Shown: positions 1 to 48,935 of the stretch, in pieces
Layout of the letters: every line of letters begins with the position of its first letter
How positions within the stretch are numbered: position 1 is the stretch's first letter
Source: Candidatus Kapaibacterium sp.
Lineage (GTDB): Bacteria; Bacteroidota; Ignavibacteria; Kapaibacteriales; UBA4661
NCBI GenBank assembly: GCA_025455065.1
Contig: JALONG010000036.1
Span: 1 to 48,935, forward strand
DNA length: 48,935 nt
Direction: 5' to 3'
The notes under the pieces: model-generated
The model's database searches: none
Told to the model about the DNA's origin: nothing
Seen by the model: only the letters and a program-made list of their open reading frames with translations
Position numbers and translations under genes: made by a program

Positions 1-198
1 ATACAATCCTTCTCGTGATGTCATAGCTCTCTGCAAGTCTCATAAAAACTGGGGTTCTGAAATATGACGTTTGAGAAAAGAAAATCGTTAGGTACTAAAC
101 CGTCAGGACAAAATACAAGTTTTCATATTGTGAACCAGACGCAAAAAAGAGACAAAACGTTTAATGTGCGTGTATCTCTGATTAAGGCTTATTTCATT

Positions 199-1569
199 TC
201 ATCTAAGCAAACTCAAATGCGTTCCGAAGCGCTTAAATGCTAGTGCTTCAAGGATAATCGCATTGGTGTTACAGGTAATGGCTTTGTTCGGCTGCCCTGT
301 TTGTTCGTATAAGCCCGAATACCAGCCTTTTTGCGGGTCGTAGAGTTTTGCCACTGCTGCCACGAGCCGTTTTGTGTAATCGGTTTGATAGAGCGCGTAC
401 CAACCAAAAACCGCTTTGGTACTGAGTGATTTGAAGCGCGACACGTCTTCGCCTTTGTCGGTGATGCAATTCCACGCTTTTCCGGCTGTGAAAACAGTGT
501 TGTACACAAAATACGGCGGCGAATCAATGTTGTCCTCGCTGACGGCGGTGAGTTTGCCGGAAGCCTCTGCGTGGCGCTCTTGCGCAGCATAAACGCGATA
601 GGCAAATTCCCGCGAAATGTTATCAAAACCAAACTCCAAACCGTCCAAAATATACGGTTCGCTGACGACATAGTTAAATGCCTTGTAGCGGTCGGGGGAG
701 CGGCTGTCTGTCGGAACTTGAACGCCGTCAATGCTGACAAACGTCAAAAAATCGTCATGTTTGAGCGCTTGCGAAACGTCTGCACCCATGAGCGAATAAG
801 ACTTTGCGGCGTATTCTTCGTAGCCCAAGCGCCCTTCTTGCGGGTATGTCGTGCGGTTGCTGTCACCAACCTGTGCGCCATAAAGATTGCCGGAGCGTAC
901 GACATTCGCAAAGCGCAGCCGAGCGAGTATTTGCCGGACTTCGGGGGCAAACGAGGAATACTGCCACATTACGATATTAAGCGGCACAAACAAGCGCCCA
1001 ATATCAATCGCCGACCAGCCAATACCGCGCTCTGTGGGCGTGTTGTCGTAATTCGACATTGCTTTGGTGAGCGTGTTGTAAGACTTATTCGGCAGTTCGT
1101 TGTCAAAAAGCGGTAATGTTGCAAGTGCCTGCAATGCAGATTTCATGCGCTTTGCAAAAACTTCTTCGGAAATCACGCCTAATTTGTATGCCGAAATCAA
1201 GCCCATCAAATACGAACCCGTATCCCACATCGTTGAAGCGGGGTAGCCATCCACAGAGTTCACCAAGCCTGTGGATTCCTGATAGTTGTTCTCAAAATAT
1301 CGCCATGCAATGCGGGCGTATTCCTGCTCATCTGCCGTGAGCGGCGTTGCTGTGGGCGACGGCAAAGGATTGGTACGCTCTATCGTAAATTGTGCCGAAG
1401 ACGATGTACTCAGGAAAGCATTTCCTGAAGATCCACCGTACACAAGCATTGATGAGCCTTTTTGCGATTGTACCTGCTCCAGCGCAACGATAATGCCAAT
1501 GGAAGTGAGCAAGCCCAGAATGATGATAATACGGCTACGCGCCGCACGAAGTCCGTCTCGAAAGGTCAT
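199..1569 (-). CDS. DUF3131 domain membrane-anchored protein
   Basis: 456 aa. A short basic N-terminus is followed by one hydrophobic segment (about residues 13-30), then a Ser/Thr/Pro-rich linker to about residue 80, then the DUF3131 domain (recognised from the WRYFENNYQ and MWDTGSYLMG motifs, about 88-122, continuing to the C-terminus). It is probably anchored in the inner membrane with the domain in the periplasm. The predicted fold is all-helical and resembles glycoamylase-like toroids, so a sugar-processing role is plausible but unproven. It is the last gene of a minus-strand cluster, directly after a cellulose-synthase-like glycosyltransferase, which suggests a role in handling that polymer. 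The start is the ATG at 1569. The 141 bp before it hold a nested palindrome that may limit read-through from the upstream gene. Confidence 0.85.
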   Translation of the reverse strand: MTFRDGLRAARSRIIIILGLLTSIGIIVALEQVQSQKGSSMLVYGGSSGNAFLSTSSSAQFTIERTNPLPSPTATPLTADEQEYARIAWRYFENNYQESTGLVNSVDGYPASTMWDTGSYLMGLISAYKLGVISEEVFAKRMKSALQALATLPLFDNELPNKSYNTLTKAMSNYDNTPTERGIGWSAIDIGRLFVPLNIVMWQYSSFAPEVRQILARLRFANVVRSGNLYGAQVGDSNRTTYPQEGRLGYEEYAAKSYSLMGADVSQALKHDDFLTFVSIDGVQVPTDSRSPDRYKAFNYVVSEPYILDGLEFGFDNISREFAYRVYAAQERHAEASGKLTAVSEDNIDSPPYFVYNTVFTAGKAWNCITDKGEDVSRFKSLSTKAVFGWYALYQTDYTKRLVAAVAKLYDPQKGWYSGLYEQTGQPNKAITCNTNAIILEALAFKRFGTHLSLLR

Positions 1570-1600
1570 GGTGTTGAGGAGAATAAGTGCATTTTTTAGA

Positions 1601-1661
1601 GCAAGGGGTCAAGACCCCTTGTTGCTAAGTCTTTATTTAACAAGGGGTCTTGACCCCTTGC
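1601..1661. repeat. Nested inverted repeat between GT2 and DUF3131 genes
   Basis: Two arms, 1601-1621 and 1641-1661, are exact reverse complements, and each arm is itself a near-palindrome (AAGGGGTC-2 nt-GACCCCTT). RNA from either strand could form one long stem or two small ones. It has no T-run on the minus-strand exit side, so it is not a classical terminator. It could be a processing or attenuation structure, or simply an intergenic filler repeat. Confidence 0.8.
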
Positions 1662-1710
1662 CCGTCAAATTTGCGAAAGCCTTACATGAAAAAAGTTGGT
1701 TGATAATTGC

Positions 1711-3564
1711 TTATTCTTCCGGCTTCCAAAGCGCAGCCGCTACGATGCCACTCATTGCGGCGATATTGACCGTACCCCAGAAGCAGTTTATGATAAAACC
1801 CGCATAATTGCTTGTTTTGCCGAGATAGAGCATTATTCCGGCATAGACCAAACCAAGCGCCGTTAGAATAATAATGGCAAGCTGCGGAATCACTAAATTG
1901 AGGAAATTTCCTTCTTGGCGGTCTTTTGGCGTGACGGGAAAACGGATTTTTTCGCCGCGCAGCACCGTCCAAAGCGCACGAATGTTGATAGGGAAAAACG
2001 ATAGATAACTCGCCATTCCCTGCCAACCCGGAACGCCCCATGTACCGACTAAAAATGCAAGTTCGGTCGCAACAATAAAGGGCAAAAAGCGCTTGGCAAA
2101 TTCTACCGTGTCTGCGCTGACGGGCGACACGCCGACGAATAAATACACAATCGGTGCGACAAGGAAAACTACATTCCATGCGCCCGCCAAGTAGGAATAA
2201 AATGTTGCAAAATACATGGTGCGTTGGGCAAGCGTCATACGGCTTTTGCGGAAAATCGGATTGTCGTGAAAGAAAATATCCAATGAGCCGCCGGCATACT
2301 TAAAACGCTGAATCGTCCAACTGAGCAGGTCTTGAGGCGAGAGCATTTTCGATTCCACATCGGGATGAAACACCGATTTCCACCGCCGTTCTTCGTAGGA
2401 ATGAAGCACGATGGATGTGTAAATATCCTCCGAAACGTGGAATTTATACGGCACAACTTCCGTTTCCAAGGCAAGTTCTTTCCGCATGGCATCGGCGAAA
2501 TCCTGACGAATTTCTTCATCGTGGATGTCGGCTGTGAAGCGCCGTACCTCGCCGTCAATCGCATCGGCGTAGGTTTGCATTGCCGCCTGCATCACGGCTT
2601 CGCGGCGGTGAATTGAGCCGGCACCGCAACAAAAGGACGCATTTGCCCAACTTCTGCGGCGCTGAATCACATCGAAGAACATTTGCGGGTCATTGACAAA
2701 ACGGTCATGTCCAACAACAACCTTCCCCAACACCGCTTCCACACTTGCACCCAGAAGATACCCAATATACGAAAAACGCCCAAGCGCCCAATCTTTCAGG
2801 CGTTTGCCTTCAGTCAAATCAAAAAACCACTGCGGCGTTTGTACCCATGCGACATCGGGGTCGCGGAAGTAGCCGAGAGTATGCTCAATCATCGTTGGAA
2901 AGGGGCGCGTATCGGCATCGCAAATCACAATAAAATCGCCGAAGGTCTGCTCCATTGCGTTGCGCAGATTACCTGCTTTGAAGCCCAAGTTGTTGTTGCG
3001 GGTGATGTAATTTACCCCTTCTTCTTCCGCAACACGGCGCATTTCCTCGCGTTTACCGTCGTCCAGTACGTGAATCGCAACAGAAATCGGGTGCGGATAG
3101 CGCATTGCCTTTGCGTCCCGGATTCCCATGCGCACAAGCTCTACATCTTCATTGTAAGTCGGAAAAAACACGTCCACCGCCAAAGGGCGCTCCACATCGT
3201 GCAGCGCGTCTTCATCACGCACACACTCGCTAATGAATTGCGGTGGCGCTCCACGTGGCGTATCTTCGACTTTCCAAAGGTTAATCGCAAAGAGAATAAG
3301 CCCGATGTACGCAAGCGTTTCCGCTAAAAGCAACGGCACGGCAAACCACAGCGCATCCCAATTCACGCTGGAAGTCCAGCGCCACGAGATATACCACGCG
3401 CCCAGCACCAATGCTATTGTTGCGAGGAATTGCCATAATGCCTCACGCCCAGCCGAATGAGGAATGGGCGCTGGCGGTTTGCGGTCTTCAAAAGATTGAA
3501 AGTAATAATTGTGCATAATGTCGGGGTTTGAGAACGTCTCGTTGCAAGGCATCACGATATTCAT
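1711..3564 (-). CDS. Cellulose-synthase-like family 2 glycosyltransferase
   Basis: 617 aa processive GT2 enzyme of the BcsA type, expected to polymerise a sugar from a nucleotide-sugar and export it through the inner membrane. Two N-terminal membrane segments (about 44-64 and 71-96) precede the catalytic domain. The donor-binding motifs DDG (168-170) and DAD (216-218) and the TPQ motif (243-245) are present. The usual TED acceptor motif is SED (378-380), and the QxxRW motif is replaced by QRFKY (419-423). Three to four C-terminal membrane segments follow. There is no C-terminal PilZ domain, so direct c-di-GMP activation as in BcsA is not expected. The start ATG overlaps the HPt stop by 4 bp (ATGA), implying translational coupling. 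The actual polymer cannot be read from sequence; no BcsB, BcsC or BcsZ homologue is present here. Confidence 0.88.
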   Translation of the reverse strand: MNIVMPCNETFSNPDIMHNYYFQSFEDRKPPAPIPHSAGREALWQFLATIALVLGAWYISWRWTSSVNWDALWFAVPLLLAETLAYIGLILFAINLWKVEDTPRGAPPQFISECVRDEDALHDVERPLAVDVFFPTYNEDVELVRMGIRDAKAMRYPHPISVAIHVLDDGKREEMRRVAEEEGVNYITRNNNLGFKAGNLRNAMEQTFGDFIVICDADTRPFPTMIEHTLGYFRDPDVAWVQTPQWFFDLTEGKRLKDWALGRFSYIGYLLGASVEAVLGKVVVGHDRFVNDPQMFFDVIQRRRSWANASFCCGAGSIHRREAVMQAAMQTYADAIDGEVRRFTADIHDEEIRQDFADAMRKELALETEVVPYKFHVSEDIYTSIVLHSYEERRWKSVFHPDVESKMLSPQDLLSWTIQRFKYAGGSLDIFFHDNPIFRKSRMTLAQRTMYFATFYSYLAGAWNVVFLVAPIVYLFVGVSPVSADTVEFAKRFLPFIVATELAFLVGTWGVPGWQGMASYLSFFPINIRALWTVLRGEKIRFPVTPKDRQEGNFLNLVIPQLAIIILTALGLVYAGIMLYLGKTSNYAGFIINCFWGTVNIAAMSGIVAAALWKPEE

Positions 3565-3869
3565 GCTTCATCAACAAACGTAATTTCAACACGGGCTAAA
3601 AACGTCGCCAAATCATTTATCACGCGCTGTATTTGTACGGTGTTTGAGGCTTTTGCTGCATCTTCAAGTTCGCGTCCGAAGGTGCTGATTGCATCTAAAC
3701 CAAACGATGTACCGGAGCCTTTGAGCGTGTGTCCAAGCGCTCGAATGTCATCTATTTTTCCTTCCGCTAACGACGCTGTAAGCCGCTCTATATCTGCTTT
3801 GCGGTTATCCAAATAACGCGGTATAAGCGGCTCTAAGTCTGATGAAATAGTTATGTTGTAGGTACTCAT
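3561..3869 (-). CDS. HPt phosphotransfer protein
   Basis: 102 aa, the size of a single four-helix HPt domain. The phospho-accepting histidine is His47 in the motif ALGHTLKGSG. I chose the ATG at 3869 rather than one at 3923, because the longer form would overlap the preceding kinase gene by 44 bp, whereas the shorter form starts 10 bp after its stop. It lies between a hybrid histidine kinase with two receiver domains and the GT2 synthase, so it probably shuttles phosphate between receiver domains or from the kinase to an unlinked response regulator. No DNA-binding regulator is encoded in this cluster, so the output is either another locus or a protein-protein effect on the neighbouring synthase. 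Confidence 0.85.
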   Translation of the reverse strand: MSTYNITISSDLEPLIPRYLDNRKADIERLTASLAEGKIDDIRALGHTLKGSGTSFGLDAISTFGRELEDAAKASNTVQIQRVINDLATFLARVEITFVDEA

Positions 3870-3879
3870 GTTGTTTTGT

Positions 3880-6024
3880 TCAAGAGAGGTGTTTTTGCAA
3901 AAAATATTCTTCAAGTTGAGCAATAATATGACGAATCACGCTCAAATTACCTTTTGTGAAACAACGGTCGCAACCTGCATCCAAGACTTGCCGTATTTCC
4001 TGTGCATCTTCATGTGCGGTTAAACCCCAAATAGGAATAGTGCCGTATCCGGGCATTTTGCGCAGAATCGGAACAGCTTCGTATCCGGTCAAAATTGGCA
4101 TTTGCATATCCATCAAGACCGCATCAACACTGTTGTTTTGGCATAATTCGACCGCTTGCTGACCATGTTCGGCAAAGAGACTGACAAATTGGCGATTTTT
4201 GTCTAATTGCAATTTCATCAGCAAGCGATAATCGTCACTGTCATCCGTAACGAGAATCACGTATTTGCGATCTGTCCACTTTTTGACCATATCGTGAAAC
4301 GGTTGTTTTTTCATTGGTTTCGACATATAATCATCCATTCCTTTTTCTAGGCAGAGTTCTCGATAATTTTCCATGGTGTGCGCGGTAACGGCGAGAATTG
4401 GTGTGCGTTTGATATTACTTTTGGTTTCGTATTCCCGAATACGCGCTGTTGTTTCAAATCCGTCCATTTCGGGCATTTGAATATCCATCAATATTACATC
4501 GAAGCGCTGTTTCCGTGCGGCTTCCAAGGCTTCTTTGCCGTTATTGGCAATACTGCTCAGAACAGTGCTTTTATCATCAAAGGTGAGGCTGCGTAAAAAC
4601 TGCTCGGCAAGCAAGCAATTATCAGGGTCGTCATCAACAATAAGGATTTTTTTCTGCACCACGGAAGAAGTACCGACTGAGGACGTTTGCTTGGAAGGCT
4701 GAGAATTGGGTACGCTTAGCGGACTTATCTCATGAGAATTTGCCAAGTCTGATACTGTTCGTATTTCCCCTGAAGCAAGGTTTTGTGCGTTCTTTAGGCT
4801 TGCTTGCTGTTGGAAGAATTCATTGGTGACAGTTGGGCTGCCTGTTTCAGTATTCGCCCCCTTGGAATGCGTAACAAATGCGGGGGATTCTGTTTGCGGA
4901 AGTTCAACGGAGGTAATAATGTACAATAAAATTTCTTCTTCGGTTGCAATTTCTTTTCTTTCACCCCAGATAAACCCGCCAAGCGCCGTAATAACGGTGC
5001 GAACAAGCGATAATTGCAGGATTTCGGGACTGAGGTCGAGGCTTTCTTCTTGTTCTTGCAGGGTTTGTAAAATTTGCTGCTTTTTTGCGTGGTTAATTTG
5101 CGACGCTTTGCCGCGAATCGTGAAGAGGAGATTTTGCTGGCTAGCCGTGTTTACGTCTAAAAATTCCGTGCCGATAGTGATTGAACCGTTACGCAAACAC
5201 ATCGCCAGTGCTGAGGTAACCGTTATCAAGACTTGATACAACCTCACGGGGTCGCATAAAACCTGCTGTGGAACGCCGTCGTCGAAATATGTTGCAAGGC
5301 GCAATTCACGCGAAGCAATGCGCTCTGCAAGCACTTCCGCAACATTCGCCAAGATTGTACGAGGTTCAATCAGTGCTTTCTCCACGGCGAAGGTGCGGGA
5401 TTGTGAGCGGGAATACTCGAAAATATCGTTGATAAAGGAAAGCAAAAGGTCAGCCTTGGAGCGGGCTAAGGTCAATAATTCCGCTTGTTCGGCGCTCACG
5501 CTTGTCGAAGAAAGCAGTTCTAATGCGCCAATCACGCCATGAAGCGGGGTACGAATCTCGTGGCTAATACGCGAAAGAAGGTGCGTTTTGAGGTTGCGCA
5601 GTTCGTTGGCGTTATCGTGCGCGTCAGCGACAAGCAAGATAAATGACTGCATTTGGTCGGAAATCGTCGGTATGAGCGCAAGTGCGAAGGAACTGTGAAC
5701 AATCTGCCCGTTTTTATGGCGGTATTTCCACGAGCGCGGCACACCATCAAGACGTTCTGCGGCTTGGAGCAATGTTTCTCCGATTGTCAGTGATTGTTCC
5801 GGCGTAAAGCGCAATTCTGCTTGCAAGCGCATCATTGCTTCTTCATCAATCAACGTGCGCACATCGGGCATTTCTCTCAGCTCCTGTGCAGAATATCCCC
5901 AGAGTGCCTCAGCAGCACGGTTTGAGTGCAAGACCTTACCTTCGAGACTAACTGCAAGCAGAGCCGAAGAAAGATGCTGAAAAAGTACCTCAAGCGGTGG
6001 ATTATTTAGGATAAAGCGAATCAT
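3880..6024 (-). CDS. Hybrid sensor histidine kinase with degenerate ATPase domain and two receivers
   Basis: 714 aa, cytoplasmic (no membrane segment). Order: PAS domain (about 13-135), HisKA dimerisation domain with phospho-accepting His155 (SRISHEIRTP), a HATPase_c region (about 220-375), a Ser/Thr/Gln-rich linker (385-455), receiver 1 (459-585, Asp514, Lys569) and receiver 2 (588-712, Asp639, Lys691). The ATPase region keeps the DPVRLYQVL stretch and a late GGFIWGE piece, but the N-box asparagine is not recognisable (VTSALAMCLRNG) and no DxGxG box is visible, so ATP binding is doubtful. It may act as a pseudokinase scaffold or phosphatase partner of another kinase. Its start overlaps the GH2 stop by 4 bp and the HPt gene follows 10 bp later, indicating a phosphorelay unit. 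Confidence 0.87.
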   Translation of the reverse strand: MIRFILNNPPLEVLFQHLSSALLAVSLEGKVLHSNRAAEALWGYSAQELREMPDVRTLIDEEAMMRLQAELRFTPEQSLTIGETLLQAAERLDGVPRSWKYRHKNGQIVHSSFALALIPTISDQMQSFILLVADAHDNANELRNLKTHLLSRISHEIRTPLHGVIGALELLSSTSVSAEQAELLTLARSKADLLLSFINDIFEYSRSQSRTFAVEKALIEPRTILANVAEVLAERIASRELRLATYFDDGVPQQVLCDPVRLYQVLITVTSALAMCLRNGSITIGTEFLDVNTASQQNLLFTIRGKASQINHAKKQQILQTLQEQEESLDLSPEILQLSLVRTVITALGGFIWGERKEIATEEEILLYIITSVELPQTESPAFVTHSKGANTETGSPTVTNEFFQQQASLKNAQNLASGEIRTVSDLANSHEISPLSVPNSQPSKQTSSVGTSSVVQKKILIVDDDPDNCLLAEQFLRSLTFDDKSTVLSSIANNGKEALEAARKQRFDVILMDIQMPEMDGFETTARIREYETKSNIKRTPILAVTAHTMENYRELCLEKGMDDYMSKPMKKQPFHDMVKKWTDRKYVILVTDDSDDYRLLMKLQLDKNRQFVSLFAEHGQQAVELCQNNSVDAVLMDMQMPILTGYEAVPILRKMPGYGTIPIWGLTAHEDAQEIRQVLDAGCDRCFTKGNLSVIRHIIAQLEEYFLQKHLS

Positions 6025-8363
6025 TTGGTGAGCGAAATTGGAGAGCGGAAAACAATCGTTTTTTGGCGTTTGCTGACGGTATCTCCGGTGCCGATGCGTA
6101 ATGATGCTCGAAGTGTGTAGATTCCCTGAGAAGGAAGCGAAAACGAATGAATGTGCTGAAGAGTGTCAGCAGCAAGCGAAATATCTGTCCGATGCAGTAA
6201 AGGCGCGTGGTTTGGTGTTTCTAATGCACATTCAAACTGTAGGTTGTTCAGCGCCCGCCATTGGTCATTGATGCAGCAAATATGCACTTTTCCTTGCAAA
6301 GTATCAAGTCTTGCAGCAATAAAAACAGGCTGATAAACCTCCGAAAGCGCATAATATCCGGCTTTTGGGCGACGCAAATAATCCACAACGCCCCAATTCA
6401 TCGAAGCCCACGCTTCCACGAACATAAACTGAAACACCGCACCAACAGGCGAGTAGCGCTGCAATCGGTACGATTCGGCAGCTAATTCCGTTACCTTTGC
6501 TTGATGTCCTTGCGAATTGCGCACAAAGTCCTCAATGTTATTACCCGTCTGAACCCGTGCAAAATCAAAGGTTTCATGCTTTTGGAAATTGTGATATTCC
6601 CATGCCGCCCATGCGGAATCGCTCTTGGGAATTTCTGCGGCAATGCCCGGAATCATCTGCATCGTCTCAAGATTGGGCAATGCCTGTGCGCCAAACTCCG
6701 TCACAAGGCGCTCCAGCGTTGGTTTTGCATAATCCGTCCAAGCGCCAAAATACCAGCCTTCCCAGCGATGCTCCCGCGTCGCCGAAAAAGGATGCACATA
6801 GCGCGTAGAATCAAGGTTGCGGGCTATGCGCGTCAGAATAAAGTTCAGCGAGCGATTTTGTAAGGGGTGGTAAGTGGGGTATTTGTACTTCATCCAATCC
6901 GCATCAAATGGTGGTTCGTTCTGCATACACCATGCCGCAACGGAGGGGTGATTGCCAAGTAGCGAAACCATATCCCGCGCTTGATTGGAAGCCGACTGCA
7001 CGACTTCTGCATCGTCGGAATATCCCCACTGCAAGGGGAAATCCTGCCAAACCAAGATTCCAGCTTTATCGCAAGCATCGTACCACTCTTTGCGGGCAAT
7101 ATGCGCATGGACGCGCACGGCGTTGATATTTGCAGAACGCATGAGCGCTGCGTCGCGGTCGTATTCTGTGCGGCTCATCGTGGAGAGAAATTGTGTGCCG
7201 ATGTAGTTTGTACCCCGTAAAAACAGGCGCTTTCCGTTCAAATACCACGCACCGGAAGCGGTATCGTAGCGAATAGTGCGAATACCAAATTTATCGGTTC
7301 TGGATGCGACTTCGTGAAATGTGTATTTGCCGAATGTTTCGGGGGTAATCTCACCATTCCAATCGTGAGAACTGACGACGCTTATTTCCGTGCGAAGCGA
7401 GTATCTGTGCGGCATACCGACATCGTATGTATGCCAAAGTGCAGGACGCACAATAGTGAGCGTATCAACGATAAGATTCTGCCCAGCTTGCAAGAAATGT
7501 ACCTTCTTCACTGTTTCCCCGTTATCACTTCCAATGAGCGTTGAGGAATAAGCAATCAAAACTTTACGCGGAACATTCGACCAAATCACGCTTTTCAGCG
7601 CTATTCGCGCAATCTGCACACTGTCTTTTTCGGTCAAATTTTCGCCGACCAAACGCACATTGCTCAGGTGTGGCGTAATTCCTACGTTTTCGATATGAAC
7701 GCCTTCCGATGAAAGAATATAGGTATTCCCCCAAATACCGCCCGTATTCTGCTCTTGCCCACGCTCTGACCATGCACCGCCCGGGCGCGTATCGTGATGC
7801 CCGAAAATGCCCTTAATAAGCCGTTTGCGTAGCGACCAATCCTCCGAACGCTCATTGGGGCTGCTCACGCGGACGCGCAAAACGTTTTCTTTGCCCCACA
7901 GCACAGCGCCGCTCATGTCAAAGGAAAACGGCTGAAAGTAGCCTGTATGCTTGCCAAGCAGCTTTCCGTTCAAAAACACTTCCGCTTCGTAATCAACACC
8001 TTCAAAGACCAGACGCAGCAAAGAATCTATGCCACGCGAAGGCATCATAAAACGGCGCTCCAACGTAAGCGTTCCGGCAAAATCACACCCTTCATTATAC
8101 CAATTCGACGGAACGGTAATTGTCGTGGGAAGCGCCTGTTTACTTATGTTGAACGCCTCACTGGTATTGACCACAGACCACGCACCACGTAAATCCAAAA
8201 AGGGGCGCACATCGTCAGGAAGCGTAATAGGGGCTTGCCATCTGGGGAGCGTATCGTGTGTGCAGGCTTGCAAGAGAATGACAGCACAGGCGGTGAAAAC
8301 GCCACAATGTTGTATGTAGCGTACGATATAGCGTAGTGTGGGAAATGGGAGCGCGAAGCGCAT
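6021..8363 (-). CDS. GH2-family glycoside hydrolase, lipoprotein
   Basis: 780 aa. The N-terminus is a lipoprotein signal ending in the lipobox LLQAC (Cys34), so the protein should be membrane-anchored outside the cytoplasm. The GH2 architecture follows: jelly-roll sugar-binding domain (about 45-215), Ig-like domain (220-350) and TIM barrel (355-660). The acid/base is Glu483 in the QNEP motif and the likely nucleophile is Glu556 in VTEFG. GH2 enzymes include beta-galactosidases, glucuronidases and mannosidases; the sequence resembles the mannosidase/glucuronidase side more than LacZ, but I cannot fix the substrate. It sits between the RsbV/RsbW pair and the histidine kinase within a coupled cluster ending in a cellulose-synthase-like enzyme, so trimming or remodelling the exported polysaccharide is the natural inference. 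Confidence 0.88.
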   Translation of the reverse strand: MRFALPFPTLRYIVRYIQHCGVFTACAVILLQACTHDTLPRWQAPITLPDDVRPFLDLRGAWSVVNTSEAFNISKQALPTTITVPSNWYNEGCDFAGTLTLERRFMMPSRGIDSLLRLVFEGVDYEAEVFLNGKLLGKHTGYFQPFSFDMSGAVLWGKENVLRVRVSSPNERSEDWSLRKRLIKGIFGHHDTRPGGAWSERGQEQNTGGIWGNTYILSSEGVHIENVGITPHLSNVRLVGENLTEKDSVQIARIALKSVIWSNVPRKVLIAYSSTLIGSDNGETVKKVHFLQAGQNLIVDTLTIVRPALWHTYDVGMPHRYSLRTEISVVSSHDWNGEITPETFGKYTFHEVASRTDKFGIRTIRYDTASGAWYLNGKRLFLRGTNYIGTQFLSTMSRTEYDRDAALMRSANINAVRVHAHIARKEWYDACDKAGILVWQDFPLQWGYSDDAEVVQSASNQARDMVSLLGNHPSVAAWCMQNEPPFDADWMKYKYPTYHPLQNRSLNFILTRIARNLDSTRYVHPFSATREHRWEGWYFGAWTDYAKPTLERLVTEFGAQALPNLETMQMIPGIAAEIPKSDSAWAAWEYHNFQKHETFDFARVQTGNNIEDFVRNSQGHQAKVTELAAESYRLQRYSPVGAVFQFMFVEAWASMNWGVVDYLRRPKAGYYALSEVYQPVFIAARLDTLQGKVHICCINDQWRALNNLQFECALETPNHAPLLHRTDISLAADTLQHIHSFSLPSQGIYTLRASLRIGTGDTVSKRQKTIVFRSPISLTK

Positions 8364-8367
8364 AGAA

Positions 8368-8793
8368 TCAAGGTTGAATATATTTGGTCAGCGTCAATGT
8401 ATTGATGCCGTTTTCCGAAAAATACTTACGTTCATCAACAATCGTGTCCATCAAAAACATCCCAAAGCCGCCTTCGGGCAGATCGTCAAGGTTGTCAATG
8501 TCAAAGTCTAAGGCTGTAGAGTCCTTAATTTGATGAGCATCCACCATCGCTTTGCCTGTATCACGCAAATTCACAACAAACTTTTGGTCTGTGAGAAAAA
8601 TATCCACGGTGATAATACCTTTCGTGTTTGCGTAAGCGTGTTCGACGATGTTATTACACGCCTCGACCACAGCAATTTCCAACTGTGCAGCATCTGAAGG
8701 AGCAAGAGCCGTTTCCGCTATTGCCCGCACTGCAACCCCCAAAAGCCGCACGTGGTCAAAATCCCCATTGCCGGAAAGGTGAACAAATGGCAT
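8368..8793 (-). CDS. RsbW/SpoIIAB-type serine kinase (anti-sigma factor family)
   Basis: 141 aa GHKL ATPase domain. The N box EACNN (44-48), G1 box RDTG (77-80) and glycine-rich G2 box GGFGMFLMD (108-116) are all intact, so ATP binding is expected. In the family these proteins phosphorylate a STAS antagonist and release or capture a partner, classically a sigma factor. The STAS partner is encoded immediately upstream (2 bp between stop and start) and the GH2 gene begins 4 bp downstream. No sigma factor or PP2C phosphatase is encoded in the window, so the captured target and the phosphatase that resets the switch are unknown. Confidence 0.88.
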   Translation of the reverse strand: MPFVHLSGNGDFDHVRLLGVAVRAIAETALAPSDAAQLEIAVVEACNNIVEHAYANTKGIITVDIFLTDQKFVVNLRDTGKAMVDAHQIKDSTALDFDIDNLDDLPEGGFGMFLMDTIVDERKYFSENGINTLTLTKYIQP

Positions 8794-8795
8794 AA

Positions 8796-9140
8796 TTACT
8801 TGCCTTCCAGACTTTTGACCGCATCGTCAGCCGTTGGAAACAGTTGAAACACTCTGTCCATGCGGGTCAGCGTAAACATCGTCATTACATCACTTTTTAC
8901 GCCAGCGATAAGTAAATCGCCTTTGCGCCCAAGCAGTTTCAAACTTGTTACAATCGCCCCCAAGCCGCTACTATCAACAAAGCCGACATTGCTGAGGTCG
9001 AGAACAAGCAGTGTCGCGCCGGCATTGATAATTGCTGCCATTTCTTCTTTGAAAGCAACAGCAATTTTTGCATCAAGACGCTTTTCAGTCATCGTTACAA
9101 GCGTAGCATTTGCGCGGTTTTCAGTCGTTAGGATAGCCAT
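8796..9140 (-). CDS. STAS-domain anti-sigma factor antagonist (RsbV/SpoIIAA type)
   Basis: 114 aa, a single STAS domain. The phosphorylation loop VDSSGLGA (55-62) holds the conserved serines 57/58. Unphosphorylated antagonists of this family bind the cognate RsbW-like kinase and so free its target. It is the first gene of the minus-strand cluster that runs down to about position 199. The 160 bp upstream are made of simple repeats and no promoter could be identified in them. Confidence 0.88.
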   Translation of the reverse strand: MAILTTENRANATLVTMTEKRLDAKIAVAFKEEMAAIINAGATLLVLDLSNVGFVDSSGLGAIVTSLKLLGRKGDLLIAGVKSDVMTMFTLTRMDRVFQLFPTADDAVKSLEGK

Positions 9141-9300
9141 AGTTTTTGGTTTTTGGTTGTTGGTTTTTGGTTTTTGGTTGTTGGTTTTTGGTTACTTGGT
9201 CATTAGTCATTAGTCATTGGTTAATTCGTCATTGGTGCTTGGTTGCGAGTGAAGGTGCTTAGTGAAATTGGCTTATCCCTTCGCTCTTATCCCTTCCCCC
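9141..9300. repeat. Simple-sequence intergenic filler
   Basis: The interval is built from runs of TTGGTTTTTGG and TTGTTGG units (about 9141-9192), TTAGTCATTAGTCATTGG units (about 9200-9222) and CTTATCCCTTC units (about 9270-9300). The last run continues into the final codons of the DUF4301 gene (residues QEGQGEKG), suggesting that filler replaced its original 3' end. Similar sequence lies at 20885-20932. It is non-coding and probably generated by slippage. Confidence 0.7.
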
Positions 9301-10908
9301 TCATCCCTTTTCCCCTTGCCCTTCCTGACGGTGTTCCGGGCGGAGAAGGTCGTTAATGGTTTTGACGGGATTAAACGTTGCAACGGGGACTTCGACAAAA
9401 ACGGTGTTCCAATGCGCCATACTGCCATTCCATAAACCCGGCAGTTCCAGTGCCTTTAGTTCCCGTCCGTTGCTGGATTTGAGCGAAATAAAACCGGTGT
9501 TGTTGTCCCGAAAATCCAGCAAATTAAAACATTTGCCTTCGTAGTTGCGCACGGCGCAGACTAAATCAACGGGATTAAAATGCGTAGAAGCCTCGAAAAT
9601 ACGGCGCTGTTCGGGAATGTTCAAATCTATTTGTGCCGATTCCACGATTTGCAACGATGTCGTACCGTCGGCAGCTTCGACAACAAAGGGTCCGCCACCC
9701 GGTTCGCCTTCATTTTTGACCATACCGCAAACGCGCAACGGGCGATTGAGCAAGGTTTCAAGAACACGTGCAAACTCTTCGTCAGAGTATTCGGCACGGG
9801 GTTTCGGGATGTGCCACGCGAGTTCCTGTTCGCCAAAATCCGCGATAATTTCGAGGTCTGCTCGCTCGGCGGTTTTTTGAGTTATGTGCCGTAAGGCAGC
9901 AAATATGCGGTCTTGGAGCGTTACCGCAATGCCGCAGAGAATCTTTTTGTATCGGTACGTCTCAGGTTTTAAGCGGTCGGGAACGACGTTATCAATGTTT
10001 TTGATACAGACAATATCACCCTCAATATCGTTCACATTTTCCAAGAGCGCTCCGTGTCCGGCGGGGCGAAAATGCAAGCCGTCATCGGTCAAAAACGGCT
10101 CATTTTCAGGCGTTACGGCAACGGTATTGGTGGACTGTTTTTGCTGGGAAAACTCAATATCCAAGTGCGTTTCCGCGTCTTCGTAGCGTGAACGCACCGA
10201 TTGAATGTGCTGCTGCACGGCGGCGGCGTGTTCGGGCGAGACAGTGAAGTGCAGTCGCGCCGTTTTTTTGCCTTGAGAATTGCGGTGCAGCGAGTAATGA
10301 AGCGCTTCGGTGATATGCTCTTCAAAAGCAGTGCGCGAATGCGTTTCGTAACGGTGAAACTGAATCAACCCCTTGGGCAAATTTGCATAGTTCAAGCCTT
10401 CTGCATTACACACAAGCCTCAAAAAGGGGATAACATCGGCATTTGCAACCGCTTCATCGCGCAGATTCAACCCTTGTTGTTCTGCAAGCGCGGCAAGGTC
10501 TTCAACAAATGCGAAATGCTCACGTTCTTGCCAAAATTTCAGCGTAAAGCGGTAATCAGAAGAAGATTCTGCGCGGGTTTGAAGGTCGTTGTAGGATAAT
10601 TGCTCGTTTTCGTTGATGACAGCCAAAAGTGCCTTGAACATCCGCGTCGCAGCGCCGGAGGCGGGAACAAACTTCATCACTCTTCCGGCGGCAATAGTGG
10701 CATCGGCAACCCCAACAGCCTTCTCTGCGGCTTCAGCACTGACATGGCGAATGGTATGGTTTTGAAGCGTACACGGTGCAGCGAGCCGAATATGCGGCAA
10801 ACCGTGTTTGAAGGTGTAAAGTTGCTGCAAAATGTCTAGTTCACTGACACCACTTTGCAGGATTTGTTCCAAAAGTTGTTCCGCTTGCTCCAGAGCCGAT
10901 AGATTCAT
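9301..10908 (-). CDS. DUF4301 family protein
   Basis: 535 aa, recognised as the DUF4301 family found mainly in Bacteroidota. The segment VPASGAATRMFKAL (about 92-105) resembles the phosphate-binding start of nucleotidyltransferase folds, and SGRELKALELPGLWNG lies near the C-terminus, so sugar- or nucleotide-related activity is possible, but the function is unknown. No signal peptide or membrane segment is visible. The last seven or so residues are encoded by simple-sequence DNA shared with the intergenic filler. The gene stands alone between filler at 9141-9300 and a 127-bp gap. Confidence 0.8.
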   Translation of the reverse strand: MNLSALEQAEQLLEQILQSGVSELDILQQLYTFKHGLPHIRLAAPCTLQNHTIRHVSAEAAEKAVGVADATIAAGRVMKFVPASGAATRMFKALLAVINENEQLSYNDLQTRAESSSDYRFTLKFWQEREHFAFVEDLAALAEQQGLNLRDEAVANADVIPFLRLVCNAEGLNYANLPKGLIQFHRYETHSRTAFEEHITEALHYSLHRNSQGKKTARLHFTVSPEHAAAVQQHIQSVRSRYEDAETHLDIEFSQQKQSTNTVAVTPENEPFLTDDGLHFRPAGHGALLENVNDIEGDIVCIKNIDNVVPDRLKPETYRYKKILCGIAVTLQDRIFAALRHITQKTAERADLEIIADFGEQELAWHIPKPRAEYSDEEFARVLETLLNRPLRVCGMVKNEGEPGGGPFVVEAADGTTSLQIVESAQIDLNIPEQRRIFEASTHFNPVDLVCAVRNYEGKCFNLLDFRDNNTGFISLKSSNGRELKALELPGLWNGSMAHWNTVFVEVPVATFNPVKTINDLLRPEHRQEGQGEKG

Positions 10909-11035
10909 AGGTGTTGAAAAAATTACCGTGAAATGCTGAGAATTTTGATTTGGTGGGAAATGGTGCGTTGGTATGTATCCTAAACGACAAATTATATTGT
11001 TGTGCTTTCAGAGTGTGTCATGCGATTCTCCGACT

Positions 11036-11785
11036 TCATCTTTCTTGTTTCGGTTTGAGTTTACCGTGAAACCCCCGAATCCTCATCACATCGGCAATCA
11101 TAGCAAGAGAATCACGAACAATGCTCACTTTTGAGCCTTCTTGGTGTACCCATTTGACCGGGACTTCTTTCACACGGTAGCCACGTTTTGCCGCGATATA
11201 GAGCTGCTCCACATCAAAGCCAAATCTATACGTGCGCTGTAAGTGCGCAATGTCGTGAGCGACATCCCGCCGAAATGCCTTAAAACCGCACTGGGTGTCC
11301 TGAATACCGCGCACCGTCAGGGTTTGGACAATAATCCGAAAGGTCGAACTCATCAACTGCCGATAAAACGGCTTTTTCTCAACTTCCGATTCAGGTAAAT
11401 TCCTCGAACCGATGACAATATCGTACCCTTCATTAAAATAGGGCAATAATTTTTCGATTTCCTGAATCGGAGTCGAAAGGTCGGCATCGCTGAAAAGGAT
11501 GATAGTTCCTTGCGATTTGAGCATTCCCCGTGCAACCGAAAAGCCTTTGCCGACATTTTTGACATTTTCCATGACCACACTAACGTTTTGGTCACGGATT
11601 TCATTGCTATAAATATCAACTGTGCGAACAACTTCCGTCGTAAAATCCGTGCTGCCGTCATCTACAACGATAACCTCACTGGAATACTGCTGCTGTGACA
11701 AATATTCCTTCACAGCAAAGAGCGTATCGGCGATGCGCTCTTGTTCATTGTAGGCGGGAATAACAATCGAGAGGTATGGGGGCAT
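11036..11785 (-). CDS. Dolichyl-phosphate glucose synthase-like GT2
   Basis: 249 aa GT2 domain without a membrane tail. It has the N-terminal SIVIPAYNE motif, the VVDDGSTD donor motif, FSDADLSTP (the DxD site), IVIGSRN, and the DTQCGFKAF motif typical of the dolichyl/undecaprenyl-phosphate glucosyltransferase subgroup. The likely reaction is transfer of a hexose from a nucleotide sugar to a polyprenyl phosphate at the cytoplasmic membrane. I took the ATG at 11785; an in-frame TTG nine bases upstream (11794) would add three residues but has no support. The sugar and the downstream glycan pathway are not identifiable here. Confidence 0.85.
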   Translation of the reverse strand: MPPYLSIVIPAYNEQERIADTLFAVKEYLSQQQYSSEVIVVDDGSTDFTTEVVRTVDIYSNEIRDQNVSVVMENVKNVGKGFSVARGMLKSQGTIILFSDADLSTPIQEIEKLLPYFNEGYDIVIGSRNLPESEVEKKPFYRQLMSSTFRIIVQTLTVRGIQDTQCGFKAFRRDVAHDIAHLQRTYRFGFDVEQLYIAAKRGYRVKEVPVKWVHQEGSKVSIVRDSLAMIADVMRIRGFHGKLKPKQER

Positions 11786-11890
11786 AGAACGCAAAACGTG
11801 AGTAAAACATACAGCAAACTATAAAATACAATCAAGAGAATAATCTCGCAACGTTTTCAGGGCATCACGGAAACTTTTTGTTCAAAGACC

Positions 11891-11935
11891 AAAAAAAAAT
11901 GCCCACTTGCAATACATCCTGCAAAGCGGGCATTT
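11891..11935 (-). terminator. Rho-independent terminator of the TonB-like gene
   Basis: On the minus strand an AATGCCC/GGGCATT stem, extended by GC-rich pairs with one bulge (arms about 11922-11935 and 11899-11910), is followed by nine T residues (11891-11899). It lies 30 bp after the stop of the TonB-like gene. Confidence 0.85.
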
Positions 11936-11964
11936 CTAGCTCTTCAATAGGTCTGTGAGTGTGG

Positions 11965-12576
11965 TCAGAATACAAATTTCACCGGAATAACAACAACGCT
12001 GTGGACGGGCTTGTTATTGCGGTAAGCAGGGGTGAAACTACATTTTTTTACGGCATCGCAAGCACTTTTGGCAACGTCATTGCGCGTACCGAACTGCTCG
12101 CCGATGTAGTTAATTTGCGTACTTTGACCTTCGGCATTGAGATACACGACAACATCAACGCGGGTGCTTCTCTCCACGTTCAGCAAGCGGCTTGCCGTTT
12201 GGAGATGGCGTTGGAGTTGTTGAACGTTGTAACTTGCCGGAATATAGGTGTATTGCGTATTGCCTTCGCCGGTAAGGTCGCTAAGGCGCACGTATTGGAG
12301 TTCTTCAGCATGGTTGCTGTTCGGCGCAATACTCTGGTTTTGCGCTTGTGCAGAGGGGCGTTGGGGAGCAGACGCGAAGTGCTGCGATTGGTCGCGGAGT
12401 TCAGAATATGCCTCGGCTGTTTGCGAAAACAGCATCGGCGCGAATAGGTTTTGTGCGGTGTACAGGGCGATTGCCGTGATGACGCTCTTTCCAAAGCGCT
12501 GGACACGAGGCGAAAAACAGGTATTAGGACGTGGGCGTTTACCCAACGTGCGGAAGACATTGATTGCGGATTTCAT
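11965..12576 (-). CDS. TonB C-terminal domain protein
   Basis: 203 aa. An N-terminal hydrophobic stretch (about 22-42) is followed by a low-complexity Gln/Ser/Ala linker and a C-terminal domain with the TonB/TolA-type signature (VDVVVYLNAEG, then ACDAVKKCSFTPAYRNNKPV and VVIPVKFVF). It may energise an outer-membrane receptor, or be a secreted protein with a TonB-like fold; no ExbB/ExbD genes are nearby. I chose the ATG at 12576 because AGAGG lies six bases before it, which is a good Shine-Dalgarno for this genome; the reading frame extends upstream to 12732 without support. A promoter (12618-12648) and a terminator make this a single-gene unit. Confidence 0.78.
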   Translation of the reverse strand: MKSAINVFRTLGKRPRPNTCFSPRVQRFGKSVITAIALYTAQNLFAPMLFSQTAEAYSELRDQSQHFASAPQRPSAQAQNQSIAPNSNHAEELQYVRLSDLTGEGNTQYTYIPASYNVQQLQRHLQTASRLLNVERSTRVDVVVYLNAEGQSTQINYIGEQFGTRNDVAKSACDAVKKCSFTPAYRNNKPVHSVVVIPVKFVF

Positions 12577-12617
12577 ATGAAACCTCTTCATTGATACAAC
12601 AAAATGAATTACAAAAG

Positions 12618-12648
12618 CAAATGTAGAGTAAAAATTATGAATTTTCAA
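12618..12648 (-). promoter_or_regulatory. Bacteroidota-type promoter for the TonB-like gene
   Basis: On the minus strand TTG (12648-12646), a 20-bp spacer, then TACATTTG (12625-12618) match the TTG-N19/20-TAnnTTTG pattern of the Bacteroidota primary sigma factor. Transcription would start about 35 bases before the chosen ATG at 12576. Confidence 0.5.
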
Positions 12649-12873
12649 TGATTTTTCGATGAATAGCTTAGAATTTTTAATCATTATCCGCATTAAACTT
12701 AAAATATTTTGGTGATTAGCGACACAAATCAAAACTGTTTAACATAATTGTTTCTCTTGTCAAGCCCACTCTTGAACGAAAACAAAGAGTGTGAAATGTG
12801 CTACAATACAAGGAAATATGGGCTATGAAGGCAATTTTTCGCAAGACAACTGAGCAAATACAAGGATTTTTCG

Positions 12874-12881
12874 TAGATTTG
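12874..12881 (+). promoter_or_regulatory. Possible -7 element for mfd
   Basis: TAGATTTG matches TAnnTTTG and lies 42 bases before the mfd ATG, but no TTG is found at the expected upstream distance. The rest of the divergent gap (12649-12873) is AT-rich and shows no gene. Confidence 0.3.
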
Positions 12882-12923
12882 CATCATCCGCAACGCGCCT
12901 GTACAGCATAGTTGGGCGCTTTC

Positions 12924-15900
12924 ATGTACCACTTCTGCATAGTACCTCTTCCTCGTATCGTGAAACAGTTATCGTCGCTTCTTCCGCTCCTCAAAACTCT
13001 TGAAGAAATGCCGTCTATGCGGCAATTACACACGCTTTTGCGTGATTCTGCGCGTCCACAGATTACCGTCAAAAATGCGCTTGGCAGTTTGAAATCCTTC
13101 AGCGCCGCAGCCGCATGGAAAGCCGCTTCTACGCATTGTGTGGTGCTTGCGCCCGATGACGAAAGCGCGGAGGCGCTCCGCAGCGACCTCGAAACCCTCA
13201 TCGGCGCTGATGTGGTGCTGTGGTATGCCGAAAGCGATAAAAAATTGGCGCTGGATGCCGAACATCTCGACACGCAGCTTGTCGGTGTAACAGGTGCGCT
13301 CACGGAACTTGTCGCTATGCAGGATGCGGGGCAGAAGGCGTGTATTATTGTTCCGGCTCATGCGCTCATTTTTCCTGTTCCTGCGCCTCAGTCGCTGACG
13401 CAAAATCTGCTCGAAGTCCGGCGTGGTGAACATTTGAAGTTCGATGAATTTATCACAACGCTGACTACAAGCGGCTTCGACCGCAAAGATTTTGTTGAAA
13501 CGCAAGGTGATGTAGCGGTACGCGGCGGCTTGGTGGACGTGTTTGCGCCCGGCATGGAAAACCCGATTCGCATTGAGTTTTTTGGCGATGACGTTGATTC
13601 CATTCGTGAATTTGACCCGCTTTCGCAGCGCAGCATCAAGGAACTTCCCGCAGCAAAACTTATCACGCACCTTTTTCACAACGAAGAACACAGTGTTAAT
13701 GCGACTTTGGCGGATTATTTGCCGCCCGAAACACTCATGGTGCAGATTTTTCCCGAACAGGTTTTTTCCGCGCTGCGCTCGGCGCATAAAACAATGGCAG
13801 ACGGTGACGAAAGCGACCTTGAAAACCGCATGAATGCTTTTGCGGAGCGCCTTGCCGCTTTTCGCACGTTGGCGGTGAATCCGCTTGGAAATTCGGACGA
13901 TGACGAAACGCTTGTATTTGCCGCAAAGCCGCATCCTGCCTTGAACGCATCGGTAACGGCACTGACGGCGGAAATGCGTCGTTTGGCGGCTGTCGGGTAC
14001 ACAATTTACTGCGCGGCGGACGGAACAGAACAGGTAAAACGCCTCCGCGACCTGATAGAAAGCGCCTTCGAGGGAAATGCACCGAATGAGCGTACAATAC
14101 CAAATTCTCCCACGTCCACGCACGACCAAGAAACCCCACAAGCAAGCATTGATGACACTTCCGCCAGAACAATGCTTACGCCGATGTCACTTTCGGAAGG
14201 ATTTTTGCTGGAGGAAGCCAACATTGCATTTTTTACCGAACATCAAGTATTCATGCGCCGCCGCGCCAATGCTTCAGCAAAAGAGAAGCGTTCACGCGGT
14301 GTGCAATCTTCCAAGCAAGGAATTTCGCTGAAGGAATTGCAGCAACTTCGGCGCGGTGATTACGTTGTGCATACGGACAAAGGCGTAGCGCAGTTCGACG
14401 GTTTGGAAACGATTACCGTCGGCGGTGCGCAGCAAGAGTGTGTGCGGCTTATTTTTGGCGGCGGCGACAAAATGTATGTGCATTTGAATTACCTCAACCG
14501 TTTGCAAAAATACTCCGCCGAAGAAGGCACAAAGCCCGCTTTGACTAAACTCGGCACCAGCGAATGGCAACGCAAAAAAGAACGCACCAAAAAACGCCTC
14601 AAAGACATCGCCCGCGACCTCATCACGCTTTACGCTCAACGCAAGATGCAGCGCGGGGTGGAGTTCCCTTCTGATTCGCTTTGGCAAAAGGAATTGGAAG
14701 CCTCCTTCATGTACGAGGACACGCCCGACCAATCCTCTGCAACACGCGCCGTGAAGGACGACATGGAATCCCCAACCCCGATGGATAGGCTTATTTGCGG
14801 CGATGTGGGTTTTGGGAAAACGGAAGTGGCTATCCGTGCGGCGTTCAAAGCGGTACAAGCCGGAAAGCAAGTCGCCGTGCTTGTTCCCACGACTATTCTT
14901 GCCGAACAACATCTTTCCTCGTTCCGCGACCGTTTGGAGCGGTATGCCGTTTCAGTGGCGTGTTTAAGCCGTTTTCGCTCCACGCAAGAGCAAAAAGACA
15001 TTCTGAAGCGCGTAGAATCAGGTTCGGTGGATATTCTCATCGGGACGCACCGCATATTGAGCAAAGATGTGCAGTTCAAAGATTTGGGCTTGCTTGTGGT
15101 GGACGAAGAGCATCGTTTTGGCGTGTCTGCAAAGGAGAAACTGCGTCAGATGCGGGTTTCGGTGGACACTATCACGCTAACCGCCACGCCGATTCCGCGT
15201 ACGCTCAATTTCTCGCTCATGGGCGCACGGGATGTGAGCGTCATCAACACCCCGCCGCGTAATCGCCTGCCCGTCAAAACCGAAATTACCGTTTGGAACG
15301 ACGCGAAACTCAAAATGGCGCTGGAACGCGAGTTACAGCGCGGCGGACAGGTGTTTATGGTGAATGACCGCATTGGCGATATGGATATTTTGGCGGAGCG
15401 TTTGAAAGAACTTGTGCCGTCGGTGCGTGTGGCGATTGCGCACGGGCAGATGACGGGTGAAGAGCTGGAAACCCGCATGGAACGGTTCTTGGAGCGGAAA
15501 GCAGATGTGCTGTTGGCAACCAAAATAATCGAATCCGGCATTGACATTCCTAACGCAAACACGATGATTATTCATAACGCGGACAATTTTGGGTTGGCGG
15601 AACTCTACCAACTGCGCGGGCGCGTGGGGCGCTCGAACGTGCAGGCATATTGTTATCTGCTCATTCCGCCGCCGCAAGTGCTGTCGCGTATGGCGCTGCG
15701 CCGTTTGCAGGCAATGGAAGAATTTAGCGATTTGGGAAGCGGCTTCAAACTTGCCATGCGGGATTTAGAAATTCGCGGAGCGGGGAATTTGCTGGGCGCG
15801 GAGCAGAGCGGGTTTATCAGCGATATTGGTTTTGAACTGTACCAACGCATTTTGGATGAAGCCGTTGTGGAACTGAAAGAAGGCGAATTTGCTGACCTTT

Positions 15901-16457
15901 TTGCGCACGAACAGCGCACACGCGGACGCAAGCAAACCATCACCGAACACGGCGAAGTGATTAACGATATTGAGCTGCCCATCAACGACGAAATGACAGT
16001 GGAAACCGACGGCGACGCAATGTTGCCCAAAACCTATATCCAAAGCGAGGTTGAACGGTATGAACTCTATAAAAAACTCTTCCGTGCGGTGAACGACGAC
16101 GAAGTTCATGCGATTGTGAGCGAAATACGCGACCGTTTCGGGATGCTGCCACCGGAGGCATTGCAACTGGTGGAAGCGGTGCAACTCCGCATCACGGCTC
16201 TTCCGGGAGGTTTTTCCCACGTTTCTCTCAAAGGAGGCAAACTCACCTGTGAATTTCCTCCGGAAGATCGCACAGCCTATTACACAAGCGTTTTTCCGGC
16301 GATGATGAAGGCTGTGGCGCAAATGCGAGAAGTGCAGATTATTCCGAAAGGCAAAAAGGTGTTTATTCAAAGCGCCGTTGGTTCGCTGGAAGCAGCAATG
16401 ATGCTGCTTCGGCAGATTGTGGAGGAGACGAAGCGGGAGATGATGAAGGAGGATTGA
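12924..16457 (+). CDS. mfd: Transcription-repair coupling factor Mfd
   Basis: 1177 aa, close to the usual Mfd length. Order: UvrB-like N-terminal module (about 60-340), a variable linker, the CarD-like RNA-polymerase-interacting domain (LRRGDYVVHTDKG, about 475-535), the superfamily 2 helicase module with Walker A GDVGFGKTE (about 626-634) and Walker B DEEHRFG (about 726-732), SAT-like motif TATPIPRT, the second RecA lobe ending in QLRGRVGRS, and the C-terminal TRCF domain. Mfd removes RNA polymerase stalled at DNA lesions and recruits UvrA. The start is the ATG at 12924; the frame is open from a TTG at 12912. It forms a single-gene unit on the plus strand. Confidence 0.96.
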   Translation: MYHFCIVPLPRIVKQLSSLLPLLKTLEEMPSMRQLHTLLRDSARPQITVKNALGSLKSFSAAAAWKAASTHCVVLAPDDESAEALRSDLETLIGADVVLWYAESDKKLALDAEHLDTQLVGVTGALTELVAMQDAGQKACIIVPAHALIFPVPAPQSLTQNLLEVRRGEHLKFDEFITTLTTSGFDRKDFVETQGDVAVRGGLVDVFAPGMENPIRIEFFGDDVDSIREFDPLSQRSIKELPAAKLITHLFHNEEHSVNATLADYLPPETLMVQIFPEQVFSALRSAHKTMADGDESDLENRMNAFAERLAAFRTLAVNPLGNSDDDETLVFAAKPHPALNASVTALTAEMRRLAAVGYTIYCAADGTEQVKRLRDLIESAFEGNAPNERTIPNSPTSTHDQETPQASIDDTSARTMLTPMSLSEGFLLEEANIAFFTEHQVFMRRRANASAKEKRSRGVQSSKQGISLKELQQLRRGDYVVHTDKGVAQFDGLETITVGGAQQECVRLIFGGGDKMYVHLNYLNRLQKYSAEEGTKPALTKLGTSEWQRKKERTKKRLKDIARDLITLYAQRKMQRGVEFPSDSLWQKELEASFMYEDTPDQSSATRAVKDDMESPTPMDRLICGDVGFGKTEVAIRAAFKAVQAGKQVAVLVPTTILAEQHLSSFRDRLERYAVSVACLSRFRSTQEQKDILKRVESGSVDILIGTHRILSKDVQFKDLGLLVVDEEHRFGVSAKEKLRQMRVSVDTITLTATPIPRTLNFSLMGARDVSVINTPPRNRLPVKTEITVWNDAKLKMALERELQRGGQVFMVNDRIGDMDILAERLKELVPSVRVAIAHGQMTGEELETRMERFLERKADVLLATKIIESGIDIPNANTMIIHNADNFGLAELYQLRGRVGRSNVQAYCYLLIPPPQVLSRMALRRLQAMEEFSDLGSGFKLAMRDLEIRGAGNLLGAEQSGFISDIGFELYQRILDEAVVELKEGEFADLFAHEQRTRGRKQTITEHGEVINDIELPINDEMTVETDGDAMLPKTYIQSEVERYELYKKLFRAVNDDEVHAIVSEIRDRFGMLPPEALQLVEAVQLRITALPGGFSHVSLKGGKLTCEFPPEDRTAYYTSVFPAMMKAVAQMREVQIIPKGKKVFIQSAVGSLEAAMMLLRQIVEETKREMMKED

Positions 16458-17219
16458 TGCGGTATTGGCAGCGGATTGGTGAAATGTTCTCAATGCCTGA
16501 TATTAGCTTGCTTCGAGGGCATTGTTGAGCAAACTGACCTTAACAGGGAAAAGCTTTGTACGTGAGATTTGGTCTAGGGTACAGGGCTTTTGTGTAAAAA
16601 GATGCGTGAAGTGCTAACTTTTTACGGCTTGGCTAAGTAACGTGCATCACGAAGCACAAAACTGTCAGCAAGCACTGAACTGGTAGCACCACAATCAAGC
16701 GTGGAGCAAGTCTATCACTCATTGTGAGACTATTTTTCGGTATTCAGCGTTATTTAATCGCCCCTGAAAAAGCACTTAAATTGTTGTTAAATAACGCCTT
16801 GTTGCTTAAAAATCGCAGAAATATTTGCAAGGTTTTTTGTATTTTTTCTCATTTTCTTGCAAATATTTTGCCTTCAGCAGGGCTGATGAATACAAGCCTT
16901 ACTTCTTTGTCAATATTTTCATACTCAAAGAGAGTATGTTATGCGGTTTGTGTAAGCCATTTTTCGTATGGACTTTTTCAGGGACGACTATTTAGAATTT
17001 TATCTCAAACAACTGAAAACAATAGATTTATAGGTCTTTTTATCGGCATGCTAAATTTACCCATCCAACAACTTTTTTTGCTGCGCGTTTGTTTGTGGTA
17101 CTACCGAAAATTCCGTTTTTGTGGATAAGGTTCTATTTTGCTTAAAAGGTCATCTATTCTCGTTTGCTGAACAATTCAACTTACCACGTGAATCCGTGTA
17201 ATCCTGATAGTGAAAAACC
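16458..17219. other. 762-bp interval without a convincing gene
   Basis: The stretch is AT-rich, especially 16730-17160. The longest plus-strand frame (16724-17128, 134 codons) is Phe/Leu/Cys-rich with no recognisable family and looks like chance. On the minus strand there is a 29-codon frame (16722-16633), also unsupported. A fragment of CACGTGAATCCGTGTAATCC filler lies at 17184-17208. The interval may hold a small RNA or the remains of a decayed gene, but nothing specific can be claimed. Confidence 0.5.
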
Positions 17220-18611
17220 TTACTGCCAATGAAACAAACAAGGCGGAATAAGCAGCAGCAACGCCAACAGCATTAACACAAGTTGCAGCGGCAGCACCCA
17301 TTTTGCCCATTTTTCCCAAGGGATATTTGCCAGAGACAGCACACCAACGGTGATTGCGGAAGTCGGAATGATGATATTGGTGAACTCGCCGAATTGAAAC
17401 GCAAGAATGGCAGTTTGCCGCGTAACGCCCGTTAAATCCGCAAGTGGAGCCATAATCGGCATCGTGAGCGCGGCTTGTCCCGTACCGGAATGAATAAAAA
17501 AGTTTATCACCGATTGAATCACAAACATCTTTTGCGCGGCAAATATTGGGCTTGCCGACTCCACAAAGGGTGCAAGCGCATAGAGCATCGTGTCAATGAT
17601 GTGCGCATCTTTCGCAACGACCATTGTTGCTCGTGCTAAGGCGATAATGAGCGCCGTTGAAACAAGGTCTTTTGCACCATGCAGAAAAGCGGCAACAAAT
17701 TCATCGGCACTCAAACGCCCCACAACACCAACAACAATGCCCATCACAAGGAACAATGCCGCAATTTCTTCGATGTACCATTTGTACTGAATTACACCAA
17801 AAATCATCACACCAAGCGCTGCGAGAAATATCCACAGCACGATTTTATGCGTTCCGGTCATGCTCGTAAATTTATCGAAGTCGCCAAAATCAAGGTTTTT
17901 CCTGCGCTCTAGGTCATCAGCATAAATCGGACTCAGTTCCGGCTTTGCTTTGATGCGGTTTGCGTACCACATCACAAAAGCAATCGCGGGGATATTCGCA
18001 ATCGTCCAAACAAGTAGCCGATATTCCAAACCCGAATACGGCGGCAAGCCCGCAATTCCTTGTGCTATCGCCACATTAAAGGGATTCAAAAACGCTCCGG
18101 CGAAACCGATTTGTACGCCGATAAATGGTATCGCAACACCCACAAGCGAGTCGTAACCAAGAGCCAAAGCAAGTGGCACAAAAATAAGTACAAACGGAAT
18201 TGCCTCCTCGTTCATGCCAAAGGTCGCTCCGCCGACGGAGAACAGCAGCATAAAAAGCGGGATAAGCGCCGCACGCACAAATGGTGAGCGAGCGTGTGCT
18301 TTGGCGATAGATTTTATCAGTGCGTCAATGGCTTCAGTTTTTTGTAGCACCGAAAATGCGCCGCCCACAATCAACACAAAACCGATAATCATTGCCGCTT
18401 CCACAAAACCCTTGATTGGCGCGGTCATCAGAGATCCAAATCCTTGCGGATTATTTTTGATGTAATGAAACGAACCCGGTACAATAACCGTGCGCCCGTT
18501 TACTTGCGCCGTCGCATACTCGCCGCCCGGAACAATCCATGTCAAAGCGGTTATAAGAACGAGAAGCGAAAAAATCAAAATAAAGGTGTTAGGAAGTTTC
18601 AGTTTTTTCAT
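17220..18611 (-). CDS. YfcC-family (C4-dicarboxylate/basic amino acid antiporter-like) transporter
   Basis: 463 aa, about 12 hydrophobic segments, of the YfcC/DcuC-like superfamily. Conserved pieces include TWIVPGGEY near the N-terminus, the GATFGMNEEAIPFV loop, the FAGAFLNPFNVAIAQGIAGLPPYSG region and the late SGTGQAALTMPIMAPL segment. Members import or exchange C4-dicarboxylates, short-chain acids or basic amino acids; the substrate here is unknown. I placed the start at the ATG at 18611 (MKKLKLP), because upstream codons to 18695 are encoded by a repeated ATTCGTG-type filler element. The gene stands alone, about 200 bp from the next minus-strand gene. Confidence 0.85.
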   Translation of the reverse strand: MKKLKLPNTFILIFSLLVLITALTWIVPGGEYATAQVNGRTVIVPGSFHYIKNNPQGFGSLMTAPIKGFVEAAMIIGFVLIVGGAFSVLQKTEAIDALIKSIAKAHARSPFVRAALIPLFMLLFSVGGATFGMNEEAIPFVLIFVPLALALGYDSLVGVAIPFIGVQIGFAGAFLNPFNVAIAQGIAGLPPYSGLEYRLLVWTIANIPAIAFVMWYANRIKAKPELSPIYADDLERRKNLDFGDFDKFTSMTGTHKIVLWIFLAALGVMIFGVIQYKWYIEEIAALFLVMGIVVGVVGRLSADEFVAAFLHGAKDLVSTALIIALARATMVVAKDAHIIDTMLYALAPFVESASPIFAAQKMFVIQSVINFFIHSGTGQAALTMPIMAPLADLTGVTRQTAILAFQFGEFTNIIIPTSAITVGVLSLANIPWEKWAKWVLPLQLVLMLLALLLLIPPCLFHWQ

Positions 18612-18655
18612 TTCAGGCGACGGGAAAAATGGGAGAAAATTGGTTAGAATAATTG

Positions 18656-18770
18656 CCCACGAATCGCACAAATCCTCACGAATCAGGGCTATCATCTGGA
18701 AATTTTTTCATTGATGTAGAATGAATATCCTATACCAATGCTTCGTGTCAATTCGTGCAATTCGTGGATG
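18656..18770. repeat. Paired ATTCGTG filler element, copy 1
   Basis: The left arm 18656-18684 (CCCACGAATCGCAC type) and right arm 18741-18770 (ATTCGTGCAATTCGTGGATG type) are inverted relative to each other with about 56 bp between. The same arrangement recurs at 26453-26561. It sits just upstream of the YfcC-family gene. Confidence 0.7.
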
Positions 18771-18806
18771 AATTTCTGTGAAACTTAAAAAGATATTGTG
18801 GGGTGT

Positions 18807-19574
18807 TCAATCTACACGAATTGGCTTTCGCAGCGACATCGTTGTGCCAATGGTAATCACACCGACATAATACCCGCTTGCAACCTTGTAACCCTCATCA
18901 TTCCTATTGTTCCAAACGTGCGTATATTCACCTTGTGCTTGAAAGCCTTGATACAAACGTCGTACAAGTGCGGCTTGGTCGGAGAAAATGCTGACATTTA
19001 CTTGTGCCGCTTCCTCAAGCCGATACCGCAGCATCGGTGTCAAATCTTCCTGAAAAAGCCCACGAAGGTTGATATTGCTTGGTTCAAACAGCCCCGGCAG
19101 CGTTGAAAATTCTTTCACACCCGGAATACTGAAGGAGCGGCTTATGTCCTCTTTGTAGCGTCGAATTTCCGGCATTTCTTTCGCTGAAACTAGCGATTGC
19201 ACATCGACGGTTTCCCTTGCAAGTTCGATGAGAGAGCGCTTTCTGTCAGGCTTGGAAAGCACATCGGCAAAAACTTGACGGGCATCAATGCAAAAACGCA
19301 GCGATGGAGAAAGCGGCACAGACAGTGCTTGGTAAAAATGTCGGTCTTGTTCGCTGGTGAAAGGGTACTCACCGGGTGCAGTTGTTCCGAGTAGTCCTGA
19401 TGCGCCTTTTGTGCGTGCAATGTTTATGCTATCGCAGAGTTGCAGGAATGATTTTGCGGAATCTTGCCGAATCGGTAATTGTCCCTGCGCAAATGCCGCA
19501 AACTGGAGTGTAGCAGGCGCTGTTGCGAGCAGCAAATATGCGCAAAAGCGGGGAATTGACGCGAAAAAATTCAT
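18807..19574 (-). CDS. Secreted protein with FlgD-like C-terminal domain
   Basis: 255 aa from the ATG at 19574 (a TTG at 19589 is an alternative). A signal peptide ends near AFAQG (about 30). The middle is not recognised. The last 75 residues read VNVSIFSDQAALVRRL, YTHVWNNRNDEGYKVASGYY and RKPIRVD, which matches the FlgD Ig-like fold that commonly sits at the C-terminus of proteins sorted by the type IX secretion system in Bacteroidota, Ignavibacteria and relatives. It is probably exported and surface-attached. Function of the N-terminal part is unknown. Confidence 0.72.
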   Translation of the reverse strand: MNFFASIPRFCAYLLLATAPATLQFAAFAQGQLPIRQDSAKSFLQLCDSINIARTKGASGLLGTTAPGEYPFTSEQDRHFYQALSVPLSPSLRFCIDARQVFADVLSKPDRKRSLIELARETVDVQSLVSAKEMPEIRRYKEDISRSFSIPGVKEFSTLPGLFEPSNINLRGLFQEDLTPMLRYRLEEAAQVNVSIFSDQAALVRRLYQGFQAQGEYTHVWNNRNDEGYKVASGYYVGVITIGTTMSLRKPIRVD

Positions 19575-19652
19575 TGTTGAAATACCCAAAAGTGACGTAA
19601 AGGGAGGTCATTTCCTAAAGACACATCTGGGCGTATTTCTTTGCGCACAGTG

Positions 19653-19697
19653 AAGAAAAACGGCTTTTACGGTGAACAACAATTCCCATAAAAGCCG
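19653..19697 (-). terminator. Terminator after the M20 peptidase gene
   Basis: On the minus strand CGGCTTTTATGG pairs with CCGTAAAAGCCG (outer arms about 19696 and 19661), followed by TTTTTCTTC (19660-19652). It closes the minus-strand cyanophycin-related cluster, 16 bp after the peptidase stop. Confidence 0.8.
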
Positions 19698-19712
19698 CTT
19701 CAATACTTGCTT

Positions 19713-20879
19713 CTAACGACTTATCGGCTCATGCAAAAAATTCTGCTCTCGAATAACTTCCAGCGCAATATCGGCGGATTTTTGGAGGTCTTCGAGGTAA
19801 ATAAATTCCGTGTTCGCGTGAGGATTTTGAGCGCCGATGCCTATATTTACTGATTTGATGCCGCGCCGATTGAACGAATTTGCATCGCTTCCACCCCACG
19901 AAACGTAAGGATTTGGCTTCAAACCTGCCTTTTCAATCGCACGGCTGATTTCTTGAAACACGCGGTCTTCCGGTTTAATCAAATACGGCGTAAAATCCCA
20001 CCGCGCATTAAACTCAAGCCCTGCACCCACTTCTGCGGCTGCGGCTTCAAACGTCGCTTGAATTTTTTTCGCTAACTGCTCGACTAATTCCAAATTCATA
20101 GAACGAATCTCGCCTTCGATGGTTGTCTGTGCGGGAACGACATTGACCGCTTCGCCGCCGTGAATCATGCCCACGTTCACCGTCGTCGTGTTGTCCACGC
20201 GACCAATCGGAATAGCACTAATCGCCTTTGCCGCCGCAACGATAGCATTGATGCCCTTTTCCGGCGCTATGCCCGAATGGGATGCTTTGCCCAAAAACGT
20301 CGCTTTGAAGGCAATCGCTCCGCAGGATTCACACACAAAATTGCCCGGACGCATGGAAGAATCGAACACAAACGCCATTTCTACTTCTTTGCGAAGCGGA
20401 ATGTTCATTGAACCGTCCAACGTGGTTTCTTCGCAGGTCGTGAAGGCAATCGTGAAGCCGCGTGTGGGCAGATTTTCTTTCACAATTTTTTCCAGCGTAT
20501 AAAGCAAAATCGTCACTCCGGCGCGATTATCCACACCCAACGCCGTTGTGCCGTCCGACGTGATTTTTTCCTCATCCACAACAACCTTCGTGTCAATCGT
20601 CGGGCGCGGCGTGTCCATATGAGCGGTCATGATAAAATCACCGCCACCTGCCACAGGACACAGGATATTGCCTGCATCGCCGTCCCACTTCGTGAACGTG
20701 TTGTCTTCGTAAGAATTCAGCCCCAAGCGGCTGACAAAATTGTGAATATAATCCGCCATCGGGCGCTCTTTGCCCGAAAGCGCAGGAATCACCGTTACTT
20801 CACGGAAAATCTCGATAATACGAGGGTCTATGACCGTTTGGGTATGGTGTTTTTCATATACTTCTGTTGCTGTCATCAC
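19713..20879 (-). CDS. M20-family metallopeptidase (PepT-like)
   Basis: 388 aa, with no signal peptide. Metal ligands of the M20 family are present: His87 and Asp89 in AHMDTP, bridging Asp117 in GVDNRAG, the catalytic Glu150/Glu151 pair in CEETTL, Asp173 in FDSSMRPG and His354 in QNPHAN; the lid domain (about 190-300) contains the conserved His201 in KASHSGI. It resembles tripeptidase T-like aminopeptidases of the cytoplasm. It follows two cyanophycin-synthetase homologues and a cyanophycinase on the same strand, so it could hydrolyse the dipeptides that cyanophycinase releases, but that is inference from context; a 50-bp filler gap separates it from the upstream gene. Confidence 0.87.
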   Translation of the reverse strand: MMTATEVYEKHHTQTVIDPRIIEIFREVTVIPALSGKERPMADYIHNFVSRLGLNSYEDNTFTKWDGDAGNILCPVAGGGDFIMTAHMDTPRPTIDTKVVVDEEKITSDGTTALGVDNRAGVTILLYTLEKIVKENLPTRGFTIAFTTCEETTLDGSMNIPLRKEVEMAFVFDSSMRPGNFVCESCGAIAFKATFLGKASHSGIAPEKGINAIVAAAKAISAIPIGRVDNTTTVNVGMIHGGEAVNVVPAQTTIEGEIRSMNLELVEQLAKKIQATFEAAAAEVGAGLEFNARWDFTPYLIKPEDRVFQEISRAIEKAGLKPNPYVSWGGSDANSFNRRGIKSVNIGIGAQNPHANTEFIYLEDLQKSADIALEVIREQNFLHEPISR

Positions 20880-20884
20880 ACACT

Positions 20885-20929
20885 TCTCGGTTTTTAGTTG
20901 TTTGTTGTTAGTTGTTAGTTTTTGGTCGG
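20885..20929. repeat. Simple-sequence filler between peptidase and CphA-like genes
   Basis: The gap consists of TTTTTAGTTG, TTGTTAGTTG and TTTTTGGTCGG units, like the run at 9141-9240. No promoter or terminator is apparent. Confidence 0.55.
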
Positions 20930-23038
20930 TTAATGGAAGAGGCTTTCTTTTTCGGTGGCAAAAAGTCGCTCAACCGTGTTTTCAAGCCATGTTCGTACCT
21001 TGTACTTCGATATGCCGAATGCGAGCAACGTAGAAGCAAGAGCCAGTACAAGTTCTTTGTCCAGCGTGGTTTCAAGCGCGATTCCGCGCACGAAAGGCGA
21101 TTCTTGCTTGCCTTCGAGCAGCGTCATTGTGCCATTTTCTAAAACGAAGGCTTTTCCACCACGTGAGCAATGGAGCGCTAACTGAGGATTTGTGCGGTGT
21201 GTGGCGAAAAATATCGTTTCGTGGTCGTACCGCTCCACCGAGCGCGTGATAAGCGGATTATTCGCATTCAAAACAGCTGTTCCACCCGCTACCAAATACT
21301 CCGCCACCAACGCCTGCGCATGAGCCGCATCCTCACTTGTTTCAAGGGCATTATCGTTAGCATCACCACTATCGTTCTCGGCTATGTCAGCAATATTCAG
21401 CACCACGCCCACATCGGCACGGTCATAGCATAAACCCTCGCTGGTAATGGTTTCAAGTGGGATTTCGAGAACAGCGCAATCAATTTCCGGTTCGGTCAAT
21501 ATCGTCAAAATACCGCTTTCGCCCCTCAGTGTCAAGGTTTCGTGCCGAATCGAAGCACTTCCGGGTGAAGCGCTCCCGACGGTAAACCCAAGTTCCGTTA
21601 ATGCGTCATCCAGCATGGTACGCAGGAAATCTCCACCTAAACCCGCCGAAATAGCAACAATCGGCACTCGTGCGGGTTTGTCAGAGGGAAATACCGCAGA
21701 AAGCAGGTTTTGTCCGATGTTGTAGGTTTTTCCGCTTGTGGGCAAGCGGTAGAGCCGTGTTTCGGGTTGAAGCGAACAATGCAACGTTGTCGCCGAAGCA
21801 TTGTCAAGCAATGGACGATTCAGCGACGGCGTAGTAATGCGGAGTTCAGCCAATTCATAGCCAAAATGTTCGCGGATAGTTCCCGCAATCTGCTCAAAAA
21901 GCCACTTGTTTTCGTGACAAACTTCGTCGTTCATTTCAATCACCGCACCGCCATTTTCCGGCGTTCCTTCGCGTTTGAGCCGCACAACAAAGCCTTTCGG
22001 CAAAACAGCTTCCGGCGCAAAACCAAATTCCGACAACACAGCACGGCTTTCGTCATCAAGCACGACAGGCTGCAAGCGTCCCGAAGTCCGGCGTAAGGCA
22101 TTGAGCGCCTCAACAAGCGCTTCAATACTCGCCTCACCATTCCCTTCCACAATCGGCGGCGCAAGTTTCAGCACCGACGGAGCAGCGCCATTCAAGAGCA
22201 GCACACGATACGCATTTGTCAAGACAGCTTCGGGAGCCGCATCCTTGCTTGCTTTGAAAGGAGCGCTAGTGCCGAAGGGCAGATGTAAGGTTCGCAGACA
22301 CGTGCGCGTTATTTCCTGTTCCAAAGCGCTTACCTGCTCGGAACTTTGCAATACGGTATTATGTCTTGTGTGCAGGGATTTGGGCAAGAGCAAACCCGCT
22401 TCAAAGCGTCGTGAATACTTGCCCGTGCCAAGCCGAAAGGATTCCACATCCGCCTCGCGCAAGCGCACAAGCGGGAGACGGCGGCGACGTGCTTCGGTAA
22501 GAATCTCCTGCGTCGAAAAACTTGGAACAAATTCTGCCGCAATGCCGCGTAATTGCCGGATAATCGGCGAAATTTCAACAGATTCTTTTAACAGCAGCGC
22601 ATTGACGATGTGCAGTGCTGCCTTTGCCGCAACGATTCCCGCCTCTTCGTAGAAATAGCTAAAAACTACGTTGTACACGCCTTTCTGTGAGGTTCTGCGG
22701 GTTTTTCCGTAGGTGACATCCATTCCCGCCAAAACCTGCAATTCCAGCGCAATATGCTCCAAAACGTGTCCCAAAAGCGTTCCTTCGCTCATGCGCCGAA
22801 AAAAGCCTCCGGGAGCGCCCACCGAGCAGTGATGCTCATAGAGCGAGGGCAAAAGCGCCTTCAGTGCATCGAAAAAGCCGTCAATCGTGTTGGTAAATAC
22901 TTCGTCGTATTCCCCCAAATCCAGCGTCAAACGCACCACTGGCGACCACGCAAAGGCATTTGCGCCGCGTACAAGGCTGATGTCAAGCGCTTTGAGCGGA
23001 TGCGAGGAAGTGAGATATGGTGCGGGTTGGAGAGACAT
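20930..23038 (-). CDS. Cyanophycin-synthetase homologue with lost ATP sites (pseudo-CphA)
   Basis: 702 aa, against roughly 870-900 for CphA1. The N-domain (about 15-165) is well kept and includes GHVLEHIALELQ: His91, Glu94 and His95 form the HxxEH motif described as a zinc-peptidase site in the N-domain of some CphA1 enzymes, with candidate third ligands Glu131/Glu132. The ATP-grasp domain is truncated: the GTGKYSRRFEAG entry and the YRVLLLNG strand remain, but the KPLxGNxGxG lysine loop and the ExNxxPG metal site are gone. The Mur-ligase domain (about 456-690) has its P-loop replaced by SAGLGGDFL (464-472). It cannot be a normal synthetase. It may provide structure or primers to the ATP-grasp-competent homologue encoded upstream. 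Confidence 0.85.
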   Translation of the reverse strand: MSLQPAPYLTSSHPLKALDISLVRGANAFAWSPVVRLTLDLGEYDEVFTNTIDGFFDALKALLPSLYEHHCSVGAPGGFFRRMSEGTLLGHVLEHIALELQVLAGMDVTYGKTRRTSQKGVYNVVFSYFYEEAGIVAAKAALHIVNALLLKESVEISPIIRQLRGIAAEFVPSFSTQEILTEARRRRLPLVRLREADVESFRLGTGKYSRRFEAGLLLPKSLHTRHNTVLQSSEQVSALEQEITRTCLRTLHLPFGTSAPFKASKDAAPEAVLTNAYRVLLLNGAAPSVLKLAPPIVEGNGEASIEALVEALNALRRTSGRLQPVVLDDESRAVLSEFGFAPEAVLPKGFVVRLKREGTPENGGAVIEMNDEVCHENKWLFEQIAGTIREHFGYELAELRITTPSLNRPLLDNASATTLHCSLQPETRLYRLPTSGKTYNIGQNLLSAVFPSDKPARVPIVAISAGLGGDFLRTMLDDALTELGFTVGSASPGSASIRHETLTLRGESGILTILTEPEIDCAVLEIPLETITSEGLCYDRADVGVVLNIADIAENDSGDANDNALETSEDAAHAQALVAEYLVAGGTAVLNANNPLITRSVERYDHETIFFATHRTNPQLALHCSRGGKAFVLENGTMTLLEGKQESPFVRGIALETTLDKELVLALASTLLAFGISKYKVRTWLENTVERLFATEKESLFH

Positions 23039-23107
23039 GGCGTTTATAGTTTGATATTACCTCTGTACCATACAAAAAACCTTATAGGCAGTATAAAATC
23101 TAGCATT

Positions 23108-23239
23108 CGTAGCACAGACATTCCTGTCTGTGCCACCAATACGCGAAGCGTATCATCTTCAAAAGACAGTCGTTCATAATTATTCCGTTTGTTATGCCTA
23201 ACGGCATCAAGGGACACAGACAAGAATGTCTGTGCTACG
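23108..23239. repeat. Paired ACAGACATTC palindrome element, copy 1
   Basis: The left arm 23108-23134 (GTAGCACAGACATTCCTG..) and right arm 23212-23239 (..AAGAATGTCTGTGCTAC) form an inverted pair about 80 bp apart; each arm is itself a near-palindrome. It lies between the two synthetase-like genes. A second pair is at 44802-44953 and single palindromes are at 48071 and 48886. The arrangement recalls bacterial REP/BIME elements. Confidence 0.8.
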
Positions 23240-23291
23240 GAAGCCAGTATTTACAACGCTTTCAGAGTTTTATATGGTGTATAAGGCGAGT

Positions 23292-25226
23292 TTACTCATA
23301 CTTCGTCAAAAGTCCCGCCAAAAGCGGTTGCAATGCCTTGAAAATACCGCCGTCTCTGCCTTCTTCCTTCGTGAAGGTAACAGCGCGGGGTTCAGCCAAA
23401 CCGCCGCCCATGATGACGATGTACCCGTCGTGAACTTGCATCACATAACCATCGGGCTGCACGTCGCGCTTCAAGATTTCTTCGGCATAGTGCGGGTCTT
23501 CAAGAATGACCACATCTGCGCCTTCGTGGAATGTGCCGTAATCAAAAATATCATCTTTGGTGTGGCGAAAAACGGCAAATTCTAACTTGGGATTGCGCAG
23601 CATAATTTCAACGTTTTTGCTGTGGCGCTTGTGCTTGTGGAAAAATTCTCCGTTGAAGGACACGCCGTCTTTGAGCAATGCGCCGTATTCCACATCGGGC
23701 TTGATTTCCTTCAATGCCGCATAAATACTTGCGGAAAGTTCGGGAGAAATTTTATTTCCGGCGATAATCGGGATTCGCTCCGAGCGGTCTTTCGGGAAAT
23801 TCGCCCGCATAATCAGCCCCGGAACGTCTATTGGTGAGCCTTCTGCGGGTGCGATGTGCATAAACACGCCCGGACCGGCATTGATTTCGATTATCGCAAA
23901 ATTGCCCGCATCCCAAGGTTTGCTAATGTCTTCCGCCAAAACGTCAATGCCCAAGCACATTACTTTGAAAAATTTTGCAATATCGTCCACCATTTTCACA
24001 TTTTTCGGGTGCATTTTTTCGGTTACATTCACCGACACACCGCCCACCGAAACATTCGCCACACGGCGCAAATACACGCGCTCACCCATCGGAGGCACGG
24101 AAGAAAGCGTTAAATTTTGCAGTGCGATGTATTCTTTTAACCCGTCATCTACGGTGATTTTTGCAAGCGGCGACCGGGCATTGTCGCGGCGTTCAGGGCG
24201 CTTGTTTTCGAGTTCGATGAGCGCTTCAATCGTGTCTTTGCCATTACCTTCCACATACGCCGGAACACGCTGCAAGGCAGCCACAAAGCGCCCGTTCACG
24301 GCAAGTAGGCGGTGGTCTTTGCCATAGACTTGCTGTTCGGCGATTGCGCCGTCAAAACTTGCTCCCGCTTCCCGTGCCGCATCCACAATACGCCGGAAGG
24401 CAGTCAGCGCCTCGTCTTTGGTTTGGATGTCGGTCGTCACGCCTTGCCCTTTGTGTCCCGCAAGCGGCTTGACAACAAGCGGGAAGCCCAATTCTTCAAT
24501 CTCTTCCAAAAGTTCGTCTTCGGTCATGCAATTATTCCCAATCGGCGTAGGGAAGCCACAATCCAGCAAAAATTCTTTCACTGCATCTTTTTGCGTCGTA
24601 AACTCCGTATCTTTGATGCTGTCGGTATGAAAAACCGTCGAGCGCCCACGGACTTGCTTCTTTCCATAGCCCCATTGGAAATCACCCTCGCTACGCAGAA
24701 AAAACATCGGTATTTTGCGTTTGATGCCCGCTTCGACAATCGAAGAAATCGTTGGACCGCCTTGAATGGTGCGGTCGAACTGTTTTTGGAGTTTCAGAAA
24801 ACTCGTGTGAAAATCGAATGTTTTTTCGCTGCTAAGTGCCGCAAACCACTCCGCAACAAGCGCTGCTGCGTCTTCGGCGACATATTCATCCAAATACTGC
24901 ACCGCGACGATGTAGGAATCCCCGTCAAAACTGACACTGCTTTCGCTCACGGGAAGGTTGATTTCCATGCGGAGCGTTTCAATGAGTGTCGCCACAAAAA
25001 GGTCTATAACGCGCTCAAATTGGCGCTTGGCGAGTTGGAGAAATTCTGCCGACACAAGCGGCTGATAATACTCCACCGTGCGCCCCGCCGGAGCGATGTA
25101 CAGGTTAAACACCACCGCAGGACGCGCCAGATAATAGCTCGGTCCTTTGTAAGAGTAAAATTTTGAGACGCTGAAATCCTCGTGCGTCAGCTGCGGAAGC
25201 GGTTCGTGTGTGGTGTCCTTGGTCAT
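23292..25226 (-). CDS. Cyanophycin-synthetase-like ATP-grasp ligase lacking a Mur-ligase P-loop
   Basis: 644 aa from the ATG at 25226 (the frame runs to 25328 but overlaps the cyanophycinase end). The N-domain (about 15-200) is divergent and has no HxxEH motif. The ATP-grasp domain (about 200-480) looks complete: Lys253 in VVKPLAGHKGQGV, Glu297, the RLLAVNGRFVAALQRVPAYV strand (306-324), VYLRRVANVSVGG and the metal-binding Glu447/Asn449 in IIEINAGPG. In CphA1 this domain extends the aspartate backbone; in CphA2 it joins beta-Asp-Arg units. The C-terminal Mur-ligase remnant (about 485-640) has IPIIAGNKISPEL in place of the P-loop, so side-chain arginine addition is not expected. It lies 52 bp after the cyanophycinase gene and 253 bp before the second homologue. 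Confidence 0.87.
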   Translation of the reverse strand: MTKDTTHEPLPQLTHEDFSVSKFYSYKGPSYYLARPAVVFNLYIAPAGRTVEYYQPLVSAEFLQLAKRQFERVIDLFVATLIETLRMEINLPVSESSVSFDGDSYIVAVQYLDEYVAEDAAALVAEWFAALSSEKTFDFHTSFLKLQKQFDRTIQGGPTISSIVEAGIKRKIPMFFLRSEGDFQWGYGKKQVRGRSTVFHTDSIKDTEFTTQKDAVKEFLLDCGFPTPIGNNCMTEDELLEEIEELGFPLVVKPLAGHKGQGVTTDIQTKDEALTAFRRIVDAAREAGASFDGAIAEQQVYGKDHRLLAVNGRFVAALQRVPAYVEGNGKDTIEALIELENKRPERRDNARSPLAKITVDDGLKEYIALQNLTLSSVPPMGERVYLRRVANVSVGGVSVNVTEKMHPKNVKMVDDIAKFFKVMCLGIDVLAEDISKPWDAGNFAIIEINAGPGVFMHIAPAEGSPIDVPGLIMRANFPKDRSERIPIIAGNKISPELSASIYAALKEIKPDVEYGALLKDGVSFNGEFFHKHKRHSKNVEIMLRNPKLEFAVFRHTKDDIFDYGTFHEGADVVILEDPHYAEEILKRDVQPDGYVMQVHDGYIVIMGGGLAEPRAVTFTKEEGRDGGIFKALQPLLAGLLTKYE

Positions 25227-25278
25227 TGGGCGTTGTTGGTTGAAAATGAGGAAGAATGCTGTTTGTATATTGATGGTA

Positions 25279-26187
25279 TTATTCCACCATTGTCCACGAA
25301 GGCAGGTGAAATCTTGCTCCGGCAGCAAGAAAACTCAGCGACACGCCATGAATACTAAATCGGTCTTTACGCTGAAGATGCTGATAGTTACTAGACGTTA
25401 TGCCTGAAGCAGCCATAAATGTAACAAATTCACTGCCAATAACAAGGGCATTTCCCGAAGAATCCACAGAAAGTGCTGTATCTTCATCTACACCAATAGC
25501 ATAGCGATTTACCTCACGAGCGAGAATTTGTGCGAGACGTGGAATGCGATTGCGCTGCAAAAAGTGCGTATCCACCGTCACAAACGGCAGAAAACCAAAA
25601 CCTTCGGTAATGTTCACCGCATCTTTGCGCAAACCTTGGTCGTCGCCGTCAAAAAGCATCGTGTCGCTCACAGCAGCCGCTCCGGCACTTGTTCCGGCAA
25701 CAAGCGCTCCTGCGGCGTGTTTTGCAGCAATTATCTGAAATGCCTGTGAGCCTTTGAATACCTCCACAAGCCGCACTTGGTCGCCTCCGGTGAAAAAAAA
25801 TGCGTCTGCTTCCTGAAGCATAGCCAGATACTCCGGCGTGTCGGCTTCACCCACGTAGCGCGGCGCAATAACGTGTGCCTTAGGTATGCCCATCGCTAAA
25901 AAAATTTCGGCGTATTCATTCCCAAGTTCTTTGCCGTAGGTGCTTGCGGTGGGGATAATGGCGATACACTGCGCCGATGCTGTTGCCGTGACGTATTGCA
26001 ACACCGCTTTTGCTTTGATTTTATCTTCGTTGCCCCCAATGATAACAAGTTTTCCTTTTGTCGAAGTCCATTCCATGCTGCTCGTAGCCTTTCGTCGTTG
26101 TGGTACAAGGTGATTGCTCTTTTTCCCTGATTCTGCCTTGTGTTCAGGCGGAGTGAATAGCGAAAAAAGCGTCCGAAGAATATTCAT
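25279..26187 (-). CDS. cphB: Cyanophycinase (peptidase S51)
   Basis: 302 aa. Family S51 serine peptidase: nucleophile Ser167 in GTSAGAAA, His208 in DTHFLQRNR and Glu235 in GVDEDTAL match the triad of characterised cyanophycinase. KGKLVIIGGNED (44-55) and FFFTGGDQVRL are also typical. Such enzymes cut the multi-Arg-poly-Asp polymer into beta-Asp-Arg dipeptides in the cytoplasm. An alternative start at Met38 (26076) would remove a basic N-terminal extension that is not needed for the fold. It is the first gene of the cluster with two synthetase-like genes, indicating that polymer synthesis and breakdown are encoded together. Confidence 0.9.
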   Translation of the reverse strand: MNILRTLFSLFTPPEHKAESGKKSNHLVPQRRKATSSMEWTSTKGKLVIIGGNEDKIKAKAVLQYVTATASAQCIAIIPTASTYGKELGNEYAEIFLAMGIPKAHVIAPRYVGEADTPEYLAMLQEADAFFFTGGDQVRLVEVFKGSQAFQIIAAKHAAGALVAGTSAGAAAVSDTMLFDGDDQGLRKDAVNITEGFGFLPFVTVDTHFLQRNRIPRLAQILAREVNRYAIGVDEDTALSVDSSGNALVIGSEFVTFMAASGITSSNYQHLQRKDRFSIHGVSLSFLAAGARFHLPSWTMVE

Positions 26188-26605
26188 TTATGTTTGAGTG
26201 AAATGAGAGCGAGAATTATTTCGCTCACAGCGAAAATACATACTTTTGCAAAATATACAAAATTTTCCACAATTTTTTGCGAAATTGTTATGATTTGTGC
26301 TGAAATTCGCAACATTTGACATTTGGCTTCTTGAATTATTTTTTGTGCAATGCCGCCCGGCGTTGTAATTTTGCGGGGTGTAACCACGTAATTCCGATAA
26401 CCACGTAATACCGTGTTTTACTTCGGCAACCAATCACATCAACGAAAAGAATGTCCACGAATCGCACGAATTGCCACGAATCCCCGATTGATACGGTAAT
26501 TTTTCACCCAAGAACACCCGCTAGACTTGCTATTCGTGAAGATTCGTGCAATTCGTGGATACCATGTTCCGAAACTTGCCCATTTTTTCTCATCCTTCCA
26601 ACACT
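26188..26605. other. Divergent intergenic region between cyanophycinase and purH
   Basis: 418 bp, with no gene. Close to the cyanophycinase start lie two overlapping inverted repeats: GAGCGA/TCGCTC (26207-26212 with 26221-26226) and TTTCGCT/AGCGAAA (26219-26225 with 26229-26235). The middle is AT-rich. The purH side contains the paired ATTCGTG filler (26453-26561). I could not place a clear promoter for either gene. Confidence 0.6.
26453..26561. repeat. Paired ATTCGTG filler element, copy 2
   Basis: The left arm 26453-26481 (GTCCACGAATCGCACGAATT type) and right arm 26532-26561 (ATTCGTGCAATTCGTGGATA type) are inverted copies about 50 bp apart, the same design as 18656-18770. It ends 44 bp before the purH start. 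Confidence 0.75.
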
Positions 26606-28213
26606 ATGATTCATCCTTCTACCCACGTTATTCGCCGAGCGCTCATCAGCGTTTCCGACAAAACAGGTATTGTTAGTTTTGCGCGGAAACTCGCCGAGCG
26701 CGATATTCAAATCATCTCTACCGGAGGAACGGCTGAAGAGCTGAAAAAAGCAGGTGTTCCGGTCATCAGCATTGCGAATGTGACGGGGTTCGATGAAATT
26801 CTGGACGGGCGGGTAAAAACGCTGCATCCCGCTATCCATGCGGGTTTGTTGGCAGTGCTGGATAATCCGCATCATGTTCAGCAAATGGAAGCAAATATGA
26901 TTCAGTCCATTGATTTAGTCGTGGTGAATCTTTACCCCTTTGAAAAAACCTTAGCAAACAGCGCGTCCACGCATGAGGATATTGTCGAAAACATTGACAT
27001 TGGCGGTCCGGCGATGATTCGAGCATCAGCGAAAAATTACCGTTGGACGGCAATTCTCACCAATCCTGAACGGTATGATGAGGTTTTGAGCGCCCTGCAC
27101 GACCACGACGGCACTGTGCCGGAGGAATTGCGGTTGTCGCTTGCCCACGAAGCATTTGCGCACACAGCGTATTACGATGGCATGATTGCAAGCTACTTTG
27201 CAGGAAAAGACACTGCGCAACACCAGTCTTCATCAGCGCTGCTGCCCGAAACGCTCCCTATTGCCCTTCGCAAAGACCAAGATTTGCGGTATGGTGAAAA
27301 CCCGCATCAAATCGCGGCTCTTTACAAACAATCCGGCACGGGAAGCGCTTACGGTGATATTTTCGATTATCTGCACGGCAAAGAACTTTCCTACAACAAT
27401 CTTTTGGACATTGACGCGGCAGCAAAACTCGCTTTGGAGTTTCGCGGTGTGGCGGGTTTGGGCGAAACGGCGGTTATTATCAAACACACCAATCCTTGCG
27501 GTGTCGGTTCGGCTTCGACGCTGAAAGAGGCGTATTTGAAGGCGTTTGCGTGTGATACCACGTCAGCCTTCGGTGGCATCATCGCGCTTACAAGCGAACT
27601 TGACCTCGCAACGGCACAAACGATTGACGAAATTTTTACGGAAGTCGTCATCGCGCCGAGTTATGCGGCGGATGCACTCGAACTCCTCAAGCAAAAGAAA
27701 AATCGCCGTTTGATGACGGTGAACTACGATGCTCTCAAAGCCGCACTGCGTCTGGAAGTCAAAGCAATCGCGGGAGGAATGTTGCTCCAAAGCGCCGACA
27801 CACTGCTTTGGAACGCGGAAGAATTGGACGTTGTGACCAAACGCAAGCCCTCCGACGACGAGCGCAAAGCGCTGGAATACGCATGGCGCATAGCAAAGCA
27901 CGTAAAATCAAACACGATTGTTTATGCCGCTTCTGACCGTGCGTTGGCGATAGGTGCGGGGCAGATGTCGCGGGTGGATTCGGCGGCAATCGCAGCACGA
28001 AAAGCCGAAGCAGCAGGAATCAGCCTTGCGGGGTCGGCGGTCGCGTCCGATGCCTTTTTTCCCTTCCCCGACGGGCTGTTGGAAACCGTGAAAGCAGGCG
28101 CAACGGCGGTTATTCAGCCGGGCGGTTCGGTGCGTGATGCGGAAGTAATTGCGGCGGCAGATGAACATGGAATAACGATGATGTTTACGGGTGTGCGGCA
28201 TTTTCGGCATTAA
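26606..28213 (+). CDS. purH: Bifunctional AICAR transformylase/IMP cyclohydrolase PurH
   Basis: 535 aa, typical length. The N-terminal IMP cyclohydrolase (MGS-like) domain carries [18 protein letters not shown] and [10 protein letters not shown]; the C-terminal transformylase domain carries [17 protein letters not shown], the late HVKSNTIVY and [10 protein letters not shown], and ends TGVRHFRH. It catalyses the last two steps of purine synthesis. I took the ATG at 26606, since codons upstream to 26546 are encoded by filler repeat. It is a single gene; tRNA-Asp follows 138 bp later. Confidence 0.96.
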
Positions 28214-28283
28214 ATTTTTCTGACGATTTTTCAATTATTTGCGAAGAATTTTTAGAACCCCTGCAAAAAACTATAATTTTTTC

Positions 28284-28314
28284 TTGCGCAATTACGAAAC
28301 AACAATTATATTTG
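28284..28314 (+). promoter_or_regulatory. Promoter of tRNA-Asp
   Basis: TTG (28284-28286), 20 bp, then TATATTTG (28307-28314), a full match to the Bacteroidota TTG-N19/20-TAnnTTTG pattern, ending 38 bp before the tRNA 5' end. The same spacing occurs in front of the TonB-like gene. Confidence 0.5.
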
Positions 28315-28351
28315 AAGTCTGTTTTACTCAAAAAGTAAACAGCTAAGGCGA

Positions 28352-28429
28352 GGGATCGTAGCTCAGTTTGGTTAGAGTATCTGCCTGTCACGCAGAGGGT
28401 CGCGGGTTCGAGCCCCGTCGGTCCCGCCA
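28352..28429 (+). tRNA. tRNA-Asp (GTC)
   Basis: 78 nt including an encoded CCA (28427-28429). The acceptor GGGATCG pairs with CGGTCCC, the D arm is GCTC..GAGT, the anticodon stem TCTGC/GCAGA encloses loop CTGTCAC with anticodon GTC, and the T arm is GCGGG-TTCGAGC-CCCGT. It is the attachment site of the downstream island: its 3' half recurs at 33706. Confidence 0.95.
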
Positions 28430-28477
28430 AAGAAAGTATAAAAAAAGCCCGTCAAATCTAGTTTGACGGGCTTTTTT
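28385..28477. repeat. Left attachment repeat of the tRNA-Asp island
   Basis: The last 45 bases of tRNA-Asp plus its terminator recur at 33706-33798, offset 5321 bp. The first 44 bases are identical, and over 93 bp only three positions differ (28429, 28432, 28461). This copy completes the functional tRNA. Confidence 0.85.
28441..28477 (+). terminator. Terminator after tRNA-Asp
   Basis: AAAAAAGCCCGTCAAA and TTTGACGGGCTTTTTT form a strong symmetric hairpin ending in a T-run, 12 bp after the tRNA. Confidence 0.88.
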
Positions 28478-28778
28478 GTATTCTTCTCATTTTTAGCGAA
28501 ATTTCGCTGGTTTTCCCTTTTTTTGTCGGTTTTTTGCGTTTTTTTTGCCGTTTTAGGTCAAATTTTGGTCAAAAAAAGGTCTTGAAATTTTCTATGAAAA
28601 ATATCAGAAAATAAAAGTCACTTGCATACTAAAACCGAGATTTTTTGTAGTTTTCCGTTTGTTGTTGTACACTCCTTCTCACCTTTGAACGAGTCCATTC
28701 TCATCACCCAAAAGCGCATCATCAGAATTGTCATCAACAATAACTTGAACACTATCCCCCTGAACATCAAAGCAGCAA
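28478..28778. other. AT-rich leader of the restriction-modification island
   Basis: 301 bp with no convincing gene and strong strand bias for T in 28495-28620. It holds GGTCAAATTTTGGTCAAA (28556-28573), two GGTCAAA repeats echoed near the other island end at 33638-33655. No integrase or excisionase fragment can be read. Confidence 0.55.
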
Positions 28779-31685
28779 ATGACGACAACAACAGAAACAA
28801 AGCAGTTTCAATACGAAATACAGACCTATCAAGAAGATTGTGTACGCAACATTATCAGTCTTTTTGAAAGCCTTCGACAAAAAGAACCATTTACCGATGT
28901 GCTAACGGCACATCATAAAAAGCATCAATACACTTTTCCCGTTCAGGACACCAAAAATATTGACGTAATGATGGAAACGGGAACGGGAAAAACGTTCACG
29001 TTTATTAAAACCATTTTTGAACTCAGCAGAAATTTTGGCTATAAAAAGTTCATTATCCTTGTGCCTACTGTTCCGATTCGTGAAGGAACAAAAACAAACC
29101 TTGAGGACACCAAAGAGTATTTTAAGAGTTTGTATGCTAACGAAAGAGAGAAAGAAATTGAAACCTTTGTGTATGAAGGCGGTAACATTTCTGCGGTGAG
29201 GCAGTTTATTGGCACTTCGCATTTATCCGTCTTGGTAATGACACCAAGTTCGTTTAGCAGTCAGGATAACATACTCAACCGCCCCTTACAGCAAGACATG
29301 AACGCACCTGAATTGTTTACTCACAATCAATCTCCCCCAAAATCATATCTGGAGTGCCTGAAACGCTTGAAGCCGATTGTGATAATGGACGAACCGCACC
29401 GTTTTGACGGTAATGCGTTCAAAACCTATTTTGAAGGTTTTGATAATTACTGTTTGCGGTTTGGCGCAACATTCCCCAAAAAGCGAGACAGTCTGCCGTT
29501 ATCAAACGTGGCATATCTGTTAGACAGCATCTCTTCGTTCCGGCAGAATTTAGTAAAGAAGATTGTGGTTTATACGCAAGATGTCATAGAAAACACCGAT
29601 ACGCTCATTGGGATTGACGAGAGTAAAGCCATCGTCCACACGCTGGCAAACGGTGTCGTTGTAAGACGAGAATTAAGCAAAGGCGGGGTTTTTAATGGGA
29701 AAAGTATCAAAAAAATCAACAAAGACAAGATTGTTTTAATGGACGATACCATTGAAAAGGTTGATTATTCTGTGTCAGACGAATCCTTGCGGAAGATGAT
29801 TGAAGATACCATCAAGATTCATTTTGAGAAAGAGCAATTACTGTTTGAGCAAGGAATAAAAGCGCTCACATTGTTTTTTATGGAAAGCGACACGAGTTTG
29901 TTTCGCGGCGACAATCCAAAAATTAAAACTATTTTTGAAGAAGAATACACCAAGCAACGTAAGGAAATTCTCACCAAACTTGACCAAACAAGCGCATACT
30001 ACCAATACCTGCAAAACGATTTTGACAGCGACAACACTTTGCAAGTTCACAAAGGATATTTTTCAGGCGATAGAGGAAACGCCGACGAAAAAGTAAAAGC
30101 GGGCGTGGATGAAATTTTGAAGGACAAAAAGAAACTCCTTTCGTTTGAAAGTCCTTCGCGGTTCATTTTTTCCATTTGGGCGTTGCAAGAAGGCTGGGAC
30201 AACCCGAATGTTTTTACGATATGCAAACTCTCCAATCAAGGAAGCGACATATCAAAACTTCAACAAATTGGGCGCGGCTTGCGGATATGCGTCAATCAAG
30301 ATTTGCAGCGAAATACCCTTAAAAATCTGAATGACGACCAAGAACAATTTTGGAGCATCAACAATCTTGATGTTGTCGTCTCAAGCAAAGAACAGGGCTT
30401 CGTGGAAGCAATTCAAAACGAAATTCTCAGCAATTCGTTCTTGATTGCTACCACCTTTACAGAGCAAGAACTCAAAATTGCACTCAAAGAAAAATCAAAT
30501 TTTGACGACCAAACCGTGCGCAGTCTTTATAGAATGCTCGAAAACAACGAGATGATTATCTACAAGGCAACGGTAAACGGGCTTGATGTTTTTGAAAAAT
30601 CTCCCGACTTTGCCAAACTCCTCAAAGAACAAAACTTGTCCCAAGAACAAGTGAAAGCCCTAGAAAACCTCTTTGCGACAGACGCAAGCACATACATCCA
30701 AAAAGCCGAGAAGAAAAAAGAGAAAAAGAACGTGTTCATCAAATCAACGCACCTGCAAGAGTTTCAACGTCTGTGGAACGCTATCAACAAAAACGCTTTT
30801 TATGTTCTGGACACCTTAAGCGAAGAGCAAGAAAACCAACTTGTTCGCAACATTGCAACGGAAATTGAAGCACTGAACATTGAAGAAATCCTCTTGCAAA
30901 CGATTCGCGCTGAACTCAACGTGAATAAGATTGGCAAAGAAGGCGCAATAACGGAAACATCAACCGACCGAGTTTCCTACAAAAGCAAACTTGATTATTT
31001 GGAACTTGTTCGCACACTTTCCAACAATACCAAAACGCCGCTTGGCTTTGTGGTGAAAATCTTCAATGCACTCAGCAATAATTTCAAAACAAAAATGCTC
31101 TCGAACAATCCCGAACAAGCGCAACGGGAAATTGCCGCAATCATCCGCAAAAACCTCGTGGCAATGCTCAAAGCAGCCATTACCTATCACGGCATGAGCG
31201 GAACAGCGCTGCCAAACGTGTTCAAAACCGAAGGCGGAAAAACGTATTTGGACAAAGGAAGCACCGGCAAATTTCAAAAAGATATTACCGGCGATTTTTC
31301 CTTGAAAGCAAAATGGGTGTTTGAAGACGTGATTGAATACGACAGCGATTTTGAATTGGAAATCGTCGAGCAAGACCCTGACATAAACAGCATTGAAATT
31401 TTCGCCAAGCTGCCGCGCCTGAAGATTAAAACTCCGTTAGGCGACTACAACCCTGATTTTTGCTATGCCGTCAAAAGCGCCGAAGGCAAGAAAATTTTCC
31501 TTGTCGTCGAAGCAAAAGGCTACAAATCTTCTACTGCAATTCCCGACGATGAAAAGACGAAAATTGATTTTGCCAAAAAGTATTTTGCGGCACTGAGCGA
31601 ACAGTACAACAACGACGCAATAACCATTTCCTTCAAAGAGCGCATCAATACGACGCAATTAGCGCAGTTAATCAACAACGCATAA
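28779..31685 (+). CDS. res: Type III restriction endonuclease, Res subunit
   Basis: 968 aa. The superfamily 2 ATPase core has Walker A METGTGKT (65-72) and the DEPH motif in MDEPHRFDG (about 203-211), with IGRGLRI as motif VI (about 500). The C-terminal nuclease has a PD-ExK arrangement: NPDF (about 890-893) and VVEAKGYK (about 908-915). Type III Res proteins work in complex with Mod to translocate and cut unmodified DNA. It starts about 300 bp inside the tRNA-Asp island and is followed by mod after 15 bp; most type III operons have mod first, so the order is reversed. Confidence 0.93.
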   Translation: MTTTTETKQFQYEIQTYQEDCVRNIISLFESLRQKEPFTDVLTAHHKKHQYTFPVQDTKNIDVMMETGTGKTFTFIKTIFELSRNFGYKKFIILVPTVPIREGTKTNLEDTKEYFKSLYANEREKEIETFVYEGGNISAVRQFIGTSHLSVLVMTPSSFSSQDNILNRPLQQDMNAPELFTHNQSPPKSYLECLKRLKPIVIMDEPHRFDGNAFKTYFEGFDNYCLRFGATFPKKRDSLPLSNVAYLLDSISSFRQNLVKKIVVYTQDVIENTDTLIGIDESKAIVHTLANGVVVRRELSKGGVFNGKSIKKINKDKIVLMDDTIEKVDYSVSDESLRKMIEDTIKIHFEKEQLLFEQGIKALTLFFMESDTSLFRGDNPKIKTIFEEEYTKQRKEILTKLDQTSAYYQYLQNDFDSDNTLQVHKGYFSGDRGNADEKVKAGVDEILKDKKKLLSFESPSRFIFSIWALQEGWDNPNVFTICKLSNQGSDISKLQQIGRGLRICVNQDLQRNTLKNLNDDQEQFWSINNLDVVVSSKEQGFVEAIQNEILSNSFLIATTFTEQELKIALKEKSNFDDQTVRSLYRMLENNEMIIYKATVNGLDVFEKSPDFAKLLKEQNLSQEQVKALENLFATDASTYIQKAEKKKEKKNVFIKSTHLQEFQRLWNAINKNAFYVLDTLSEEQENQLVRNIATEIEALNIEEILLQTIRAELNVNKIGKEGAITETSTDRVSYKSKLDYLELVRTLSNNTKTPLGFVVKIFNALSNNFKTKMLSNNPEQAQREIAAIIRKNLVAMLKAAITYHGMSGTALPNVFKTEGGKTYLDKGSTGKFQKDITGDFSLKAKWVFEDVIEYDSDFELEIVEQDPDINSIEIFAKLPRLKIKTPLGDYNPDFCYAVKSAEGKKIFLVVEAKGYKSSTAIPDDEKTKIDFAKKYFAALSEQYNNDAITISFKERINTTQLAQLINNA

Positions 31686-31700
31686 CACCGACTTACCTCT

Positions 31701-33620
31701 ATGACACAAGAAGAATTTATCAACGCAGGTTTTACCGTTTTGGGAACGAACGATACAGAAAACGCGCTTTTGCGCTTTCTGAGGGAACACTATCCCGCCG
31801 TTGTGCGTGATAACGAAGTGAATCTGCAAGAACTGAAAGCCGCTCTGGGCTTGCCCATTGACGAAAAAGTAAACGGCTACGGCTTAAATTTTGTCGGCAG
31901 AAACGTCGCCAGAGCTAAATACGCTCAAAAAACTACGAAGGAACTACGCCTCAATACCGCTCTCAGCAAGGAGTTTGACACGACGCAAAACTTGGTCTTG
32001 AAAGGCGACAATCTGGACAGCCTCAAAATCCTCAAAAGCCATTACAGCAGCAAAATCAAGTGCATTTACATTGACCCGCCTTACAACACCACGAGCGATG
32101 AGTTTGTCTATCCCGACAAATTTGATAAAGAAGAGGCGGAAGTGCTGGGCTTCCAAAACCTCAGCGACGATGATTTTGCCCGTATGGAGTTTAGTTTCAA
32201 AACTAAAAAAAGCCACAACGGTTGGCTTGCGTTCATGTACCCGCGACTGCTCTTGGCAAGAGATTTACTCTCGAAAGACGGTGTTATTTTTATCAGCATT
32301 GACGATAACGAACAAGCAAACTTGAAATTGCTTTGTGATGATGTGTTTGGGGAGGAGAATTTTGTGGCAAATTTTCAAATAAAAGCTAATCCAAGAGGCA
32401 GGCAATCTGATAGTAATGTAGCAACACTTCATGATTACCTTTTGTGTTATGGAAAAAATTTTGATTTTGTTGAGTTAAATGGAATTCCATTAACAGAAGA
32501 AGACATAGAAGAATTTGACCAGTCTGATGAAAACGGTAAGGCATGGCGTGAACTCGGTTTGCGACAAAGAGGTTCTGCTTCTTTAAGGTCGGATAGACCG
32601 GAAATGTTTTTCCCAATTTATGTAAACCCACAGGATTTATCGGTGAGTTTAGAAAAAACAAATTCGCACACTATACCAGTTATTCCAAAGAAATCTACAG
32701 GAGTGGAGGGTAGATGGATGTGGGGAATTGATAAGGTTAAACGAGAGAATAGTAGAATTTATGCAAGGCTAATAAAAAGAAGAAATGAATTTGACATTTT
32801 TATCAAAGATTACTTAGAGAGGAACGATGAAGTCCGAACAAAGAAGCCCAAATCAATGTGGGCTGAAAAGGATGTAAATACCGAAGCGGGCGGAAAGCTA
32901 GTGAAGTTACTTTTTGGATCAGCTGTATTTTCTTATCCTAAACCGATTGGACTAATTAAAAGAGTAATTTCCTTGATTGCAAATTCAGACGACATTATCC
33001 TCGACTTCTTCGCTGGCTCTGGCACAACAGGACACGCCGTCATGCAACTGAACGCCGAAGACGGCGGCAAGCGCAAGTTTATTTTGTGCCAAAAAGACGA
33101 GCAAATAAAGGAAGACAAACCTGCATACAAGTTTTGTCTTGAACATGGCTTACCGCCTGTTATTTCCAGCATAACGATAGAGCGTTTACGCCGTGCGGGG
33201 GAGAAAATTGCCAAAGAAATCGAAGAGGCAAACACTAAAGAAGGACTCTTTGACGGCGATAAAAAACACGTTCCCGATGTTGGATTCAAAGTGTTTGACA
33301 GCGTAGAAGCACCAACGCTTGCCGTTGATGAAACGACGCTTCAAATAGCGATGATTGCGAATGATATTGACGCGATGAGCCGCATTTACAATATGATATT
33401 CACCGTTGGTTTAGACGAGCCGACGTGCGTTCCCGCCGTAGTTGTGGAAGATTGCATCTACAAGATTGGCAATCATTATTACATCACCAATTCAGACAGA
33501 GTAAGCAAAGAGGATTTTGCAGAAGCGGTCAAAAGCGGCAAGGTGTTTATTGACGGTTGGACAGCGAGCCTGAACGGAACATTGCAGAATTACAAAGAAG
33601 ATGTGAAGATTATCTTTTGA
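31701..33620 (+). CDS. mod: Type III DNA methyltransferase, Mod subunit
   Basis: 639 aa. Catalytic motif IV DPPY (about 125-128) precedes the S-adenosylmethionine site FFAGSGTTGHA (about 435-445), the beta-class order of type III adenine-N6 methyltransferases. The DNA-recognition region lies between them; its coding sequence from about 32350 to 32990 is visibly more AT-rich than either flank, suggesting that the recognition domain was exchanged. It methylates one strand of an asymmetric site and provides specificity to Res. No simple-sequence tract suggesting phase variation was seen. It is the last gene of the island. Confidence 0.93.
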   Translation: MTQEEFINAGFTVLGTNDTENALLRFLREHYPAVVRDNEVNLQELKAALGLPIDEKVNGYGLNFVGRNVARAKYAQKTTKELRLNTALSKEFDTTQNLVLKGDNLDSLKILKSHYSSKIKCIYIDPPYNTTSDEFVYPDKFDKEEAEVLGFQNLSDDDFARMEFSFKTKKSHNGWLAFMYPRLLLARDLLSKDGVIFISIDDNEQANLKLLCDDVFGEENFVANFQIKANPRGRQSDSNVATLHDYLLCYGKNFDFVELNGIPLTEEDIEEFDQSDENGKAWRELGLRQRGSASLRSDRPEMFFPIYVNPQDLSVSLEKTNSHTIPVIPKKSTGVEGRWMWGIDKVKRENSRIYARLIKRRNEFDIFIKDYLERNDEVRTKKPKSMWAEKDVNTEAGGKLVKLLFGSAVFSYPKPIGLIKRVISLIANSDDIILDFFAGSGTTGHAVMQLNAEDGGKRKFILCQKDEQIKEDKPAYKFCLEHGLPPVISSITIERLRRAGEKIAKEIEEANTKEGLFDGDKKHVPDVGFKVFDSVEAPTLAVDETTLQIAMIANDIDAMSRIYNMIFTVGLDEPTCVPAVVVEDCIYKIGNHYYITNSDRVSKEDFAEAVKSGKVFIDGWTASLNGTLQNYKEDVKIIF

Positions 33621-33705
33621 CGGAGAAGGTTTTTTCAGGTCAAAAACAGGTCAAATTTTCGGAAAACACTTCTCAAAGGCGCGTAAAATCGAGAAAGCAT
33701 GATTT

Positions 33706-33798
33706 CTGTCACGCAGAGGGTCGCGGGTTCGAGCCCCGTCGGTCCCGCCCAAAAAAGTATAAAAAAAGCCCGTCAAATCTACTTTGACGGGCTTTTTT
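33706..33798. repeat. Right attachment repeat (tRNA-Asp 3' remnant plus terminator)
   Basis: A copy of the anticodon-loop-to-3'-end part of tRNA-Asp and its terminator. It lacks the 5' half and cannot make a tRNA. It presumably represents the original chromosomal 3' end displaced when the island inserted. Confidence 0.85.
33762..33798. terminator. Bidirectional terminator at the island right end
   Basis: AAAAAAGCCCGTCAAA / TTTGACGGGCTTTTTT hairpin with A-run and T-run on its two sides, so it can stop plus-strand transcripts of the island and minus-strand transcripts of the TonB-dependent receptor, which ends at 33831. Confidence 0.8.
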
Positions 33799-33830
33799 TA
33801 TTTCTGACAATCACGAGAATCTGCCAACCA

Positions 33831-36242
33831 CTAAAACTCCACTCGCACACCACCCACGAAAAACCGCCCCAACTGCGCCGTTCCCACAACTGCATCCCGT
33901 GTGGGACTATACGCATAGCCCAGCAAATTCGCTCTATTGAGCAGGTTTTCCATCGAAACGTAGCTGATAAGCGACCATCCGTTGAAGTTATTCCGAAAAT
34001 CTATCCGCGCATCAATACGCTCGTAATCGGGCAGACGCACCGAAAAGGCTTCTTGCGTGTTCAAAACTGTTGCCTGAAAGCGGCGTGAAAGCTCAACATT
34101 GACGGGAGTTGTGGGTGCGCCGCCAGCGCGGGCGTACCGTGCAGAAAATTCCATCGAAAATGCCTCTGCAATTTTCCATTCATACCCCGCCAGCACCGTT
34201 GCAATGTAGCCATTATCAAAGGCACCGCTTCGCCAAATCTTGTCTGAGCCTTGATATTCCTGACGAACAAGCGACAACGATGCAAGCGCATACCACGAGT
34301 TTGCGAATTGCTTGGAAAAAGAAAATTCCGCGCCATAACTCCGCCCTGTGCCGCTATTAACGAGATTCCCCAAACCACTGATACTGCCGAAGTTTGTCCC
34401 AAGATTCATTGCGGAAAACGAGGTAGCAGCGCCCGCCGAAACGGGTATGTGGGAGTAATCTTTGTAGTATGCTTCTGCTTTCAAGAGCATATCCGAAGCC
34501 GCAGCAAAGCTGTATCCGGCAACGTAATGAATCGCTTGCGAAAAATCTAATCCACGATTATCCACGCCCGGCGTTGTGTCCAAATACACCGCAAGCGGCT
34601 GCGATTGCCGATACACACCTGTTCCCAGCGTAAAGGTGTGTTGCAGTGCGGGATTCCAAGCAAATGCTAGACGCGGCTCTAAGGTTGCACGATTGCTCAC
34701 TCCCAGATATTGCGAGTGCAATCCAAGATTCATGCGCAGTTCATCGGAAAAACGGTAATTCCAATTCACAAAACTCAAGGTTTGAAGCGCTGTGCCGTTG
34801 GCTTTGACCGAAAAGAGAACATTGCTGAAACGACTTGTTGTTGTGCGGTATTCATCCAAATCGTAGGTGCGAAGCCGTGTTTCGACGGCACCCGTAAACA
34901 CACTGCGGGCATCCGGCGAAAAAGAAATGTTGTATTTTGCCGTCCAGTAGCCTTCCGCAGCGCGATTGCGATACCACGGCGTTGTGCCTTGCAAACCACC
35001 ATCGCTCCGAGCCGTGATAGAATCTACATCCGTGCGAAACCGGCTGGAAACATAGCCCACCATCAATTTCCCAAAAGCGCGGTCGGAAAAAAGCGCTTGC
35101 CAATGCAGCCCCAGCGCGACAACATCGGTGCCGTTTCTCGTGTCCTGCTCTCCTGTTCTGAGTGATGTACCATTGGAGTATTGCATGAAAATATCGCTGG
35201 TGGTAAGAAGCCCCGAAAGCCAGATTTTATGCTGTGTCCCAATGTCGAGATGTACCTTCAGCGATAAATCCTCATAACGCGGCACGCCTGCTCCGGTGAA
35301 GCGCGTTCCCAAGGCTTCCAGAATTTCCAAAAATGATTTGCGATAGCCGACAAGAAAACTCCCCTTTACGGCGTTCTCCGTAGCGCTTTGTCCATCGCTT
35401 TGCGTCCCGAAAGGAAGCGGTCCCTCAGCCATTGCCTCAACGCCGTTAAAACCGAACTGCCCGACAAATTCATATTTTTCGTTGTTACCGTTGCGTGTGC
35501 GCAGGTCGAAGACACCGGACATTCTGTCGCCGTATTCTGCGGCAAATGCGCCGGTCAAAAAATCGCTATTGGCAAGCATATTGGAATTGATTGCCCCGAC
35601 GGGACCGCCCGTTGCGCCTTGCGTAGCAAAGTGATTTGGGTTTGGAATATCCAAGCCGTCCAGCCGCCAGAGCAGTTCCGTTGGCGCACCGCCGCGAATG
35701 ATGATGTCATTGCGGGTATCGTTTGCACTTAGCACACCAGCAAAGCCTGATGCCATGCGGGCTACATCGCCTCTCGCTCCTGCAAAGCGGTACGCATCGT
35801 CCAGCGAAAAAACATTTGCCGAAATCAGCGAAGCCTCGTTTATCGGCGTAAAACCTTCCTTGCGAGCCGATACGGTAGCTGCTTCGGTGCGAAGAATTTT
35901 CTCCACAAGCGGAACGTTGATAAGAACTTCTTTGCCGGACGTTACCACAATCGGCAGAGAAAGCGTTTCATAGCCCAAGAGCGTAACCCGCATTGTATAG
36001 CGTCCGGCGGGAACATTGCGGATTTTGAACTGTCCGTCGGCATTAGAAATGGCACCATTGTTTATTTCCACAATCCGCACAACGGCGCTCCGGACGGGCG
36101 TTTGCGTATTCGCGTTGAAGACAGAACCGCGAACAACCTGCGTAGATGCAAGCGTGCCGGTTTGTGCGCTGAGTGTTTCAGGATTGATGACGGTAAACAG
36201 CCCGACACTCAGTGCGGTAAGGATAATGAGGCACAATTTCAT
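33831..36242 (-). CDS. TonB-dependent outer-membrane receptor
   Basis: 803 aa. Signal peptide (about 1-26), then a carboxypeptidase-regulatory-like domain (VVRGSVFNANTQTPVRSA, about 37-120), a plug domain (DDAYRFAGARGDVARMASGF, IIIRGGAPTELLWRLDGLDIPN, about 150-225) and a beta-barrel ending GRFFVGGVRVEF with the expected terminal Phe. It imports an unidentified ligand using energy from TonB. It is shorter than SusC-type receptors and has no SusD partner. The gene is last of a minus-strand run, 125 bp after a small membrane protein gene. Confidence 0.9.
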   Translation of the reverse strand: MKLCLIILTALSVGLFTVINPETLSAQTGTLASTQVVRGSVFNANTQTPVRSAVVRIVEINNGAISNADGQFKIRNVPAGRYTMRVTLLGYETLSLPIVVTSGKEVLINVPLVEKILRTEAATVSARKEGFTPINEASLISANVFSLDDAYRFAGARGDVARMASGFAGVLSANDTRNDIIIRGGAPTELLWRLDGLDIPNPNHFATQGATGGPVGAINSNMLANSDFLTGAFAAEYGDRMSGVFDLRTRNGNNEKYEFVGQFGFNGVEAMAEGPLPFGTQSDGQSATENAVKGSFLVGYRKSFLEILEALGTRFTGAGVPRYEDLSLKVHLDIGTQHKIWLSGLLTTSDIFMQYSNGTSLRTGEQDTRNGTDVVALGLHWQALFSDRAFGKLMVGYVSSRFRTDVDSITARSDGGLQGTTPWYRNRAAEGYWTAKYNISFSPDARSVFTGAVETRLRTYDLDEYRTTTSRFSNVLFSVKANGTALQTLSFVNWNYRFSDELRMNLGLHSQYLGVSNRATLEPRLAFAWNPALQHTFTLGTGVYRQSQPLAVYLDTTPGVDNRGLDFSQAIHYVAGYSFAAASDMLLKAEAYYKDYSHIPVSAGAATSFSAMNLGTNFGSISGLGNLVNSGTGRSYGAEFSFSKQFANSWYALASLSLVRQEYQGSDKIWRSGAFDNGYIATVLAGYEWKIAEAFSMEFSARYARAGGAPTTPVNVELSRRFQATVLNTQEAFSVRLPDYERIDARIDFRNNFNGWSLISYVSMENLLNRANLLGYAYSPTRDAVVGTAQLGRFFVGGVRVEF

Positions 36243-36367
36243 TGTTGTTTTCTTTCAAAATTTGAGTAAAAATAGTCACTATTGTTTTGTTATCGTCATC
36301 ATGGTATTTCTTTTCGGGCGATACAATCCCCAAACACATATGCGGTTTTTACACGAATGCTTTCATC

Positions 36368-36820
36368 TTACTGCGGCTTCCACACCATCACCACCACAAT
36401 CGCCACTCCAAGCCCTGTAAGCGCCCACCCAAGCGGATTTGCTCGGCGTTCCAAGAGGCGAAATTCTTCCGAATCCACACCCGCAGTTTCGGCAACCACA
36501 ATTTGCTTTTTCAAAAGGGGCGTGTAAAAAGGTAGCGCGAGTAAGCCTTGCAGGATAAACAGCGCATTGCCAAGCCAAATCCACGTCGTTGTCATTGGCA
36601 TTTCAGTCAGCACAATCATTGCATGACCTGTCGCCAAGGCAAGGAAATATGCGGGATTCGCCACCCAATCATCAATGCGCTTGATGCCGCGCAAAGCAAA
36701 GACGGTCATGTCAGGTTGATCTTTTGCGAGTTGTAGCCAAACGGCATACGTGATGTTCGCGCCCAGAGCGATAATTGCACAAAGAATGTGTGCGAATTTG
36801 AGGATGAGGTAGATATTCAT
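36368..36820 (-). CDS. DUF2269-like integral membrane protein
   Basis: 150 aa with four hydrophobic segments (about 5-28, 54-73, 79-100, 128-147). FAHILCAIIALGANITYAVW is typical of the DUF2269 family, whose function is unknown; the conserved His and Gly in helix 1 suggest possible cofactor contact. It is spaced 26 bp from a second membrane protein gene and is probably cotranscribed with it. Confidence 0.7.
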   Translation of the reverse strand: MNIYLILKFAHILCAIIALGANITYAVWLQLAKDQPDMTVFALRGIKRIDDWVANPAYFLALATGHAMIVLTEMPMTTTWIWLGNALFILQGLLALPFYTPLLKKQIVVAETAGVDSEEFRLLERRANPLGWALTGLGVAIVVVMVWKPQ

Positions 36821-36846
36821 GATGTTTTTTTTGTTTGATGGAATAT

Positions 36847-37590
36847 TTACAACACTGCTTCAATACTTGCCGGAGCGGGGTTTTGACGTGGAGTTTGCGG
36901 TACGGTATTGTTTGTTGTGAGGCGAAATTTTTTCGTGTAATAGACGCGCCAAACCGTAATCGCCAAGCCGCCCACAACCGTTGGACCAAGCCACAATACG
37001 AGCGGCGGCAGACCACGCCCATTCACCACCAGCACGGCAGTTACCGTCGCAATATACGCACCAAGCATCAGCGTCAAATGCGCAAAGAACCATTCCATGC
37101 GCTGTACAGGCTTGCCATTCATAATTCGCCGAAAACGCCGAATATCCCTCAGAGCCAGCACCAAACCTATCACGCCGAAGACCATGCTCACCATGCCCAT
37201 TTGTCCGCCGTTGGCAAAACGAACAGCGCCAAGCCCGATGAATACTGCGCCTGAAAGGAGCGAAGCAATAGCAATAATCCAATCAATTTTTGCAATCTGC
37301 ACCGCCTGACTTGCACGTATGTTCTTGCGTTCAAGCGCCCGCCAGCCCGTAAGCGTCAGTTGGAGGGTGAAAAACGACAACGGCACGAAAAACCGCATGA
37401 GTTCAGGCTTTGCGAAGGACATGAGTAGCGCCGTCAGTGCCACGCCAACCATTGACCAGACATAAACGATACCATTTTTGCGGTGCAGAGTTTTTCCTTT
37501 TGGCGCGACAATAGCAATCAAGCCTGTTCCAAAGGCAATAGTGCCACACAGAATGTGGAGCGAACGCGAGAGAATGAGGAAGGTTTCCAT
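36847..37590 (-). CDS. Seven-helix membrane protein (DUF2306-like)
   Basis: 247 aa with about seven hydrophobic segments. The pattern LHILCGTIAFGTGLIAI then GKTLHRKNGIVYVW (helix 1 His, then a short loop with HRxxG) resembles DUF2306-type proteins, and a later HLTLMLGAYIATV helix contains another conserved His. Function is unknown; paired histidines could bind haem or metal. It starts 35 bp after the outer-membrane protein gene and precedes the DUF2269-like gene, so the three probably form an operon. Confidence 0.62.
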   Translation of the reverse strand: METFLILSRSLHILCGTIAFGTGLIAIVAPKGKTLHRKNGIVYVWSMVGVALTALLMSFAKPELMRFFVPLSFFTLQLTLTGWRALERKNIRASQAVQIAKIDWIIAIASLLSGAVFIGLGAVRFANGGQMGMVSMVFGVIGLVLALRDIRRFRRIMNGKPVQRMEWFFAHLTLMLGAYIATVTAVLVVNGRGLPPLVLWLGPTVVGGLAITVWRVYYTKKFRLTTNNTVPQTPRQNPAPASIEAVL

Positions 37591-37625
37591 GATGTTCTGT
37601 ATTTAAGGGTGAGTAATTCTTGGTT

Positions 37626-38954
37626 TTAGCGCAAAGCCAAAAAGCGATTGATATTGATGACAAGCTGGATGAAATTGATTTCCAAATCCTGCAAACGCAA
37701 GGCACTGCCTGTGTTCGGCATGGTAAGTGTGACATTCGGCGTGTAGCGAACATTGGTGCGCAAAAGAAACCATTCTACGCCGGAAGGACGAATATCCCAG
37801 CCCGTGATAACGTAGGGCAAAAATTTTGTTTCTGCCGCACGCACAGCATCTTCGCTGCGGTCACGCTGTGTTGCCGACAAAAAATCCACGCCAATTCCTG
37901 CACCCAAAAAAGGCATAAATCCGTGATAGTCGAAGAAATATTTATAGCCTTCCAAGCCAATAGTGGTGCGGGTTAGCTGCTGTTCCAATCCAAAAGCGCG
38001 TTGCGAAGAATTCATTGAGCGGACAGCAAAATTCAAGTGTGCATCAATGTCGTGCAAGTAATATCCCACACCAATATCCGCCACAACAACGGCATTGCGA
38101 GGGTTCAAAAAAGGATACTTGGCTTCGTTGTGTGGTGAAGGCGATGCCGTCCACACCGACGACGGACCAATGGCAATGGTGAAGGTATTCATTGCGCCTT
38201 TTTTCTCGAAGTATTTTTTGTGGCGCTCCAAACCGCCACGTTTATCACGCTCTTCCATATCAACAGTGGTGTCGAAAACATATTTTGCCCCCAACCAAAA
38301 CGCGGCAGAAGGCAGCGTCATCGTTGTTTTCTCACTGCGTCCGGCGTAGTATTCCATATCGTTCATATTGAACATCCACCGCGCTCCGCCTTCAATAATC
38401 ACATCTCCGGTTTGGAATGTGGCTCCTGCGCTGAGGGTTGTGCGGTCGAGATTCAGCGACGCACCGTCTTCGCCGTTTACCGTTTGGCGGTACATTCCGG
38501 GTTGCCACGCAATGCCCACAAATGGGCGAATTTTATCGCGTTCCACTCGCCAAGGATAGACCCGTGCGCCTGTTTCCACGCCTGCTTGATACATCGCATT
38601 CACGCTATTTCCGGCAGCATCGGTAAAGCGGGTGCTTGTTTGAAATGGTGAAATGGTAATAAAAAAATCCGTGTGTCCCCAAAAGTGCATACCGCCGACC
38701 GTTACACGAGGCGCAATGCGGGTATCCATTTGCGCACGGCTTACCGAACCGTTCAAACCTTGATACACCAAATCGCCACCGGATGGCTGTATTTGCATAT
38801 CCACACCAACGTACATTTGCGCAAAACGGTAGCGAGCATTCGCACTATCCACATACAACTGCGCAAAAAGCGTCGGTGCGAGTGTCAGCATCATGACGCA
38901 AATGGCAGGAATCATTGACACGATGAAGCGAGCGGAAGAAAAAATCGTCTTCAT
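37626..38954 (-). CDS. Outer-membrane beta-barrel protein of unknown function
   Basis: 442 aa from the ATG at 38954; the frame is open to 39140 but the upstream codons lie in repetitive DNA. A signal peptide ends at LFAQ (about 28). The mature part alternates polar and hydrophobic residues with many aromatic turns (YVGVDMQI, GMHFWGHTDFFITISPF, VTGWDIRPSGVEWFLLRTNVRY type strands), consistent with a beta-barrel of the outer membrane. No family was recognised. It is downstream of a LytTR regulator gene and separated from it by direct repeats that could be its operator. Confidence 0.65.
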   Translation of the reverse strand: MKTIFSSARFIVSMIPAICVMMLTLAPTLFAQLYVDSANARYRFAQMYVGVDMQIQPSGGDLVYQGLNGSVSRAQMDTRIAPRVTVGGMHFWGHTDFFITISPFQTSTRFTDAAGNSVNAMYQAGVETGARVYPWRVERDKIRPFVGIAWQPGMYRQTVNGEDGASLNLDRTTLSAGATFQTGDVIIEGGARWMFNMNDMEYYAGRSEKTTMTLPSAAFWLGAKYVFDTTVDMEERDKRGGLERHKKYFEKKGAMNTFTIAIGPSSVWTASPSPHNEAKYPFLNPRNAVVVADIGVGYYLHDIDAHLNFAVRSMNSSQRAFGLEQQLTRTTIGLEGYKYFFDYHGFMPFLGAGIGVDFLSATQRDRSEDAVRAAETKFLPYVITGWDIRPSGVEWFLLRTNVRYTPNVTLTMPNTGSALRLQDLEINFIQLVININRFLALR

Positions 38955-39023
38955 AACAGTCTCCGAAAAAGGTTGAAAGAAAAAAAGTAAAACGCTGTGT
39001 CCAATTTGTTTCACATTCTGACA

Positions 39024-39160
39024 CAAAATTACGCACGAAACGAGGGGAAGTTTTGGAAATGGGGCAAGTGGGAACGAGTTTGGGGTAAATAGCACAAACC
39101 CCAGACCACAAGCGCGGTTTGGGGTGAATGGTAAAGGCAAAATCGGGGGTTTGGGGTAAA
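39024..39160 (-). promoter_or_regulatory. Repeat-bearing upstream region of the outer-membrane protein gene
   Basis: TAATTTTG (minus strand, 39031-39024) fits a TAnnTTTG -7 element about 70 bp before the ATG at 38954, without a clear TTG partner. Upstream of it lie three direct copies of GTTTGGGGTRAA on the plus strand (39078-39089, 39117-39128, 39149-39160) and one inverted partial copy (39094-39102). They may be LytTR-type operator repeats or intergenic filler. Confidence 0.35.
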
Positions 39161-39173
39161 CAGCTAGGAGGCG

Positions 39174-40103
39174 TTAGTTGCGTTCGACGTGCTGCAATTT
39201 GTCCAACATTTCGTTTTGAAGCGAACGGGAAACCGGAACAACAAATTCTAAATCCGAAAGGTGTAATTTATACCCTTGAGCATTACCGGAGACTTTGAAA
39301 ACATTACTCAAATTCACAATGTAGGATTTGTGGCAACGATAAAAATTATGTTGCGACGCTAATTGGTCTTCCAAGGATTTCAACGTGGCGCGAAATAAGA
39401 CTTTTTTCACATTCTCACCGGATTCATAGTACAAAGTAACGTAATTATCATTTGCCTGAACGCAAAGTATTGACGCGGGATTGAGTTCGTACTGCTCTTT
39501 TGCGCTTGTGCCAATAAGCGTGATGAGTTTCGGCGTGAGAGCGCTTGGAGCTTGGCGTTCTTTATGCTCACTACGCAATTCCTCAATGTCGGCAGTGATT
39601 TTTGCGGCGGCGGTGACGTTCTGTTTCCAATAACGTCGCTCCAATAGCAACGTCCAGATGATAGTAGGAAAAATACCGATAGAAAACGTCCAAAGAACAA
39701 AGTATAGAAGCGACATCCAATGAAATGGCAATAAAAAAATAAAGCGAGAATACAGATAATTCAAAACACCAATCAGCATGACGTTCCACAGCGAAATAGC
39801 AATGTGTTTGCCGACATTCCAGCGCTCCTCGTCAAACCATTGTGGAACAATCCGTGGTGTAATAAAAAAATTGAATATCAAACCAACAAACGTAACCACA
39901 CCGTAAAAACCGATAATAGGCGTTTTCCACTCACCTGTGTAGCGCGAAAGCCCGAAGGGTTCAAAGGCAAGCAGCACCGACGCTACGCCAATGCCAAACA
40001 GTGTCGCAATAATGACACGTTTTTTTGCATCAGTTTCGAGCGGAAAAGGGCGGTGGAAAATTGCGAGGATACTTGGTGGTGGAGAAGATTGCGGGGTAGT
40101 CAT
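39174..40103 (-). CDS. LytTR-family membrane-bound DNA-binding regulator
   Basis: 309 aa from the ATG at 40103 (the frame continues to 40349 but overlaps the upstream chemoreceptor gene). Four hydrophobic segments (about 30-50, 60-84, 98-120, 126-148) are followed by a charged helix and a C-terminal LytTR domain (about 205-305) with ILCVQANDNYVTLYY and FYRCHKSYIVNLSNV. Such membrane LytTR proteins sense a signal in the membrane and bind promoter repeats directly. The neighbouring outer-membrane protein gene, preceded by three direct repeats, is an obvious candidate target. Confidence 0.85.
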   Translation of the reverse strand: MTTPQSSPPPSILAIFHRPFPLETDAKKRVIIATLFGIGVASVLLAFEPFGLSRYTGEWKTPIIGFYGVVTFVGLIFNFFITPRIVPQWFDEERWNVGKHIAISLWNVMLIGVLNYLYSRFIFLLPFHWMSLLYFVLWTFSIGIFPTIIWTLLLERRYWKQNVTAAAKITADIEELRSEHKERQAPSALTPKLITLIGTSAKEQYELNPASILCVQANDNYVTLYYESGENVKKVLFRATLKSLEDQLASQHNFYRCHKSYIVNLSNVFKVSGNAQGYKLHLSDLEFVVPVSRSLQNEMLDKLQHVERN

Positions 40104-40132
40104 GAAGGAAAGAAAGATGATGATAATGATGC

Positions 40133-40176
40133 ACAAAAAAGAGACGTTGCATTGCAGCATTAGCAAAGCAACGTCT
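40133..40176 (-). terminator. Terminator after the chemoreceptor gene
   Basis: On the minus strand AGACGTTGC (40176-40168) pairs with GCAACGTCT (40150-40142), followed by CTTTTTTG. It separates the chemoreceptor and LytTR genes. Confidence 0.75.
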
Positions 40177-40251
40177 TGAATACTGACGGAAAATAAAGGA
40201 AAAAATTTTTGAGGCGCGTTATGGCTAAAATTGCCCCAACGGTGTATTGGG

Positions 40252-42009
40252 TCAAGCAAGATAGCGCTGCGTATCTCCACCGGGCAAGAGTATATCACCC
40301 ATCGGACCGCCGTCAATATCAAACTGCCGTAACAGTGTCTGTAAATCACGTACCAAGCCTGAAAGTGCTTCCAATGAATGTTCGATATGATGCGTCATTT
40401 CAACGGTAGATTCAATGCTGCCGACGGTAGATTTTACCGTTTCAACAACACTATGAAATGCTGCCGCACGAGTTTCAATGCCGGATGCAATCGTTTCGTA
40501 GGCTTCCGCACCCTTCGTGGCGTTGTCGCGGGCAAGCATAAATGCCTGTCCCGCTTCTTCGACAAGCTGTGTGCCTCGCTCTACCTCGCCTGTGCCGCGT
40601 CCAATCGTTGCAACAGCTTGCTGTGTTTCGTTTTGGATGCGTTTTATCATCGTGGCGATTTCTTTCGTAGCTTTTGTAGTTCGCTCGGCGAGTTTCCGCA
40701 CTTCATCGGCAACAACCGCAAAACCGCGTCCCTGCTCACCTGCGCGGGCAGCTTCGATTGCAGCGTTCAGTGCCAAAAGATTTGTCTGGTCGGCGATTTC
40801 GTTAATCACCTGAACAATTTCCCCGATTTGATTGGAACTTTCACCGAGTGTCCGAATCGTTTCGGCGGATTGCGCAACAACAAACGCTATCGAACCCATT
40901 CCCACCATTGCTTCTTGGATGCGCTTGCTGCCTTCTTCGGAACTTGTTACGGTGCCGTGTGCAACATTAGCAAAACTCCTCGCGGACTTTGCGCCGATTT
41001 GCATTTGGTCGGTTAATTCTTCGATACGATTGGTCGCCTGGTTCGCTTTTTGTGCCTGCTCTGCTGCGGTAAACGCCATTTTCTCCGTTGCCGCAAGCAT
41101 TTCCTGCGTGGAATGAGAAGTGCTGTCGGCGGTTTCACGCACTTTTCGCATTATGTCGCGGACATTGGCAACGGCGTTGTTTAAGCCCTCGACTAAACGT
41201 GAGATTTCATCACGTTTTCCGGCATCTTGCGTTTGAATCCTGACGGTTAAATTGCCAGACGAAAACTGCTCAACACCGCTCAAGATAGCAGCAACACTGC
41301 GTTCTAAGTATTCTTGCTGTCGTTTTGTTTGTTGCAAGATACGGCTGTCTTTTTCCTGTGCCGCAAATTGTTCTCGCTGAAGTTCATTGAGTGCTTCATG
41401 TACCTTTGCTTCCGTGCTTTCCTGCTCTTGCTTCAAAAGGCTCAAAAGCTGTTCTTTGCCTTGTTCAAAGACAGAGATGAGGGCAAACAGGACTACGACA
41501 AACGCAACCATAGAAGAAATCCATGCACCAAGTACCTTTTCAGGCGGAACAGCGCTTGTGGGTGTCATGCCGTTCATTTCCAATACACCGAAGATGATGT
41601 AAAATACCACCACACAAATTCCCCAGAAAAGCGCTTGTTTGCGCCCTGCAATCAGAAGAGCAAGAATCGGTGAAAAAACCAACCATGCAGTAGTTTGTGA
41701 ACGCAAGCCTCCGGTGGTGATATCTATTGCGCCCAGCAAAAACAGGGCATTGGCAGCCAATATATTTCCCGCAACGGATAACGACGCGCTTGCACGGAAT
41801 ATGAGCAGCATTATGCCATAAATGAAAATGTTAATCCCTGAACACGCGGCACCGATGTAGTTCGGATACGAAAGGTGAATTGGGATATATACGATAGAAA
41901 GTATCGTACCAATCACGGCAATTTGTATCACCAAACGCCCACGACGCTGTACGTCGGAATCCGCACTGTGCAAGGCTTCCGGGAAAAATCGTTCTATTAT
42001 TCCGTTCAT
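40252..42009 (-). CDS. Methyl-accepting chemotaxis-type receptor with six-helix sensor
   Basis: 585 aa from the ATG at 42009. Six hydrophobic segments (about 25-200) form the sensor instead of a periplasmic domain; then a coiled coil, a HAMP-like stretch ([24 protein letters not shown]) and the cytoplasmic signalling coiled coil with the highly conserved hairpin ([33 protein letters not shown]). The tail GGDTQRYLA is not a CheR-binding pentapeptide. No CheA, CheW, CheY or flagellar genes are in the window, so it may work with an unlinked array or a non-motility pathway. It lies 70 bp after the MazG-like gene and has its own terminator. Confidence 0.9.
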
Positions 42010-42078
42010 ATTCTTTGCTCTGTCGGTTGATAAAATCAAGATTTATTGATTCGTACAAATGAATGGTACAAAAATGCG

Positions 42079-42459
42079 TTAATACGTTTCGTCTTGCTCT
42101 GCAAGTCTTTGTCGCTTGTTTTCAATTCGTATCAATTTCGCCCGTACCGCTTCACCGAGGTTGATTCCGCTTGCATTGGCAAAATTCATCAGCGCGATAA
42201 GCACGTCTGCCGCTTCATCACTTATGTCGTGTGGATTAACTGCTTTCCCCTTCCAACGCTTTTTCTCCAAATTTGCCAGTTCACCCGCTTCACCACAGAG
42301 TTCCAGCGCAAAAAACTCCGGTGGACGCGCTTGAAAACAGGCTTGTTGGTATGCGTCGAATAAGGTTTGTATCTGCTGGAGATTGTTCTTGATTGGCTCG
42401 TAAAAGTCTTCATTGCTGAGGTCGAAGGTGCTTTCCCCGTTATGTGCATTACTCATCAT
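42079..42459 (-). CDS. MazG-like nucleotide pyrophosphohydrolase
   Basis: 126 aa. The all-alpha NTP pyrophosphohydrolase fold is recognised from ELCGEAGELANLEKK and SDEAADVLIALMNFA, giving the acidic ExxE...ExxD metal-binding residues. It hydrolyses non-canonical or excess NTPs to NMP and pyrophosphate. The ATG at 42459 (or 42456) overlaps the stop of the OmpR-type regulator gene, and a GGAGAGG Shine-Dalgarno lies just before it, so the two are translationally coupled. Confidence 0.85.
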   Translation of the reverse strand: MMSNAHNGESTFDLSNEDFYEPIKNNLQQIQTLFDAYQQACFQARPPEFFALELCGEAGELANLEKKRWKGKAVNPHDISDEAADVLIALMNFANASGINLGEAVRAKLIRIENKRQRLAEQDETY

Positions 42460-43156
42460 CTTCCTCTCCTTCGTCACTGTTCAAATCAGGTTCACGCATG
42501 ATGTAGCCCACACCGCGCACACTGCGTATCATTCGTGCTGCGCCTTCGTCGCCGATTTTATTGCGTAGGCGTTTCACGTAAACGTCAATAATGTTCGATT
42601 CGGTGTCAAAACTGTACGACCAAACGTGCTGCTGAATAAGGCTGCGACTGAGGACGCGCCCTTTGTTGCGCATGAGATATTCCAAGAGCGAGTACTCTTT
42701 CGTCGTCAGGTCAAATTCTTTCCCTAAGCGCGAAGCACGGTGCGTAACGGTATCCAACGCCAATTCCCCGCAACTCAGCACCGTAGATTTTTCCGAACTT
42801 GTGCGGCGAAGCAAGGAACGAACACGTGCGGCGAGTTCTTCAAAGTGAAAGGGTTTAGTGAGATAATCGTCCGCGCCATAATCCAAGCCCTGCACACGGT
42901 CTTGCGTACTTGCCCGCGCTGTCAGCATAAGTACCGGCGACGAACACCCCGAACCCCGCAGCTCGCGCACGACGGTCATGCCGTCTTTTTTCGGAAGCAT
43001 CACATCCAAAATTATCGCGTCGTATTGTGTTTCCAGCGCCATAGATAAGCCCTCTGCGCCGTCGTAGGCAACATCAACCGCATACATTTCTTCGCTCAGT
43101 CCTTTACGAATAAAACTGGCGACTTTTTTTTCATCTTCAATGACGAGGATTCTCAT
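42449..43156 (-). CDS. OmpR/PhoB-family response regulator
   Basis: 235 aa. Receiver domain (1-120) with the acidic pair Glu8/Asp9, phospho-acceptor Asp51, Thr79 and Lys101, then a winged-helix DNA-binding domain (about 128-222) with LTTKEYSLLEYLM and VYVKRLRNKI, followed by an acidic tail (DSDEGEEDDE type). It is close to the CopR/CusR subgroup. No histidine kinase gene is adjacent, so its partner is elsewhere; it is coupled to a MazG-like gene. Confidence 0.92.
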   Translation of the reverse strand: MRILVIEDEKKVASFIRKGLSEEMYAVDVAYDGAEGLSMALETQYDAIILDVMLPKKDGMTVVRELRGSGCSSPVLMLTARASTQDRVQGLDYGADDYLTKPFHFEELAARVRSLLRRTSSEKSTVLSCGELALDTVTHRASRLGKEFDLTTKEYSLLEYLMRNKGRVLSRSLIQQHVWSYSFDTESNIIDVYVKRLRNKIGDEGAARMIRSVRGVGYIMREPDLNSDEGEEDDE

Positions 43157-43501
43157 ATGCTAAGAAATTGGTGAATTGTGGGAACTCCTGAACTATTCAA
43201 ACTTGGACTATCCTAACTTGAACTATTCCAACTTTTGATACGCGAAAGCACCCAATATCTCAAAACACACGCATTTTCCCAAATAAAAACACCAAAGCCG
43301 CTTGAAACGAAGTTTCAAGCGGCTTCAATGCTTCAGAGAGGAGGCTTCCACACACACTCCACAAGAATATGTTTGGTTGCCTCTGCCCGCGCATCCCCTG
43401 GAAGTATGTGCGCAGGCGTTCGAGAGTTATTTCAACAGTCGTTCGGATAACCCGTTCTATCGCTACGAAGCGATAGGACGGGAAAATGTTTTCAAACCAA
43501 C
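43157..43501. other. 345-bp gap with repeats and two hairpins
   Basis: There is no gene. Three degenerate copies of AACTATTCAAACTTG lie at 43190-43236. A hairpin at 43293-43325 (AAGCCGCTTGAAAC/GTTTCAAGCGGCTT) is followed on the minus strand by TTTGGTGTTTTTATTT and is a plausible terminator for the aminotransferase gene. A second near-perfect hairpin at 43451-43482 (CCCGTTCTATCGCT/AGCGATAGGACGGG) lacks a T-run and may be a filler palindrome or transcript-end stabiliser. Confidence 0.6.
43293..43325 (-). terminator. Candidate terminator of the aminotransferase gene
   Basis: 14-bp perfect stem with a 3-nt loop and T-rich minus-strand exit (43296-43280), about 180 bp after the aminotransferase stop and before the response-regulator gene. 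Confidence 0.55.
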
Positions 43502-44722
43502 TTAACCGACAACAGCCGCTTGCGGCAACATCTCACGCATGAGCGCACCGAGACGTTTGATGCCTTCTTCGATTGCCTCGGCATTGGAGCAGGAATAATT
43601 GAGGCGCATCGTGTTTTTGCCACCGCCGTCCACGTAAAAGGGTACACCCGGCACAAATGCTACTTTTTGCTTGATTGCTTCGTCGAAAAATTTCACAGTG
43701 GAGAAATTCTCCGGCATTGTAATCCACACAAACATCCCGCCTTCGGGCTTGGTTGCAACGGCTTCTGCAGGGAAATAGCGGCTGATAGCACTGGTCATAG
43801 CTTCGCACTGCGAGCGGTATGCTGCTACGATGCGCTGAATGTGCGCGTCGAGGTCATTGTTTACAAGGTATTCGTGCATGATTCGCTGACCGACAAAGTT
43901 TGTATGCAAGTCGGTTGCTTGTTTGGCGATGATAAGTTTTTCCATAATCGGCTTCGCAGCGACAACCCAGCCCAAACGGAAGCCCGGCGCGGCAATTTTC
44001 GAGAACGAGCCGAACAAAATACATTGGTCGCCGAAGTAGGCGCGAAGCGACTTTGCACGCGCACCGAAAAAGCGCAAATCGCCGTAGGGGTCGTCTTCAA
44101 TCACGAGCGTATTGCGTCCCATAAGCGCTTCGGCAACGCGCAACCGTGTTTCTTCGGTGTAGCTGATGCCGGTGGGATTTTGGAAATTTGGGATCGCTGA
44201 AAACAACTTCACCGCTTGTTTGTCGTAGAGCGCTTCCAATTCATCCACATCTACGCCTTCGTTGGTGAGCGTTACACCCTGAAAATTGGGTTGATAAACC
44301 GAAAACGACTGAATTGCGCCCAAATAACCGGGTTTTTCCAATGCAATCGTATCACCCGGATTCACCAAGACCTTGCCAACAAGGTCAATGCCTTGCTGCG
44401 AACCGCTTGTAATCAAGATTTCTTCAGGTTTAATATCCAAGCCCTGTGTCGCTTTGTACCGCGCAGCGATATACTCCCGAAGCGGCAAGTAACCTTCGGT
44501 GGTGGCGTACTGAAGAGCATTGCGTCCGCTTTTGGAAAATACGGTGTCGGCAGCCGCTTGAAATGCTTCCACAGGAAAAAACGCCGGATTCGGCAAACCA
44601 CCTGCAAAGGAGATAATGTCAGGCTGCACGGTCGTTTTCAAAATTTCGCGGATAAACGAAGTCGGTACGCCGCTCATACGCTCGGCGAAAAGGCTTGTCG
44701 GATTAAACGATGCGGTATTCAT
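43502..44722 (-). CDS. PLP-dependent class I aminotransferase (2-aminoadipate transaminase/LysN-like)
   Basis: 406 aa fold-type I aminotransferase. SFAGGLPNPAFFP (38-50), the ITSGSQQGID cofactor loop (about 104-113), NFQNPTGISY (179-188), EDDPYGDLRF (209-218) and Lys242 in GSFSKIAAPGFRLGW mark the subgroup of 2-aminoadipate/kynurenine-type transaminases, which also gave rise to MocR regulators. It likely transfers amino groups from aromatic, branched or aminoadipate donors; the substrate is unsure. A related MocR protein with an added GntR domain is encoded at 46316-48013. Confidence 0.9.
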   Translation of the reverse strand: MNTASFNPTSLFAERMSGVPTSFIREILKTTVQPDIISFAGGLPNPAFFPVEAFQAAADTVFSKSGRNALQYATTEGYLPLREYIAARYKATQGLDIKPEEILITSGSQQGIDLVGKVLVNPGDTIALEKPGYLGAIQSFSVYQPNFQGVTLTNEGVDVDELEALYDKQAVKLFSAIPNFQNPTGISYTEETRLRVAEALMGRNTLVIEDDPYGDLRFFGARAKSLRAYFGDQCILFGSFSKIAAPGFRLGWVVAAKPIMEKLIIAKQATDLHTNFVGQRIMHEYLVNNDLDAHIQRIVAAYRSQCEAMTSAISRYFPAEAVATKPEGGMFVWITMPENFSTVKFFDEAIKQKVAFVPGVPFYVDGGGKNTMRLNYSCSNAEAIEEGIKRLGALMREMLPQAAVVG

Positions 44723-44801
44723 AACGCTTGGAGAGTAAGGTGATAGTGAAAATTTCGGATTCTGTGTATGGTAGAATTACGTTAAGAAACTTGGCATTGT
44801 T

Positions 44802-44953
44802 CTTCGTAGCACAGACATTTCTGTCTGTGCCTTTAACGCTTCTGTGCCTTTAACGCTGCAAGGCGTAATACCGTAAAATTTTGAATTTACACGATTTGAA
44901 GATTATTCGCTTCGCTCATTTCGGACACAGACAAGAATGTCTGTGCTACGAAG
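44802..44953. repeat. Paired ACAGACATTC palindrome element, copy 2
   Basis: The left arm 44802-44831 (CTTCGTAGCACAGACATTTC..) and right arm 44923-44953 (..GAATGTCTGTGCTACGAAG) are inverted copies about 90 bp apart. Inside is a tandem duplication of TCTGTGCCTTTAACGCT. Same family as 23108-23239. Confidence 0.8.
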
Positions 44954-44978
44954 AAGAGGTTGGTATTACTAATTGATG

Positions 44979-45470
44979 TTACGCTTTTGCTAAGGTTTCC
45001 AGTGCATCGCCTGTGATGCGAAAAACCGTCCATTCGTCCATTGGCTTCGCGCCAAGGCTTTTGTAAAACTCAATCGCGGGGGTGTTCCAATCCAAGACCG
45101 ACCATTCCAAACGCCCACAATTTCGTTCCTGTGCCAAACGTGCTAAATAAACCAGCAACGCTTTACCAAAGCCGCGTCCGCGATATTCAGGCTTGACGAA
45201 CAAATCTTCCAGATACATACCCTGCTTTGCCAAAAATGTCGAGTAGTTGTGAAAAAAGAGCGCAAAACCAGCCGCTATGCCGCTTTCATCGTATCCAATC
45301 ACGACTTCGGCAACGGGCTTTTCCCCGAAAAGCGTGGAACGAAGTGCCTCTTCGGTTGCCGTAACTTCATCGGAAAGTTTTTCGTAATCTGCCAGAGCTT
45401 TGATAAAATCAAGGATTACGGGAACATCATGCGGGGTAGCAGAGCGAATATCTAAGCCGTGAATGAGCAT
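44979..45470 (-). CDS. GNAT N-acetyltransferase (diamine/SSAT-like)
   Basis: 163 aa single GNAT domain. The acetyl-CoA motif VKPEYRGRGFGKALL (about 92-106), LEDLFV strand and the C-terminal WNTPAIEFYKSLGA match the spermidine/spermine acetyltransferase-like subgroup, so polyamines or related amines are possible substrates; thialysine acetylation is another option for this subgroup. It stands alone between filler and a 160-bp gap. Confidence 0.87.
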   Translation of the reverse strand: MLIHGLDIRSATPHDVPVILDFIKALADYEKLSDEVTATEEALRSTLFGEKPVAEVVIGYDESGIAAGFALFFHNYSTFLAKQGMYLEDLFVKPEYRGRGFGKALLVYLARLAQERNCGRLEWSVLDWNTPAIEFYKSLGAKPMDEWTVFRITGDALETLAKA

Positions 45471-45551
45471 AGTGTGGATGAGATTTGAGTAGCAAAACTA
45501 CTTAGAATGTGCATTTGAAAGAACACGCTACAAAATTACAACAAAAGTGTT

Positions 45552-45581
45552 TTGCAAAACAGATACAATATTGTAGTTTCG
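45552..45581 (+). promoter_or_regulatory. Possible promoter for the DUF2185-like gene
   Basis: TTG (45552-45554), 19 bp, TAGTTTCG (45574-45581), one base off TAnnTTTG, 50 bp before the ATG at 45631. Confidence 0.35.
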
Positions 45582-45630
45582 CAACCAGCACAGTTTTTTC
45601 ATTTCTTTTCCATTGTTTTTTCCCCACATT

Positions 45631-46332
45631 ATGAGCAATACTCCCGATTCCGAAGAGTTTGAAACTGGAACATTTCAACGTGTTATTCAGGGCAAAACTG
45701 TTCTGGTGCAATGCGACAAACGGCTTGAACCGCAAGCAGAATGGCTGCTCAAGTCTATTGAAGATGTTTCCGAAGAATCCGAATCCCCCATTGGCGACCG
45801 ATGGACGCTTGAACTCGGCTTTTCCGTGCTGGTGCTGATTGCCCGCGAAGACGGCGTACTTGTCGTTTGCGAACCCGATTATGACGAAGACCCGATGGAA
45901 AGCGCTGTTGAAGACGTATCGCGTTCATTGTGGGTGGTGGTGATGCAAAACGAAGTCTGCGAAGTAACCGAAACATCAGCATACATGAGCATTCCACGCT
46001 TTGACGAAACGATTGTTATTCGCAAAGGTGCGTTGGAAGAAGAACGCATTTTCGTGCAACGCGACGAACCCGACAACTCCAACGGCTCGGATTTGCACGA
46101 TTCCGGTTGGTATATCGGCGGAGCGGATGACGACGAGGAAGGCTCTGAGAATCCTGAAGATTACGAGGCTTGCTACGTCTATGAACTCTTGGAATCGCGC
46201 CCGATGGTGCTTTCGGTGTTGGCACTTCCGGCAAATTATGTTGCTGTTTTTGACGGCGAGGATATTGAAGCAATTTACAACGATGAGGATGAAAATGTTT
46301 GGAATCCGTCCGACGATGAAGAAAACAAGTAA
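45631..46332 (+). CDS. Acidic DUF2185-like protein
   Basis: 233 aa, rich in Asp and Glu. The C-terminal half (RDEPDNSNGSDLHDSGWYIGG, then DDEEGSENPEDYEACYVYEL and VLALPANYVAVF) has the layout of DUF2185 proteins, a family that includes immunity-type proteins of polymorphic toxin systems; no toxin gene is adjacent. The N-terminal half is not recognised. I took the ATG at 45631 rather than 45613. Its last codons overlap the presumed start of the MocR-type gene by 17 bp. Confidence 0.65.
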   Translation: MSNTPDSEEFETGTFQRVIQGKTVLVQCDKRLEPQAEWLLKSIEDVSEESESPIGDRWTLELGFSVLVLIAREDGVLVVCEPDYDEDPMESAVEDVSRSLWVVVMQNEVCEVTETSAYMSIPRFDETIVIRKGALEEERIFVQRDEPDNSNGSDLHDSGWYIGGADDDEEGSENPEDYEACYVYELLESRPMVLSVLALPANYVAVFDGEDIEAIYNDEDENVWNPSDDEENK

Positions 46333-48013
46333 TTCTGCCGCCACGCCATTGCCGAGAAACGGCTCTGCCGCAAAGCAATCACGAAGCAAGCAACCAAGCC
46401 TGCTTCGTGATTCGGCGCATTCTTCACGCAAAAAAACTGACGGTTTGCACAAACAAAAAAGCAGTATAGTTCCCGTCAAAAGCAGTACAGTTTCCGTCAA
46501 AAGCAGTACAGTTTCCGTCAAAAAGAGTTCTCCCGCAAAAAGCACTTCAATGCGTGAAGTTGAGGATGGACCAAAGCAACAATCCGCGCCCGAACTGCAC
46601 CTCTACGAACAAATTGCCGAAGAAATCCGTACTCAAATCGAACATCGTGTTTTGCAGCCCGGAAACCGCTTGCCGTCTGTGCGGAAGCTGTCTCGGCAAA
46701 AAGGGGTGAGCATTTCGACGGTTTTGCAAGCATACATGAATTTGGAAGATGTCGGCATTATCGAAGCACGTCCACAATCGGGGTATTATGTGCGGCAGCA
46801 ATTTCGCAATATGCCGCCGGAGCCGAGTATTCAACGCTTTGCACCGAAACCGAAGCCTGTGAAAAACGTCGTTACGCTGGTCGAAGACCTCATCAACACG
46901 TACCAATACTCCGATTTTGTGCCGCTTGGGGCAGCGATGCCCGCCCCTGACCTTTTGCCGATTACGAAAATCTCGAAACTCTACGCTTCGCTTGCTCGCT
47001 CGGAAATGCACAAAATCGCCCGTTATGAGCATCCGACGGGCAACGTGGAATTGCGCCGCCAAATCGTGCTTCGCGCAATGGATTGGGGTGGATTGTTTGC
47101 TCCCGACGACGTTATCACCACCGGAGCAGCCACCGAAGCGCTTACGCTCTGCCTTCGTGCGGTTGCGGGTGAAGGCGACACAATTGCGGTGGAATCGCCC
47201 TGCTATTTCGGGATTTTGCGGGTGATTGAGGGTTTGGGAATGAAGGCACTGGAAATCCCGACCGACCCCAAAAGCGGGATTTCGCTGGAAAGTCTCGAAC
47301 CCGTTATGCGCAAACGGCAGGTGAAAGCGCTTGTCGTTGTAGCAAACTTCTCAAACCCGCTTGGTTGCTGTATGCCGGATGAAAATAAAGCACGACTGGC
47401 TGCACTCGCCGCCGAATATGAAATTCCGATTATCGAAGATGATGTGTATGGGGAAATTTATTTCAGCGTGAAGCGCCCCAGACCGCTCAAGGCGTTTGAT
47501 GATGCGGGTTGGGTGATGTTGTGTGATTCGTTTTCTAAAACCGTTTCGCCCGGTCTGCGTGTCGGTTACACGATTCCGGGGCGTTTTTACGAAAATGTCT
47601 ATCGCCTCAAAATCGCATCAACACTTGCTTCGCCAACGTTGCCGCAACTTGTCATGGCGAAATTTCTCCAAACCGGCGGCTACGAACACCAAATGCGAGC
47701 GCTTCGCAAGGCATTTTCAGTGCAGATACAAAAAACGATTACGGCAGTGGGAGAGTATTTTCCCGAAGGCACGAAAGTTACACGCCCGACGGGGGGTTTT
47801 GTGGTGTGGGTGGAATGTCCCGCAAAGTTAGACGCAATCACGCTTCACGGTGAAGCAATGCGGGAGAAAATCAGTATTGCGCCCGGTCCGGCGTTTTCCA
47901 AAACCGAGCAGTACAATCACTTCATTCGCCTGAACTGCGGCTATCCTTGGACTGACAGGCTTGACGATGCCGTGAGGACGCTTGGGCGGCTTGCTGCGGA
48001 GCTTTGTCGGTAA
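46316..48013 (+). CDS. MocR-type GntR regulator/aminotransferase fusion
   Basis: 565 aa from the ATG at 46316. Order: a lysine/serine-rich disordered tail (1-80) containing three 7-residue repeats, a GntR winged helix (LHLYEQIAEEIRTQI, LPSVRKLSRQKGVS, about 94-165), then a class I aminotransferase domain with NFSNPLGCCM, EDDVYGEIYF and PLP lysine near 407 in SFSKTVSPGLRVGY. MocR proteins bind pyridoxal phosphate and regulate genes such as pdxST or gabT; none is adjacent. A shorter start at 46550 would drop the tail and give a conventional 487-aa protein. The long form is favoured by overlap with the preceding stop and by the open, repeat-structured tail. Confidence 0.88.
   Translation: MKKTSNSAATPLPRNGSAAKQSRSKQPSLLRDSAHSSRKKTDGLHKQKSSIVPVKSSTVSVKSSTVSVKKSSPAKSTSMREVEDGPKQQSAPELHLYEQIAEEIRTQIEHRVLQPGNRLPSVRKLSRQKGVSISTVLQAYMNLEDVGIIEARPQSGYYVRQQFRNMPPEPSIQRFAPKPKPVKNVVTLVEDLINTYQYSDFVPLGAAMPAPDLLPITKISKLYASLARSEMHKIARYEHPTGNVELRRQIVLRAMDWGGLFAPDDVITTGAATEALTLCLRAVAGEGDTIAVESPCYFGILRVIEGLGMKALEIPTDPKSGISLESLEPVMRKRQVKALVVVANFSNPLGCCMPDENKARLAALAAEYEIPIIEDDVYGEIYFSVKRPRPLKAFDDAGWVMLCDSFSKTVSPGLRVGYTIPGRFYENVYRLKIASTLASPTLPQLVMAKFLQTGGYEHQMRALRKAFSVQIQKTITAVGEYFPEGTKVTRPTGGFVVWVECPAKLDAITLHGEAMREKISIAPGPAFSKTEQYNHFIRLNCGYPWTDRLDDAVRTLGRLAAELCR
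46460..46522 (+). repeat. Three tandem 21-bp coding repeats
   Basis: Units 46460-46480, 46481-46501 and 46502-46522 encode SSIVPVK, SSTVSVK and SSTVSVK. The last two are identical at DNA level, indicating recent slippage in the basic tail of the MocR-type protein. Confidence 0.88.
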
Positions 48014-48802
48014 TTTTTGGAATAATCCCAACTTGAGTTGATAACTGTGCAAAAAAAATCCGGCTTCAGTGGCACAGACATTCTTGTCTGTGCGAGTATT
48101 TATGCTGCTTCCAGAGAAAAGCATTGAAAAATACTCTCCGGCAAAACGAAGCGCTTTAATACCGTTATCCGCCGCGACTTCACTCACGCGCTTGCGGAGC
48201 AGTTCAACGGCTTTTTGTGTTATTCCGGCTTGTTCGGCTGCGCTGCGGGCATCGGCTTGGAGTGCGGTAACAGCATTCGTGCGGTCTTCGGGGGTGATGG
48301 TATTCCAAAAGCCGTTTTCGTCGCGTTCCACCTTGTAGGTTTTCATTTCGACCGAAAGAATTTTTGCCTTTGGAAGCGTAGCAGTGATGCGGAGTTCGGG
48401 GTCATGTGTGGAAGATTTTTCTTCGTCAATGTTCAAGTTAAATTCCTGCCGCAAATCAAACCCTGCTTTTACGACAAACTCCCCCCGCAAGACCAGTGTT
48501 TTCGTGCTTCCCAGAAACGTGTGCGACCATTGATATTCGCGGAAAATCGTCTGTTCGACGGTGGCAAGTTCTAATGTTGGCTGTGTTTGTTCAATCACCG
48601 TCAAACCATTGATACTCACCGACGGCGAAAGCCCCATGCGCTGTTTGAAGGCATCGGAAGCGCTTTTCGCAAGGTTTTTCGCATTCCGCTCACCCCCAAC
48701 ATACAACGTCAAAATCCCGCCTCCCACCAGCAACAGCAAGGTGAAAATGATGAGCGGCAAAACAGGCATCGTCATTTTTTTGAGCGGCGAAGTGCGTGGC
48801 AT
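47828..48802 (-). CDS. DUF4230 membrane-anchored protein with altered C-terminus
   Basis: 324 aa. One N-terminal membrane segment (about 12-34) is followed by the DUF4230 domain (LAKSASDAFKQRMG, VEQTIFREYQWSHTF, then the KVERDENGFWNTITPEDRT and RKRVSEVAADNGIKAL segments, about 45-235), expected outside the cytoplasm; function unknown. Residues after about 236 (FSGSSINTRTDKNVC on) are encoded by a repeated filler sequence and then by the antisense of the MocR gene end, with which it overlaps by 186 bp. The natural C-terminus was probably near residue 235, and the stop seems to have been lost when the repeat arose. Confidence 0.78.
   Translation of the reverse strand: MPRTSPLKKMTMPVLPLIIFTLLLLVGGGILTLYVGGERNAKNLAKSASDAFKQRMGLSPSVSINGLTVIEQTQPTLELATVEQTIFREYQWSHTFLGSTKTLVLRGEFVVKAGFDLRQEFNLNIDEEKSSTHDPELRITATLPKAKILSVEMKTYKVERDENGFWNTITPEDRTNAVTALQADARSAAEQAGITQKAVELLRKRVSEVAADNGIKALRFAGEYFSMLFSGSSINTRTDKNVCATEAGFFLHSYQLKLGLFQKLPTKLRSKPPKRPHGIVKPVSPRIAAVQANEVIVLLGFGKRRTGRNTDFLPHCFTVKRDCV
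48022..48120. repeat. 99-bp direct repeat, copy 1
   Basis: Nearly identical to 48837-48935 (offset 815 bp; a few differences, mainly in the first 50 bp). It contains a CAGACATTCTTGTCTG palindrome and encodes the point where the DUF4230 protein runs out of its family. Confidence 0.9.
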
Positions 48803-48836
48803 GAAGTGAGAAGGGATAAGGGAAAAAGGCTGAGGG

Positions 48837-48935
48837 ATAATACCAATTTGAGTTGATAGCTGTGCAAAAAAAATCCGGCTTCAGCGGCACAGACATTCTT
48901 GTCTGTGCGAGTATTTATGCTGCTTCCAGAGAAAA
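48837..48935. repeat. 99-bp direct repeat, copy 2 (reaches the window edge)
   Basis: The second copy lies upstream of the DUF4230 start. Its right end contains the same minus-strand coding piece TTCTCTGGAAGCAGC found at the DUF4230 3' end, so a second, tandem DUF4230 gene may lie just outside the window. Confidence 0.85.

What the first reader, a model, noticed from the sequence alone, without database searches (positions are those of the whole stretch)
19713..26187. Cyanophycin-type locus built from two complementary, half-dead synthetase homologues
Seen: cyanophycinase with an intact Ser-His-Glu triad, a 644-aa homologue with an intact-looking ATP-grasp site but no HxxEH and no Mur P-loop, and a 702-aa homologue with HxxEH but no ATP-grasp metal/lysine motifs and no Mur P-loop, plus an M20 peptidase. 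Known: CphA1 combines an ATP-grasp domain (Asp addition), a Mur-ligase-like domain (Arg addition) and an N-domain that in some enzymes has a primer-generating peptidase site; CphA2 has one working ligase and polymerises beta-Asp-Arg. Inference: the activities have been split between two paralogues that may work as a hetero-oligomer, and since no Mur-type ligase remains, the polymer may be assembled from dipeptides or may not be standard cyanophycin.
Basis: partly seen in the sequence, partly recalled or inferred. Interest (0 to 1): 0.88.

Follow-up and report, generated by a model that had tools for sequence, protein, structure and literature searches.

The report
Two-gene cyanophycin synthetase in Kapaibacteria
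In a few uncultured Kapaibacteria, the gene for an enzyme that strings ready-made aspartate-arginine units into a nitrogen-storage polymer sits beside a gutted copy of the usual polymer-making enzyme that kept only its polymer-cutting, chain-starting site, so one natural machine seems to have been split into two proteins.

Summary
Partly confirmed. Three adjacent genes encode a cyanophycinase (CphB), a 645-aa ATP-grasp enzyme and a 702-aa CphA1-like protein (P702); an M20 peptidase follows. The 645-aa protein is not newly half-dead: it groups with cyanobacterial CphA2, the single-site beta-Asp-Arg polymerase, and keeps the main ATP-grasp residues. P702 is a gutted CphA1: ATP-grasp lid, both Mg ligands and Mur P-loop are gone, but the N-domain residues H57, C59, R70, H79, E82 and H83 of SuCphA1 are kept in 4 of 4 orthologues. 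The pair occurs in 4 of 10 family genomes, under purifying selection strongest on the N domain; two relatives have CphB-CphA2 alone. In relative G399 M20 lies directly beside purH, so CphB-CphA2-P702 looks like a gain/loss cassette and M20 a neighbour. No CphA1 was found in the genome; its Mur-type hits are MurC, D, E, F and FolC. Best reading: CphA2 polymerises dipeptides of unknown origin and P702 makes primers in trans, as an engineered CphA1 with dead G and M sites does (PMC9262961). Function is inferred, not shown. New variant of a known kind.

The parts
25279..26187 (-). CphB-type cyanophycinase, first gene of the CphB-CphA2-P702 unit (true start may lie inside the ORF)
   Evidence: TIGR02069 199.4 bits, PF03575; GTSAGA/DTHF/DEDTA motifs; 49-70% identical orthologues beside CphA2 in G337, G398, G275, G396
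23292..25229 (-). CphA2-type beta-Asp-Arg polymerase (645 aa): ATP-grasp site kept, Mur and N-domain sites absent
   Evidence: phmmer 434 and 421 bits to 7ta5 and 8fxh against at most 240 for CphA1 chains; titles CphA2; grouping 100/100; residues
23039..23291 (.). 253-bp gap between CphA2 and P702 carrying two inverted copies of a 24-bp dispersed repeat
   Evidence: gap length
20930..23038 (-). P702: gutted CphA1 with an intact-looking N-domain metallopeptidase site and dead G and M domains
   Evidence: phmmer to CphA1 in two pieces, N 22-216 and 276-645; PF18921 only; residues; orthologues in G337, G397, G398
22754..22768 (-). HxxEH of P702 (residues 91-95), with C71 19 residues upstream
   Evidence: regex; invariant in 4 of 4 orthologues
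19713..20879 (-). M20 / PepT-like peptidase, neighbour kept also without the unit
   Evidence: PF07687/PF01546, TIGR01883 below its cut-off; in 7 of 10 family genomes; adjacent to purH in G399
18807..19589 (-). FlgD_ig-domain protein, neighbour
   Evidence: PF13860; also beside M20 in G399
17220..18695 (-). DcuC/YfcC-family transporter, neighbour
   Evidence: PF03606 339 bits; directly after M20 in G337 and G398
26546..28213 (+). purH, other flank of the unit
   Evidence: PF01808 373 bits in window and in G399

Best explanation
A naturally split cyanophycin synthetase. Shown by sequence: the first synthetase gene is a CphA2-type enzyme whose one ligase site (ATP-grasp G domain) looks intact and whose Mur and N-domain sites are absent; the second, P702, is a CphA1 relative in which both ligase sites are destroyed while the N-domain HxxEH site is kept. 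[quoted passage not shown] P702 cuts the first chains into short primers in trans, which speeds up synthesis; its dead G and M parts stay as the body that keeps the N domain folded and soluble; CphB returns dipeptides from the polymer. Because no CphA1 and no spare Mur-type ligase was found in the genome, the dipeptides must come from outside the cell or from an unidentified enzyme.
For: CphA2 identity: 434/421 bits against 240, CphA2-plus-Kapaibacteria split 100/100 with a branch of 2.95, E215, K220, K261, R309, R323, N394, D431, E450 kept, R458 replaced by Phe as in 7ta5. P702: K220/K261/H267 region has no counterpart, D431R, E450H, N394T, P-loop GTNGKTT to AGLGGDF; H57, C59, R70, H79, E82, H83 kept in 4 of 4, R100 to Lys. 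In SuCphA1 H57A, C59A, R70A, H79A, E82Q impaired primer-independent synthesis and R100A did not; SuCphA1 with dead G, dead M or both gave primer-independent synthesis in trans; the isolated N domain was insoluble until a loop that touches the M domain was mutated (PMC9262961, passages). Pair in 4 of 10 family genomes; rough dN/dS about 0.09 for the N domain, 0.18-0.25 for G and M where dS is finite and under 2.2 (G397, G398), 0.34-0.40 for the linker. No CphA1 in the genome; Mur-type hits are MurC, MurD, MurE, MurF, FolC.
Against: Two genus members (G275, G396) keep CphB-CphA2 without P702, so P702 is not obligatory. P702 loses the SuCphA1 positions E90, A96 and G97, of which E90 (side chain), A96 and G97 (backbone) touch the polymer (PMC9262961). 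dS is saturated, so ratios are rough. Whether this CphA2 needs primers is unknown. No source of beta-Asp-Arg was found. The P702 model is poor (mean pLDDT 40.7), so no geometry of the metal site was checked. No expression or activity data.
Confidence: 0.5

Rival explanations
1. P702 is a partner or regulator of CphA2 (hetero-oligomer, polymer anchor, granule protein), and primer making is not its main role.
For: The G and M remnants are also under constraint although catalytically dead; genes are adjacent in 4 of 4 genomes with P702. Structural roles of catalytically idle domains are known for CphA (PMC9262961 and PMC9427784, passages).
Against: Constraint is strongest exactly on the N domain (75-76% identity against 54-65% for G and M) and the peptidase residues are invariant.
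Confidence: 0.25
2. P702 is an endo-cyanophycinase that works in mobilisation of the store, with CphB, and has little to do with synthesis.
For: The CphA1 N domain itself cuts cyanophycin (PMC9262961, passages); the gene sits with CphB.
Against: CphB already covers degradation and is present without P702 in G275 and G396; the same N-domain residues are those tied to primer making in SuCphA1.
Confidence: 0.13
3. The unit makes or handles another polymer or substrate than standard cyanophycin.
For: CphA2 here occurs without any detected CphA1 or Arg-adding ligase; identity to solved CphA2 is only 27-29% in the aligned part of the model.
Against: CphA2-type residues and GHKG loop are shared with cyanobacterial CphA2 and a cyanophycinase above its cut-off is next door.
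Confidence: 0.08
4. P702 is a decaying CphA1 remnant with no function.
For: Both ligase sites are lost and the linker evolves fast; it is absent in G275, G396 and G399.
Against: Open over about 700 codons in 4 genomes at 59-63% identity with rough dN/dS near 0.2.
Confidence: 0.04

Closest known systems
Cyanophycin synthetase 2 (CphA2; 7ta5 Gloeothece citriformis, 8fxh Stanieria)
   Same: Three-domain ATP-grasp enzyme of about 640 aa with one ligase site, dead N site, no Mur P-loop; 645-aa window protein groups with it
   Different: Found here in a Kapaibacteria genus with no CphA1 detected; the held papers call CphA2 a cyanobacterial enzyme (PMC9262961, PMC10206079, passages). In 4 genomes it has a P702 partner
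CphA1 with active N domain (SuCphA1, TeCphA1)
   Same: P702 N domain with Cx19HxxEH, and residual G-core and M-core sequence
   Different: P702 lacks the ATP-grasp lid, Mg ligands, Mur P-loop and the C-terminal part
Engineered SuCphA1 with dead G and M sites (H267A; D585A H586A)
   Same: Same logic: no ligase activity, N-domain peptidase kept, helps another synthetase in trans (PMC9262961, passages)
   Different: Laboratory construct; P702 is natural and its partner is a CphA2, not a CphA1
N-domain plus Mur ligase proteins without ATP-grasp ('Mur ligase family protein', D. deserti and L. adelaidensis plasmids)
   Same: Also CphA1 N domain detached from a working G domain; one lies beside cyanophycinase and isoaspartyl peptidase genes
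   Different: Mur domains match Pfam there and are lost in P702; no CphA2 seen in the 13-kb stretches

Membership tests
CphA2 | Closer to cyanobacterial CphA2 than to CphA1 | tested here: met
   434/421 bits against at most 240; 8 CphA2-type rows split from 34 CphA1-type rows at 100/100, only two cyanobacterial rows, and the tool warns of long branches
CphA2 | Working ATP-grasp site residues | tested here: met
   E215, K220, K261, R309, R323, N394, D431, E450 kept; His of the P-loop shifted by one (GHKG), as in 7ta5 and 8fxh
CphA2 | No Mur P-loop and no M lid | tested here: met
   GTNGKTT replaced by KISPELS; protein ends at 645 aa like CphA2, M lid absence judged from length only
CphA2 | N-domain HxxEH absent | tested here: met
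   No HxxEH in 8 of 8 CphA2-type rows
CphA2 | Polymerises beta-Asp-Arg with ATP | not testable with these tools
   Needs biochemistry
CphA1 (for P702) | N domain with Cx19HxxEH | tested here: met
   4 of 4 P702; 23 of 33 CphA1-type comparison rows have the full motif
CphA1 (for P702) | Functional ATP-grasp site | tested here: not met
   Lid without counterpart, D431R, E450H, N394T
CphA1 (for P702) | Functional Mur-type site | tested here: not met
   P-loop AGLGGDF, T522P; no G.NGKT in 4 of 4
Cyanophycinase (CphB/S51) | Family score above the curated cut-off | tested here: met
   TIGR02069 199.4 against 126.6
Isoaspartyl dipeptidase (for M20) | Linkage to cyanophycin genes | tested here: not met
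   0 of 20 Bacteroidota CphA1 loci have it nearby; kept without the unit in G399, G275, G396; activity not testable here

The most novel reading that the evidence does not exclude
These Kapaibacteria have a two-subunit cyanophycin synthase that cannot make its own building block: it lives on beta-Asp-Arg dipeptides released by other microbes, re-polymerises them with an orphan CphA2, and uses a gutted CphA1 as a dedicated primer-making endopeptidase subunit. The polymer store is thus separated from amino acid supply, a scavenging form of nitrogen storage.
Probability: 0.27. Interest if true: 0.82.

Novelty: new variant of a known kind. Interest (0 to 1): 0.62.

Why it matters
CphA2 has been treated as a cyanobacterial salvage enzyme. 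A CphA2 with no CphA1 in the genome raises a direct question: where does beta-Asp-Arg come from? P702 is a natural counterpart of a laboratory construct (CphA1 with dead ligase sites that makes primers in trans), so it allows a clean test of the primer model, and it shows how a multi-site polymerase can be divided into a ligase subunit and a priming subunit. The pair could also be of use for polymer production from supplied dipeptides.

Tried and rejected
M20 as the missing isoaspartyl dipeptidase of Bacteroidota: considered because PMC10206079 (passages) says it is undiscovered; weakened, since M20 is near 0 of 20 CphA1 loci, is kept without the unit, and the genome has an Asparaginase_2 (IaaA-type) protein (9 of 10 family genomes).

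L005 (604 aa) as a stand-alone Arg-adding ligase: rejected, it is MurE. Of the 16 TIGR02068 matches, three are the pair; seven fall in MurC, MurD, MurE, MurF and FolC; two are AccC; four short ATP-grasp matches (C83:28544, C30, C83:78032, C53) were not typed.

Structure prediction: P702 (3 rows) mean pLDDT 40.7 and CphA2 (6 rows) 55.8; used only for entry titles and for the N-domain fold of P702 (7lgq Z 20.8, rmsd 3.1 over 190, against 12.7 for CphA2). No complex was predicted.

Genome-contig scan used two short patterns and found 5 loci only; absence elsewhere cannot be concluded. Phyla other than the window's were not sampled by the genome search. Plasmid searches found no CphA2-type hit at 80% coverage and no P702-like pair was sought there beyond the listed rows.

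650-670-aa ATP-grasp proteins of family f26 (L055-L065): about 30% identical over the ATP-grasp region only, left aside. Paper searches with no useful hit.

Full report
What is there. The window lies in a 5.6-Mb, 99.5%-complete assembly of 131 contigs. On the minus strand run a cyanophycinase (25279-26187), a 645-aa ATP-grasp protein (23292-25229), a 702-aa CphA1-like protein here called P702 (20930-23038), an M20 peptidase, a FlgD-Ig protein and a DcuC/YfcC transporter. Named close relatives are MAGs titled Candidatus Kapaibacterium or Ignavibacteria bacterium; more exact taxonomy was not given.

The 645-aa protein is CphA2. phmmer against solved structures gives 434 bits for 7ta5 and 421 for 8fxh, against at most 240 for CphA1 chains; a later search printed the titles, cyanophycin synthetase 2 from Gloeothece citriformis and Stanieria sp. 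CphA2. In a tree of 42 rows, six CphA2-type proteins (five of this genus and L068, from a MAG labelled Rikenella) and the two cyanobacterial CphA2 form one side of a branch with 100/100 support (only two cyanobacterial rows, and the program warns about long branches). With TeCphA1 numbering from PMC9427784 (passages), it keeps E215, K220, K261, R309, R323, N394, D431 and E450; R458, which binds the substrate Asp in CphA1, is Phe as in 7ta5 (Tyr in 8fxh); the Mur P-loop is gone. None of 8 CphA2-type rows has HxxEH. So its 'missing' parts are the normal state of CphA2.

P702 is a gutted CphA1. It aligns to CphA1 in two pieces, residues 22-216 and 276-645, with the ATP-grasp lid segment between them unmatched. 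D431 is Arg, E450 His, N394 Thr, R323 Leu, and GTNGKTT is AGLGGDF; R309, R458 and E558 are kept. Pfam sees only the N-terminal cyanophycin-synthase domain (the same for two orthologues). All of H57, C59, R70, H79, E82 and H83 (SuCphA1 numbering) are kept in 4 of 4 orthologues; R100 is Lys; E90, A96 and G97 are changed. In PMC9262961 (passages) alanine or Gln mutants of the first five impaired primer-independent synthesis, R100A did not, and H83 is a zinc ligand. In an N-domain tree P702 forms its own group (98/94) within the larger side that holds the Cx19HxxEH-bearing CphA1s.

Conservation. In the 10 sampled genomes of the family, P702 occurs in 4 (G000, G337, G397, G398) and CphA2 without P702 in 2 (G275, G396). 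A class sample gives P702 orthologues in 4 of 391 genomes; CphA2-type proteins in 6 of 391 and CphA1-type proteins in 18 others, with no genome showing both at E 1e-30. A phylum sample gives CphA2-type in 3 of 395 and full-length P702 in 2 of 395, all in this genus. Identity between P702 orthologues is 75-76% in the N domain, 54-65% in G and M and 41-48% in the linker. Rough dN/dS against G397 and G398 is about 0.09 (N), 0.18-0.25 (G, M), 0.34-0.40 (linker), with dS saturated; against G337 dS is often not computable. CphA2 and M20 evolve more slowly. So P702 is under selection, though its body changes faster than its neighbours.

The unit. G337 and G398 have purH, CphB, CphA2, P702, M20 and DcuC in this order; G397 has CphA2-P702-M20 at a contig edge. 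In G399 M20 and FlgD-Ig lie directly beside purH, with about 330 bp between the blastn matches and no CphB, CphA2 or P702. G275 and G396 have CphB-CphA2 elsewhere and M20 alone. The recurring unit is therefore CphB-CphA2-P702, gained or lost as a block; M20, FlgD-Ig and DcuC are neighbours. In 20 CphA1 loci of the phylum CphB is near in 18, M20 and DcuC in 0.

Building block. A search of the own genome with the CphA model gave 16 matches, none over the cut-off. Apart from the pair, the Mur-type ones are MurC, MurD, MurE, MurF and FolC. No route to the Asp-Arg isopeptide was found. The genome has an Asparaginase_2 protein that could split dipeptides.

How it most likely works. CphA2 joins dipeptides. 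PMC9262961 (passages) reports that SuCphA1 with dead G, dead M or both made a primer-dependent CphA1 primer independent in trans, and that the isolated N domain was insoluble until a loop that touches the M domain was mutated. P702 has the same make-up by nature, and the second fact offers a reason why the dead G and M body is kept. I recall, from the abstract of the ACS Chem Biol 2022 paper on CphA2 and from no call, that Gloeothece CphA2 is primer dependent. The role of P702 as primer maker is thus inferred. Against it: relatives do without P702.

Print. Among 8 held papers with both CphA2 and cyanophycin, the two whose wording I saw call CphA2 cyanobacterial. Searches for Kapabacteria with cyanophycin, for pseudoenzymes, and for split or orphan forms gave no report of this pair; most subscription papers are not held.

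Verdict. The new points are CphA2 in a lineage without detected CphA1, and a priming subunit that stands alone.

Noticed in passing
window 23109-23132, 23215-23238, 44806-44829, 44926-44949, 48069-48092, 48884-48907: Dispersed 24-bp palindromic repeat GTAGCACAGACATTCNTGTCTGTG, 6 copies in the window against 0 expected, two of them inverted in the CphA2-P702 gap; a similar stretch matches near purH in G399.
   Followed up: partly
L124 2840-7969 (G171): A CphA1 gene interrupted by an IS66-family element: N domain on a 171-aa ORF, rest on a 777-aa ORF.
   Followed up: partly
L118 6019-8749: Legionella adelaidensis plasmid: N-domain plus Mur ligase protein without ATP-grasp, followed by cyanophycinase and isoaspartyl peptidase.
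   Followed up: partly
L057 8082-17659: Three 647-661-aa ATP-grasp proteins related to the CphA G domain within 10 kb in a family f26 genome; function unknown.
   Followed up: no
L110 5104-6885: A 593-aa ORF resembling the M part of P702 (24% over residues 506-644) lies near a full-length CphA1.
   Followed up: no
L068 387-2507: CphA2-type protein, 47% identical, in a cave MAG labelled Rikenella microfusus; the label looks doubtful.
   Followed up: partly
window 28779-33620: Type III restriction enzyme and DNA methylase gene pair next to purH.
   Followed up: no
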